Shown here in pieces: positions 1 to 54,296 of a stretch of DNA of 54,296 nucleotides; positions within the stretch are counted from its first letter, which is position 1, and every line of letters begins with the position of its first letter. The DNA lies in assembly GCA_016281385.1 (NCBI GenBank), contig JAEEIN010000137.1:1-54296 (forward strand), read 5' to 3'. The stretch is from Lachnospiraceae bacterium (GTDB lineage: Bacteria; Bacillota; Clostridia; Lachnospirales; Lachnospiraceae). The notes under the pieces are model-generated. The model ran no database searches. It had not been told where the DNA came from and saw only the letters and a program-made list of their open reading frames with translations. Both the position numbers and the translations under genes were made by a program.

Positions 1-1
1 C

Positions 2-124
2 CTTTCGGATCTTGTGGAAAAAGAAAGAGTTTCCAAGCGCGTATCCGCCAGAGAATACATGCACGAGCATGGTGATGACTTTGACAACGATCTCGACGAA
101 GACATCGACCATGATCTTCATTGA
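2..124 (+). CDS. C-terminal fragment of an upstream CDS with an acidic tail (…EYMHEHGDDFDNDLDEDIDHDLH*)
   Basis: Open frame from the window edge to TGA at 122-124, followed directly by a terminator hairpin. Confidence 0.5.
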   Translation, partial: LSDLVEKERVSKRVSAREYMHEHGDDFDNDLDEDIDHDLH

Positions 125-136
125 TCATAATGTATT

Positions 137-165
137 GCCGCACCTTCGGGTGCGGCATATTTTTT
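137..165 (+). terminator. Rho-independent terminator
   Basis: GCCGCACC-TTCG-GGTGCGGC perfect 8-bp stem followed by a T-rich tract. Confidence 0.85.
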
Positions 166-227
166 GCCTTTTTTGCCTGTTCGTTAAGTGATTATGGTAA
201 AATGGAGAAGTCGGAGGAATATTTTGG

Positions 228-2360
228 ATGGAACAGATCAACGAACGTGAACTGGATCTTCAGCGCGAAAGGGCAAAAAGACAGGAAAGTACCCTTTATG
301 AGAGCATCAATGTCCTATGCGAGGAAGAGGATACAGGCAAGGCTATAAATACATTTCTTAAGATGTCAACGGAGTACTATGATGCTGCCCGTACCATGAT
401 CTATGAAAAAGAGGGTGAGAGTGTCATGATCTGCAAGACCTATGAATATTCCACCAGTCGTGTAACGGGAAGGGGAGGACCTCCCGACAGGTTTCCCATC
501 AGCGTGATGCAGGGTGTCGGAGAACATTTTCTGAAGACCAGCGACCCCCGGATCTTTCGCAGGGAAGATGAAAATTCTCCCTTCCCCTTTGAGAGATTCC
601 CGTATCTTGAAAATATCGCTTTTCTTCCGATGAAGGTAAACGGAAAGATCCTGGGAGTCGTTTCCATGATAAACAGCAGGGTAAGCCTTGACGATCCAAT
701 GATCTTTCGTACCGCCGGCGCATTCTGTCTTAATGCCATATTAAGAAGAAACCAGACCGATGAGGAGCATCTGGTGCTTAACGAGATAGCGGAGAGCTTC
801 CGCTTTGTTGCCTATGTGGATTTTGAAAGCGACCATATGAGAGTGTATCGCGTAAGCGACAGAAAAGGTTTTGCTGCATTAAACGTAAACACCTACTCGG
901 AATTTGTGGCGGCAGGCTTATCCGCCGGTATCGTTCCCGATGACAGGGCAAGGTTCAGGGTTATGACAAGTCCCGGCTATGTTCAGGAGCAGTTTACGAA
1001 GAAGACCACCCTCAGCATGAGCTTTGTTGTTGAAAACGGCGGGGCAAGATTTAATTATGAGCTTCAGTTCATCCGCGGTAACAAAGAGGGTACAAGAGCC
1101 GTCTTATCCCTTGCGGACAATACAGAGATCATCAGGCATGAAACGGATATCCAGAACCGCCTGAAGGAAGCAAAAGAGGTGGCGGAGGCTGCCAGCCATG
1201 CAAAGAGTGTTTTTCTTGCGAAGATGAGCCATGATATCAGAACGCCTATCAACGGGGTCATCGGTATGACGGACATAGCCCGCAAATACATAGATGACAA
1301 GGACAGGGTAATGGACTCCCTTGACAAGATCCATCTTGCCTCCCATCACCTTCTGGCCCTTTTAAACGATGTTCTGGACATGAGCCTTATCGAGAGCGGA
1401 AAAACAAAGATCACGAAAGGTCCCATGAATATCCGCAATTTTGCCGAAAACTGCTGCACCATCATGGAAAGCCAGATCCAGGAAAAGGGCATTACGTTTA
1501 TAAGGAAATATGATGACTTTTCAAGTGAAGAGGTTATGGGGGACGAGCTTCTTTTAAGACGCGCGATCATAAATATCCTGGGCAATGCGGTAAAATTCAC
1601 ACCCGTCGGCGGAGTGATAGTCTTTGCGGTTGAGGAGCTTGAAGCTTCCGACGATGAGATACGGTTTAAGTTTGTGGTAACCGATAACGGAAGAGGCATG
1701 AAGCCGGAATTTGTGGAGCACATCTGGGAGCCCTTTGTTCAGGAGGATACCTCCATCCACACATCATATAAGGGAAGCGGTCTGGGAATGACCATATGCA
1801 AGCAGCTCATCGATATGATGGGCGGTAATGTTTCCGTAAAAAGCGTAGAGAACGAAGGCACCACCTTCGCCATAGAAATATCACTGGAAGTAAACAAGAA
1901 CTTAAGGATCCTTGAACTTAAGGAATCCGAGGTTGATATAAAGGGAGCGCATATCCTTGTTGCGGAGGATAATCCCATAAATGTGGAGATAGTCAAGGAG
2001 ATCCTCACAAGCGAGGGCGCGATACCTGCCATAGCCGAGAACGGTGAGGCAGCCGTGGATCTGTTCTCAAAGGCAGAGCCGGGGCAGTTTAATCTGATCC
2101 TCATGGATATAATGATGCCCGTTCTTGACGGTCTTGAAGCCGCAAAAAGAATAAGAGAGCTTGACCGTGAGGATGCGAGATCGATTCCCATCATCGCCAT
2201 GACGGCCAATGCTTTTGATGAAGATATCAAAAAGTCCAGGGCAGCGGGAATGGATGCGCATTTATCAAAGCCCATCCAGGTTACGGTGATGCTTAAGACC
2301 ATATCATATTTTATCCGTGAAGGAAGAAAGAGTGAAAAGCAGTGGAATACGAGCTCATAA
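228..2360 (+). CDS. Hybrid sensor histidine kinase/response regulator (N-terminal GAF-like region, HisKA, HATPase_c, REC)
   Basis: MSHDIRTPINGVIGM H-box, NILGNAVKFT N-box, GSGLGMTI G-box, REC ILVAEDNPIN…LILMDIMMPVLDG…SKPI. Confidence 0.93.
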   Translation: MEQINERELDLQRERAKRQESTLYESINVLCEEEDTGKAINTFLKMSTEYYDAARTMIYEKEGESVMICKTYEYSTSRVTGRGGPPDRFPISVMQGVGEHFLKTSDPRIFRREDENSPFPFERFPYLENIAFLPMKVNGKILGVVSMINSRVSLDDPMIFRTAGAFCLNAILRRNQTDEEHLVLNEIAESFRFVAYVDFESDHMRVYRVSDRKGFAALNVNTYSEFVAAGLSAGIVPDDRARFRVMTSPGYVQEQFTKKTTLSMSFVVENGGARFNYELQFIRGNKEGTRAVLSLADNTEIIRHETDIQNRLKEAKEVAEAASHAKSVFLAKMSHDIRTPINGVIGMTDIARKYIDDKDRVMDSLDKIHLASHHLLALLNDVLDMSLIESGKTKITKGPMNIRNFAENCCTIMESQIQEKGITFIRKYDDFSSEEVMGDELLLRRAIINILGNAVKFTPVGGVIVFAVEELEASDDEIRFKFVVTDNGRGMKPEFVEHIWEPFVQEDTSIHTSYKGSGLGMTICKQLIDMMGGNVSVKSVENEGTTFAIEISLEVNKNLRILELKESEVDIKGAHILVAEDNPINVEIVKEILTSEGAIPAIAENGEAAVDLFSKAEPGQFNLILMDIMMPVLDGLEAAKRIRELDREDARSIPIIAMTANAFDEDIKKSRAAGMDAHLSKPIQVTVMLKTISYFIREGRKSEKQWNTSS

Positions 2361-2896
2361 GGTCGGCCCGAAGGACTCTGTCCGTTGAGGTGAAACCCGA
2401 CGGAAGGATCGTTGTGAGAGCCCCCCTTACCCTTTCGAAAAGAAGGATAGACCGTTTTCTTCTTGAGAGGGAGGAGTGGATAGAGGATGCACAGAGAAAA
2501 TACGAAAAAAGAAACGAAGCACTGTTAAAGATAGATAAACTGTCCGAAAAAGAAATAAGAGACCTTAAAAACGAAGCCCGCAGGGAACTGACGGCTCTTT
2601 GCGAAGAGTATGCCGATATCATGGGCCTTGATTACAATCGGGTATCCATCAGGACTCAGAGGACCAGATGGGGAAGCTGCAGCAGGGACAGGAATCTTAA
2701 CTTCAACGCCCTTCTTATGCTGGCTCCCGAAGGCGCAAGGCGCTATGTGGTGGTGCACGAGCTTTGCCATTTATGGGAGATGAACCACTCAAAACGCTTC
2801 TGGGACAAGGTCTCAAAGTACTGCCCCGACTGGCGGTACGAAAGAAGATGGCTTAAAAAGAACGGGGATGCCCTTATTGCAAGGCTTCCCGACTGA
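2342..2896 (+). CDS. YgjP-like/SprT-like metal-dependent hydrolase (DUF45)
   Basis: TRWGSCS and VVHELCHLWEMNHSKRFW (HExxH-like, here HELCH) motifs; overlaps the previous stop by 19 bp. Confidence 0.9.
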   Translation: MEYELIRSARRTLSVEVKPDGRIVVRAPLTLSKRRIDRFLLEREEWIEDAQRKYEKRNEALLKIDKLSEKEIRDLKNEARRELTALCEEYADIMGLDYNRVSIRTQRTRWGSCSRDRNLNFNALLMLAPEGARRYVVVHELCHLWEMNHSKRFWDKVSKYCPDWRYERRWLKKNGDALIARLPD

Positions 2897-2905
2897 GGAA
2901 AGAAT

Positions 2906-3766
2906 ATGAGCGACAGAGCAAAACTGAACGTATACAGAGTCCTTCTGGTGACGGCTCTGGTCCTTCTTGTTTACACGAGCAGGGACCGCATCGGAAGGTT
3001 TCTTGCGGGGATCCCCGATGAGGAGCTTTCCTCCGGCATTGAAACCGGAGAGAGCAGCTACAGCGCAAACGGCGAAAGCGCATCAACAAACGGCGGAGTG
3101 GACGGTTTTCTTTCAGCCAGCTACAGGGATGAGCGAAAGCCCAATTATCTCATCGTCAATTCCTTTAACAACGATCCCGTATCCATCGAGTTTACCTGGA
3201 CATCCTACGAGCAGCTTTATTTTGCCACCATCTGCTACTCCATAGATTCGGGACTTTACAACTACTATAAGGGCCTTTCCAGGTATTACGGAGACAACGA
3301 ATACATCAATTACATAAAGGATCCGTTAAACGACCAGTATCTTGATATGCTTGTGGAGAACATCAACGAGATCGCACAGAAGCGCGGTTATTCCGAGGGC
3401 GAGAAGGTCAGGGAGACCATAAACTTTGTGCAGAGCTTTACCTATGCGGACGACAGCGATACTTCAACGGGGGTCGAGTGGCCCAGATACCCGGTGGAAA
3501 CTTTGTATGAGCGGGGAGGGGACTGTGAGGACACCAGTATTCTTCTTGCGGGCCTGCTTTCAAAGATGGGATACGGAACGGCACTCATCAAATATGCGGA
3601 TCACATGGCCGTGGGCATAAAGTCCGACGAAACCGCTTCCGGGGCTTTCTATTCCCTCGACGGCATTGACTATTACTACATAGAAACTACCAACAAGGGC
3701 TGGGACATCGGAGAACTGCCCGAGGAGTACAAGGATAAAAACGCTACGGTCATAGTCATAAACTGA
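2906..3766 (+). CDS. Membrane-anchored transglutaminase-like domain protein
   Basis: N-terminal TM segment; RGGDCEDTSILLAGLL…ADHMAVGI Cys/His transglutaminase-like motifs. Confidence 0.75.
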   Translation: MSDRAKLNVYRVLLVTALVLLVYTSRDRIGRFLAGIPDEELSSGIETGESSYSANGESASTNGGVDGFLSASYRDERKPNYLIVNSFNNDPVSIEFTWTSYEQLYFATICYSIDSGLYNYYKGLSRYYGDNEYINYIKDPLNDQYLDMLVENINEIAQKRGYSEGEKVRETINFVQSFTYADDSDTSTGVEWPRYPVETLYERGGDCEDTSILLAGLLSKMGYGTALIKYADHMAVGIKSDETASGAFYSLDGIDYYYIETTNKGWDIGELPEEYKDKNATVIVIN

Positions 3767-3787
3767 TCTGTGACAAGGGGAGATTTT

Positions 3788-5344
3788 GTGGGGATGGACA
3801 ACAGAGAAGAACTTATTGCGTATATTGAGGAACTGGAAAAAGAAAACAAAAAGCTTCGGAGAAGGACCGTAAGGCTTGAACGTGACGTGATCATGTTATC
3901 AAGCCTTAATGACTGTGCCCTCTATTTAAGGGACTATAACGAGGAGGAGCGAAGCAGGAGCATCATAGAGCTTGCGGAAGCCAAGGAAAAGGCAGAGCAT
4001 GCAAATAAGGCAAAGAGTAATTTCCTGCGGAGCATGTCCCATGAGATAAGGACACCCATGAATGCCATCATGGGAATGGATGAGATGATCCTTAAGGAAA
4101 GCCGTGAAGAGGAAACTCTTAAGTATGCATCCGACATAAAGACCGCGGGGGAGACCCTTCTTTCCATAATCAACGGCATTCTCGACCTTTCCAAGATCGA
4201 ATCGGGAAAGATGGAGATCACCGATTCCGAATATGAACTTAAGGACGTAGTCAATCATGTACTTAACATGACACGCAGCAAAGCCTTTGAAAAGGGACTT
4301 AAGTACAACGTGGAGGTGGATGACGATACACCTGCAATGTTTTACGGCGATGAGTTAAGGCTTCGTCAGATAATGATAAATCTCATAAACAATGCCATCA
4401 AATATACCGAATACGGCAGCGTTGAGGTATTGATCTCCTACGATCCCCAAGGGGGATTTTTAAAGATCGAAGTTAAGGATACCGGGATCGGAATCAGGAA
4501 AGAGGATGCGGAAAGGCTCTTTAAATCTTTTTCCCGACTTAAGGATTCCGTTGAAAGACAGATCGAAGGAACCGGTCTCGGACTCAATATCACAAAGGAA
4601 CTGGCAATGCTCATGGGCGGGGATGTGACCTTTGAGAGTGAATACGGCAAGGGCAGCATCTTCAGGGCATATGTAAAGCATAAGGCCCTGGGGGATCTTA
4701 AGTACAAAGCGGCAAGGGATCTTGTCCCGGAGCCCGGCCCCGGGGACACGGAGATCCTTTTCTCGGCCCCTGCGGTCAGAGTTCTTGTTGTGGATGATAA
4801 TGACATGAACCTTGATGTGATAGGAGCGCTTTTAAAGCCCACGGGCATAAGGGTAAAGGAAGCGGCTTCCGGAATGGAATGCATCGAAAGGCTTAAAAAA
4901 TCCGGCTTTGACCTGGTGCTTCTTGACCAGATGATGCCGGGACTTAACGGCGACGAGACCTTAAGGATGATCAGGGAGGAGCATATCGCCGACGATACCC
5001 CCATAATCGCACTGACTGCGGATGCGGTCATCGGAGCGAGAGAGGAGTATTTGAAGCTTGGCTTTGCGGATTATCTCTCAAAGCCCGTTGCTTACAAAGA
5101 TCTAGAAACCATACTGATGAAGCACCTTCCGAGCGAACTGTATACACTGACCGAGGTTAAAAAGAAAGAGGAAACAAAGCCGAAGGTCCTTGTTGTTGCG
5201 CCTACCACCGAGGAACTTGACGCGATCCGACACATAATGGGGACAAATGCCGACGGAGTTTTTGTCAAGGATGAAGAAAAGGCGGAAAAATATCTGTCAA
5301 AGCACAGTGTTGACTATATTGTGAGAAGGGGGGACGGGAAATGA
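3788..5344 (+). CDS. Hybrid histidine kinase (HisKA, HATPase_c, REC) with a short degenerate REC-like tail
   Basis: MSHEIRTPMNAIMGM, GTGLGLNI, VLVVDDNDMNLDV…DLVLLDQMMPGLNG…SKPV. The ORF track starts at 3770; a GTG (3788) or ATG (3794) after AGGGGAG looks more likely. Confidence 0.9.
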   Translation: MGMDNREELIAYIEELEKENKKLRRRTVRLERDVIMLSSLNDCALYLRDYNEEERSRSIIELAEAKEKAEHANKAKSNFLRSMSHEIRTPMNAIMGMDEMILKESREEETLKYASDIKTAGETLLSIINGILDLSKIESGKMEITDSEYELKDVVNHVLNMTRSKAFEKGLKYNVEVDDDTPAMFYGDELRLRQIMINLINNAIKYTEYGSVEVLISYDPQGGFLKIEVKDTGIGIRKEDAERLFKSFSRLKDSVERQIEGTGLGLNITKELAMLMGGDVTFESEYGKGSIFRAYVKHKALGDLKYKAARDLVPEPGPGDTEILFSAPAVRVLVVDDNDMNLDVIGALLKPTGIRVKEAASGMECIERLKKSGFDLVLLDQMMPGLNGDETLRMIREEHIADDTPIIALTADAVIGAREEYLKLGFADYLSKPVAYKDLETILMKHLPSELYTLTEVKKKEETKPKVLVVAPTTEELDAIRHIMGTNADGVFVKDEEKAEKYLSKHSVDYIVRRGDGK

Positions 5345-6525
5345 TATCCTTTCAGTCTTTTTCAAAGGAGATCGACGAACTTGACCTTGTGGTCAGACAG
5401 TTCGAAGACGAGATAAAGGCACGGACCCTCCTTAAGAACACCTGCGGCATCGTATATGCCAGTCATGAAGCTGACATAGCGGAGCTTACAGGCAGGCTTT
5501 CAAAGACCTTTGATTTTCCCTTTATAGGATGTACGGGTCTGGGAATACTTAATTCCGAAGGATATGCGGACGAGCAGATATCCCTTCTTGTTCTGACTGC
5601 ATCCGATTGCGAATTCAGCGTTGCGTTAAGTGACAGCCTTTCGGAAGCGGATACGGAGGAAGAACTGAGAAAGGCCTATGACGAGGCACGAAGCAGGCTG
5701 CCCGAGAAGGAAAAGGTCATAATCTCATATATGCCGTGGAATTTCGACATTTCCTACGACAAAGTGGTGGCAACCCTTGACAAACTGTCGGAAGGAGTCC
5801 CGGTATTCGGCGGCGTGTCATCGGATACCTGGAGCTTTACGGAGACCGTTGTTTTTACTAACGGGCAGATATCCAGGGACGGAGCGGTAATGCTGCTCAT
5901 ATCCGGAAACATCGATCCGATCCTCAGGATGGAGCAGTCGGTGGTACCGGTACCGAGAACAACGGGAAAGGTAACAAAGGCTTCCGACAGGATCGTTTAC
6001 GAAATAGAGGGTATGACCGCAGAGAATTACCTAGCGAACAAGGGTATACTTCCCGCCAAGACTTCCGTTATGGACGGCTTTATGGTAGCACCCTTCATCG
6101 TATCGAGGGAGGAAGACGGGGAGAAGATCTCAGCTCTCAGAAACCTCGATCACGTGAACCAGGAGAACGGTTCCTGCGGCTTTGTGGGAAATATCGATGA
6201 GGGAAGCGAGATAACCCTTTCCTACATAAGCAAGGATGAGATGAGCAAGTCCGTAAATACGTTTCTGGATAAACTTATTTCGGATATGAAAAAAGAAGGT
6301 ACGGGGAAGTATTCGACGATACTCTGTTCTTCCTGTGCCAGCAGATACTGCCTTATCGTGGCGGACAAGAGTACCGAGGCCAGGGGATATGTTGGGAAAC
6401 TCCCCGAAAATGTGAATTTTCAGGGTGTGTACCTCTTCGGTGAATTCTGCCCCGGCAAAGGGGGAAAGAGCGGCAGATATTATAACCGGTTTAACAATGA
6501 GACCTTTGCAATTTTGGCATTTTAA
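5341..6525 (+). CDS. FIST domain (FIST_N/FIST_C) sensory protein
   Basis: FIGCTGLGIL…VPVFGGVSSD…GFVGNIDEGSEITLSY…SSCASRYCL…GVYLFGEFCPG pattern typical of FIST proteins; ATGA overlap with the upstream kinase. Confidence 0.85.
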   Translation: MISFQSFSKEIDELDLVVRQFEDEIKARTLLKNTCGIVYASHEADIAELTGRLSKTFDFPFIGCTGLGILNSEGYADEQISLLVLTASDCEFSVALSDSLSEADTEEELRKAYDEARSRLPEKEKVIISYMPWNFDISYDKVVATLDKLSEGVPVFGGVSSDTWSFTETVVFTNGQISRDGAVMLLISGNIDPILRMEQSVVPVPRTTGKVTKASDRIVYEIEGMTAENYLANKGILPAKTSVMDGFMVAPFIVSREEDGEKISALRNLDHVNQENGSCGFVGNIDEGSEITLSYISKDEMSKSVNTFLDKLISDMKKEGTGKYSTILCSSCASRYCLIVADKSTEARGYVGKLPENVNFQGVYLFGEFCPGKGGKSGRYYNRFNNETFAILAF

Positions 6526-6551
6526 GGTAAGATATTCATAAGGAGATCCGA

Positions 6552-7163
6552 ATGAACAAAGAGTTTTTAGATCTTAGGGAAGCCGGCTTTGATATTGAAG
6601 CCGGGATCCGATATACCGGCAGCCGGGACAACTATTATTATATGCTGAAAAGGTATTATGATAATGCGGGTCCTGCTTCGGATGCGATCTCCGACTGTCT
6701 CGTGAGGGGAGATCTTTCTTCTTACATGCGCGCGGTTCACTCCATAAAGAGTAATTCCCGAATGATAGGTGCAAATGACCTTTCCAAAATGGCCGAGGAG
6801 CTTGAGTATATGGCCAAGGCTGAGGATAAGGCGGGGGTACTTGAGAAGACTCCTGCACTTCTTGGGAAACTTACTGAAGTGTGCGGGTACTTAAAGCCCT
6901 ACGGAGAACCGGAAGCCGTAAAGGAGAAAAACGATCTTGCCGCAAAGGATGCATTACGCATAGGCCGCGAGATACTGAAGGCTTTGGAGGAACTTGACGA
7001 TAAGAAAGCCACGGAACTTACAAAGCAGCTGATGGAATATCCCTTCGGCCGGAGGCAGAAAAATCTTTTAAAGAGCGCCCTTGACGATATCGCCGATTAC
7101 AGCTATGACGATGCGGCGGAGCAGGTGCTCGAAGCGATCAGAGAGGTGGATGAACAAGTATGA
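6552..7163 (+). CDS. Hpt (histidine phosphotransfer) domain protein
   Basis: AVHSIKSNSRMIGANDLSKMAEELE Hpt signature with HSIKSNS phosphoacceptor. Confidence 0.88.
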   Translation: MNKEFLDLREAGFDIEAGIRYTGSRDNYYYMLKRYYDNAGPASDAISDCLVRGDLSSYMRAVHSIKSNSRMIGANDLSKMAEELEYMAKAEDKAGVLEKTPALLGKLTEVCGYLKPYGEPEAVKEKNDLAAKDALRIGREILKALEELDDKKATELTKQLMEYPFGRRQKNLLKSALDDIADYSYDDAAEQVLEAIREVDEQV

Positions 7164-8530
7164 ATTATGACGTTATTATCGTAGGGGCAGGACCCGGAGG
7201 GATCTATTCCGCATATGAGCTTACAAAGAAGCGCCCTGACCTTAAGATCGGGGTTTTTGATGCGGGATTTCCCCTTGAAAAAAGAAAATGTCCCATAGAC
7301 GGAGACAAGGTTAAGTCCTGCATAAAGTGTAAGACCTGTGCCATCATGTCCGGTTTCGGCGGAGCAGGTGCTTTTTCCGACGGTAAATACAATATCACAA
7401 ACGATTTCGGCGGAACCTTATACGAGTACATCGGCAAGGAGAAGGCTCTTGAACTCATGAGATATGTTGACGACATCAACGTATCCCACGGCGGAGAGGG
7501 CACAAGGATGTATTCCACCGCAGGAAGCGAGATCAAGAAGATCTGCATGCAGAACCGCCTTACCCTTCTTGATGCTTCCGTTCGTCACCTGGGAACCGAC
7601 ATCAACTACATAGTTCTTGAGAATCTTTACGAGGAACTCAGCAAGACCGTTGATTTCCATTTTATGACTCCCGTTTCAAAGATCGCAAAGACCGATGCGG
7701 GCTACAGTATCGAGTATGAAGGCGGCAGCGCGGAGTGTAAGAACCTTATCGTTTCCGCAGGAAGAAGCGGAAGCAAATGGATGGAGCAGGTCTGCAAGGA
7801 CATGGGCATCCCCACCAAGTCAAACCGTGTGGATATCGGTGTCAGGGTTGAGCTTCCCGCAGTCATCTTCTCACACCTTACGGACAAGCTTTACGAGAGC
7901 AAGATCGTATACCGTACCTCGAAGTTCGAGGATAATGTAAGAACCTTCTGTATGAACCCCAACGGTATCGTTGTTAATGAGAATACAAACGGTATCGTTA
8001 CCGTTAACGGACACAGCTTCGAAGATCCCGACAAGAAGACGGAGAACACAAACTTCGCACTCCTTGTGGCAAAGCATTTCTCGGAGCCCTTCAAGGACAG
8101 TAACGGCTACGGCGAAAGTATCGCTAGGCTTTCAAATATGCTCGGAGGCGGCGTTATCGTTCAGCGTTTCGGCGACCTTGAAAGGGGAAGAAGAAGTAAC
8201 CAGAAGAGAATGGACGAGAATACCGTTCGTCCCACTCTTAAGGCTACGCCCGGCGACTTAAGCCTTGTTCTTCCCAAGCGTATCCTTGACGGTATCGTTG
8301 AGATGATCCACGCACTTGACAAGATCGCTCCCGGTACCGCAAACGACGATACACTTCTTTACGGTGTTGAGGTTAAGTTCTACAACATGGAGGTTGCTCT
8401 CGATGAGAATCTTGAGACCAACTACAAGGGTCTTTACTTCATCGGCGACGGCAGCGGCGTTACCCACTCCCTTTCCCACGCATCCGCAAGCGGGGTATAT
8501 GTGGCAAGAAGGATATCCGAAACTTTATGA
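7160..8530 (+). CDS. NAD(P)/FAD-dependent oxidoreductase (FAD-dependent dehydrogenase-like)
   Basis: N-terminal VIIVGAGPGGIYSAYEL dinucleotide-binding motif; C-terminal GLYFIGDGSGVTHSLSHASASGVYVA; ATGA overlap with the Hpt gene. Confidence 0.88.
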   Translation: MNYDVIIVGAGPGGIYSAYELTKKRPDLKIGVFDAGFPLEKRKCPIDGDKVKSCIKCKTCAIMSGFGGAGAFSDGKYNITNDFGGTLYEYIGKEKALELMRYVDDINVSHGGEGTRMYSTAGSEIKKICMQNRLTLLDASVRHLGTDINYIVLENLYEELSKTVDFHFMTPVSKIAKTDAGYSIEYEGGSAECKNLIVSAGRSGSKWMEQVCKDMGIPTKSNRVDIGVRVELPAVIFSHLTDKLYESKIVYRTSKFEDNVRTFCMNPNGIVVNENTNGIVTVNGHSFEDPDKKTENTNFALLVAKHFSEPFKDSNGYGESIARLSNMLGGGVIVQRFGDLERGRRSNQKRMDENTVRPTLKATPGDLSLVLPKRILDGIVEMIHALDKIAPGTANDDTLLYGVEVKFYNMEVALDENLETNYKGLYFIGDGSGVTHSLSHASASGVYVARRISETL

Positions 8531-8547
8531 TACAAAGGAAATGAAAT

Positions 8548-8575
8548 GCCGGCCCCTTAACCGGGCCGGTATTCT
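8548..8575 (+). terminator. Strong GC hairpin, possible terminator/attenuator between the oxidoreductase and ydcF-like genes
   Basis: GCCGGCCC-CTTAACC-GGGCCGGT followed by ATTCTTTAT (only a moderate T tract). Confidence 0.5.
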
Positions 8576-8589
8576 TTATGGGTGTATAT

Positions 8590-9348
8590 ATGGCTTTATT
8601 ATTTATCATCATCGGCATTCTCGGACTTATCTGGTGTCTGATCCCCAGGATCGTCTACGGAGTGCTCAATATCGGAAACATAACCGGGATCATCGTTTTT
8701 CTGGCATTCCTTGCCATCGGTATCTTTTATAAGCGCTTTAAAGCCTTTATAAAAAGAACACGGGATAGGAAGGCGGGAAGGATCTTTCTTGGGGCAGCAG
8801 AGCTTCTTGTTGCCGTGATCGCTGTTTTTACGATCATAGAGACTATATGCATGTTCGGAGCTTCGAGGAAAGGCCCGGACGGGACGGAAACAGTGGTGGT
8901 TCTTGGAAGTTATGTCAACCGCGCCGGCCCCAGCATAATGACTGCAACAAGGCTTAATGCAGCATATGACTACCTTACGGCTCACCCCGATGCAGTCTGC
9001 ATAGTCACCGGCGGACAGGGGGATAACGAACCCTGGCCCGAAGCGGACGCAATGTGCGATTACCTTGTGGAGAGGGGAATTTCGGCAGATCGCATCTACA
9101 AGGAGCGGGAGTCGAAGAATACCAGGGAGAACCTGAAATTTGCCGAAAATATAATAGAGGAGCATTCCTTAAACAAAAAGATAGTCATCGTATCCAACGA
9201 ATTTCATCTTTACCGTGCGGGAAGGATAGCGGACAGGCTTGATATCGACCATACATACATTTCCGCTCATTCACCCTGGGGAATGTTCTCATCATTTTAT
9301 ATAAGGGAGCTGTACGCTATTCTGGCGGACTGGTTTGTTTATTCATGA
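8590..9348 (+). CDS. YdcF family (DUF218) membrane protein
   Basis: TM helices then VVVLGSYVN…VCIVTGGQGDNEPWPEADAMCDYL…ESKNTRENLKFA…IVSNEFHLYRAGRIA. Confidence 0.88.
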   Translation: MALLFIIIGILGLIWCLIPRIVYGVLNIGNITGIIVFLAFLAIGIFYKRFKAFIKRTRDRKAGRIFLGAAELLVAVIAVFTIIETICMFGASRKGPDGTETVVVLGSYVNRAGPSIMTATRLNAAYDYLTAHPDAVCIVTGGQGDNEPWPEADAMCDYLVERGISADRIYKERESKNTRENLKFAENIIEEHSLNKKIVIVSNEFHLYRAGRIADRLDIDHTYISAHSPWGMFSSFYIRELYAILADWFVYS

Positions 9349-9962
9349 AAGAGATAAAGTTAACTGACAGGATTTCATATCTGCCGGCGGTGGAGCATCC
9401 TCTTTCCGCGGATATCGTGCTTGTAAGGGGTGACAGCGGGCTCTTTGTTTTTGATGTGGGAAACTGTGATGCCGCCACCACTTATCTTAACGAGCTTCAT
9501 ATGCACAAGACTGTGATCCTTTCCCATTTCCATTCGGATCATACCGCAAGGCTTGAGGATACGGTGTTTGACGAGCTTTACGTCGGGAATCAGACCTTTA
9601 AGTCCGTAAGGCAGGGCACAACGGTGACCGAGCCTGTGGTCCTTGAGGACGGTATTAAAGTCCGTATTGTTCCCATTCCGTCCACCCATGCAAAGGGATC
9701 CCTTCTTATGGTGGCGGATGGTGTTGTTTTTACGGGAGATGCGACTTATGCCATGTGGAAGGACGGGAAGGTGATCTACAATTCCCAGCTTCTTAAGGGG
9801 ACCATCGATACCCTTAAGGCGCAGCCGGAGGATAAGTGTTACTTAAGCCACGACGGCGGGGTCATAAGGAAGAAGGAAGCGATACTTAAGCTGCTTACGG
9901 GGATATATGCAAAAAGGACATCCGACAGTCCGTACATCGTTCTTAACGACGATGAGTGTTAA
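9345..9962 (+). CDS. MBL-fold metallo-hydrolase
   Basis: ILSHFHSDHTARLED (HxHxDH), STHAKGSLLM, VFTGDATY motifs. Confidence 0.9.
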   Translation: MKEIKLTDRISYLPAVEHPLSADIVLVRGDSGLFVFDVGNCDAATTYLNELHMHKTVILSHFHSDHTARLEDTVFDELYVGNQTFKSVRQGTTVTEPVVLEDGIKVRIVPIPSTHAKGSLLMVADGVVFTGDATYAMWKDGKVIYNSQLLKGTIDTLKAQPEDKCYLSHDGGVIRKKEAILKLLTGIYAKRTSDSPYIVLNDDEC

Positions 9963-10034
9963 TTGGACGTTTAAACCCATTTGATATCATTAGTGATCAG
10001 TCGGGAACTTTTTGATTTTTTACGGAGCATTTTA

Positions 10035-12857
10035 ATGAAATTCTTCGGGAATAAAGTGATACAAAACGATATAAAGCGGGACAAACTCTTTGCGATGACC
10101 GAGGCCCTCGTCATCGTATTGATGTTTGTTGCGCTTATGTTTTTTATATTGCTGAGAGATCACTGGGTAGAGGACAGCGAGAAGAAGCAGCTCAGGGTGG
10201 AGAGTTTTGACACGGGCTGGGAGCTGGTGAACCACGACGGGACCCGAAGACCCATAAGGATCCCCGCATCTTTAAAAGGCATAAAAGCCGGCGAGACCGT
10301 TGTTCTTGAGACCACCCTTCCTTCCGAGATCTCGGATAAATATTATTTTTCCACCCGTGCCAGAAGCCAGGCCATGAAGGTCTATGTGGACGGAGATCTT
10401 CGCTGTGATTTCAACCAGACCTTTGAGTATTTCTACTGGTCGGAGATCATTTCAAAGTATATCTATGCTCCGATAAGTTCAAAGGATGCGGGAAAAACAA
10501 TAAGGATCGAAGCCACGGCCATCTCCGATATTACGCGTAACTTTACGGCGATGTATATCGGTGAAAAGACGGATATAGATTTTGAATATGTAAAGCCCCA
10601 GTTTTTTGAGATGATCCTGGGATTCTTTTTTCTGCTTCTCGGATTCATGATAGGGATCATGGGTGTTCTTTTCAGATACGGCGCAGGCAGCAGGATGAAG
10701 GTTGACTATCTTGGCTGGAGTATGATGATAGTCGCTATCTGGGAAGTGACCCAGTGCGGCTTCAGAGATTTTATCTTTACCAATATCGTGGGTATAAGCG
10801 CCATACCGAGTATAGCGCTTTCGCTCTTTCCCATGACCCTTGCGCTTTATTTAAATACCCTTCAGAACGGAAGGTACAGAAAGCTTTATATCGTTTACAT
10901 CCTTTTCACCATAGTAATGGCCCTTGTGCATATAGCATTGGCTCTTTTGAGGATACGCTCCGTAAGGGATGATCTGCCGACGATCTTCATCATTTTGGCA
11001 GTTTTGTTCGTACTGTTCGTATACACAGCCATGACGGACCGGAAAAACGATCTTTTGAAGGAATATAAAGAGGTATTCGTCGGAATGATGCTCATGGCAT
11101 TTTTCGGAACCGCCCAGACCTTTTCTTATATTTCCCTTTCGGAGGCAAGGGGTATAAATCTCGCGCTGGGCTTTGCCTGCTTTGCGGTCTGCGCTCTGAC
11201 CCATTCCATCAAATATCTGTTAAGGGTTGAGGAAGGAAAAAGAAAGGCCGAGATGGAAGCCGGCATCAAATCAGATTTCCTGGCCACCATGTCCCACGAG
11301 ATCCGTACGCCCATAAATGCGGTGCTTGGCATGAATCAGGCGATCCTTCGCGAAAGCTCCGAAGAAAGCATCTTAAGATACGCAACGGATGTTGACGGAG
11401 CGGGAAAGATGCTCCTTTCCATAATCAACGATATCCTTGATTTTTCCAAGATCGAATCGGGAAAGATGGATCTTGTTGTTTCGGATTACAGCTTAAGAGG
11501 CCTGGTCGCTTCATGTAACAATCTGATAGACAAGCGTGCTGCGGACAAGGGGCTGAACTTTGTTGTTGAAGTTGATGAAGAACTGCCTTCCCGTCTGTCC
11601 GGCGATGAGGTACGCATTCAGCAGATAGTCATCAATCTATTGTCAAATGCGGTGAAATATACCTCGAAGGGTCATGTGGGCTTTAAGATCTTCGGCGAAT
11701 ATGTTGACGATAAGACCATAGATCTTAAGATCCATGTTTCCGATACGGGAATGGGAATTAAGGCCGAAGACCGTGCAAAGCTCTTTGAGGCTTTCGGACG
11801 TGTGGACCTTGCCAGAAACAAGGGAGTCGAAGGAACCGGTCTGGGCCTTGCCATTACGGGAAGGCTTGTGGACCTTATGGGAGGAACGATAAAGGTTGAG
11901 AGTACCTACGGTTCGGGCTCCGTATTCATGGTTTCCATCCCTCAGGGAATAGCCTCCGATACAAAGGTCGGAAAGATCACCCTGGAAAGAGCGGTGAGCC
12001 ACGAAGTAAGAAAGGTGCAGAAGGATCTCTTTACCGCACCGAATGCAAGGATCCTTGTTGTTGATGACGTCCTGGTCAACTTAAAGGTTGTTAAGAGCCT
12101 GCTTAAGAAGACGGGAATGACCATAGATACCTGCTCAAGCGGTGACGATGCCATCTTAAAGACAAAAGAGGTTAAGTACGATGTTATTCTTCTTGACCAT
12201 ATGATGCCCGAAAAGGACGGTATTCAGACCTTCCATGAGATCCGGGAGGATGAGACCAATCAAAACCGCGAAACCCCCGTTGTCATGCTTACGGCAAATG
12301 CCATTGCGGGAGCGAAGGATGAATATATGTCCGAAGGCTTTGACGATTACATTTCCAAGCCCTTCTCCGTGGAAGGCCTGCAGTCCGTGCTCTTAAAACT
12401 GCTTCCTCCTGACAGGATAGGCGTGGACGTGTTGCCTGCAAAGACGGTTAAAGAACCTGAAATGACAAAGGAACCGGACGAGCCTTCAAAGACCGTGCCG
12501 GCAAAAGAAGACACGGAGAAGACCGAGGACTTCATCAATATGAAGGAGGCTCTGGCAAACTGCGGAAACGACAGGAAACTGCTGGAAGAAAAACTGAAGG
12601 CCTTCGCAGCCAAGGATAAGAGAGCGGAACTGGCGGAAAGCTTTGACAAACATGAGATTCTAAAGTACAAAGAATATGTACGCGTTATCAGAGTGGATGC
12701 TATGGAGATCGGAGCCTTTGCCCTTGCGGATGCGGCTTTGAAGATCGAAAGCGTTATCGTGGAACACGATACAAAGCTCTTAAGCCTGCGCCACCGGAAA
12801 TTTGTGGATGATTACAGCAGGTTCATAAACGTGATCATGAGAGAGATCGGCGGATAA
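10035..12857 (+). CDS. Membrane hybrid histidine kinase: extracellular jelly-roll-like domain, 7TM (7TMR-DISM-like), HisKA, HATPase_c, REC, C-terminal Hpt-like helices
   Basis: One N-terminal TM, about 180-aa extracytoplasmic region, about 7 TM helices, MSHEIRTPINAVLGM, GTGLGLAI, ILVVDDVLVN…VILLDHMMPEKDG…SKPF; ATG at 10035 preferred. Confidence 0.9.
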   Translation: MKFFGNKVIQNDIKRDKLFAMTEALVIVLMFVALMFFILLRDHWVEDSEKKQLRVESFDTGWELVNHDGTRRPIRIPASLKGIKAGETVVLETTLPSEISDKYYFSTRARSQAMKVYVDGDLRCDFNQTFEYFYWSEIISKYIYAPISSKDAGKTIRIEATAISDITRNFTAMYIGEKTDIDFEYVKPQFFEMILGFFFLLLGFMIGIMGVLFRYGAGSRMKVDYLGWSMMIVAIWEVTQCGFRDFIFTNIVGISAIPSIALSLFPMTLALYLNTLQNGRYRKLYIVYILFTIVMALVHIALALLRIRSVRDDLPTIFIILAVLFVLFVYTAMTDRKNDLLKEYKEVFVGMMLMAFFGTAQTFSYISLSEARGINLALGFACFAVCALTHSIKYLLRVEEGKRKAEMEAGIKSDFLATMSHEIRTPINAVLGMNQAILRESSEESILRYATDVDGAGKMLLSIINDILDFSKIESGKMDLVVSDYSLRGLVASCNNLIDKRAADKGLNFVVEVDEELPSRLSGDEVRIQQIVINLLSNAVKYTSKGHVGFKIFGEYVDDKTIDLKIHVSDTGMGIKAEDRAKLFEAFGRVDLARNKGVEGTGLGLAITGRLVDLMGGTIKVESTYGSGSVFMVSIPQGIASDTKVGKITLERAVSHEVRKVQKDLFTAPNARILVVDDVLVNLKVVKSLLKKTGMTIDTCSSGDDAILKTKEVKYDVILLDHMMPEKDGIQTFHEIREDETNQNRETPVVMLTANAIAGAKDEYMSEGFDDYISKPFSVEGLQSVLLKLLPPDRIGVDVLPAKTVKEPEMTKEPDEPSKTVPAKEDTEKTEDFINMKEALANCGNDRKLLEEKLKAFAAKDKRAELAESFDKHEILKYKEYVRVIRVDAMEIGAFALADAALKIESVIVEHDTKLLSLRHRKFVDDYSRFINVIMREIGG

Positions 12858-14237
12858 ATGATGAATGGAACGGTAAAGCTACCCGAAGCCTTTTTAAACA
12901 GGATGAGGGATATGCTTAATGAGGATTATGAGGCATTTGTGAGATCGTATGACGAGGAGAGGGCATATGGTCTCAGAGTTAATCCTATAAAATGTGATAA
13001 AGAAAGATTTACAGAGATCATGCCCTTTGAGTTAACCCGCGTAGAGTGGGCTTCGGAGGGCTATTACTATGTGGAGAGTGAGCGCCCCGGCAAGCATGTG
13101 TATCATGAAGCGGGGGCATATTATATTCAGGAGCCCAGTGCCATGAGTGCAGTGGCTCTTCTTGATCCGAAGCCCGGCGAAAAGGTCCTGGATCTTTGCG
13201 CGGCTCCCGGAGGAAAGAGCACCCAGATCGCAGGAAGGCTGATGGGTGAAGGACTTCTTGTTTCAAATGAGCCTGAGCGTGACAGGGCCCGCATCCTTTC
13301 CCAGAATATCGAAAGGCTCGGAATAAGAAACTGCGTTGTAACAAATGAAATGCCGGATCGTCTGGCGTCGAGATTTACGGGATTCTTTGACAGGATCCTT
13401 GTGGATGCTCCCTGTTCGGGGGAGGGAATGTTCAGGAAGGACGAAAATGCCGTAAACGAGTGGTCACCGGAAAACGTTGAGATGTGTGCAAAGAGACAGG
13501 CGGGTATCCTTGATGAAGCCGCAAAGATGCTCCGCCCCGGCGGTATCATGGTTTATTCCACATGCACTTTTTCCAAGGCCGAGAACGAGGATAATATTGC
13601 CTCTTTCCTTGAAAGACACAGGGAATTCACCCTTGAGAAAAGCGAAAGGCTCATGCCTCACAAGATAAAGGGCGAAGGCCATTTCGTGGCAAGACTGGTC
13701 AAAAGCGTCAGTGCGGCGGTGGAATACAGTTATGAAGAGAGTGCTCCCGTCAGCAGAAATGCGGGAAGAAAGCCCGATAAAAAGGGACGCACGGCGGTTT
13801 CTTCTTACAGTGAAAAAGATCTTAAGGAATTTCTTATAAATGAGGCGGGTGTTAAGAAAGAGACCGCGGAGGGGCTTTTGCAGACATCCTGCGTCAATGT
13901 GTTCGGAGAAAACATATATCTTACGCCCAAAACCTTCGGACCTCTTTCGGGGCTTTCCGTTGTAAGGCCCGGACTTCATATAGCTTCCGATCTTGGCAAG
14001 CGCATAGAGCCTGCTCATGCCCTAGCAATGTCGTTGCGCAAAAATGAGACCGAAAGATATGTTGAAGTGACAATGGATGAGGCGAAGAAATATCTCAGAG
14101 GTGAGACCATACCCGTTGATCCCGGAATAAAGGGCTGGTGCGTTGTTTTTGCCGATTCTTTTTCCGTCGGATACGGCAAGGCCACCGGCGGTATCCTCAA
14201 GAATCATTACCCCAAGGGACTCAGAGTCGAACTCTGA
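12858..14237 (+). CDS. RsmF-like NOL1/NOP2/sun family RNA m5C methyltransferase with C-terminal PUA-like region
   Basis: VLDLCAAPGGKSTQIA, DRILVDAPCSGEGMFRKD, GGIMVYSTCTFSKAENE motifs. Confidence 0.93.
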   Translation: MMNGTVKLPEAFLNRMRDMLNEDYEAFVRSYDEERAYGLRVNPIKCDKERFTEIMPFELTRVEWASEGYYYVESERPGKHVYHEAGAYYIQEPSAMSAVALLDPKPGEKVLDLCAAPGGKSTQIAGRLMGEGLLVSNEPERDRARILSQNIERLGIRNCVVTNEMPDRLASRFTGFFDRILVDAPCSGEGMFRKDENAVNEWSPENVEMCAKRQAGILDEAAKMLRPGGIMVYSTCTFSKAENEDNIASFLERHREFTLEKSERLMPHKIKGEGHFVARLVKSVSAAVEYSYEESAPVSRNAGRKPDKKGRTAVSSYSEKDLKEFLINEAGVKKETAEGLLQTSCVNVFGENIYLTPKTFGPLSGLSVVRPGLHIASDLGKRIEPAHALAMSLRKNETERYVEVTMDEAKKYLRGETIPVDPGIKGWCVVFADSFSVGYGKATGGILKNHYPKGLRVEL

Positions 14238-14249
14238 TCCAATTCCTCA

Positions 14250-14278
14250 TTGACAGTGTTTGCGCAATATGCTACTTT
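14250..14278 (+). promoter_or_regulatory. Predicted sigma-A-type promoter for the galactan locus
   Basis: TTGACA (14250-14255), 17-bp spacer, TACTTT (14273-14278). Confidence 0.65.
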
Positions 14279-14286
14279 ATATGTGA

Positions 14287-14302
14287 GCAAACGGTTGCGC
14301 AA
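14287..14302. promoter_or_regulatory. LacI-family-type operator candidate
   Basis: GCAAACGGTTGC inverted repeat with central CG, overlapping TTGCGCAA (14295-14302); second TTGCGCAA copy at 14260-14267 in the promoter spacer. Confidence 0.5.
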
Positions 14303-14340
14303 AAGCGCGGCTCAAACTGTTCGGAGGATTGAAGAAGATT

Positions 14341-16359
14341 ATGAAACGACTCATTATTTGTGCGCTTGCGGCGGGGATGGCATTCTCGCTTTTTGCAGGC
14401 TGCGGAAAAGAAAAAGCCGGTGCCGGTACATCCGGAGACGGTTATGTTTATTCTGCCCCCACGGAGGCGGAGGATTTCGGAATCTATGTGGCACCCGTTG
14501 AGGGCATCGGCGATGATTTCATCAGGGGTGTCGATATATCAAGTGTCATCTCCGAGGAGCAGTCGGGGGTTGTTTATTACAACCAAAACGGCGAAGCGGA
14601 GGACATCTTTAAGATCCTTGCGGATGCAGGCGTAAATTACGTCCGTGTCCGTGTCTGGAACGATCCCTATGACAAAAACGGAAACGGCTACGGCGGCGGA
14701 AACTGCGATGCCGACAAGGCAGCCGAGATTGGAAAGCGGGCTTCGGCTTACGGCCTTAAGCTTCTTGTTGATTTCCATTACAGCGATTTCTGGGCCGATC
14801 CCGGAAAGCAGATGGTTCCCAAGGCCTGGGACGGTATGAGCGTTGAGGAGAAGGCTTCTGCCTGCTACGATTTCACTCTTGAAGCCATGAACAGGATCCT
14901 TGACGCAGGTGCGGACGTTGGCATGGTACAGCTTGGTAACGAGACCAACAACGGCATGAGCGGAGAAACAAAATGGTCCGATATCGCACAGATCATGAAC
15001 GAAGGAAGACGTGCGGTACTTGAGGCGGGAACGGCTCACGGTAACGACGATATCCTTATCGCGGTCCATTTTACGAATCCCGAGAATTCCGACGGAATAA
15101 AAGGCGTTTTGAGAAAGCTTGAAAGCTCCGGCGTTAAGTACGATGTATTCGCCCTTTCCTATTATCCTTACTGGCACGGAACCCTTGAGAATCTTACGGA
15201 TCTAATGAAATACATTGTTGATACCTACGGAAAGAAGGTAATGGTAGCGGAAACATCCTATGCCTACACGGTTGAGGACGGTGACGGAACCGGAAACAAC
15301 ATAAGCCAAAAGGATTTAAACAAGAATTACGCTGCCACCGTTCAGAGCCAGGCAAATGCGGTAAGAGATGTATTTGCGGCAACGGCTGCGGTGGGTGAGA
15401 ACGCTCTCGGAGTCTTTTATTGGGAGCCTGCATGGATCCCCGTAAAGGAATATGTTTACGGTGAGGAAGGCGCGGAGGCCATCCTTGCATCCAACAAGGA
15501 AGCCTGGGAAAAATACGGCTCGGGCTGGGCATCATCCTATGCAACGGAATACGATCCCAAGGATGCGGGAGTTTATTACGGCGGCTCCTCCTGGGATAAT
15601 CAGGCGATGTTCGACCACAACGGAAAAGCCCTTGATTCTCTCTATGTTTTCAAATATCTCAAATACGGTACAAAATGCGATCTGAAAGTGGAATTTGCCA
15701 ATGATTTTGTTCTTACGGTCAATCCCGGTGCGGCGCTTGAAATGCCCGGCGAGGTGGAGGTTCATTACAACAATTCCGCAATGAACGGTCCTGCGCCCAT
15801 AACATGGAACGAGGCACAGGTTGCGGCAGTAGATACTTCAAAGACCGGCGAGTATGAAGTTGAAGGAACCTTTGAGGACGGAACCACGATCATCTGCACC
15901 GTAAAGGTTGCGGAGGTCAACTGGATCCAAAACCCGAGTTTCGAGGATGAAGACAGATCCATGTGGAAGTTCCATACAAACGGCGACACCTGCACGGATT
16001 TCCAGAAAAAAGAAACCGACGCATACACAGGGGAATGGGCGATGCATTACTGGCGCCAGTCCGCAGTGGAATTTACGGCGGAAACCACCATTACGGATCT
16101 TGAGAACGGAACCTATTATCTTTCCATGTACACCCAGGGCGGTGACAGCGGAAGCGGTGCGGAAATGTATCTGTACGCTAAGACCTCGGAAGGCGAATTC
16201 AAAACGCCTTACAGCGTAAACGGCTGGTGCGACTGGCAGTTTGTTGAGGTCAAAGGAATAGAAGTTACGGACGGAACCATAACCGTTGGCATATCCTTCA
16301 ACGGTGGCGAAGGCGCGTGGGGTACCTTCGACGATTTCTATCTGTGCAAAGAAAAATAA
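14341..16359 (+). CDS. Secreted lipoprotein GH53 endo-beta-1,4-galactanase with C-terminal bacterial Ig-like and CBM61-like modules
   Basis: Lipobox FAGCG; GVDISSV…VRVRVWNDPYD…DFHYSDFWADPGKQ…VQLGNETNNGM…LSYYPYWHG…VAETSYAYT…GVFYWEPAWIP; C-terminal NWIQNPSFEDED…GTFDDFYL. Confidence 0.92.
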   Translation: MKRLIICALAAGMAFSLFAGCGKEKAGAGTSGDGYVYSAPTEAEDFGIYVAPVEGIGDDFIRGVDISSVISEEQSGVVYYNQNGEAEDIFKILADAGVNYVRVRVWNDPYDKNGNGYGGGNCDADKAAEIGKRASAYGLKLLVDFHYSDFWADPGKQMVPKAWDGMSVEEKASACYDFTLEAMNRILDAGADVGMVQLGNETNNGMSGETKWSDIAQIMNEGRRAVLEAGTAHGNDDILIAVHFTNPENSDGIKGVLRKLESSGVKYDVFALSYYPYWHGTLENLTDLMKYIVDTYGKKVMVAETSYAYTVEDGDGTGNNISQKDLNKNYAATVQSQANAVRDVFAATAAVGENALGVFYWEPAWIPVKEYVYGEEGAEAILASNKEAWEKYGSGWASSYATEYDPKDAGVYYGGSSWDNQAMFDHNGKALDSLYVFKYLKYGTKCDLKVEFANDFVLTVNPGAALEMPGEVEVHYNNSAMNGPAPITWNEAQVAAVDTSKTGEYEVEGTFEDGTTIICTVKVAEVNWIQNPSFEDEDRSMWKFHTNGDTCTDFQKKETDAYTGEWAMHYWRQSAVEFTAETTITDLENGTYYLSMYTQGGDSGSGAEMYLYAKTSEGEFKTPYSVNGWCDWQFVEVKGIEVTDGTITVGISFNGGEGAWGTFDDFYLCKEK

Positions 16360-16372
16360 AAAGGAATGGTAT

Positions 16373-17389
16373 ATGGAAAACAAAAGAATAACCATCGATG
16401 ATGTGGCGGTAGCCCTGTCGGTCTCAAAGACCACGGTCTCCCGTGCGATATCCGGCAAGGGAAGAATAGGGGCTGCCACAAGGGAGAGGATCCTTGCATA
16501 CATTGAGGAGCATGATTATGTGCCCAATGCCATTGCAAAGGGCCTTGCCCAGTCAAGGACCTACAATCTGGGAATAACGGTGCCTGTGGACTTTACACTG
16601 GTGGACCTTCCTTTCTTCCAGAAATGTCTTATGGGAGTATGCGACTATGCGGCCTCCGAGGATTATGACGTGCTGGTGACACTTACATCCATCGATGACA
16701 TATCCCAGCTTGAGAGGCTGGTAAACAACAGGAAAGTCGACGGTGTTGTTCTTACCAGAACCCTTACAAAGGATCTGCCGGCGCAGTTCCTTATGGATAA
16801 GAAAGTGCCCTTTGTCTCTGTGGGCTTAAGCAAGATGCAGGGAATAATCCAGGTGGACAACGACCATGAAACCGCCTGCTTTGACCTGACAACAAGGCTC
16901 ATCGGAATGGGCATAAAGCGCTTTGCGCTTATCTGTGACAGCGGAGCCTATGTGGTAACAAGAAGCCGTTGCAACGGATTTGAGAATGCACTTAAGGAAG
17001 CGGGGCTTCCCGAAAGCAACGGACTTATCTTTGACGATACCACGGATGAGAACCTGGACAGGGTTCTGGAGCGGGTGCTTAAGTCCGACGTGGACTGTAT
17101 CCTCTGCATGGACGATTCCATCTGTGTCAAGGTACTTGACCGCCTGAGAAAAGCGGGACTTGAGGTGCCTGCGGATATAAAGGTTGCTTCTTTTTACAAT
17201 TCAAGCGTGCTTGAGAGAAACATTCCCTCCATCACATCCCTTGATTTCGATGCAAGGGAGCTTGGACGGGTAGCCTGCAAGACTCTTATACAGCTCATAA
17301 ACGGAGAAACGGTTCCTTCAAGAAGTCTTCTCGGATACAGGGTATCCATGAAGGAATCCACAAAAACAATACTTGGAAAGGAAGAATGA
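16373..17389 (+). CDS. LacI family transcriptional regulator
   Basis: N-terminal MENKRITIDDVAVALSVSKTTVSRAISGKGRIG HTH followed by periplasmic-binding-like domain; the 16286 start in the ORF track overlaps GH53 coding, ATG 16373 fits. Confidence 0.93.
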   Translation: MENKRITIDDVAVALSVSKTTVSRAISGKGRIGAATRERILAYIEEHDYVPNAIAKGLAQSRTYNLGITVPVDFTLVDLPFFQKCLMGVCDYAASEDYDVLVTLTSIDDISQLERLVNNRKVDGVVLTRTLTKDLPAQFLMDKKVPFVSVGLSKMQGIIQVDNDHETACFDLTTRLIGMGIKRFALICDSGAYVVTRSRCNGFENALKEAGLPESNGLIFDDTTDENLDRVLERVLKSDVDCILCMDDSICVKVLDRLRKAGLEVPADIKVASFYNSSVLERNIPSITSLDFDARELGRVACKTLIQLINGETVPSRSLLGYRVSMKESTKTILGKEE

Positions 17390-19239
17390 ACGTGGAAAAC
17401 AGATTTATCGTAAATATCATTCACCGTCCGGAAATGGTTCCGGAGTATGCGGAAAAGGTCACGGGACACGGAAAGGCCGAGGATATAGGAAGAAAGGCTC
17501 TTCTGACCGAATCTCTTGATATCTTTAAGACTCAGCAGGAGCTGGCTCATATCAACGGACTTAAGACAACGATTCAGATGACCTATGCCAGCCTTTTTAA
17601 CGAAGAGGCTGTTGCACTGGCAAAGAAACATCATGAGGAGTTCGGTGACGAGATCGCCCTTACACTTCTGGGCCTTCCCTGCACGGAATTCCGTGAAAAG
17701 TATAAAACAAAGGATTTCTGCATCTGGATGTTCTCCATGGAGGACAAGATGTCCATCGTTGACGATGTATTCGGAAAGTTCCATGACTGCTTCGGTTTTT
17801 ATCCCGAGTCAACGGGTTCTTATTACATGGATGCGGAACTCATAAACTATATCAAGGAAAAATACCCTTCCGTTAAATGTGCGGTGGCAACCTGCTGGGA
17901 GGAAGGACCCAAGGCATATCATACCTGTAACAATTCCTGGTATACCCTTATGGACGGCGGTCCCTGGGCTCCCTGGATCCCTTCCAAGGTCAACACCCAT
18001 GCCCCCGCAGCCGATGAGTCCGAGGACAGCGGCATTGTAGCGATACCCCATCTTTCCAGAGATCTGCTGGCATGCTACGACGGAAACGGTTCAAACTTCG
18101 GAACCCACCCCCAGAACGTGCTTCGCGGAATGATCTATGAGGACGGAAAGTACCCTTATCTTTTCAACCTCATAGATCAGTACAGAGTTCTGGGAGATTA
18201 CAACAACGGAATCGCATATAACATGATGTTCGTAGGCCCCGGCTGGATGAACAAAATGGGCCGCTGGGAGGCACCCTATGAGCTTTTAAGACAGTCCTAT
18301 GCCGATGGAATGGCTTATTACGGAGAACTTAAGAAACAGGGCCTTCTTGAAGATATGGGAATGGCCGAGTTTGCCGACTTCTGGAGAGCAAACAAGCGCT
18401 ATACTGAGCCTGAATGCGCACTCTGGAAGGATATCCTTTACGGATCCGACAAGCAGCTTTTCTGGTATTGCGATCCCTTCATGAGAGTCTGTGTGAACAT
18501 GGATCAGGGCGGTGCCATCGTGGATCTTCGCCCCTATGCCGCAAAGCTTGAATGGCCGGTAGGTATCGGAACGGATCATGTGCAGGACTGCTCCTATCCT
18601 TTCTTAATACAGGAGAAGTACCGTGCGGGCTATTTCACACACTATGCGGGTGAAGGTACCGTAAGAAGTGCCAAGATCAGCCATAACGGGGAAGAAGTGG
18701 ACCTTTGCCTTTGCAGGACCAAGGCAAAATTCCACGAGGAAAAGAAAGCAGACGGAGGAAAGGTTCGTTTTCTTCTTCTGGAGCCCGTGGATATCGAGTT
18801 CTCGGATCTTACGGTGAAGCTTCAGACCAAAGTTGTTTTCGATGAAGGAAGCTCGGAGATAAAGATCGAGAGAAAGATCCTCGAAATGAGCGATCCTTCC
18901 GCGGAAGTATCCATAAACGAGTACATGGTTGCCTGCTATGGTACCACGGAATACCCGGAAGATATGAAATGTGTAAAGTTAAATCTAACCGGAAAAGAAA
19001 ATAAAACCATTGATTACGCATATAAATGCCGCGAGGAATACCTTGACGATGCGGACGAGGCATATGCGACCATCGGTGCAATAAAGACAAGGGTAGGCTT
19101 AAGATGCGAAGGCTTTGGCAAGACCGGCTACATAAAGGAAGGCTACGCATTTTCGCCGATGTTTACCCTGGGATACACAGGTACACTTAAGAATGAGGAG
19201 GTGTTTACGACATGGCTCAGTCTGGCAAGGGAAGATTAA
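17386..19239 (+). CDS. DUF3863/DUF3864-like protein, putative carbohydrate-active enzyme (function unproven)
   Basis: 617 aa, no signal peptide; ALTLLGLPCTEFREKYKTKDFCIW…SMEDKMSIVDDVFGKFHDCFGFYPESTGSYYMDAELINYIKEKYPSVKCAVATCWEEG resembles glycoside hydrolase/deacetylase barrel segments; embedded in a GH53 operon. Confidence 0.6.
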   Translation: MNVENRFIVNIIHRPEMVPEYAEKVTGHGKAEDIGRKALLTESLDIFKTQQELAHINGLKTTIQMTYASLFNEEAVALAKKHHEEFGDEIALTLLGLPCTEFREKYKTKDFCIWMFSMEDKMSIVDDVFGKFHDCFGFYPESTGSYYMDAELINYIKEKYPSVKCAVATCWEEGPKAYHTCNNSWYTLMDGGPWAPWIPSKVNTHAPAADESEDSGIVAIPHLSRDLLACYDGNGSNFGTHPQNVLRGMIYEDGKYPYLFNLIDQYRVLGDYNNGIAYNMMFVGPGWMNKMGRWEAPYELLRQSYADGMAYYGELKKQGLLEDMGMAEFADFWRANKRYTEPECALWKDILYGSDKQLFWYCDPFMRVCVNMDQGGAIVDLRPYAAKLEWPVGIGTDHVQDCSYPFLIQEKYRAGYFTHYAGEGTVRSAKISHNGEEVDLCLCRTKAKFHEEKKADGGKVRFLLLEPVDIEFSDLTVKLQTKVVFDEGSSEIKIERKILEMSDPSAEVSINEYMVACYGTTEYPEDMKCVKLNLTGKENKTIDYAYKCREEYLDDADEAYATIGAIKTRVGLRCEGFGKTGYIKEGYAFSPMFTLGYTGTLKNEEVFTTWLSLARED

Positions 19240-19433
19240 ATTACAGGTGTCCTTCATGCTTCATGAGGGATCTTGATATCGATATGTTCTATGATAAGGA
19301 CAAGAAGGAATACTACTGCTTAAGATGTCAGTACACAGGCACCGAAGAGGATGTCCTTGAGAAAAACAAAATGGCACGATTCAGATACCGCAGCATGATG
19401 AAGAGATATACACTTGAGGAGTTGAGACAGTGA
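19212..19433 (+). CDS. Small zinc-ribbon protein (73 aa)
   Basis: YRCPSC…YYCLRC twin CxxC; AGGAGGTG RBS 8 nt upstream of ATG; overlaps the previous gene by 28 bp and the next by TGATG. Confidence 0.75.
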   Translation: MAQSGKGRLNYRCPSCFMRDLDIDMFYDKDKKEYYCLRCQYTGTEEDVLEKNKMARFRYRSMMKRYTLEELRQ

Positions 19434-20554
19434 TGGAATTTATCAAGGGAATGGATGTATCGACACTCATTGAGGAAGAGGCCTGCGGTGCAAGATATTA
19501 CGACGGAGGAGAAGCCGAGGATCTTTTTGCCATCCTTAAGCGCCACGGGGTGAATTCTGTAAGGCTTCGTCTCTGGAACGATCCCTATTCGCCGGAGGGA
19601 AAGCCCTATGGTGCGGGTACCAACGATCTTGAACGTACCCTTTTGCTGGCAAAGAGGGCAAAAGAGGCCGGAATGGAGATACTTCTTGACTTTCATTACA
19701 GCGATTTCTGGGCAGATCCGGGAAAACAGTTTGTACCGAAGGCATGGGAAGGTCATGACGGAAAGCAGCTTGTGGAAGATGTTTATTCCTATACGGTACA
19801 GGTACTTAAAGAGATGAAGGCTCGCGGTGTCTCTCCCTTTATGGTTCAGGTGGGAAATGAGATCACAAACGGCTGTCTGTGGCCCCTGGGAAACCGCCAT
19901 TATGAAAGGACGGAAGGAGTTAAATGCTATTTTAACCCGATCCTTAAGGAGATCCTTTCAGCAGGAATAAAGGCTGTAAGGGAGATATTACCAAAGGCAA
20001 AGGTGATGCTTCACCTTGATAACGGCGGCAATAACGAACTGTACAGAGACTGGTTCGACGGATATATGGCTTTGGGCGGAGCGGATTTTGACGTAATAGG
20101 ACTTTCCTATTATCCCTTCTGGCACGGAAATCTGAGGGCCCTTGAAAACAATATGAACGACATAGCCCAAAGGTACAAAAAGCCCCTTGTGATAGCAGAG
20201 GTCTCCATGGGTTACACCATGGAAGATTATGCATCCTATGAGGGACTCTCTCCCGAAGAAAGAAAGGGCTATGCCACAAAGGAACATCTGCTTAAGGATC
20301 TGGACTATCCCATGACGAAGGAAGGACAGAAGGCCTTTATGGAACATGTGGTGCGGGTGATAAAGGGTGTGCCCGGAGATCTGGGAAAAGGCTACTATTA
20401 CTGGGAACCTGCGTGGATCCCTGTCAAAGGCTGCGGATGGGCTACTTACGAAGCACTGGAATACACCCATGAATCAGGCCCCTGCGGTAACGAATGGGCC
20501 AATCAGGCACTGTTTGATTATGACGGAAATGCGCTTCCGGCGCTTGATGTATAA
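19433..20554 (+). CDS. GH53 endo-beta-1,4-galactanase, predicted cytoplasmic
   Basis: FIKGMDVSTLIEEE…VRLRLWNDPYSPEG…LDFHYSDFWADPGKQFVPKAWEG…VQVGNEITNG…YYYWEPAWIPVKG; no signal peptide. Confidence 0.92.
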   Translation: MEFIKGMDVSTLIEEEACGARYYDGGEAEDLFAILKRHGVNSVRLRLWNDPYSPEGKPYGAGTNDLERTLLLAKRAKEAGMEILLDFHYSDFWADPGKQFVPKAWEGHDGKQLVEDVYSYTVQVLKEMKARGVSPFMVQVGNEITNGCLWPLGNRHYERTEGVKCYFNPILKEILSAGIKAVREILPKAKVMLHLDNGGNNELYRDWFDGYMALGGADFDVIGLSYYPFWHGNLRALENNMNDIAQRYKKPLVIAEVSMGYTMEDYASYEGLSPEERKGYATKEHLLKDLDYPMTKEGQKAFMEHVVRVIKGVPGDLGKGYYYWEPAWIPVKGCGWATYEALEYTHESGPCGNEWANQALFDYDGNALPALDV

Positions 20555-20578
20555 ACGGTGTATAAATATATGAAATTT

Positions 20579-20610
20579 GCGAGGGGCGGGTTGTTACGCC
20601 CCTCGTTTTG
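20579..20610 (+). terminator. Rho-independent terminator after GH53
   Basis: GAGGGGCG-GGTTGTTA-CGCCCCTC then GTTTTGT. Confidence 0.85.
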
Positions 20611-20619
20611 TGATAGAAT
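20591..20619 (+). promoter_or_regulatory. Predicted promoter for tRNA-Gly and downstream genes
   Basis: TTGTTA (20591-20596), 17-bp spacer, TAGAAT (20614-20619), about 17 nt before the mature tRNA 5' end. Confidence 0.6.
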
Positions 20620-20635
20620 TTCTTTACGGGTTATT

Positions 20636-20706
20636 GCGGATATAGTACATCGGTAGTACACGAGCTTCCCAAGCTTGCGAGGCGGGTTCGACTCCCGTTA
20701 TCCGCT
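20636..20706 (+). tRNA. tRNA-Gly (anticodon CCC)
   Basis: Cloverleaf folds: acceptor GCGGATA/TATCCGC, anticodon arm CGAGC-TTCCCAA-GCTTG, T arm GCGGG-TTCGACT-CCCGT; CCA not encoded. Confidence 0.93.
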
Positions 20707-20731
20707 TTTTTTGTTTATAAAGGAGAAGTTT

Positions 20732-21016
20732 ATGAGTAAACGAAAGAAGATTACGGGAATAGCGGCATTCTTTTCAATGATCGCTGCTACGTTAAGCGGC
20801 TGCGGAAGTAATTCATTCAGCGCAGAGAACAATCAGGCGGTTGAGATTTACGGTCCACCCGAAATGATCGAGTATCAGAACGAGCACGGAACTCTCGAGG
20901 GCTACAACGATGTATCTAAAAATGAGGAGGAATACGATCCTTCTTTAAATGTTGAGGAATGCATCTACGGCCCGCCCGAAATGTTTGAAGACAATGGAAA
21001 GAATGATCAGGACTGA
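20732..21016 (+). CDS. Small lipoprotein with two IYGPPEM(I/F)E repeats; candidate substrate of the adjacent radical SAM enzyme
   Basis: AAGGAGAAG RBS, ATG at 20732, lipobox TLSGCGS, repeats VEIYGPPEMIE and ECIYGPPEMFED. Confidence 0.75.
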   Translation: MSKRKKITGIAAFFSMIAATLSGCGSNSFSAENNQAVEIYGPPEMIEYQNEHGTLEGYNDVSKNEEEYDPSLNVEECIYGPPEMFEDNGKNDQD

Positions 21017-21039
21017 CAAGCCCGGATCTGGAGGAAAAT

Positions 21040-22137
21040 ATGACCTGTAATTCGGGACTTTCCGACGGTATAAAGAAAAAGCACATGAAGGAGCTGGCCG
21101 GATATGTGGACAAAACCTTGCGTCCGCATCCCGTGTTACGCTCCTTGTTTTTTGAAGTTACGACACTTTGTAATGAGCATTGTAAACACTGCGGAAGCAG
21201 ATGCGGAGATGTAAAGGCCGACGATCCTCTGACTTTGGATGAATGGAAAGGGATATTGGATAGGGTTAAATCTGAATTTAACATATCCGAACTGCGGCTT
21301 TGCATCACCGGAGGAGAGCCTTTGCTGATGCCTGAGTTCTTTGAGCTTATGGCCTATGCCCATTCCCTCGGGTTTACATGGGGAATGACCAGCAACGGAA
21401 CTCTTATAACAAAAGAGGCTGCGCTTAAACTTAAAGAAACGGGGATGAGCACTATCTCAATAAGTGTGGACGGCCTTGAAGAAAGCCACGACATCTTCAG
21501 ACAGTCCCCGGGAAGTTACAGAAAGACCATGGAAGGCATTGCGAATCTTCTGGAAACGAAAGCCTTCAAACATGTTCAAATAACAACTGTTGTTCATAAA
21601 GGAAACTATCATGAACTGGATGAAATGTATGAAGTCTTTAAAAAGACGGGAGTACGTTCCTGGAGAGTTATCAACATAGAGCCCATTGGCCGTGCCAAGG
21701 ACGATCCCGAGCTGATGCTTGATAAGGAGCAATACCGTGGACTGATAGATTTCATCAGAAAACATCGGTTTGAAGATAAGATGCAGGTCAGCTACGGCTG
21801 CAGTCATTATCTCGGAGTGGAAGACGAGAGGGAAGTAAGGCCCTGGTACTTTCTCTGCAATGCGGGCGTATACACCGCAAGCATCATGAATAACGGAAAC
21901 ATCGGGGCATGTCTTGATATAGAGAGACGTCCCGAAGTGATATTCGGGAATATAAGGAAAGACAGCCTTAAGGAGGTCTGGGAGAAGGGCTTTGAGATAT
22001 TCAGAACCGATTTCAGAAAGACCGGCCAATGCAAAAGGTGTAAACAATACCGCTTTTGCAGGGGTGATTCTTTCCATACCTGGGATTTTGATAAAATGGA
22101 ACCCGGGATCTGTATGTATAAGATGCTCAATGAATAA
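21040..22137 (+). CDS. Radical SAM/SPASM domain protein (resembles the rSAM/lipoprotein-system family)
   Basis: EVTTLCNEHCKHCGSRCG (CxxxCxxC), ITGGEPLLMPEF, C-terminal CNAGV…GACLD…CKRCKQYRFCRGD SPASM-like Cys cluster. Confidence 0.9.
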   Translation: MTCNSGLSDGIKKKHMKELAGYVDKTLRPHPVLRSLFFEVTTLCNEHCKHCGSRCGDVKADDPLTLDEWKGILDRVKSEFNISELRLCITGGEPLLMPEFFELMAYAHSLGFTWGMTSNGTLITKEAALKLKETGMSTISISVDGLEESHDIFRQSPGSYRKTMEGIANLLETKAFKHVQITTVVHKGNYHELDEMYEVFKKTGVRSWRVINIEPIGRAKDDPELMLDKEQYRGLIDFIRKHRFEDKMQVSYGCSHYLGVEDEREVRPWYFLCNAGVYTASIMNNGNIGACLDIERRPEVIFGNIRKDSLKEVWEKGFEIFRTDFRKTGQCKRCKQYRFCRGDSFHTWDFDKMEPGICMYKMLNE

Positions 22138-22172
22138 AGATCAGGCTTTTCAGAAGGAGGACGAGTGATTAA

Positions 22173-24887
22173 ATGAAGATTTTACTTTTTGAAAACAATT
22201 CAAAAACCCGCTTTTTTGCTGAATCGAAGGCTTTCGGCGGTGTGAAGAAGATTGCTTCAAAAGTCATCGGAGATTTCAATAATGTGACCGGTGCGGAGGA
22301 AGTGCTTCATGATACCGACGAAACAATAACGGGTGGTTTTGAAAATGCCGTTTTGTTTGCGACCATGGGGAAAAGCTCTGTTCTTGAGTCTTTTTCCGAT
22401 GATCTGAAGGATTTGGCCGGAAAGAACGAATGTTTCAAATATCTTATAAAAAATGATGTGATCCCCGGCGCAAAGAGGACGCTGATCATTGCCGGAAGCG
22501 ACAAACGCGGAACCATATACGGAATGTTTTCTTTTTCCGAGATGATGGGAGTGACTCCCCTTGTTTACTGGGGCGATTCGGTGATACCTCACAAGGATCC
22601 CCTTAATGTGGATTTCTTCGATGGATTTTTATCCAAGGAGCCTTCGGTTAAATACCGCGGCTTCTTCATAAACGATGAATGGCCCTGCTACGGTAACTGG
22701 ACCACCGAGCATTTCGGCGGCTTCAATGCAAAGATGTACGACCATGTATTTGAACTTCTTTTAAGGCTTAAGGGTAATTACCTTTGGCCTGCCATGTGGT
22801 CTTCCAATTTCGCATGGGACGGTCCGGGACTTAAATCCTATGAGCTTGCGGATGAATACGGTGTTGTTATCGGAAATTCCCATCACGAGCCCTGTCTTCG
22901 TGCCGGAGCCGAGTACGGGAAGGTAAGGGGCAAGGACAGCCCTTACGGTGATGCATGGAACTTTATCACCAATCCCGACGGTATCAGAAAGTTCTGGGAG
23001 GATTCACTTAACGAACGCGCGCATCTTGAAAGCGTGGTTACCGTGGGAATGCGAGGCGAGGCCGACAGTAAGATCCTCGGTGAGAACGCAACCCTTAAGG
23101 ACAATATCGATCTTTTAAGAAATGTAATAACCTGTCAGAAGGAGCTTCTTGCAACCCAGGAGGCAAGGCTCGGACATAAGCTTCCCAAAATGCTTGCCCT
23201 TTATAAAGAGGTTGAGCCTTTCTATTACGGCGATGCAGATACCGAGGGGCTCTGCGGCTGGAAGGAGCTTGACGATGTCATTCTTATGCTCTGTGAGGAT
23301 AATCACGGCTGGTTAAGGACGCTTCCGGATGAGAAGATGCGTGATCATCCCGCAGGCTTCGGTATGTATTATCATGTTGATTATCACGGTGATCCCATCT
23401 CTTACGAGTGGATCAATTCAACTCCCATAAAGAAGATCAGAAAAGAGATGAAACGGGCTTACGAAAGCGGCGTTCGTTCCCTCTGGATCTTAAATGTGGG
23501 GGATCTTAAGCATAACGAGTTCCCTCTCGCGTTCTTTTTACAGATGGCTTACGATTTCGAGGAGTGGGGAGAAACGGAAAGATGTGACGAATTCACGGAG
23601 CTGTTCTTGAAGAACCATTTCGGCAATCTTCTTTCCGCAGATCAGCTTAAGAAGGCGGTTTACGTGCTTACGGAGACTGTTGACATTAACGGAACAAGGA
23701 GGCCTGAGGCACTTAATCCCGAAATCTATCATCCCTGCCATTACAATGAAGCCGATCGCATGCTTGAGAGAGCCGAGAAGCTTGAACGTACGGCGGAGGC
23801 TCTTTACAAGGAGATACCCGAGGGTGCAAAGGACGCTTTCTACAGTCTGATGCTCTTCCAGACCAGGGCTGCGGTGAATCTTTTGAGAATGCACCTCTAT
23901 GCCGGCAAGAACAAACTCTTTGCGCTTCAGGGAAGGAAGAAGGCAAACGAAATGGCTGACCTTGTTACCCTGGCAATCGAGCGCGACAGGGCCATTGCCA
24001 AGGAATTCTCCGAATTCGCTGACGAGAAGTGGAAGGGCATGGAGCTTGCTCCTCACATCGGTTTCACCAAATGGAACGAGGACGGCTGCAGATATCCCAT
24101 CAGGATGCGTGTTGAGCCTGTAAATCATCCGAGAATGACCCTTGTCCGCAATGACGAGGAATGGGTATATGACAAGAAGTACGGCGCGCCCATGTGTATT
24201 GTTTTTGATGATTTCCTTTATGAAGGATCCGATACGGCAAAATTTACTGTCTGCAATACCGGAACCGGAGCTTTCGATTATACGATAACCGTGCCCGACA
24301 ATGACTGGGTAACCTTTGACAAGGCTTCCGGTCATGTTGATAACGAAGATGAGATCACCGTTACCGTGGATCGTTCAAAGATCCCCGGAAACGAGGGTGA
24401 AGTCGTGGCCCGCGTGTCTGACGGAGATACTGTTGTTGAAGTTGCGGTTAAGGGAAGAAAGATCCCCGCAGGGGAAGGCCTAAAGTTAAGACGTTTCGGC
24501 TATATCCTTACCAAGGACAATTCTTCTTCCAAGGATAAGTGGATCATAGATGCGGAAAAAGAAGGGGAATACGATCTTACGATGTGGTTCGATCCCGTTA
24601 ACCCTCCCCACAGAGACGGTATCCTTGAGTATGTTACCGTTGTGAGCGGAAAGAAGACTGTTGCAAATGCCGTGCATGAAGGCTACAGGGCAGGTGAAGC
24701 TTACGAGCGCACATGGGCAAAGGGTGTTCTTGATCACAGACGCGAATGCGTACAGAAAATCTTTCTTAAGAAAGGCCTTAATGAGATCGAGATCCCTTAC
24801 AACGGAAACGGACTTTATCTTCAAAAAGCATTTGTAAGCAACGAGGAACACAAGCCTCTTGCAAGTTATCTTGGACCCCAGATCTGA
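22173..24887 (+). CDS. Glycosyl hydrolase family 115 (xylan alpha-1,2-glucuronidase-like)
   Basis: KYRGFFINDEWPCYGNWTTEHFGGFNAKMYDHVFELLLRLKGNYLWPAMWSSNF; GNSHHEPC; size and domain layout typical of GH115; AAGGAGG RBS. Confidence 0.9.
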   Translation: MKILLFENNSKTRFFAESKAFGGVKKIASKVIGDFNNVTGAEEVLHDTDETITGGFENAVLFATMGKSSVLESFSDDLKDLAGKNECFKYLIKNDVIPGAKRTLIIAGSDKRGTIYGMFSFSEMMGVTPLVYWGDSVIPHKDPLNVDFFDGFLSKEPSVKYRGFFINDEWPCYGNWTTEHFGGFNAKMYDHVFELLLRLKGNYLWPAMWSSNFAWDGPGLKSYELADEYGVVIGNSHHEPCLRAGAEYGKVRGKDSPYGDAWNFITNPDGIRKFWEDSLNERAHLESVVTVGMRGEADSKILGENATLKDNIDLLRNVITCQKELLATQEARLGHKLPKMLALYKEVEPFYYGDADTEGLCGWKELDDVILMLCEDNHGWLRTLPDEKMRDHPAGFGMYYHVDYHGDPISYEWINSTPIKKIRKEMKRAYESGVRSLWILNVGDLKHNEFPLAFFLQMAYDFEEWGETERCDEFTELFLKNHFGNLLSADQLKKAVYVLTETVDINGTRRPEALNPEIYHPCHYNEADRMLERAEKLERTAEALYKEIPEGAKDAFYSLMLFQTRAAVNLLRMHLYAGKNKLFALQGRKKANEMADLVTLAIERDRAIAKEFSEFADEKWKGMELAPHIGFTKWNEDGCRYPIRMRVEPVNHPRMTLVRNDEEWVYDKKYGAPMCIVFDDFLYEGSDTAKFTVCNTGTGAFDYTITVPDNDWVTFDKASGHVDNEDEITVTVDRSKIPGNEGEVVARVSDGDTVVEVAVKGRKIPAGEGLKLRRFGYILTKDNSSSKDKWIIDAEKEGEYDLTMWFDPVNPPHRDGILEYVTVVSGKKTVANAVHEGYRAGEAYERTWAKGVLDHRRECVQKIFLKKGLNEIEIPYNGNGLYLQKAFVSNEEHKPLASYLGPQI

Positions 24888-24897
24888 TGAATGACGA

Positions 24898-24928
24898 CCC
24901 GCGCACTTCGGTGTGCGGGCCTTTTTGT
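24898..24928 (+). terminator. Rho-independent terminator after GH115
   Basis: CCCGCGCAC-TTCG-GTGTGCGGG (one G·T wobble) followed by CCTTTTTG. Confidence 0.85.
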
Positions 24929-25061
24929 TTTTATATCATTTCGCAAATATTGACTAATTGTACGCAAGAGATAACGAGCAAAGAAAAAGCCCTTTATTTA
25001 TACTGTTCCCATAACTGAAAATAGGTTAAAAACCTAAATCGTATCGTAGAGGGAGAGTTAA

Positions 25062-27227
25062 ATGGATATCTCAGCAAACGAAAAAAAGACAAACGAATAC
25101 AGAGAAAGGGCAAGGGAACTTGTTAAGCAGATGACGCTTGACGAGAAGGTTTCCCAGACCCTTCATACCGCTCCCGCAGTTGAAAGGCTCGGAATAAAGG
25201 CTTACAACTGGTGGAACGAGGCTCTTCACGGAGTTGCGAGAGCAGGCGTTGCAACGGTTTTCCCCCAGGCCATCGGCCTTGCGGCAACCTTTGACGAGGA
25301 CTTCCTTGAGACCCTCGGAGACGCAGTCTCCACCGAGGCAAGGGGTAAGTTCAACATGCAGCAGAAATTTGAAGATACCGATATCTACAAGGGTCTTACC
25401 TTCTGGGCACCTAACGTAAATATCTTCAGAGATCCCAGGTGGGGCAGAGGCCACGAGACCTACGGTGAGGATCCCTTCCTTACATCAAGGCTCGGTGTCC
25501 GTTACATCGAAGGCCTTCAGGGACATAACGAGGAGTACTTAAAGGTAGCTGCCTGTGCCAAGCACTTCGCAGTTCACTCAGGTCCCGAGGCTGTAAGACA
25601 TCACTTTGATGCGAAGGCTACCAGGCAGGATATGTACGAGACCTACCTTCCCGCATTTAAGTCCTGCGTACAGGAAGCAAATGTTGAGATCGTAATGGGC
25701 GCATACAACAGAACCAACGGCGAACCCTGCTGCGGGAGCAAGACCCTTCTCATCGATCTCTTAAGGGATACATGGGGATTCAAGGGCCATGTTACATCCG
25801 ACTGCTGGGCAATCAGAGATTTCCACGAAGGACATCACGTAACCAAAGATCCCGTTGAGTCCGTTGCGATGGCTATGAATAACGGCTGTGATCTCAACTG
25901 CGGCAACCTTTTCGTCTACCTTAAACAGGCTGTTGAAGAAGGTCTTGTGGATGAAAGCAGACTCGATGAGGCACTTGTAAACCTCTTCGCAACAAGAATG
26001 AAACTCGGCGTATTCGATCACAAGGGAGACAATCCTTTTGACAAGATCGGATATGAGGCGGTAGATACAAAGGAGAACAGAGAGCTTAACCGCAAGGCTG
26101 CAGAGAAGTGTGTTGTTCTTCTTAAGAATGAGGGAGGACTTCTTCCTTTAGATAAGTCAAAGTTAAAGACCATCGGTGTAGTGGGACCCAACGCAGATTC
26201 CAGAGCCGCTCTTGTAGGTAACTACGAGGGAACCTCTTCAAGATATGTAACGATCCTTGAAGGAATCCAGGATTATGTGGGCGACGATGTAAGGGTAAGG
26301 TACTCCGAAGGATGTCATTTATATAAGGACAAAACCTCTAACCTCGCCAACGGTGTTGAGCGTTATTCCGAGGTTAAGGAGGTTTGTGAGGAGAGCGATG
26401 TCGTTATCGTTTGTCTCGGACTTGACGCAACTCTTGAAGGTGAAGAGGGTGATACCGGTAACGAGTACGGAAGCGGTGACAAGCCCAACTTAAGCCTTCC
26501 CGGAAGACAGAACGAGATCTTAAGGATCTGCGCAGAGAGCGGAAAGCCTGTGATCCTTCTTCTTCTTGCAGGTTCGGCAATGGATATCGCTTATGCAGAC
26601 GCAAAGGTTCCTGCGATCCTTGACTGCTGGTATCCCGGTGCTCAGGGCGGACACGGTGTTGCAAACATCTTATTCGGTGAGTGCAGCCCCGAAGGAAAGC
26701 TTCCCGTAACCTTCTACAGAACGACGGACGAACTTCCCGACTTCGAGGATTACTCCATGGAGGGAAGAACCTACAGATACATGAAGAACGATCCGCTTTA
26801 TTCCTTCGGATACGGACTTTCCTATACGGATTTTGATTTTGAATATATTAAGGCCGACAATGACAAGGTGACCGAAAACGGCATGAACGTTACCGTAAAG
26901 GTTACAAACAAGGGCAAATATGACTCGGGAGAAGCGGTTGAGGTATACGTTAAGTCCATCCCTTCGGATAAGGCTTCAAACGTTCCCAACTTCCAGCTTA
27001 AGGGACTTAAGAAGATCTTCCTTAAAGCAGGCGAGAGCAGGGAAGTTACCGTAAATCTTCCTGCATCCGCATTCGCACTCTTTGATGAAGAGGGCAGACA
27101 GCTTGTTCACAAAGGAAACTTTGTGGTATATGCCGGAAATCAGGCACCGGATGAAAGAAGTGCCGAACTTACCGGAAAGAGACCTCTTGAACTTACCTTT
27201 GAATGTGGCGAGACATTTGAACTTTGA
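25062..27227 (+). CDS. Glycosyl hydrolase family 3 (beta-xylosidase-like, with fibronectin III-like C-terminus)
   Basis: WWNEALHGVARAG, FWAPNVNIFRDPRWGRGHETYGEDP, KHFAVHSGPE, VTSDCWAIRDF, LPVTFYRTTDELPDFEDYSMEGRTYRY, PLYSFGYGLSYTDF. Confidence 0.95.
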   Translation: MDISANEKKTNEYRERARELVKQMTLDEKVSQTLHTAPAVERLGIKAYNWWNEALHGVARAGVATVFPQAIGLAATFDEDFLETLGDAVSTEARGKFNMQQKFEDTDIYKGLTFWAPNVNIFRDPRWGRGHETYGEDPFLTSRLGVRYIEGLQGHNEEYLKVAACAKHFAVHSGPEAVRHHFDAKATRQDMYETYLPAFKSCVQEANVEIVMGAYNRTNGEPCCGSKTLLIDLLRDTWGFKGHVTSDCWAIRDFHEGHHVTKDPVESVAMAMNNGCDLNCGNLFVYLKQAVEEGLVDESRLDEALVNLFATRMKLGVFDHKGDNPFDKIGYEAVDTKENRELNRKAAEKCVVLLKNEGGLLPLDKSKLKTIGVVGPNADSRAALVGNYEGTSSRYVTILEGIQDYVGDDVRVRYSEGCHLYKDKTSNLANGVERYSEVKEVCEESDVVIVCLGLDATLEGEEGDTGNEYGSGDKPNLSLPGRQNEILRICAESGKPVILLLLAGSAMDIAYADAKVPAILDCWYPGAQGGHGVANILFGECSPEGKLPVTFYRTTDELPDFEDYSMEGRTYRYMKNDPLYSFGYGLSYTDFDFEYIKADNDKVTENGMNVTVKVTNKGKYDSGEAVEVYVKSIPSDKASNVPNFQLKGLKKIFLKAGESREVTVNLPASAFALFDEEGRQLVHKGNFVVYAGNQAPDERSAELTGKRPLELTFECGETFEL

Positions 27228-27237
27228 TGGGTCAAAG

Positions 27238-27270
27238 AAGACCGTCGGCTTTGTGCCGGCGGTCTTTGTT
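27238..27270 (+). terminator. Rho-independent terminator after GH3 (may be bidirectional with the convergent gene)
   Basis: AAGACCGTCGGC…GCCGGCGGTCTT followed by TGTT. Confidence 0.8.
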
Positions 27271-27280
27271 ATTGCTGATA

Positions 27281-28009
27281 TTAATTGATGGATGAGCAGC
27301 TTGCGCTTTTGACACCTTCCAATGATCCAAGGAAAATGTTCAGATCGTCAAGGGTTATGGCTCTGTTTGATTTAAGGGTGATGCTGTAGTTTGCGTATCC
27401 TTCTTCATCGATCTTTATCTTGCTCTCAAGTATCTCCGCATTTTTTGAGGCGATGTATCTGTTAAGCGCCTCATTCACGGAAGCGGAATTCCTGACCACG
27501 AACCTTAACTGAGTGGTGCTTACCGAATCCATTCCGCCGCGGAATTTAAAGAGGCATATCTGGATGAGAAGAAGAACAACGGTGGTAAATATTCCTATAT
27601 AATACATTCCCGATCCGAGGGCTAAGCCGATACCTGCGGTTGCCCAAAGACCTGCGGCAGTGGTAAGGCCCTTTGTGGCGTTTCCGTTATGGAAGATAAC
27701 GCCGGCACCGAGGAAACCGATACCGCTTACAACCTGGGCCGCTATTCTGGCGGGATCCGCACCTCGTGTTCCCATTAAGAGAACATCTCCGCCGGCTGCA
27801 AGATCCACAAATGCGTATTTTGAAACCAGCATCATAAGGGCCGAGGCAACACAGACAATGAGGTGTGTCCTGATACCCGCCTCCTTAAGACGTTTGCTTC
27901 TTTCGAAGCCGATGGCGATACCGCAGGCGCAGGCCACAACGATGCGAAGTGCAAACTCGGCATACTGAATCAGCGAAAAATGCTGCTGCAATAATTCGGA
28001 GTAAGTCAT
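27281..28009 (-). CDS. MgtC/SapB family membrane protein
   Basis: GIAIGFERSKRLKEAGIRTHLIVCVASALMMLVS…RIAAQVVSGIGFLGAGVIFHNGNATKGLTTAAGLWATAGIGLALGSGMYYIG. Confidence 0.93.
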   Translation of the reverse strand: MTYSELLQQHFSLIQYAEFALRIVVACACGIAIGFERSKRLKEAGIRTHLIVCVASALMMLVSKYAFVDLAAGGDVLLMGTRGADPARIAAQVVSGIGFLGAGVIFHNGNATKGLTTAAGLWATAGIGLALGSGMYYIGIFTTVVLLLIQICLFKFRGGMDSVSTTQLRFVVRNSASVNEALNRYIASKNAEILESKIKIDEEGYANYSITLKSNRAITLDDLNIFLGSLEGVKSASCSSIN

Positions 28010-28197
28010 AGGGTTTCTCCTTGAATTTTTATTAATAAAATTATATCAATGTTGCAACTTAATAACAACATGGAAAAGGCCGTTTTTTATAACCCTTTCG
28101 GTGGAAAGATGCAACGAAAACGATTACGTTTTGATTTACATAAATTATTTCAAGAAATTTCGCCTAAGGGGGTTGTATTATTATAAAACTTGTGTTA

Positions 28198-28215
28198 ACT
28201 TTAATGAGTTAAAGT
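28198..28215. promoter_or_regulatory. Inverted repeat upstream of the pel-type operon
   Basis: ACTTTAA-TGAG-TTAAAGT perfect 7-bp arms. Confidence 0.4.
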
Positions 28216-28240
28216 ATGCAACATTAAAAGTGGGGTGAAT

Positions 28241-28522
28241 ATGGATATGAGCGAAGGAAACTATCCGGGCTTTGTTTTACGACATGCCGCGGGGATGTGG
28301 AACCTTTTAGATCTTAGCCATCCTGAGTTTCCCTACAAAGAGCCGCTGCGACTCAATGAATCCGGAGCCATTATATGGCAGGAGATTGAACGCGGCATGA
28401 ATTTGGATGCAATATCGCAGGAACTTGTGAAAGAGTACGGAATCTCTCGGGAAGAGGCGGATTCCGATCTTAGAGTTTTCTGCGAAAAACTTAAGGCATT
28501 TGGTGTGCCTTTAGACAATTAA
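28241..28522 (+). CDS. PqqD-family peptide-chaperone/RRE-like protein
   Basis: GMWNLLDL…PLRLNESGAIIWQEIERGMNLDAISQELVKEYGISREEADSDLRVFCEKLKAFGVP; PqqD winged-helix pattern. Confidence 0.85.
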   Translation: MDMSEGNYPGFVLRHAAGMWNLLDLSHPEFPYKEPLRLNESGAIIWQEIERGMNLDAISQELVKEYGISREEADSDLRVFCEKLKAFGVPLDN

Positions 28523-28533
28523 AGGGGTTTTGT

Positions 28534-30717
28534 ATGAATATTTTAATTGCAGGTGGTGCAGGAACCTTCCTTAATAATATCCTGATCAAACTTCACAAGG
28601 AGGGACATAAGGTATCCGTTCTTACCGGTAATCGTTTCGCCGACAAGGATGCCTATCAGAAGAATTTCGAAGTCTACAAGTTCCAGTATGATGCGAGCTG
28701 CTTAAACGAGATCTTCGAAAGTGTATCCCCCGATGTTACCATATTCATGGGAGCATTTGATACCAACTTTGAATGGAAGAACGAGGAAGCCGATTCGGTA
28801 AAATATACGGCTTCTTTGGCAAATATTCTTATGGGTTACGCCATGCGCGGTAAGGGAAGATTTATCTATCTTTCCTCACATGAAGTGTTTGGCGATAATC
28901 ACGATGCGGATATCACCGAGAATCTTATGACATCTCCCGACGGATTCCGTGCCCAGTCCATCTATCAAGGCGAGCAGATGTGTGAAAACTATCGTTCCAA
29001 CCGTGATATGGATATCGTAACGGTCCGCTTCGATCACCTTTATTGTATTCCCGAGAAGCGCGCGGATATCAAGGATGTTGTTACATCCATGTGCCTTGAA
29101 GCTTTGGAGGAGAAGACGATCCATTATGCAAAGAGCACATTCCTTTCGCCTTTATATGAAAATGACGGCGTAGAGGCCCTTTACAGGATCATTTCATGTG
29201 CAAAACACAACGCAGACGTATATCATGTATCCGCTTCAAATCAGATCTCCGAGGAAGAACTGGCAAATCTCGTCAGAGACAACATGAACCCCGAGTGTGA
29301 TGTTATCTCTACACCCGGTACTTCCGCATACAGATGCGTCCTTTCAAACCGTCTGTACGAGAGCGAATTCGGAAACCCCAGATTCATGGATCTTGCGACC
29401 ATCGTAAAGCGTATCGCAACCACAATGAAGAAGAAAGCATATGTATTCCTCACCGATGAGGAGACAGGCCTTTCCTTCACACAGAGACTTAAGAAGAAGC
29501 TGGGCTGGTTCATCAGCACCATGATCCCCTTCCTTGAGAATGTGATCATCTTCATCCCCTGCTTCATGTTCTATAACAGAGCTGCGGAGAGTTCTTATTT
29601 TGCAAGGCTTGATATCTATCTTCTCTATGTGCTTCTGTTCGCTATCGTATACGGACAGCAGCAGGCAACGCTTTCGGCCCTTCTTGCGGTTGCGGGTTAT
29701 TTCTTCAGAAATACCTATGAACAGACCGGATTCAGACTTCTGCTTGACTCCAATACATACGTATGGGTTGCTCAGCTGTTCATCGTAGGCCTTTCGGTAG
29801 GTTACCTTCGCGATCAGATCATTAAGCTGAGAAAAGAGAACGAAGAGGAGAAGGAATTCTTAAAGCAGCAGATCGAAGACATTCAGGTCATCAACTCCAC
29901 AAACGTCCGCGTTAAGGACGTTCTTGAAACACAGGTTGTTAACCAGACTGATTCCGTAGGAAAGATCTACGGCATCACATCTTCGCTTGATCAGTACAGC
30001 CCTGAAGAGGTTCTCTTCTATGCAGCTCGTACCGTGAGCGAACTTATGAAGACCGAGGATGTTGCCATTTACCAGGTTTCCAATGCCGACTACGCAAGAT
30101 TGTTCTCTTCAACCTCTGCAAAGTCCAGAGTACTTGGTAACTCCGTCCGCTATACCGAAATGGGTGACTGCTACGAAGCCCTCAGAAACCGCAGGGTATA
30201 TATCAACCGTAAGATGGACGGTCGTTACCCCCTTATGGCCAATGCCATTTTTGAAAATGATGAGATGCAGATGATCGTAATGCTTTGGGGTCTCTCATGG
30301 GAGAATATGACTCTCGGCGAGGCAAACAAGCTTGTCATCATCAGTGCACTTATACAGAACGCAGTCCTTCGCGCTAACCGTTACATCCTTGCTCTTGAGG
30401 ATCAGAGATACGAGGAAGGCACGAAGATGCTTGAAAAGGACAGCTTCAGAACTCTGCTTGATGCGTTCTTAAAGGCTGAGAAAGAAGATCTTACCGAATG
30501 TTCGGTAATCAGGGTTAAAACAGATCAGTCCAACAGAGCGGACGTTATCGGCATCATCGAAAAGTCCTTAAGAACATCGGATTATCTCGGAAATCTCGGA
30601 GGAAGCGAGGTATATGCACTTCTTTCCAATACTACGGAAGAGGGCGCAACCTTCGTTCTCAACAGATTCCTTGAGAAGGGCCTTGAGGCCGCAATAGTGG
30701 AGGAAGGAACGATATGA
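28534..30717 (+). CDS. pelD: PelD-like c-di-GMP receptor fused to an N-terminal SDR/epimerase-like domain (SDR-TM-GAF-degenerate GGDEF)
   Basis: GGAGTFLNNI Rossmann motif; 3-4 TM helices; GAF region; C-terminal RTSD-YLGNL-GGSEV I-site plus degenerate GGDEF; next to PelE/F/G-like genes. Confidence 0.8.
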   Translation: MNILIAGGAGTFLNNILIKLHKEGHKVSVLTGNRFADKDAYQKNFEVYKFQYDASCLNEIFESVSPDVTIFMGAFDTNFEWKNEEADSVKYTASLANILMGYAMRGKGRFIYLSSHEVFGDNHDADITENLMTSPDGFRAQSIYQGEQMCENYRSNRDMDIVTVRFDHLYCIPEKRADIKDVVTSMCLEALEEKTIHYAKSTFLSPLYENDGVEALYRIISCAKHNADVYHVSASNQISEEELANLVRDNMNPECDVISTPGTSAYRCVLSNRLYESEFGNPRFMDLATIVKRIATTMKKKAYVFLTDEETGLSFTQRLKKKLGWFISTMIPFLENVIIFIPCFMFYNRAAESSYFARLDIYLLYVLLFAIVYGQQQATLSALLAVAGYFFRNTYEQTGFRLLLDSNTYVWVAQLFIVGLSVGYLRDQIIKLRKENEEEKEFLKQQIEDIQVINSTNVRVKDVLETQVVNQTDSVGKIYGITSSLDQYSPEEVLFYAARTVSELMKTEDVAIYQVSNADYARLFSSTSAKSRVLGNSVRYTEMGDCYEALRNRRVYINRKMDGRYPLMANAIFENDEMQMIVMLWGLSWENMTLGEANKLVIISALIQNAVLRANRYILALEDQRYEEGTKMLEKDSFRTLLDAFLKAEKEDLTECSVIRVKTDQSNRADVIGIIEKSLRTSDYLGNLGGSEVYALLSNTTEEGATFVLNRFLEKGLEAAIVEEGTI

Positions 30718-31622
30718 CTTGGAGTGTAAGATTTTTTATAATCTTTCTTCTGTTGAATTTTCTCCTTACGGCATGTTACCTCATCGTTGCCATCCACTTC
30801 AGGAAGATCAAACGCCATCTTGCATATGCCCGGGCTGTGGTAATGCTTCTTGTTCCGGGAGCGGGCACTTTGCTGATGGTTCTCGGATGGTTCGGATATG
30901 AATATGTATTCCGTAAGGATGTAGACCTTTCCGACGTTATCTTCAGTAAGGAGAGAGGCCGCGAACTTGTAAGGTCCAACGAGGAGATAGAGCGTAACGT
31001 TGTTTCCCTCGAGGAAGCCATTGCAGTAACGGATAAAGCGGATTTGAGAAGCCTGGTAATGGGTGTTGCCCAGGGTGATTACGAGGATTCCCTTTCAGCT
31101 ATTTCCCTTGCACTTAACAGTGAGGATTCAGAAACTGCCCACTACGCCGCTTCACTTTTACAGGATGCGATCAACGATTTCAGACTTAAGGTCCAGAAGG
31201 GCTACAACAAGGTTCAGAAGAGAGACGAAGAACTTGAAGATACCGCAAAGGGTCTTATCAAGTATATGAACAAGGTTCTAGTTCAGAAGGTATTTACGGA
31301 TCTTGAACAGAGATCCTTCACACATATTCTGGAGGATACCGCACAGATCCTTCACGAGGAGCATCCGGAGGCACTTACCAGCGAACTTTACGAGATCGTC
31401 TGCTTAAGACTTCTGGAGATCAAGGATTTCGAAAAGTGCGAGCTTTGGGCAAACAGAGCAATGGCTCAGTTCCCCAACACCCTTTCATCCCACACCTGCC
31501 TGATCAAATACTTCTTTAACAGCGGGCAGAAGGAAAGATTCTTTGAGGCACTTGACAACTTAAAGAAATCGTCTGTGGTAATCGATAAGGAGACGCTGGA
31601 ACTTATAAGGGCATTCCAGTAG
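30714..31622 (+). CDS. pelE: PelE-like membrane protein (two TM helices plus helical/TPR-like region)
   Basis: N-terminal TM pair, long alpha-helical cytoplasmic region, position directly after pelD-like gene (ATGA overlap). Confidence 0.75.
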   Translation: MTWSVRFFIIFLLLNFLLTACYLIVAIHFRKIKRHLAYARAVVMLLVPGAGTLLMVLGWFGYEYVFRKDVDLSDVIFSKERGRELVRSNEEIERNVVSLEEAIAVTDKADLRSLVMGVAQGDYEDSLSAISLALNSEDSETAHYAASLLQDAINDFRLKVQKGYNKVQKRDEELEDTAKGLIKYMNKVLVQKVFTDLEQRSFTHILEDTAQILHEEHPEALTSELYEIVCLRLLEIKDFEKCELWANRAMAQFPNTLSSHTCLIKYFFNSGQKERFFEALDNLKKSSVVIDKETLELIRAFQ

Positions 31623-31657
31623 AGAAGGACATCAGGATTAAGGAGGATATACAGTTT

Positions 31658-33982
31658 ATGTCTATGACAGTTATTACTGTGCTTCAAATAACGGGCATAT
31701 ACTGTGCATATCTGCTTATAACGGTCTTTTTGCCTCATTTCGCCTTCGGAAAAACGGTCAGGTTTAAGAACCGATATGAACGTTTTCTCTTTTATGTGAT
31801 CTCGGGCAACTTTTATATGATCAACCTGGTATATCTGCTTGAGTTGGTGCATATTTCCTATCGTTTAACATTGATCCTGTTTACAGTCGTTCCGGCAATA
31901 ATCATTAAAGTCAGACTTGAGAGGATCCCTCTGGGAAAATACATTCTTGATATATGGGACACCTTAAGAAAGCTGACCGGCGGACAGCTTAAAGTAAAGA
32001 ACGTAAGTGATCAGATAGAGCCGCTGCTTGCACAGAGAAGAAAGAAGTTCTTTGCAAAGATAAAGAAGGTATATCTGAACAATATAGTCGATGTTCTGCT
32101 GACACTTACACTGCTTTTATGTATTCTTTATTTCTTCGGATCGCATCTTCTGAAGACATACGGATATAAAGCCTCCGACCTCATAGTACATAACTACTGG
32201 ATCAACAGCTTAAGTGAAAACAGGCTGTTCTGCGCCGGTATTTATCCCTTTGGTTTTCACAACACCGTGTATTACATACACAAGGTTTTTGGCATAGATA
32301 CGGTTGCTTTATTGAGAACGTTCAGCCTTCATACGGTGACGTTCAATATACTGATGCTTTTCTGTGCACTTAAGCTTCTTTGCAAGTCGAGATATATACC
32401 GTATATCGGCGCGTTTATGTATTCCGTGGTCGACTGCTTCTTGTCCCATACATACGGCAGATATAATGCTCCCCTTCCTCAGGAGTACGGCATTATGTTC
32501 ATATTCCCCGCCATTTATTGCGGGTTCGCATATTTCAGGGCACAGAGAAGGGAAAAGCGCGGTTTATACTCAAAGGACTGCTATCGGTATCTTGCCGGAT
32601 TCGCCATGAGTTTTTCGCTTTGTATCACGACTCACTTTTACGGCGTTATGGCGGCAGGAATTTTTGCGTTTTCAATGGCCACCGGGTTTGCGGTATGGCT
32701 CTTCAGAAAGACCTACTTTAAGCGCGTTATGTGTACGATCTTTATTACCATGGGCATTGCGCTTACGCCCATGTTCCTGGCAGCTGCCGAAGGCATAGAG
32801 ATCGAAGGATCCTTGAGATGGGGGCTGAGCATCATCTTCGGTGTAAAGGGCGATGATGAAGCGGACAAGGAAAACACCGAAACGGAAGAACAGACAGAAA
32901 TTGTTGAAGAAGTTACGGAAGAGGTTGAGGAAGTCGAGGAAGAAGTAGATCGAACGACTCGTCTCCAAAGATTTATAGAGACTTATTCCGAAAAATACGG
33001 CAGTATCGCCGGCCCGCCCGTAGCTTATGTGGAATTGTTAAAAGCCGATCTTAGCTCCAACGTATTCAAGGAGAAGGATCAGAGTCAGATATATGTAGTG
33101 CTTATAGGATATGGAACCCTGCTTGTTTTGGGCGTAGTGATAATGCTTGGAAAAAGGGATAAGATGTACGGTGCCGTGCTTTTGTCAACGGGAATCCACA
33201 TGGTAGTGATCACAACCGTACTGTGCGCAGGTGATATAGGTATTCCGATGCTGATGGACCCTGCCCGAGCCAGCATATATGTGGCTTACAGTGCTGCCTT
33301 TGCAATCCCGATGTTTGTAGATGCAGTCATGTACTTCATCCTTGGATGGGGCACTAAAAAGAAATATGTTTTGTCGATTGCATCATTTGCATTGCTTGCA
33401 TTCTGGGGCGGAATGGTAATACGCACCAACTACATAAGAAAACCTCTTTCTCCCGGTGGAATGGAGACAAACGGCGCAGTTGAGTGCCTTACCAGAATTT
33501 CCATGGAAGAAGAGGACTATTCCTGGACAATATGTTCGGCCAACGATGAAGGCCGTATGGTCTATGACCACGGTTTCCATTATGAGCTGATAGATTTCCT
33601 CAGAGGAATGGAATATGTTGCGGACAAGGGCCGAGTTCGTATGCCTACCAAGTATGTATATATCTTCGTGGAAAAAATCCCGATAGATTACTTCGCGACC
33701 TATTGGGGAAGCGGACAATCCGTATCGAAATTCGGCGCAAAACGTGACCTGCCTTTGGGTAGATCTTTGGGATTGTACACCAAGGCAAATCGATGGATAT
33801 GTATGTCGAGACTGTATTATTGGGCGCAGGCATTTATGGAGCTTTATCCCAATGAGATGTCAGTATATTATGAGACAGACAATTTTGTATGTTACAAGAT
33901 CATACAAAATCCATACAGGTTATTTAATTTTGCAATAGACTATGAATACAACAGCACTAACCCTATGGATGTAGAACCATAG
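31658..33982 (+). CDS. Large polytopic membrane protein (774 aa), GT-C-like topology, unknown function
   Basis: About 12 hydrophobic segments; acidic interdomain stretch DDEADKENTETEEQTEIVEEVTEEVEEVEEEVDR. Confidence 0.65.
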   Translation: MSMTVITVLQITGIYCAYLLITVFLPHFAFGKTVRFKNRYERFLFYVISGNFYMINLVYLLELVHISYRLTLILFTVVPAIIIKVRLERIPLGKYILDIWDTLRKLTGGQLKVKNVSDQIEPLLAQRRKKFFAKIKKVYLNNIVDVLLTLTLLLCILYFFGSHLLKTYGYKASDLIVHNYWINSLSENRLFCAGIYPFGFHNTVYYIHKVFGIDTVALLRTFSLHTVTFNILMLFCALKLLCKSRYIPYIGAFMYSVVDCFLSHTYGRYNAPLPQEYGIMFIFPAIYCGFAYFRAQRREKRGLYSKDCYRYLAGFAMSFSLCITTHFYGVMAAGIFAFSMATGFAVWLFRKTYFKRVMCTIFITMGIALTPMFLAAAEGIEIEGSLRWGLSIIFGVKGDDEADKENTETEEQTEIVEEVTEEVEEVEEEVDRTTRLQRFIETYSEKYGSIAGPPVAYVELLKADLSSNVFKEKDQSQIYVVLIGYGTLLVLGVVIMLGKRDKMYGAVLLSTGIHMVVITTVLCAGDIGIPMLMDPARASIYVAYSAAFAIPMFVDAVMYFILGWGTKKKYVLSIASFALLAFWGGMVIRTNYIRKPLSPGGMETNGAVECLTRISMEEEDYSWTICSANDEGRMVYDHGFHYELIDFLRGMEYVADKGRVRMPTKYVYIFVEKIPIDYFATYWGSGQSVSKFGAKRDLPLGRSLGLYTKANRWICMSRLYYWAQAFMELYPNEMSVYYETDNFVCYKIIQNPYRLFNFAIDYEYNSTNPMDVEP

Positions 33983-34000
33983 GAAAAAGGGGAAAATGGA

Positions 34001-35842
34001 ATGATCTCACGCAGAAATTACTTTATCATCCTGATTGTAATGGGGATAATATTTGTCCTCTTCCAATTCAGCCAGTTTGCCAGATCGGCAGGGAATGATT
34101 TCAACGTAAACAAGTTTATTGAACTTGAATTACCTGAAAAAAGGCCCTGGCAGCAGGTATCTTTGACAGTGGACGATGATCTGCCCTGGGGCGATAAGGA
34201 ATATACCGTATTTGTCGGAGATAAAGGATCAAATATCGGAAGTATCGTTACGCAGTGGACTTATTATACCAAGAGAGATATCCTGATCGCAGACAGTCTG
34301 ACTGATTTTGCAAAGAAAGAGCATGCCCTTCCGGAATTTGTCATTATCGATTCCACCTGTGTGGATTTTGACACAGAGACGCAGATCCTGACAGATATGT
34401 TAAATACCGGTAATTCGGTGATCCTTTGCAATCTTCCGGACGTTAGTGTTATTCAGAACAATCTTGAACTTAAATCCGTATTGGGAATCGACTTCATCAA
34501 AGAAGAAAGTGTGACGGTTGAAGGAATCAAGCTCTTTGCCGGTTTCCTTTTAGGAGGCGAAGAAATATATGAGCCACAGAAGAAGGAGGAGGAGAAGAGA
34601 CAGGATCTGGAGCTTACAATGCCCTGGTATATTCCTACCGGAGGAACCAAGACCTATATGGTCGGCGTTATGGACGAATATTTCGATAGCGTGATCGAGG
34701 ATTATGAGTTTAAAAACGATTATTTTCCTGCAATCATATGGAGAAAGAGCACACCTAACGGACAGATCTTTTGTGTAAACGGAGACTATATGTCAACCAC
34801 CACCGGACTTGGAATTTTAAGTGCGATGAGTTACGAACTGAGCAGCTATCAGTTGTACCCGGTTGTAAATGCACAGAATACGCTGGTTATAGATTTCCCT
34901 CTTATGGCGGATGAAAACGACGAAAGATTCAATGAGATCTATTCCAGATCTTTCAACGAGTTTCAGACAAATGTTATCTGGGCTTCACTTATGGCGCTTG
35001 GCGAGCAGAACGATCTTCAATTCACCTGCTTCATGTCACCAAAATACAATTATTCGGATCCCGCACAGCCCAGTTACGACGAGTATAATACACTCCTTCA
35101 GCTGTTTAATGAAAAGGATGCCGAAGTTGGTCTGTCACTTGAACATGCCGACGGCATTACACTTCTTGAAAAACTTAAGGTTGATAAGGATTATTACGAT
35201 GGAATAGAAAACAGATATCAGAATTCCAGCGCATTCATGGACCTTGCGGACATTGATGAACTGGATGAGGCTGTTAAGGTAGCTTATGTAAGAAATGTTA
35301 GGACCATCGCCTGCGATGCAGATGTTCAGCTTCCTATCCTGAGCTATCTCACCGATGATATCACCTTACAGAGCCTTACAAGTAACACCCGCTATTTTAC
35401 ATACTCTAAGGATCTTATGCTTAAGAGTATCGAAACGGTTCTGGGATATGATAACGCAAAGCTTAACATGAGTCCCGTTATCTGGCCGGAATCCGTTGAT
35501 GATCAGTGGGAGAACATCTACATCGACATGGCTAGTTCGCTTGCAACTTACTGGAGAAGATTCAAGGTATTTGACAATACTACACTTACCGAAAGCGATC
35601 AGAGAGTAAGAACCTTCTTAAACATTGATTCTTCTTCATCCATTGATGGTGATGTGATCACTCTCAACGTTTCCGGAGCAGACGGAAATACGACCTGGTT
35701 CATGCTTCGTACCCACAATGCAAAGATCGATGAGATCGAGGGAGCAACATATAAGAAGGTTGAAACCGATGCTTACCTTCTTACGGTAAATTCGGAAACT
35801 GTAACTATCAGATTAAAGAACACACAGAATATTAATAACTGA
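34001..35842 (+). CDS. DUF2194-like membrane-anchored protein (possible divergent carbohydrate deacetylase-like PelA substitute)
   Basis: N-terminal TM; NTLVIDFPLMADENDERFNEIYSRSFNEFQTNVIW…; position between PelE- and PelF-like genes. Confidence 0.6.
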   Translation: MISRRNYFIILIVMGIIFVLFQFSQFARSAGNDFNVNKFIELELPEKRPWQQVSLTVDDDLPWGDKEYTVFVGDKGSNIGSIVTQWTYYTKRDILIADSLTDFAKKEHALPEFVIIDSTCVDFDTETQILTDMLNTGNSVILCNLPDVSVIQNNLELKSVLGIDFIKEESVTVEGIKLFAGFLLGGEEIYEPQKKEEEKRQDLELTMPWYIPTGGTKTYMVGVMDEYFDSVIEDYEFKNDYFPAIIWRKSTPNGQIFCVNGDYMSTTTGLGILSAMSYELSSYQLYPVVNAQNTLVIDFPLMADENDERFNEIYSRSFNEFQTNVIWASLMALGEQNDLQFTCFMSPKYNYSDPAQPSYDEYNTLLQLFNEKDAEVGLSLEHADGITLLEKLKVDKDYYDGIENRYQNSSAFMDLADIDELDEAVKVAYVRNVRTIACDADVQLPILSYLTDDITLQSLTSNTRYFTYSKDLMLKSIETVLGYDNAKLNMSPVIWPESVDDQWENIYIDMASSLATYWRRFKVFDNTTLTESDQRVRTFLNIDSSSSIDGDVITLNVSGADGNTTWFMLRTHNAKIDEIEGATYKKVETDAYLLTVNSETVTIRLKNTQNINN

Positions 35843-35869
35843 TAGATAAAGATACACAAAGGGGAATAT

Positions 35870-37288
35870 ATGAAGATTTGTATTGTAGCCGAAGGATGTT
35901 ATCCATATGTAGTAGGCGGTGTATCCGGATGGATACACAGTATGGTCCAGGCTTTTCCTGAACACGAATTTGTCATTCTCGGAATCATACCCGATCGTGA
36001 ACAGAGCGGTAAATTCGAATATCATTTGCCGGACAATGTAAGCGCTGTTTATGAAGCATATCTGGATGATTTTGACTGGAGCGAAACAAGAAAAGAAGGA
36101 CGACGCACAAAGTTAAGAAAATCGGAATACAGGGCACTTCGAAGCCTTATCATGAACAGGCGTGTTGAATGGGATGCGATCTTTGATATGTTTTCAAAGG
36201 ATACCTTCTCAATTGACGACCTTTTAATGGGTGCCGACTTCTTAAAGATCGTTACGGAGTATTACAACACGAATTATCCGGAAATCGTATTCTCGGATTT
36301 CTTATGGACCATGAGATCCATATATCTTCCGCTTTTCCTGATACTTAAGACTCCGTTGCCTCAGGCAGACATTTATCACTGCGTTGCCACCGGCTATGCC
36401 GGAGTTTTGGGAGCTATGGCAAACAGACTTTACGGAAGCAAGCTTCTTCTTTCAGAGCATGGTATTTATACCCGTGAACGTGAGGAAGAAGTCATCAAAG
36501 CTACATGGGTAAAGGGTATTTACAAAAATATCTGGATCGATCAGTTTAAGAAGATGTCCATGGTAGCATATGAAAAGGCAGAGATCGTAACAAGCCTTTA
36601 TGCACATGCAAGAGAGCTTCAGATCGAACTTGGATGTCCCGAAGAGAAGACCAGGATCACTCCCAACGGTATAGATGTTGAAAGGTTCCGAAATATTCCC
36701 GGTAAGCAGCCCGAGGATGAGGGATGGTTCAATATCGGAGCAGTATTGAGAGTTGCTCCCATAAAGGATGTTAAGACATTGATACAGGCATTTTCTTTTG
36801 CAAAGTCCAGATGCGCAAATCTGAAGCTCTGGATAATGGGTCCTACCAACGAGGATGAGGACTACGCAGCGGAATGTTTTGATCTCGTGGACGCCCTGGG
36901 GGTTAAGGATATAGAGTTCACCGGAAGGGTTGATGTTTCACAGTATCTGGGAAGAATGGATGCGACCATTCTTACAAGTATAAGTGAAGGACAGCCCCTT
37001 ACCATTCTCGAAAGTTATGCAGCGCATGTACCTACCATTGCAACGGACGTAGGAAACTGCCGCGGACTTATCTATGGTGAGGATGACGATGAATTAGGGG
37101 AATCAGGTATTCTTACTCATATCATGAACGTGAGTGAGATCGCCGATGCGATGGTATATCTTGCATCCAATGAAGAAGAACGCCGCAAGATGGGCGATAT
37201 CGGATTCAAGAGACTGAATTCGAAATACCGCATCGAAATGATGAGAGATACATATCGTAGCATTTATGAGGAATTAGGGAATAAATAA
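35870..37288 (+). CDS. pelF: PelF-like GT4 glycosyltransferase (DUF3492 + Glycos_transf_1)
   Basis: MKICIVAEGCYPYVVGGVSGWIHSMVQAFPEHEFVILGI…GIYTREREEE…RITPNGIDVERF…SISEGQPLTILESYA…ATDVGNCRGLIYG. Confidence 0.93.
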   Translation: MKICIVAEGCYPYVVGGVSGWIHSMVQAFPEHEFVILGIIPDREQSGKFEYHLPDNVSAVYEAYLDDFDWSETRKEGRRTKLRKSEYRALRSLIMNRRVEWDAIFDMFSKDTFSIDDLLMGADFLKIVTEYYNTNYPEIVFSDFLWTMRSIYLPLFLILKTPLPQADIYHCVATGYAGVLGAMANRLYGSKLLLSEHGIYTREREEEVIKATWVKGIYKNIWIDQFKKMSMVAYEKAEIVTSLYAHARELQIELGCPEEKTRITPNGIDVERFRNIPGKQPEDEGWFNIGAVLRVAPIKDVKTLIQAFSFAKSRCANLKLWIMGPTNEDEDYAAECFDLVDALGVKDIEFTGRVDVSQYLGRMDATILTSISEGQPLTILESYAAHVPTIATDVGNCRGLIYGEDDDELGESGILTHIMNVSEIADAMVYLASNEEERRKMGDIGFKRLNSKYRIEMMRDTYRSIYEELGNK

Positions 37289-37300
37289 GGATAAATAACT

Positions 37301-38740
37301 ATGGCAGGAATAGGAATAAGACTTAATAAGATCTTTAACAAAAATTCTATTGCATCGAAGCTGGTAGGTTGTGGATACAGTGTGGTTGTAACCATTGCAC
37401 CCATGCTCATAATCATAACGGTAGTAGTTCTGATGCAGCTTCTGTTAGGTTTTTCAAAACTTGACTTCTATACCAGAGAATTGTATTCATGTACGGTTCT
37501 TTACATATTCGTATTTGCCTTGCTGACAACTTCGCCCTTTAACGCCGTTGTATCAAGGTACATGTCGGATATCATTTACGAGGAAAGATATGAAGACATA
37601 CCTCCCTGCTTCTACATGGGACTTGCTCTTAACACGATCCTTTCCTTCATACCCGCAGCATTTTTCTGCTGGAGAGAGTATCACATAGGCGGTATAAATA
37701 TCTGGTATGTATTTGCCGGATTCACCGGATACATGTGCATGATATTTACCTTCACCGTTATGCTTTACCTTTCCATCTGTAAGGATTATAAGAAGATCTC
37801 CGGTTTCTATGTCCTCGGAATGATGGTAACCCTTGTTCTTTCACTTATCCTTCACTACATATTCGGAGTTCGTACGGATATTGCGATGCTTGTTTCACTT
37901 GACGTGGGACTTCTGCTCATCGCCGTACAGGAATTCTCTCTTTTCAGAAGATACTTTAAAAAGAACTCGGGAAACTATTACGGAATGGTTCCCTATCTTA
38001 AGAAATACTGGCAGCTGGTTGTAGCCGACTTCTTCTATATCTTCGGTCTCTATGTTCACAACTTTGTATTTTGGACTACGGACTGGCACCTTATCGTTGC
38101 GAAGAGTTTTGTATGTAACCAGCCCTACGACATGGCAAGCTGCCTTGCGATGTTTACAAACATTACCGCCAGCGTAATATTCATTACCCGTGTTGAAATG
38201 TATTTCCACACAAAGTACAAGGCATACTCCGAAGCCGTTATCGGTGGAAGAGGTCTTGATATACAGAGCGCAAAGCAGAGAATGTTCCGTCAGCTTATGG
38301 AAGAGATCATGACACTTGTTCGTGTACAGTTTATCGTTACCACACCTGTTTTCATGATCGCCATGATAATCCTTCCCAGATTCGGATTCGGAGGAAACAC
38401 CATGAGAATCTATCCCTGCCTTACGGTCGGATACTTTATCATGTTCATTATGTATTCCTTCATAATCTTCCTGTATTATTTCAACGATCTTACGGGAGCT
38501 GTTGTAACATCCGTTACTTTCTTTATCGTTACGATGCTTGCAAGTATTGTGGCAACTCACCTTCCCGTGGTTTGGTTTGGTACCGGCCTTGTTGTAGGTG
38601 CAGTTGCGGGATTCTCGGTAGCTTACTATCGAATGAGACGTATGGAAAAGACATTGGATGTGCATATTTTCTGCAGCGGCAGCATTCTCAAAAAGGGCCG
38701 CGGAAAGATGCCTTCAAACCTTGTTTACGAGAGGAAATAA
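37301..38740 (+). CDS. pelG: PelG-like polysaccharide transporter
   Basis: MAGIGIRLNKIFNKNSIASKLVGCGYSVVVTIAPMLIII; about 12 TM; adjacent to pelF. Confidence 0.9.
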   Translation: MAGIGIRLNKIFNKNSIASKLVGCGYSVVVTIAPMLIIITVVVLMQLLLGFSKLDFYTRELYSCTVLYIFVFALLTTSPFNAVVSRYMSDIIYEERYEDIPPCFYMGLALNTILSFIPAAFFCWREYHIGGINIWYVFAGFTGYMCMIFTFTVMLYLSICKDYKKISGFYVLGMMVTLVLSLILHYIFGVRTDIAMLVSLDVGLLLIAVQEFSLFRRYFKKNSGNYYGMVPYLKKYWQLVVADFFYIFGLYVHNFVFWTTDWHLIVAKSFVCNQPYDMASCLAMFTNITASVIFITRVEMYFHTKYKAYSEAVIGGRGLDIQSAKQRMFRQLMEEIMTLVRVQFIVTTPVFMIAMIILPRFGFGGNTMRIYPCLTVGYFIMFIMYSFIIFLYYFNDLTGAVVTSVTFFIVTMLASIVATHLPVVWFGTGLVVGAVAGFSVAYYRMRRMEKTLDVHIFCSGSILKKGRGKMPSNLVYERK

Positions 38741-38742
38741 AA

Positions 38743-39126
38743 ATGGGTCCCAGTATTATTTTACGAGTTATTCTCATTTTATCCGGCGGTGCGATGATGC
38801 TCATTACCGTCGGCAGCCTTGCAAAAAGAAGGATGAACGAATCCTTCTGTCTTGCCTGGAGCATCATTTCTTTGGCATTGTTTGCGGCAGGTATTGTTTT
38901 AAGACCTGCTGAATGGCAGAAGTACATAAGCGGAAAGGCCCTGGCCCTGGTACTTATAATCTTCACCGCAATCTTTTACGCAGCATATTTTACGAGTCTT
39001 AAGGTTTCCGAGATCACAAGAAAGAATCAGGAACTGGCCATTCAGGTTTCGTTACTCAATCAGGAAAATGAACGTATATTGAGAAGGCTGGCCGAAGTTA
39101 CCGGAAAAGATGTACGGGAATTATAG
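38743..39126 (+). CDS. DUF2304 family small membrane protein
   Basis: Three TM helices then SEITRKNQELAIQVSLLNQE coiled tail; ATG at 38743 preferred over the 38572 ORF start, which lies inside pelG. Confidence 0.75.
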   Translation: MGPSIILRVILILSGGAMMLITVGSLAKRRMNESFCLAWSIISLALFAAGIVLRPAEWQKYISGKALALVLIIFTAIFYAAYFTSLKVSEITRKNQELAIQVSLLNQENERILRRLAEVTGKDVREL

Positions 39127-39129
39127 TGT

Positions 39130-40341
39130 ATGAAAAAAATACTGTTTGTTATTAATACTCTTGGCCTCGCAGGTGCCGAAAAGGCTCTTATCGAGATGCT
39201 CAGACGATTGGACACTCCGGATTACGAAGTGTCTCTTTTCGTTTTAATGAATCAGGGCGAATTACGGGAAGAACTTCCGTCAAACGTCAAATTGTTGAAC
39301 AAATGCTTTGATGACTGTCCCATTCACGGAGAAGAAGGTAAGGCACATTTAAAGAAGCATGTTATGAAATCCCTGTTCAAAAGGTGCGCATTCCTGAGAT
39401 GTTTTCCTTATATGACGGTCAATGCATTCAGAATGCTCTTTAAAGGCGGTTTAAAGGTCGATAAGCTGCTTTGGCGTGCCATGGCAGTAAGTGCGGACCG
39501 CTTTGACGAGCACTATGATCTGGCTGTTGCTTATATTGAGGGCGGTGCGGCGTACTATGTCAAAGAGTTTGTAAATGCGGACAGGAAAGCAGGGTTTATA
39601 CATATCGATTACAAAGAGGCAGGATATACTCGAAAGCTTGATAAAAACTGTTACCTCTCATTTGACCGGATATTTACCGTATCGGATGAGGTTAAAGGAG
39701 TATTTTCCGAGGTTTATCCCGAATTAACCGACAGGATCGAAGTATTCCATAATCTTTTGGATATCGAAGGAATAAAGCATAAGGCTGAGTTACCCGGCGG
39801 ATTTGACGACGACTTTGACGGATTGAGAATTGTAACGGTTGGACGTCTTAATCTGCAGAAATCATTCGATGTATCCATAGATGCCATGAAGCTTATAAAG
39901 GATGCGGGTATCAGGGCGAGATGGTATGTTCTCGGCGAGGGTGATCAGAGAGAATTCCTTGAGTCACGAATAGAAATGTTGGGTCTTAAAGAAGATTTTA
40001 TTCTTCTTGGCAATCGTGCAAACCCTTATCCGTATGTTAAGCAATGTGACCTGTACGTACATGCTTCGAAATTTGAAGGAAAGAGTATTGCAATCCAGGA
40101 AGCCCGGATTCTCGGTAAGCCCATTGTTGTCACCGACTGCAGCGGAAACAGGGAACAGATCAATGATGGAATGGACGGAAGGATATGCGACTTTGACAGC
40201 AATGCGATCGCCGAAACCGTTATTGAAATGCTTAAGGACAAGGATAAAGCAACACAAATGGGAATTGCGGCCGCTAACCGCATTTTGGAAGAAGAAAAGA
40301 ATTCTGCTGATCTGCAGAAGCTGATAAATCTTTTAGCATAG
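39130..40341 (+). CDS. GT4 family glycosyltransferase
   Basis: LFVINTLGLAGAEKALIEML…VTVGRLNLQKSFDVSIDA…HASKFEGKSIAIQEARILGKPIVVTDCSGN. Confidence 0.92.
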   Translation: MKKILFVINTLGLAGAEKALIEMLRRLDTPDYEVSLFVLMNQGELREELPSNVKLLNKCFDDCPIHGEEGKAHLKKHVMKSLFKRCAFLRCFPYMTVNAFRMLFKGGLKVDKLLWRAMAVSADRFDEHYDLAVAYIEGGAAYYVKEFVNADRKAGFIHIDYKEAGYTRKLDKNCYLSFDRIFTVSDEVKGVFSEVYPELTDRIEVFHNLLDIEGIKHKAELPGGFDDDFDGLRIVTVGRLNLQKSFDVSIDAMKLIKDAGIRARWYVLGEGDQREFLESRIEMLGLKEDFILLGNRANPYPYVKQCDLYVHASKFEGKSIAIQEARILGKPIVVTDCSGNREQINDGMDGRICDFDSNAIAETVIEMLKDKDKATQMGIAAANRILEEEKNSADLQKLINLLA

Positions 40342-40350
40342 GGGAAAATT

Positions 40351-41160
40351 ATGGAACAGAAGAGAAAAGAGGTACTTATAATAATTCCGGCCTATAACGA
40401 GGCCAAGACCATTGAGCCCGTATTGGACGCTCTGCAGTCACCGCCCATATCAGATGTGTGCGATGTGCTGGTCATGAACGATGCGTCAAAGGACGGAACT
40501 CAGTATATATGTAAGCGTCGCGGGATTCCCGTAATAACCCATGTTTATAATTTGGGTTACGGCTCCGGTCTTCAGGTCGGTTATAAGTATGCCTTCAGAA
40601 GGGGATATGACTATGTCATTCAGATGGATGCAGACGGACAACATGACCCTTCCAATGTTCTGAAAATATATGATGCTTTGAAAACAAAGGACGAGAAGGG
40701 CGGATATCCGGATATAGTCATCGGTTCCAGATTTGTTGACGGTGCCATTGCTTTCCCTGTGCCCATTTCCAAGAAGATAGCCTTTGTGCTTTTCAGAACT
40801 CTCATCAAGTGGGCCACCGGTCAAAAGATAATGGACCCCACTTCAGGTTTACAGGGACTCAGCAAGAGAACATTCTGGTATTATTCCAGATATTCCCATT
40901 TTGATGATAAATATCCGGACGCAAATATGCTTATGCAGATGAAGATGTTGGGATATAATGTTAAAGAGATCCCTTCGGTAATGTATGCGAGAACGGAAGG
41001 AACAAGCATGCACTCCGGAATCATCAAGCCCATGGTCTATATGTTCAGAATGGCATTTTCGATCATTGCCGTATGGGCCAGGGTAAGAATTTACGGTATG
41101 GATAAAGGAGCTATAAATGAGCAGGCAATCATCGAAGACTTACAAAAGAGCGTCTTTTAA
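40351..41160 (+). CDS. GT2 family glycosyltransferase (dolichol/undecaprenyl-phosphate sugar synthase-like)
   Basis: IIPAYNEAKTIEPVLDAL…VMNDASKDGT…VIQMDADGQHDPSN…VIGSRF. Confidence 0.92.
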   Translation: MEQKRKEVLIIIPAYNEAKTIEPVLDALQSPPISDVCDVLVMNDASKDGTQYICKRRGIPVITHVYNLGYGSGLQVGYKYAFRRGYDYVIQMDADGQHDPSNVLKIYDALKTKDEKGGYPDIVIGSRFVDGAIAFPVPISKKIAFVLFRTLIKWATGQKIMDPTSGLQGLSKRTFWYYSRYSHFDDKYPDANMLMQMKMLGYNVKEIPSVMYARTEGTSMHSGIIKPMVYMFRMAFSIIAVWARVRIYGMDKGAINEQAIIEDLQKSVF

Positions 41161-42454
41161 GGCACCTCGATTAAAGGAAATTTCTGATGAACTTGTTAAT
41201 CCTTACAGAGGCTGGTATCAGATACACACCTTTAAGCTCGATGAAGATATAGATATGACTGACAGGGAGTATACCCTTAATCACACGGATACACTGGCGC
41301 TGATCCTTGTGGATATCAGTGCCTACAGGAGTAGCGCACTTGATGACAAGGCAATCAATAATCTAAGGAATATATTTGCATTCTTCAGAGATTACAGACT
41401 GGATATGATCGTGCGAGTAGTATATGACACCGTGGGAAAATGTCTTGAGACGGAGCCCTCGGAGGAAACAACGATCATGGAGCACATGGATCAGCTGGTT
41501 CCCATAATGAAGGATTACGCCGCTAATATTTTCGTTTATCAAGGCCTTCTTATCGGTAACTGGGGTGAGATGCACTCTTCAAAGTTTCTTTCTCCCGCCC
41601 GCCTCAGCCGACTGGCTACGGACTTCCTTGAGAACATTCACGGAACGGCTTTCCTTGCGGTACGTCGTCCGGCTTATGTTCGCATTCTTTTTCCCGAAGG
41701 AGAGGATTTAAGGCAGAACAGGGTAGGTATCTTTGATGATGCCATCCTTGCTTCACCCACCCATTTGGGAACCTTTGGTGAGAAACCTGCCAAGGATGTA
41801 AGGCGTGAACAGTCATGGCTTCCCAAGGAAGAAATAAAGTACGTTTCGTCTCTCTGCGACCGTGTTCCTTATGGTGGTGAAGGACTTTATTCGGAGGAAA
41901 AGGATGCCATTTCTTCCGTAAGGCATTCGCTGAAAGCAATGTCGGAGTATTTCTCCACTCTTCATGTTACATACTTAAACAGAATACATGACATCAACTT
42001 CGTAGAGCATTTAAAGACTCTTAAATGGAACGGCAGAGATCTCTACAGAGGAATGGACGGCTACGAGTACATAGGCAGACATCTCGGCTACCGTTTCGTT
42101 CTCAGAAAGGTGGCATGTTCGTTGCTGGAGAGCGACAACAGCATTCTCCGCTGGGATATAACCATTGAAAATATAGGTTTTGCCCGTATTTTCTTTAAGA
42201 ACGGCTGCACAATGCGTGCAACGGATATTTACGGAAATGAAGTTGTTTTGGAACTGGCTGACTGGATCGAATTAAACCAGATAGCATCCGGGGAGAAGCA
42301 TACTTTCGTGTGCATGACACCCGTAGTTGTGGGCAAGGTTTATCTTTCTTTCACCAAGGAAGATACAAAGCAGGCAATTTATTTTGCCAATCGTAATCAG
42401 ATTGACAGTGAGTTCAACTCTGAAATCTATTTGGGAAGTATTAAATTACATTAA
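41117..42454 (+). CDS. DUF4874/DUF4832-like protein, putative glycoside-hydrolase-type barrel
   Basis: NPYRGWYQIHTFKL…LALILVDISAYR…GLLIGNWGEMHSSKF…VRRPAYVRILF…GGEGLYSEEKDAISS; AAGGAG RBS at about 41104; overlaps the GT2 end by 44 bp. Confidence 0.75.
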   Translation: MSRQSSKTYKRASFKAPRLKEISDELVNPYRGWYQIHTFKLDEDIDMTDREYTLNHTDTLALILVDISAYRSSALDDKAINNLRNIFAFFRDYRLDMIVRVVYDTVGKCLETEPSEETTIMEHMDQLVPIMKDYAANIFVYQGLLIGNWGEMHSSKFLSPARLSRLATDFLENIHGTAFLAVRRPAYVRILFPEGEDLRQNRVGIFDDAILASPTHLGTFGEKPAKDVRREQSWLPKEEIKYVSSLCDRVPYGGEGLYSEEKDAISSVRHSLKAMSEYFSTLHVTYLNRIHDINFVEHLKTLKWNGRDLYRGMDGYEYIGRHLGYRFVLRKVACSLLESDNSILRWDITIENIGFARIFFKNGCTMRATDIYGNEVVLELADWIELNQIASGEKHTFVCMTPVVVGKVYLSFTKEDTKQAIYFANRNQIDSEFNSEIYLGSIKLH

Positions 42455-42459
42455 GCAAA

Positions 42460-44007
42460 ATGGGTAATAAAACCGAATCCAGAACAGAATATTCGGCGAG
42501 AAATATAACATTTGCAATGGTGGGAAGGGTTGCGGCCCTTCTTATGGGGTTTGTTTCGCGTGTAGTATTCACCCACACACTCGATACGGAGTATGTGGGT
42601 GTTAATGGTCTGTTTACCGATATCCTCCACGTTCTGTCACTGACGGAGCTGGGCTTCGGAACCGCCATCACCTATGCCCTTTATAAGCCAATCGCCGAGG
42701 ACGATATAGAAAAACAAAAATCCTATATGAAGATCTACCGCCTGTTTTACCATATTGTTGCGGTGATCGTACTTGCAATGGGATTATGCGTCACACCCTT
42801 CCTGGATGTGATAATCAAAAACAAACCGAATATACCGCATCTTACGCTGATCTACCTGATGTATCTTGCGAATACGGTGATTTCCTATCTTCTTGTTTAT
42901 AAGAGGACGCTGATAGATGCCCATCAGAAGAGTTACATCGGAGAGATCGTCAGGACAACCTCCTGGGTCATACAGACTCTCATACAGATCATAATTCTTG
43001 TTGTTACAAAGAACTTTATCCTTTATCTTTCCATAAACCTGCTCAGTACGTTGTGCTTTAACCTGGTTATATCCTTTATAGCGGAAAAGATGTATCCCTA
43101 TCTTAAGGACAAGGAAGTGGAGCCCCTTGAGCCCGAGGAGAGAAAGGATATCTTTAAAAATGTGGGAGCACTGATCCTTAACAAGATCGGAGATGTTGCG
43201 ATAAACAACACGGATAATATCCTTTTGTCTTCCCTTGTTGGCATTGTGGCAGCGGGGTTATATTCAAACTATTATCTGATCATTGATTCAGTGAAGATGG
43301 TCTTTGCCCAGATCTTTAACGGTATTACCGCAAGCGTGGGTAATCTGGGAGTTTTAGAGAATAAAGGCCGGGTTAAAAAGATATTTGAAGGCTGCTTTTT
43401 CATGGGACATTGGATGAACGGAGTGGCCGCCATAGCCCTTTATGAGGTCCTGAATCCCTTCGTAGCCATGAGCTTTGGTGAAAACTATGTTTTCGAAGCA
43501 AACATAACGCTTATATTATGTATTAATTTCTACATAAACGGAATGAGACAGGCGACTCTGGCATTCAGAAATTCCCTGGGATTATTCTATTACGACAGAT
43601 ATAAATCCATTCTGGCAGCTATCATCAACCTGGGTGCTTCCATTGTTCTCGGATTATGGCTGGGTACCGTGGGAATCTTCCTTGGAACTCTTGTAAGCCT
43701 GATAACCACATTATTCTGGATAGAGCCCTATGTGTTATATAAAAAGAGGCTCGAAAGTCCGGTATTACCCTATTTTGCCAAGTATTTCATCTATTCGGCA
43801 TCCACTGCGGGGCTTTGGCTTGTTTGTGATCTTATATGCAGGAATATACAGGGAGCACATTTTAAGGTTTGTCTGCTTAGGGGTATCATTTGTGTTGCTG
43901 TCGTGGATCTGGGATTTCTTTTATTGTTTTTCAGAACAAAGGAATTTAAACTTCTATGGAACAAGGCAATGTTTATTCTCGGGAAAAAACTGAAAAAGGC
44001 GCAATGA
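42460..44007 (+). CDS. Wzx-like oligosaccharide flippase/polysaccharide transporter
   Basis: RNITFAMVGRVAALLMGFVSRVVFTHTLDTEYVGVNGLFTDILHVLSLTELGFGTAITYALYKPIAEDD; polytopic. Confidence 0.92.
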   Translation: MGNKTESRTEYSARNITFAMVGRVAALLMGFVSRVVFTHTLDTEYVGVNGLFTDILHVLSLTELGFGTAITYALYKPIAEDDIEKQKSYMKIYRLFYHIVAVIVLAMGLCVTPFLDVIIKNKPNIPHLTLIYLMYLANTVISYLLVYKRTLIDAHQKSYIGEIVRTTSWVIQTLIQIIILVVTKNFILYLSINLLSTLCFNLVISFIAEKMYPYLKDKEVEPLEPEERKDIFKNVGALILNKIGDVAINNTDNILLSSLVGIVAAGLYSNYYLIIDSVKMVFAQIFNGITASVGNLGVLENKGRVKKIFEGCFFMGHWMNGVAAIALYEVLNPFVAMSFGENYVFEANITLILCINFYINGMRQATLAFRNSLGLFYYDRYKSILAAIINLGASIVLGLWLGTVGIFLGTLVSLITTLFWIEPYVLYKKRLESPVLPYFAKYFIYSASTAGLWLVCDLICRNIQGAHFKVCLLRGIICVAVVDLGFLLLFFRTKEFKLLWNKAMFILGKKLKKAQ

Positions 44008-45200
44008 CCACCGGGTTAAGGGATGATGAAATCTGGCTTTGTTCGGCATTAAAGGCTTCGATCAATGGTTCGGAATTTTCAAAAGCCGATGAAACGGTTG
44101 AAAGGGAAGTCCTCAAGAATGATAAAGGCCGTGGTGTGCTTGCCCTTCTTTATCCGTTTTTTGATGACATATCGGATCTCGGGCTAAAAAAAGCTGTTGA
44201 ATACTCGGCAAAGAATAATGCAGTCAGTTGTTATCGTCTCTTTCAGAATACTCGGTATATTCTTGAAAAACTGGAAGCTGAAGGAATAGATTGTGCAGTT
44301 CTTAAAGGCGTTGACCTGGCAAGCAGATATCCCGTTCCGGAATACAGAGGGTTTGCTGATATAGATCTTTTTATCCGAGACAGGGAGCAGATCGACAACG
44401 CCGTACGGATAATTGAAAACTGTGGATTTGAAAAGGAAAAAGAACAAAGCTCCATACATCACATAGCCTTTTTGAATCAGGAACGGATTGAGATAGAACT
44501 CCATACGGATATGGTCCGTCCTTTTGACAGCGAGGCCGTCAACAGCAGGATCGCAGATATATATAAGTCAACGGACTATAGTTTCTTTGAAAGGGAATTG
44601 TTCGGAGTCCGATTCAAAGTACTTCCGGATTCATTGAACGGCTTTTATCTTCTTTTACATACACTCCAGCATTTTCTGGCTGCGGGCTTCGGATTGAGGC
44701 TTCTGCTTGACTGGATGGCCTTCTGGAACGGTGTGGGGGATGATAAAGCATTTACGGAATTTAAGGCTCATTGTGATTCATGCAAGGTCAGAGGATTTTC
44801 TGATGCCATAACCGGCATATGTGTGAAATATCTGGGGATGTCTCCCGAGAGAGCGGAAAAGATCATGAGTCCCGGCTATTTGCAGGCTTTGGATAAAAAT
44901 GAAGTTATAGATAAACTGGCGCGAGAAGTGTTTGATGCCGGCCGGTTTGGCGAAGGCACCGGAAGACTTGTAAATTTGAGGAATCCTTCGATCTTTGGAT
45001 TGATCAAGGAATTTCATCATCAGACCAGGATCAACTATCCCAAAGCCTCAAGAATTTTTCTTATATGGCCGATATTATGGATAGGTTCGTTGATCCGTTT
45101 TATGAAGAATAACAAGACTGTGAGACATACCGGCGCAAAAGAGATCATCGGAAATGCCAAAAAGCGAAGCCGCCTTACAAAGGAAATTGGGTTATGGTAA
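44004..45200 (+). CDS. Nucleotidyltransferase family protein (NTP_transf_5-like)
   Basis: GIDCAVLKGVDLASRYPVPEYRGFADIDLFIR…HHIAFLNQERIEIELHTDMVRPF; ATGA overlap at 44004 (ORF track start 43956). Confidence 0.82.
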   Translation: MTTGLRDDEIWLCSALKASINGSEFSKADETVEREVLKNDKGRGVLALLYPFFDDISDLGLKKAVEYSAKNNAVSCYRLFQNTRYILEKLEAEGIDCAVLKGVDLASRYPVPEYRGFADIDLFIRDREQIDNAVRIIENCGFEKEKEQSSIHHIAFLNQERIEIELHTDMVRPFDSEAVNSRIADIYKSTDYSFFERELFGVRFKVLPDSLNGFYLLLHTLQHFLAAGFGLRLLLDWMAFWNGVGDDKAFTEFKAHCDSCKVRGFSDAITGICVKYLGMSPERAEKIMSPGYLQALDKNEVIDKLAREVFDAGRFGEGTGRLVNLRNPSIFGLIKEFHHQTRINYPKASRIFLIWPILWIGSLIRFMKNNKTVRHTGAKEIIGNAKKRSRLTKEIGLW

Positions 45201-45236
45201 AACACTCGTGTTTTTAGTACCAAATTCCCAAAAGGA

Positions 45237-45265
45237 TTGACAATTTCGCGAAAAATTGGTACATT
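45237..45265 (+). promoter_or_regulatory. Predicted dedicated promoter for the leader-bearing protein gene
   Basis: TTGACA (45237-45242), 17-bp spacer containing the palindrome TTTCGCGAAA, TACATT (45260-45265). Confidence 0.7.
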
Positions 45266-45325
45266 AAAGATACCTATGATGAATTAAGTGTCTTTGTTCA
45301 CATTTTGTGAGAGAGGAGTATATAT

Positions 45326-45814
45326 ATGAAAGAATATGTAAAGCCCGTGGTTCTTGAATCGGCTGAAATGACTGAAGGAGTATTTGCAAACACCTGGAGT
45401 GGCGAAACCGGTGAGTGGACCTGGGAGGCATGGTGGGAAGGTCACAATTCCGGATCCCATTCCGAAATGCAGATCAAAGGTCATTACAGCGGAAACAGAT
45501 CAGGTACTGTCAGAATCACCGTTGAAATGCAGTTCCTGGGAGAAGCCGATATTACCGGTGTCGACAGTGTTTCTATGGGCTCAGTAGATTGGACCTCTAA
45601 AACGCTTACCTGGAAATGTGAAAGACCGTTTAACCCGGGAGAGAATATAGCAGCCACGTGGCACATTACGTTCTCGAAGGGTGCGCCCGGCGAGGAAGAT
45701 TTGGTACATGGTGCTTACCATACTCCGCGTGATAAATCCGGCAACGAAAGTCCTTATGCTCATATAATTGCTCCCGAGTGGATGATCACAAAGCATACAG
45801 AAGAGATTTTATAG
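45326..45814 (+). CDS. Leader-bearing Trp-rich 162-aa protein; candidate RiPP-like precursor or ABC-exported matrix protein
   Basis: N-terminus MKEYVKPVVLESAEMTEGVFA (leader-like, not a Sec signal), then NTWSGETGEWTWEAWWEG; GAGAGAGGAG RBS; next to NTase and ABC exporter. Confidence 0.7.
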   Translation: MKEYVKPVVLESAEMTEGVFANTWSGETGEWTWEAWWEGHNSGSHSEMQIKGHYSGNRSGTVRITVEMQFLGEADITGVDSVSMGSVDWTSKTLTWKCERPFNPGENIAATWHITFSKGAPGEEDLVHGAYHTPRDKSGNESPYAHIIAPEWMITKHTEEIL

Positions 45815-45845
45815 TAGTAGAATATTTTATATAAGCATATTTGTA

Positions 45846-45872
45846 AAAGGCGGCTTTGCAAGCCGCCTTTTT
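45846..45872 (+). terminator. Terminator/attenuator between the leader-protein gene and the ABC exporter
   Basis: AAAGGCGGCTT-TGC-AAGCCGCCTTT perfect stem with short T tract. Confidence 0.75.
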
Positions 45873-45887
45873 GCGGAAGTGGGATAG

Positions 45888-47651
45888 ATGAAAAACAGAA
45901 GTAACAATAAGGATCAAAACAAAAAGAATACTGCCAAGGAAAAAGTTACTTCGATGATCTCGAACTATAAGTGGGTGGGACATTACGCCAAAAAACATTT
46001 CTGGACAATAGTTATTTATACTTTATTGGGATTGTCGGGTGTTTTGGTTTCCCTTTTATCAAGCCTTACTTCGAAGGATCTGGTTGATATCATTACCGGA
46101 AGGCAAGCGGGTACTTTGATAAAAACTTTTATCATGCTTATCGGTTATCAGCTTTTTTCAGTAGCCATCAGTAATGTTTCATCATATTTGAACACTGTCA
46201 TGACCATCAAAGTAGAAAACGGTATTAAAGCCGATATTTATGATCAGATTGTTGTTACCGATTGGGAGTCTCTTTCCAAATTTCATTCGGGAGCCATCGT
46301 CTCCAGATGGGGAGGAGATTCAAGCACCATTGCCAATGGACTATTAAATACTGTTCCGAGTATTGTAACAAATCTGGTCAGATTTTTCGCTGCATTATAT
46401 CTGATAGTCAAAGAAGATTGGACGTTTGCGTTGTTTGTATTGGCTAGTGTGCCTTTAAGCTTTATTGTGTCACGAACAAATCTTTCACGCATGAGTTCCG
46501 TTAACAAAGAGAATAATGAGCTTTCCGTTAAGATGAGCACTTTTACTCAGGATTCTTTTTCAAATATCCAGACTGTAAAAGCGCTTGATATGATAAAGCT
46601 GTATTCAAAGAGATTAAGAGAGCTGCAAAAGGAAGGAGCCTCTGTAAGGCTTAAAACCCAGAAAGTAGCCATCGTTAATTCACTTGTACTGGTTCTTGTT
46701 ACGCAATTGGTAACATATTCAACCTATGGGTGGGGAATATACAGAGTCTGGTCGGATGTGATCACTTACGGTACCATGACGATGTTTCTTACTTTATCGA
46801 ATTCGCTTACGGGCACTGCCCAGACACTGATCAATGTAGTACCGTCACTTATAAGGATCTCAAATGCCTCCGAACGCCTGAGAGAGATCGTGGATCTTCC
46901 CAAGGAAGATTATTCAATGGCGGGGGAAGTGGAAGCATTTTATAAAGAGAATGCTTCCAAGGGAATTGGATTAAAGCTGAACGATATTTCTTTTTCATAT
47001 CTGTCGGGAACGGAAGTATTTGACAAAGCTTCCATGGATGCGTCTCCACGTGAAATAGTCGGCCTGGTTGGCCCGTCCGGTGAAGGAAAAACAACAATGC
47101 TCAGGCTTCTTCTTTCGATAGTGAAGTCAAAAGAAGGGGAAGCATTCATAACTGCCGGAGATGCGAAGAAGGCTTATGGGGATGCGCTGATGCCACTGAA
47201 TGCTTCGGCCAGACAGCTTTTCGCTTATGTTCCTCAGGGTAATTCAATGTTCCCCGGAACCATTGCGGATAATATGAGAAATGTTAAAGAAGATGCTACG
47301 GATGAGGAGATAATAGATGCATTAAAGAAAGCATGTGCATGGGACTTTGTAGCCAAGCTTCCGGAGGGAATCAATAGCGAACTTAAGGAACGCGGTGGCG
47401 GATTGTCAGAAGGTCAGGCCCAGAGGCTGGCCATTGCCAGGGCATTTATAAGGCGTTCACCCATTCTTCTTCTTGATGAGGCTACTTCCGCACTGGATAT
47501 GGATACCGAGAAGAAGGTTCTGGACAATATTGTCAGCGATGAATATCCTCGAACCTGTATCGTGACAACTCACAGGCCTGAGGTCATGGATATATGTCAC
47601 AAGGTATATAAGATAGACAATAAGGACATCAGTTTAAAGAAGGCTGATTAA
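45888..47651 (+). CDS. ABC transporter, fused permease/ATPase (peptide/lipid exporter type, no N-terminal C39 peptidase)
   Basis: Walker A GPSGEGKTT, signature LSEGQAQRLAIARA, Walker B ILLLDEATSALD, TTHRPE. Confidence 0.93.
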   Translation: MKNRSNNKDQNKKNTAKEKVTSMISNYKWVGHYAKKHFWTIVIYTLLGLSGVLVSLLSSLTSKDLVDIITGRQAGTLIKTFIMLIGYQLFSVAISNVSSYLNTVMTIKVENGIKADIYDQIVVTDWESLSKFHSGAIVSRWGGDSSTIANGLLNTVPSIVTNLVRFFAALYLIVKEDWTFALFVLASVPLSFIVSRTNLSRMSSVNKENNELSVKMSTFTQDSFSNIQTVKALDMIKLYSKRLRELQKEGASVRLKTQKVAIVNSLVLVLVTQLVTYSTYGWGIYRVWSDVITYGTMTMFLTLSNSLTGTAQTLINVVPSLIRISNASERLREIVDLPKEDYSMAGEVEAFYKENASKGIGLKLNDISFSYLSGTEVFDKASMDASPREIVGLVGPSGEGKTTMLRLLLSIVKSKEGEAFITAGDAKKAYGDALMPLNASARQLFAYVPQGNSMFPGTIADNMRNVKEDATDEEIIDALKKACAWDFVAKLPEGINSELKERGGGLSEGQAQRLAIARAFIRRSPILLLDEATSALDMDTEKKVLDNIVSDEYPRTCIVTTHRPEVMDICHKVYKIDNKDISLKKAD

Positions 47652-47674
47652 GATATATTGGGGAGTTAAAAAAT

Positions 47675-48766
47675 ATGGCAGAATGCAAAAAGTGTATCGG
47701 TTTCTTTTCGGGAAATCTCACACATTCCGGAGGAACGGAGCGTGTATTGTCCACGATAGCAAACGGACTGGTTAAAAGGGGATACAGGGTATTTATAGTA
47801 AGCCTTACGGGGGAAGGAGAACCCTATTTTGAGTTTGATAATTCCATCAGGGTGTTCTGGCTTAAATCCGCAAGCCTTAAATCAAATATTCTTCGTAATC
47901 TTTCTTCCTTAAAGAAGATCTTAAAGGAAATGCAGCCGGATATATGGATCGATGTGGATTCCATTCTCATTGTTTATTCTCTTTTCATGCACAGAATGCG
48001 TCCTGAGATGAAAAGAATATCCTGGGAGCATTTCAACTACTATTCAATATTTCCCGTAAATGCCGGACTTCGTAAGATCACTCGGAAGCTTGTGTTAAGA
48101 TATACGGATGTGTTTGTTATCCTTACGGATGAGGATATGGGCTATTACAGGAAAAATGAGAAGATAAAATGTGAGATCCGCAGGATATATAATCCTTCTC
48201 CATATGAGATCGTTGAACAGGAGCCTGATTACTCCATTAAGAAAGTCATATCCGCAGGCAGGCTGATATACCTTAAGGGCCTGGATATGCTGCTTGATGC
48301 GTGGAAGATGGTCCTGGATAAATATCCGGACTGGGAGCTGGATCTGTATGGTTCGGGGGACTATGAGGATGCTCTTAAAGCCAGAGTCACGGATGAGCAG
48401 ATTGACCGTGTAGTCTTTAAAGGAAACTGTGAAAATATGAGGGAAGCCTACAGTAATGGTTCCGTCTTTGTAATGACTTCAAAGAGTGAAGGTTTCCCCA
48501 TGGTAAATCTGGAGGCCATGTCCTTTGGATTGCCCATAGTTGCCTTCGCATGTAAGAGCGGAGTTCGTGAGCAGGTATTTTCGGGATTCAATGGTGAATT
48601 GATCGAGCCCTTTGATGTGGATGAATACGCGAAGAAACTTGCGGAAGTAATGGCCGACCAGGATAAACGCCGTCAATACGGACATAACAGCATTAAGAAA
48701 GTGTCAGAGTTTTCCATAGACAATATACTTGACGACTGGGAGAACCTCTTTGAAGAACTTTGCTGA
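47675..48766 (+). CDS. GT4 family glycosyltransferase
   Basis: GNLTHSGGTERVLSTIANGLVKRGY…ISAGRLIYLKGLDMLLDAW…MTSKSEGFPMVNLEAMSFGLPIVAF. Confidence 0.92.
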   Translation: MAECKKCIGFFSGNLTHSGGTERVLSTIANGLVKRGYRVFIVSLTGEGEPYFEFDNSIRVFWLKSASLKSNILRNLSSLKKILKEMQPDIWIDVDSILIVYSLFMHRMRPEMKRISWEHFNYYSIFPVNAGLRKITRKLVLRYTDVFVILTDEDMGYYRKNEKIKCEIRRIYNPSPYEIVEQEPDYSIKKVISAGRLIYLKGLDMLLDAWKMVLDKYPDWELDLYGSGDYEDALKARVTDEQIDRVVFKGNCENMREAYSNGSVFVMTSKSEGFPMVNLEAMSFGLPIVAFACKSGVREQVFSGFNGELIEPFDVDEYAKKLAEVMADQDKRRQYGHNSIKKVSEFSIDNILDDWENLFEELC

Positions 48767-48772
48767 TATAGA

Positions 48773-48814
48773 AAGAGTGTATCAAAACGATGTTTTGATA
48801 CACTCTTGTTTTTT
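48773..48814. terminator. Strong terminator between convergent genes
   Basis: AAGAGTGTATCAAAAC-GAT-GTTTTGATACACTCTT perfect 16-bp arms, then GTTTTTT. Confidence 0.9.
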
Positions 48815-49820
48815 ACTTGTAAAACCTCTTTATTGCCCACAGAACGAACCGACATAATCCAAGTTTCAGCATGAGGATCACCAATGCAGGTCTAAGCGGC
48901 AATTGGCTTACATGGGCGTATTTAAGAATCTGTGTTTCTTTCAGTTCCTTCTTTAAATGACGAGCGGTTTTTGCGGGAGTGGAACTGCTTAAATAGGTAC
49001 CTGTTATGTCGTATATTATTCTGCTTGCATAGAAATCGTTCATCTGCGGAACGATAAGCGGATCTTTGGTCCATTTACGGCTCTCAATGTATTGGAAAAG
49101 GCGCAGTCTCTTCCTTATTCGCACTGTATCGTATTTTGATGTGATGGATCCTTCATTTAACTTGTTGTAGAAATATAAAACATCTTTACATATCACCACT
49201 GCATTTGAATTCATAACACATTCAAATACATACGCGGTGTCTTCACCAAGACGGATCCCTTCGTCGAAACAGTGATGTTCTTCAAGAAGTTCCCGCTTAA
49301 AGGCTCTGTTCCAGGAGGCAGGTAAAAAGACTGCATCTTCAATGTATAAGTCGGGATCGCTTACCAGGCGGGGGAATATTTCCTTTTCAAGCCTGGCCCT
49401 GTCATAAAAGCCGGCTTCGGCAGTGATCAGATGCACTCGCTTACGATCGCTGTGGACACGCATGGAGCCGAATATAACAAGATCCGGCTTCTCGGGAGCA
49501 GAGGTGATGCAGGAGTGTATTGTTTCAAGCCAGTTGGGAGCTACCCAGTCATCATCGTCAATATATAAGATGTAGTCGCCCCGAGCCGCCTTGATCCCTG
49601 TATTACGGGCAGAAACCAATCCACCGTTAGGCTTGTGTATTACCCTGATCCGATCATCGTGCTTGGCATATTCATCACATAGTTCCGAGGAACCGTCTGT
49701 AGAACCATCATCCACCAGAATGATCTCGGCTTCACAGCTTTTCTGGGGCAGGACGCTTCCAAGGCATCTATGCATGTATTCTTTTGCGTTGTAAATCGGT
49801 ATTATGATAGAAAAAAGCAT
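48813..49820 (-). CDS. GT2 family glycosyltransferase
   Basis: FSIIIPIYNAKEYMHRCLGSVL…ILVDDGSTDGSSELCDEYA…GGLVSARNTGIKAARGDYILYIDDDDW. Confidence 0.93.
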   Translation of the reverse strand: MLFSIIIPIYNAKEYMHRCLGSVLPQKSCEAEIILVDDGSTDGSSELCDEYAKHDDRIRVIHKPNGGLVSARNTGIKAARGDYILYIDDDDWVAPNWLETIHSCITSAPEKPDLVIFGSMRVHSDRKRVHLITAEAGFYDRARLEKEIFPRLVSDPDLYIEDAVFLPASWNRAFKRELLEEHHCFDEGIRLGEDTAYVFECVMNSNAVVICKDVLYFYNKLNEGSITSKYDTVRIRKRLRLFQYIESRKWTKDPLIVPQMNDFYASRIIYDITGTYLSSSTPAKTARHLKKELKETQILKYAHVSQLPLRPALVILMLKLGLCRFVLWAIKRFYK

Positions 49821-49891
49821 ATATGACAGCTTTCATAAAAAAATTTGACGTCATTTTATCTTGTAATGACTGAACCACATAAAAGTTAACA

Positions 49892-50842
49892 TCAAATTAA
49901 ACCGATCACAATAAGGTCATACAGCAGCTTGTAAGGCAGTTTAAGATAGGGATTATTCTTTTTGATCGCACGCATGCTGTCTGTTTTAAGCTCTGTCTTG
50001 ATGTTCTTAAATGCTTCGTTTTCTTTTTCCCCTCTGTCCATGCGACGAAGATTCCAGTAGCAATAGAGAGCGGAAAAGATATATTTGAATTCGGCCTCTT
50101 TTACAAGATGAGGACGTTCTTCTTTAATGAAATTCATGTTGTCCAGCGCGTTTTTGAACACATCCACTTTGCGCAGGGAGAAAGAAGAGGTTGTGATACT
50201 GTTGGCACGGATCCTGTATATGTATGTGGGATGCTGTGAGAACACTACCGTGTTACAGATGTTATATGCTCTCAAGACCGTATATTCATCATCGTTTACC
50301 CTTCCTGCGGGGAAACGAAGCTCTTTAAAGATCTCGCGCTTGAAGAGTCTGTTCCAGATAGCGGAGCCATTAAGAAGAACCTTCTTCATTGCTTCATCTG
50401 CAGAAACCTTTTCTACGACACCATCTTTTAAAGTGGTCTTTTCAAGTTCGTATGTTTTATCCGGCTGTTCAAAAAGCTTTACGCATCCGCCCACAACGCA
50501 ATCGGCATCATACTGCTGCTGTAGATCGAACAGGTGCTGGATGGCATCCTTTTCATAATAGTCATCACTGTCCGCAAAGATGATGAAGGGTGCATCCGCA
50601 ACATCTATTCCGTCGTTACGGGCCATGGCAACTCCGGCATTTTCTTTATGGATAACGTGTATACGCTCATCCTTTGCAGCATACTGATCACAGATTTCGC
50701 CACACTTATCCGGTGATCCGTCATCAACAAGGAATAACCTTATGTTTTCATAGGTCTGGTCAAGAATGCTTTCTATGCATTCTCCCAGATAATCTTCAAC
50801 CTTATATACAGGTACTACAACATCGATCAATGGTCTTTCCAT
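49892..50842 (-). CDS. GT2 family glycosyltransferase
   Basis: IDVVVPVYKVEDYLGECIESIL…LVDDGSPDKCGEICDQYA…AGVAMARNDGIDVADAPFIIFADSDDYY. Confidence 0.93.
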   Translation of the reverse strand: MERPLIDVVVPVYKVEDYLGECIESILDQTYENIRLFLVDDGSPDKCGEICDQYAAKDERIHVIHKENAGVAMARNDGIDVADAPFIIFADSDDYYEKDAIQHLFDLQQQYDADCVVGGCVKLFEQPDKTYELEKTTLKDGVVEKVSADEAMKKVLLNGSAIWNRLFKREIFKELRFPAGRVNDDEYTVLRAYNICNTVVFSQHPTYIYRIRANSITTSSFSLRKVDVFKNALDNMNFIKEERPHLVKEAEFKYIFSALYCYWNLRRMDRGEKENEAFKNIKTELKTDSMRAIKKNNPYLKLPYKLLYDLIVIGLI

Positions 50843-50848
50843 ATAAAA

Positions 50849-51889
50849 TTAACCCTCCGTCTTTTTGTTCATTTCCATTTTGCAGACAACAATAAACATA
50901 TTATAGGCTTTCAAAGCCAAAAGAAGCGAACCTATCTTTACTGCGAGATGCCAGTAAAGAGGGGCCTTGAAAGGTAGCAGACATCCGAAGGCAAGCTTTC
51001 GGATGGCCTTTTTGGCATCGACATCATTTGAAAAATATTCTTTTAATGCTGCTTTCGCAGCTTTATTACCGGAATCCTTGTGGCAAAGCAATTCCTGTTT
51101 GGCAACAAAGTTCGCTCCGGAAAAGTAATGCAGTGCGATCATGTCCATAAGGTCGTCGTCTGCACCTGTATCAATAAGATACTGCTTCAGATCGGCGGCT
51201 ATCGATTTCCATTTTTTGCCGTAGTTTTCTTTATACTTAAAAGTAGTGGATGAGGTGTTGACTCTGTATAAAACTACGCTGGAATCTATAAAGGAATACT
51301 TGGGATGCTTTGACAGGACCATAAGGCTGTGGGCTTTGTCCTGAGTAAAGGGATAGGGTTTCTGCCAAAGGTCATTGTCGATAAGGAAGGCCCTGCGATA
51401 TAGCTTGCCCCAGCTAAAGGACAGATGACTGTTTTGATAAAATCCCCTGAATCGGAAAAGGCGGCTCCTTGTGTTGAGCCCGTCCAGATTGTGACGTTGG
51501 ATAGATTTTACTTCTCCGTCGGAGTAACGGCGATAGTTGCCCTGCACCACATCCGATCGGTCTGCAGCGGCAGAATCGTATAATGTTTTAAGAGCCTTTG
51601 GCCCGTCCAGCAGGTCGTCGGAATCAAGAAACATGACATATTCGCCGTTGGCTTCTTTAAGTCCGGAGTTTCTTGCAAGGCCAAGCCCCATATTTTCCTG
51701 ATGGATCACCTTGATACGGGCGTCTCTCTGCACATATTCATCGCAAAGTTTGCCGGAACCGTCGGTGGAGCCGTCGTCAACAAGAATGATCTCGAAATCA
51801 TCAAATTCCTGTGAAAGAACACTGTCCATGGTTTCGGGCAGATAATTCAATGTCTGAAACACAGGAATTATTACGCTTATCTTTTCCAT
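50849..51889 (-). CDS. GT2 family glycosyltransferase
   Basis: SVIIPVFQTLNYLPETMDSVL…LVDDGSTDGSGKLCDEY…MGLGLARNSGLKEANGEYVMFLDSDDLL. Confidence 0.93.
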   Translation of the reverse strand: MEKISVIIPVFQTLNYLPETMDSVLSQEFDDFEIILVDDGSTDGSGKLCDEYVQRDARIKVIHQENMGLGLARNSGLKEANGEYVMFLDSDDLLDGPKALKTLYDSAAADRSDVVQGNYRRYSDGEVKSIQRHNLDGLNTRSRLFRFRGFYQNSHLSFSWGKLYRRAFLIDNDLWQKPYPFTQDKAHSLMVLSKHPKYSFIDSSVVLYRVNTSSTTFKYKENYGKKWKSIAADLKQYLIDTGADDDLMDMIALHYFSGANFVAKQELLCHKDSGNKAAKAALKEYFSNDVDAKKAIRKLAFGCLLPFKAPLYWHLAVKIGSLLLALKAYNMFIVVCKMEMNKKTEG

Positions 51890-52058
51890 ATCCCCTCTCC
51901 GAAAAGCAAATTAGTACCCTTTTATAATCGCATTCTTGCCTTGATTTAGCAAGTGTTTTCTCGGGAGTTTTCCTATCACGCAACCTGCACTATTTTCATT
52001 CCGAAATCTTTATGCTAATATGTTTGTGTTATATTTCGCAGAAAGGGAATCATTGAAT

Positions 52059-52865
52059 ATGAAAAAATTTCTGATATATATAATGGCCGCTGCCATGACG
52101 GTGTCGCTATTTGGCTGCGGGGAAAAGACCGGATCCGGTGAAGAGGGTTCCGGAAAGACGTCGGAAGTGTCCGGGGCTTCAGTGACAACCGAACTGATAG
52201 CGGAAGATGTGAACGGATATGACGTTACCGTATACGACAGCGTCCTTGAGTATTATTACAATATACTTGCCGGCAATACGCCCTTTTCCTTCGATGACGA
52301 AGAATATCTTAATAACTATGACAGACTCGGCTGGCTGTATGATGCAATGAAGATTGAAGATGTTGATGAACGGATGAACACTTACGGATATAAGATCATG
52401 AACCTCACCAGAGATGAGACTCCGGAGCTTATCATAGGAACTTTTCCGGCTATGATGGAATACAGTGAAGCCAGTCCCGTTATGAATATCTATACCGTAA
52501 AAGACGGCGAGCCCTATTTTATCGCCGGCGGGGGTGGAAACGACAGGCTTTTCATTATTAATGATGATTCTATCTTTTTCACAGGATCGGATGGGGACAA
52601 TTTCTATTACTACGGTCGCTATATTTTCAGTTTTGACGGAACAGGAAAACTGTGGAGGGATTATTATTATTCCGCAGAGAGTGAAAACGGAAAGCTTGGA
52701 TATTATTACAATACTGTAGGCGGACCGGGACTGGCGTGGTCAGAGCGCATTACCCAGGCCAAATATGACGTGAACAGTCTTTCTGACAATATTCAGTCGA
52801 GACTTATTTACATAGATTTTAATCTATTTTCAACACTTTCCGGCAGGTACGAAAAGGCTGACTGA
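52059..52865 (+). CDS. Lipoprotein of unknown function
   Basis: MKKFLIYIMAAAMTVSLFGCGEKTGSGEEGSGK lipobox; ATG at 52059 preferred. Confidence 0.75.
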   Translation: MKKFLIYIMAAAMTVSLFGCGEKTGSGEEGSGKTSEVSGASVTTELIAEDVNGYDVTVYDSVLEYYYNILAGNTPFSFDDEEYLNNYDRLGWLYDAMKIEDVDERMNTYGYKIMNLTRDETPELIIGTFPAMMEYSEASPVMNIYTVKDGEPYFIAGGGGNDRLFIINDDSIFFTGSDGDNFYYYGRYIFSFDGTGKLWRDYYYSAESENGKLGYYYNTVGGPGLAWSERITQAKYDVNSLSDNIQSRLIYIDFNLFSTLSGRYEKAD

Positions 52866-52875
52866 TATGCATCCT

Positions 52876-53979
52876 TTAGCAGGTGGAACGATATAATCGT
52901 TCTACCTGTTTTATTGTATGCTCAATATCAAATTCGGCGTTTTTGACCTTGTCCACGCCCTCTTCACGTGCATAATGCTTTACGTGAAGGATCGCATCGG
53001 TCCATTTAGGTATATTTCTTTTTCCCAGGGGCAGGAAGATCACACTGTCATTTATTTTCACAAGATCCGGAAGGCTGTCGGAGGCTACTACCGGCAATCC
53101 GGATGCCTGCGCTTCGATCACGGCAAAACCCAAAGCCTCATGCTTTGACGGAAGAATAAAAGCGTCCATTGCCATGAGATAACCCGGCACGTCTTCCGTA
53201 ATACCCGTAAAAACAACACGCTCAGACAGACCTTTTTTGCTGACCATATCCTCAAGGGCACTGCGATCGGGACCGTCACCGACAAGGATCAGTCTGGAGT
53301 CGGGCCTTACTTTCAGAAGCTCTTCAAAAACGGACAGTGTGAAAAACTGGTTTTTGTTCTCACACAGCCGTCCCACATTTCCCAAAACAAACTCCGTATC
53401 GGAAATATTTAAAGATTCGCGTATTGCGTTGCGACGTTTTTGATCAAACAGGAAACGGTCAGTCTCAATACCGTTGGTGATTATATGGGTTTTTTTCTGA
53501 TACTTTCGGGTAAATTTCCAGGCAGCAGCCTCCTTTGAACAGGCGCAATACACATCAACATACTTACGCATGCTGAGCGAAGCGATACTGCGATATAAAT
53601 GAATGGCCGGATTGTATCTGGTACCGGTCAAATGAGAATGAACGATGATCTTTGCAGACTTCTGACACTTTGTAGCTGCAGCTATGGTTGCGAGCTGCTG
53701 GATCGTAGAACCGTTTATATGAATAACATCGTAAGGATTTTCCTTAAAAAAAGCATACAGGGGCCTGTACCAGCCATTGATGTCCGATGCTTTTAATTCG
53801 AATGTAAATAAATTGCCTCCGCGGGCGTTCAATGCATTTTTAAGATCCCCGTTTATGTAAGTCAATGGCGTCAGGCAATCAATGCTGATGCTGCTGTCGA
53901 GGTTCTTAATGATCTGTGTAACAAACGTCTGTATACCGTCAGCCCTTATTGGACCGGCGATCACTTCCAAAACTTTCAT
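52876..53979 (-). CDS. GT4 family glycosyltransferase
   Basis: KVLEVIAGPIRADGIQTFVTQII…GNVGRLCENKNQFFTLSVFEELL…LPSKHEALGFAVIEAQASGLPVVASD. Confidence 0.92.
   Translation of the reverse strand: MKVLEVIAGPIRADGIQTFVTQIIKNLDSSISIDCLTPLTYINGDLKNALNARGGNLFTFELKASDINGWYRPLYAFFKENPYDVIHINGSTIQQLATIAAATKCQKSAKIIVHSHLTGTRYNPAIHLYRSIASLSMRKYVDVYCACSKEAAAWKFTRKYQKKTHIITNGIETDRFLFDQKRRNAIRESLNISDTEFVLGNVGRLCENKNQFFTLSVFEELLKVRPDSRLILVGDGPDRSALEDMVSKKGLSERVVFTGITEDVPGYLMAMDAFILPSKHEALGFAVIEAQASGLPVVASDSLPDLVKINDSVIFLPLGKRNIPKWTDAILHVKHYAREEGVDKVKNAEFDIEHTIKQVERLYRSTC
52880..52913. terminator. Terminator hairpin between convergent genes, overlapping the minus-strand stop region
   Basis: CAGGTGGAACGAT-ATA-ATCGTTCTACCTG (one G·T) then TTTTATTG. 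Confidence 0.75.
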
Positions 53980-54040
53980 GTTTAATTCTTCTCCCAAAAG
54001 AAACAATCCGAATATCTGCGCAACGTTTATTGTTGACGAT

Positions 54041-54296
54041 TTACTTTTTCTTCTTGGGCCATTTCCCGAATGCCCAGGGAAACCACTTCATTGAAATGTA
54101 TGCAAAAGGTGCCATGATGACCGCCATGAATACGGCACATGTGATGGGAAGAACAAAACTCATCACACCGGTTTCTGCGGACAGGCCAATCATTTTGATC
54201 CCGATATAAAAGAACTCACGCACGATACCGGAAAATGCATAATAGAACAAAGTGTGGAGCCCCAGGAAATTGAGGACCTTTCCAAATTTAGTGTTC
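54041..54296 (-). CDS. C-terminal fragment of a polytopic membrane protein, acyltransferase-3-like (runs off the window)
   Basis: Minus frame stays open to the window edge: NTKFGKVLNFLGLHTLFYYAFSGIVREFFY…WFPWAFGKWPKKKK*. Confidence 0.6.
   Translation of the reverse strand, partial: NTKFGKVLNFLGLHTLFYYAFSGIVREFFYIGIKMIGLSAETGVMSFVLPITCAVFMAVIMAPFAYISMKWFPWAFGKWPKKKK

Follow-up and report, generated by a model that had tools for sequence, protein, structure and literature searches.

The gene cluster described here is a Gram-positive-type Pel locus, probably under c-di-GMP control, and we consider it reasonably likely that it represents a distinct clade of c-di-GMP-activated Pel synthase/exporters, the product of which would be decorated outside the membrane instead of being deacetylated. 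The cluster lies in a stretch of 54,296 nucleotides from a Lachnospiraceae bacterium (assembly GCA_016281385.1, contig JAEEIN010000137.1, positions 1-54,296), referred to below as the window, with its core region at 28534-38740. Its product would probably be a new, decorated form of Pel, because the deacetylase site has been lost and candidates for adding sugars extracellularly share the operon.

Six co-directional ORFs make up the core region, all on the + strand and separated by intergenic gaps of -4, 35, 18, 27 and 12 bp. They are present exactly as in a preliminary description of this DNA, and Pfam and NCBIfam searches agreed with the gene identities given there: an SDR domain in the first, DUF2194 in the fourth, PelF in the fifth and PelG in the sixth. 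Both PelF, the GT4 glycosyltransferase acting as polymerase (35870..37288, 472 aa; NF038011, 376.5 bits vs a cut-off of 100; DUF3492, 2e-78), and PelG, the inner-membrane exporter (37301..38740, 479 aa; PF16933, 463.5 bits vs a cut-off of 29, 1e-138), are far above the curated cut-offs and thus inside their families, which bears out the proposal of a Gram-positive-type Pel locus. PelD and PelE have no Pfam family of their own and were assigned via orthologs adjoining pelF-pelG in 40 related loci, in a few of which PelD is cut or split. PelD (28534..30717, 727 aa) combines a degenerate SDR (RmlD/Epimerase) domain lacking the YxxxK lysine, a TM segment, a GAF-like region and a degenerate, weakly matching GGDEF domain with an RxxD I-site (RTSD). 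The PelE-like protein (30714..31622, 302 aa) has N-terminal TM helices and is identified by position and orthology, with an ortholog after pelD in the relatives. The c-di-GMP control suggested earlier can be upheld as a probable prediction, since the RxxD site is kept in 38 of 38 aligned PelDs and c-di-GMP signalling genes are present in the genome, with 28 GGDEF matches.

With one insertion, the order D-E-A-F-G is that of the pelDEADAFG loci of B. cereus ATCC 10987, S. intermedius and clostridia, which share with the window the absence of outer-membrane PelB/C, a PelADA without a hydrolase domain and a degenerate GGDEF with RxxD; the fusion of PelD to an SDR domain is found in clostridia as well (PMC7112168). 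The window differs from these loci in that the PelADA site is lost, a putative GT-C glycosyltransferase gene lies between pelE and pelADA, and DUF2304, GT4 and GT2 genes are found where the CotH/VTC/DUF4956 accessory module would be. A survey of 41 pel loci of the Lachnospiraceae, that is, the window and 40 relatives, separated two types along these lines. Type A (18 loci) has an intact PelADA and nearly always the CotH/VTC/DUF4956 module, and type B (23 loci, including the window) has the GT-C gene and a dead PelADA, nearly always with DUF2304 and GT2.

The preliminary description placed two proteins, the DUF2194 protein and a 774-aa membrane protein, where PelA would be expected. However, the DUF2194 protein (34001..35842, 613 aa; PF09960, 2e-18) is the PelADA homolog itself, in its usual slot between pelE and pelF. 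A profile built from PelADA proteins of both types matched the structure of B. cereus PelADA, a CE26 deacetylase (9ZAU, PMC13254593), at 1.3e-58 over positions 39-598, and the type-B and type-A profiles matched each other at 99.9%; the idea that a foreign protein has taken the place of PelA was therefore rejected. A profile of type-B proteins alone reached 9ZAU weakly (0.0067), and the homology of type-B PelADA therefore rests on a bridge via the type-A proteins. Homology to the B. cereus protein is full-length (613 vs 610 aa), and the single N-terminal TM and the operon slot are common to both, but the active site is lost. The catalytic and metal-binding residues of B. cereus PelADA, D262/D263, H350/H354, P405, R458, H488 and D490/D491 (PMC13254593), are all missing in the window protein and in 24 of 24 type-B PelADA proteins, among which no Asp/His set able to rebuild the metal site is conserved. 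Among type-A loci, all 17 in which the genes are full-length have an intact copy. The window PelADA is thus predicted to be catalytically dead. The missing hydrolase domain was rejected as an unusual feature, since PelA of Gram-positives normally lacks one (PMC7112168). The earlier suggestion of a polymer possibly unlike classical Pel can be retained, although not for the reason first given: it now rests on the loss of all PelADA catalytic residues and the addition of a GT-C/GT2/DUF2304 module.

Judged from sequence, the genuine addition to the Pel locus is the 774-aa protein (31658..33982) and not the DUF2194 protein. We predict from profile comparison that it is a GT-C-type membrane glycosyltransferase, and propose it as the Pel-decorating enzyme. 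The protein had no match in a Pfam search, and its family alignment gave no meaningful match in PDB and Pfam searches. When the family was aligned by hhalign to PMT_2 GT-C proteins, however, the score was 88-93% (P 3e-6 to 4e-8), vs 0.1-2.6% for decoys in the same comparison. The local alignment starts at D174, set against the D-E stretch of the PMT_2 proteins; D174, H178, W181, H201, R268 and E276 are invariant in conserved columns. With ~12 hydrophobic segments and an acidic candidate residue (D174) in the first outer loop, the protein has features expected of a polytopic GT-C enzyme. DUF6541 was dropped as a GT-C reference, its matches being too few and weak, and a single-sequence AlphaFold model had a pLDDT of 37, too low for fold assignment. 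A plasmid search for the GT-C gave no match.

The packed unit is wider than the six genes first described, running from a PqqD-like gene at 28241 to the end of a nucleotidyltransferase gene at 45200, all on the + strand. Directly 3' of pelG is a small membrane protein of 127 aa and 3 TM (38743..39126) with DUF2304 (PF10066, 2e-8, above cut-off), a domain called typical of GacJ-like proteins (PMC8327497). It is followed by a cytoplasmic GT4 glycosyltransferase (39130..40341; PF00534, 1e-28), a GT2 without TM (40351..41160), a DUF4874/DUF4832 protein (41117..42454; 3e-44 and 8e-32), a Wzx-like flippase (42460..44007; PF01943, 1e-10) and, after a gap of -52 bp, the NTP_transf_5 nucleotidyltransferase (43956..45200; PF14907, 5e-29). 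The best PDB match of the GT2 is the dolichol-phosphate mannose synthase 5MLZ (6e-9), and by homology the GT2 and the DUF2304 protein would form a polyprenyl-phosphate sugar synthase with a small membrane partner. A similar arrangement is known from GacI/GacJ/GacK/GacL, which provide the group A carbohydrate with its side chains, and from multi-component transmembrane glycosylation systems related to it (PMC8035078, PMC10821137, PMC8327497). There too, a TM-less GT2, here the proposed GacI-like synthase, is accompanied by a GT-C enzyme and by DUF2304 as a separate partner with 3 TM; for the flippase of these systems, the Wzx-like gene of the window is a possible GacK-like counterpart. The window module differs in that it sits in a c-di-GMP-controlled, synthase-dependent Pel operon and not in a rhamnan cluster, and in that no Pfam model covers the sequence family of its putative GT-C.

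These additional genes could also be taken to mean that the locus makes a different surface polymer, such as a capsule, a teichoic-acid-like polymer or a cell-wall-linked glycan, with the pel-like genes building a backbone and the GT-C transferring the chain or repeat unit to a wall anchor. GT-C enzymes such as the lactococcal WpsJ do join oligosaccharides to polymers (PMC10821137), the unit holds GT4, Wzx-like and NTP_transf_5 genes, and further glycosyltransferases lie downstream. We nevertheless regard this as rather unlikely. PelF and PelG are strong members of their families, the c-di-GMP site of PelD is retained, and no wall-linking LCP-type gene was found among the Pfam matches in the packed unit. 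The GT4 gene is common, not universal, in type-B loci (it is missing in L093, L095 and L135), and the most divergent of these loci do not have it although DUF2304, GT2 and GT-C are kept. A Wzx-like gene within 20 kb is likewise limited to a minority of type-B loci.

The survey bears on how closely the module is tied to Pel. DUF2304 and GT2 are both found beside the GT-C in 21 of 23 type-B loci vs none of the 18 type-A loci; the GT-C occurs without a nearby GT2 or DUF2304 in L070/L154 (G019) and likewise in L078. These exceptions, and the lack of a Wzx-like gene near most type-B loci, speak against the decorated-Pel model. The most divergent type-B loci have the order DUF2304-pelD-pelE-GTC-GT2-pelADA-pelF-pelG, so that the module is interleaved with the pel genes. 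In the PelG tree, type B is a single clade (support 100/100), and the switch may therefore be single and ancient: the dead PelADA and the GT-C may have arisen together once and been co-inherited since, the association not representing many independent events. Loss of the PelADA site does not require a GT-C, since two loci outside the Lachnospiraceae (L139, L148) have a degenerate PelADA and no GT-C.

A single clade would equally explain the linkage if the locus made ordinary or fully acetylated linear Pel, with PelADA dead or reassigned, deacetylation performed elsewhere or needless, and the GT-C, GT2 and DUF2304 genes merely co-transcribed and acting on a protein or teichoic acid. One polysaccharide deacetylase domain is indeed encoded elsewhere in the genome, and several type-B loci have the GT-C 3' of DUF4832 or on another contig, outside the pelE-pelADA slot. 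Despite such relocation, however, the GT-C is present with 23 of 23 type-B loci and mostly lies within the pel operon. Nine genomes from other families again have distant GT-C homologs near a PelF-like glycosyltransferase, together with a remote PelG-like protein. We consider linear Pel improbable, more so than a different surface polymer.

Under the favored model of a decorated Pel, c-di-GMP binding at the PelD I-site would activate PelF, and PelG would export a chain that, going by the protein families, may be of the alpha-GalNAc type. The PelADA homolog may stay beside PelG as a dead polymer-binding or docking subunit. Family membership and co-occurrence suggest that the GT2, aided by the DUF2304 protein, would put a sugar on undecaprenyl phosphate, that the Wzx-like flippase would turn the lipid-linked sugar outward, and that the GT-C would move it onto the emerging chain. 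For a broader proposal, we see the chances as evenly balanced: that a Pel clade swapped deacetylation for lipid-carrier sugar decoration while the dead deacetylase was retained in a structural role, and that PelF/PelG machines have repeatedly been paired with this GT-C family, a pairing which would include a second, uncharacterised PelF-like/remote PelG-like system in other families of the phylum.

Pel-dependent biofilm formation in P. aeruginosa and B. cereus needs deacetylation. If the decorated-Pel model is true, a widespread clade with a dead deacetylase and a lipid-linked glycosylation module would make Pel a family of differently finished polymers, with side chains as a suggested alternative way to finish the chain. 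Hydrolases, lectins and antibodies specific for Pel may then act differently on biofilms of type-B organisms, and the deacetylase annotation of type-B PelADA genes would be misleading. The model would also suggest an answer to a question left in 2020 by Whitfield et al., who were unsure whether the polymer of the Roseburia loci is Pel and raised a capsule or teichoic acid for these loci, which contain GT1, GT2, PTase and NTase genes (PMC7112168). In S7 Fig of that paper, the Roseburia pel genes are likewise part of a more extensive cluster that also contains GT1, GT2, NTase and DUF genes, and the loci are probably of the same type as the window; its main text gives them as pelDEADAFG and reports neither the PelADA site loss nor a GT-C module.

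Upstream of the locus, no c-di-GMP riboswitch was detected, the Rfam match in the window being a tRNA only, and a promoter/terminator scan gave matches no more frequent than expected by chance. The pel loci of streptococci and clostridia are known to have DUF4832 genes as accessories, and one such gene is present in the packed unit; its product is predicted to be cytoplasmic, lacking an N-terminal TM, and retains the GxWGE motif. The gene that opens the unit encodes a PqqD-like (RiPP-recognition-type) protein of 93 aa (28241..28522; PF05402, 6e-12), and such a gene is found directly 5' of pelD in 12 of the 23 type-B loci and in none of type A.

Gram-positive pelDEADAFG loci were described by Whitfield et al. 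2020 (PMC7112168): PelADA, a deacetylase without a hydrolase domain, is encoded between pelE and pelF, and an SDR domain, considered inactive, forms the N-terminus of clostridial PelD. The SDR-PelD and missing hydrolase domain of the window, taken as odd in the preliminary description, are therefore ordinary. In the Roseburia example, pel is part of a larger cluster, and whether Pel is its product was left undecided by the authors (PMC7112168). A different wall or capsule polymer is a rather unlikely product of the window locus, where PelF matches NF038011 at 376 bits (cut-off 100) and DUF3492 at 2e-78, and PelG is PF16933 (1e-138). All six pel-region genes noted earlier are present and closely packed (28534-38740), the first encoding PelD, which begins with an SDR/epimerase domain. 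The packed unit starts upstream with a PqqD-like gene (28241-28522) and continues through DUF2304, GT4, GT2, DUF4874/DUF4832, Wzx-like flippase and NTP_transf_5 genes, ending at 45200. Judged by PelD, PelF, PelG and gene order, the locus is of the Gram-positive Pel kind, but departs from it in having no deacetylase predicted to be active.

PelG matches occurred in 54 of 299 Lachnospiraceae genomes, and 40 loci of ~20 kb each were compared with the window. Eighteen loci (type A) have pelD-E-ADA-F-G, then CotH (17/18) and, in most, VTC and DUF4956; no GT-C, GT2 or DUF2304 gene of the families seen in the window lies within 20 kb in any of them. CotH, poly-phosphate polymerase (VTC), DUF4956 and DUF4832 genes are known from streptococcal and clostridial pel loci (PMC7112168). 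The other 23, including the window (type B), have the same core plus a homolog of the 774-aa membrane protein (GT-C), mostly between pelE and pelADA and in some downstream of DUF4832. Both DUF2304 and GT2 are found in 21 of the 23, the exceptions being L070 and L078. In L070, whose GT-C gene sits just past the first ~20-kb stretch taken, CotH/VTC/DUF4956 replace DUF2304/GT2. This locus (L070/L154, genome G019) is a hybrid, combining a dead PelADA and GT-C with CotH/VTC/DUF4956, as if the two accessory modules were interchangeable. The most divergent type-B loci read DUF2304-pelD-pelE-GTC-GT2-pelADA-pelF-pelG, so that the module is interleaved with the pel genes. The type-B architecture is also present in one genome from a different family (G476, locus L135). 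In the PelG tree, types A and B fall on opposite sides of one fully supported branch with a long stem.

The RxxD I-site was kept in all 38 aligned PelDs of both types (RTSD in the window), alongside a degenerate GGDEF motif and an SDR domain lacking the catalytic lysine; PelD-based c-di-GMP control, as proposed earlier, is therefore likely. The window genome (2.67 Mb, 193 contigs, the window being C183) has 28 GGDEF matches.

The DUF2194 protein (34001..35842, + strand; PF09960, 2e-18) had been regarded as an odd stand-in for PelA, a view we abandon, since DUF2194 and PelADA are the same family. A mixed alignment of the homologs matches B. cereus PelADA (9ZAU) over nearly the full length (1.3e-58), and type-B and type-A profiles match each other with 99.9% probability across 551 columns. 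The B. cereus enzyme relies on D262/D263, H350/H354 and H488, with P405, R458 and D490/D491 (PMC13254593); the corresponding type-A motifs are DDFP, HGYNH, VPPS, PR and HPDD. An intact copy is present in all 17 type-A loci with full-length genes (L087, with PelADA in pieces, is outside this set), and three also hold a second, degenerate paralog. In these three (L085, L086, L089) it lies in tandem beside the intact copy, its catalytic motifs degenerate. In type B all catalytic motifs are lost (24/24 proteins), the window having IDFP, VGLSLEHAD (next segment deleted), AFMDL, SLTS and NMSPV, and no Asp/His set conserved among these proteins that could replace the metal site was found. Every type-B locus nevertheless retains the gene, with the TM helix and a similar length, likely because the protein still has a structural or polymer-binding role. 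The only classical polysaccharide-deacetylase domain in the window genome is on another contig.

The 774-aa protein (31658..33982, + strand) has no Pfam match. Ten residues are invariant in 23 homologs (D174, H178, W181, G194, Y196, P197, H201, R268, P274, E276), in an outer-loop-like stretch, SDxxVHxxWIN. Its profile matches PMT_2 (GT-C) proteins of the same family at 88-93% (P 3e-6 to 4e-8), with the local alignment beginning at the S-D174 pair; controls (reversed profiles, PelG, Wzx) scored 0.1-2.6%. This comparison supports the protein as a candidate GT-C enzyme. The window GT2 has no TM, its nearest PDB protein being dolichol-phosphate mannose synthase, and the DUF2304 protein has three TM. 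DUF2304 is typical of GacJ-like proteins (PMC8327497). In the group A carbohydrate system, GacI/GacJ make GlcNAc-phosphate-undecaprenol, the Wzx-type GacK flips it and the GT-C GacL attaches the GlcNAc to rhamnan (PMC10821137, PMC8035078); the window unit has one counterpart for each component. From the observed gene content, family membership, catalytic-residue loss and co-occurrence we infer the chain chemistry, the decoration, its donor and the role of the dead PelADA, and we favor, as reasonably probable, a Pel decorated by the GT-C enzyme. This reading is weakened mainly by type B forming a single clade. Another reading, in which the product is linear Pel and the GT-C-type glycosylation is unrelated to it, seems improbable to us.

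Two loci from outside the family (L139, L148) have a degenerate PelADA without GT-C, so site loss is not tied to GT-C alone. In nine genomes from other families of the class and phylum, a PelF-like glycosyltransferase (207-237 bits) is also encoded no more than 20 kb from GT-C homologs, with no recognizable pelE or PF16933-type pelG nearby. What these loci share is u562, a polytopic protein that is fragmented in L137; its profile matches PelG (92.8%, 404 columns) and not Wzx. The link of GT-C to PelF/PelG-type synthesis thus recurs outside type B. The nine loci (L136, L137, L199-L205), each with a PelF-like GT4, u562 and one to three GT-C homologs, apparently represent an uncharacterised Pel-like system; most also encode a conserved soluble protein, u336.

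In the window, the PqqD-like gene, NTP_transf_5 (43956-45200), a peptide beginning MKEYVKPVVLESAEMTEGVFA (45326-45814) and an ABC exporter (45888-47651) suggest a RiPP-like cassette that accompanies type-B pel loci. Similar EGVYA-type peptides are found near L074, L158 and L163. Many type-B loci (window 41117-42454; L059, L060, L063, L066, L067, L080) encode a DUF4874/DUF4832 protein without an N-terminal TM, often accompanied by a second copy that is membrane-anchored, encoded on the opposite strand and devoid of the GxWGE motif; type-A copies are mostly membrane-anchored. Upstream in the window (14329-27227) is a plant-polysaccharide-type cluster with two GH53 genes as well as genes for a LacI regulator, GH115 and GH3; a radical SAM/SPASM gene (21040) and a tRNA (20636) are also located there.
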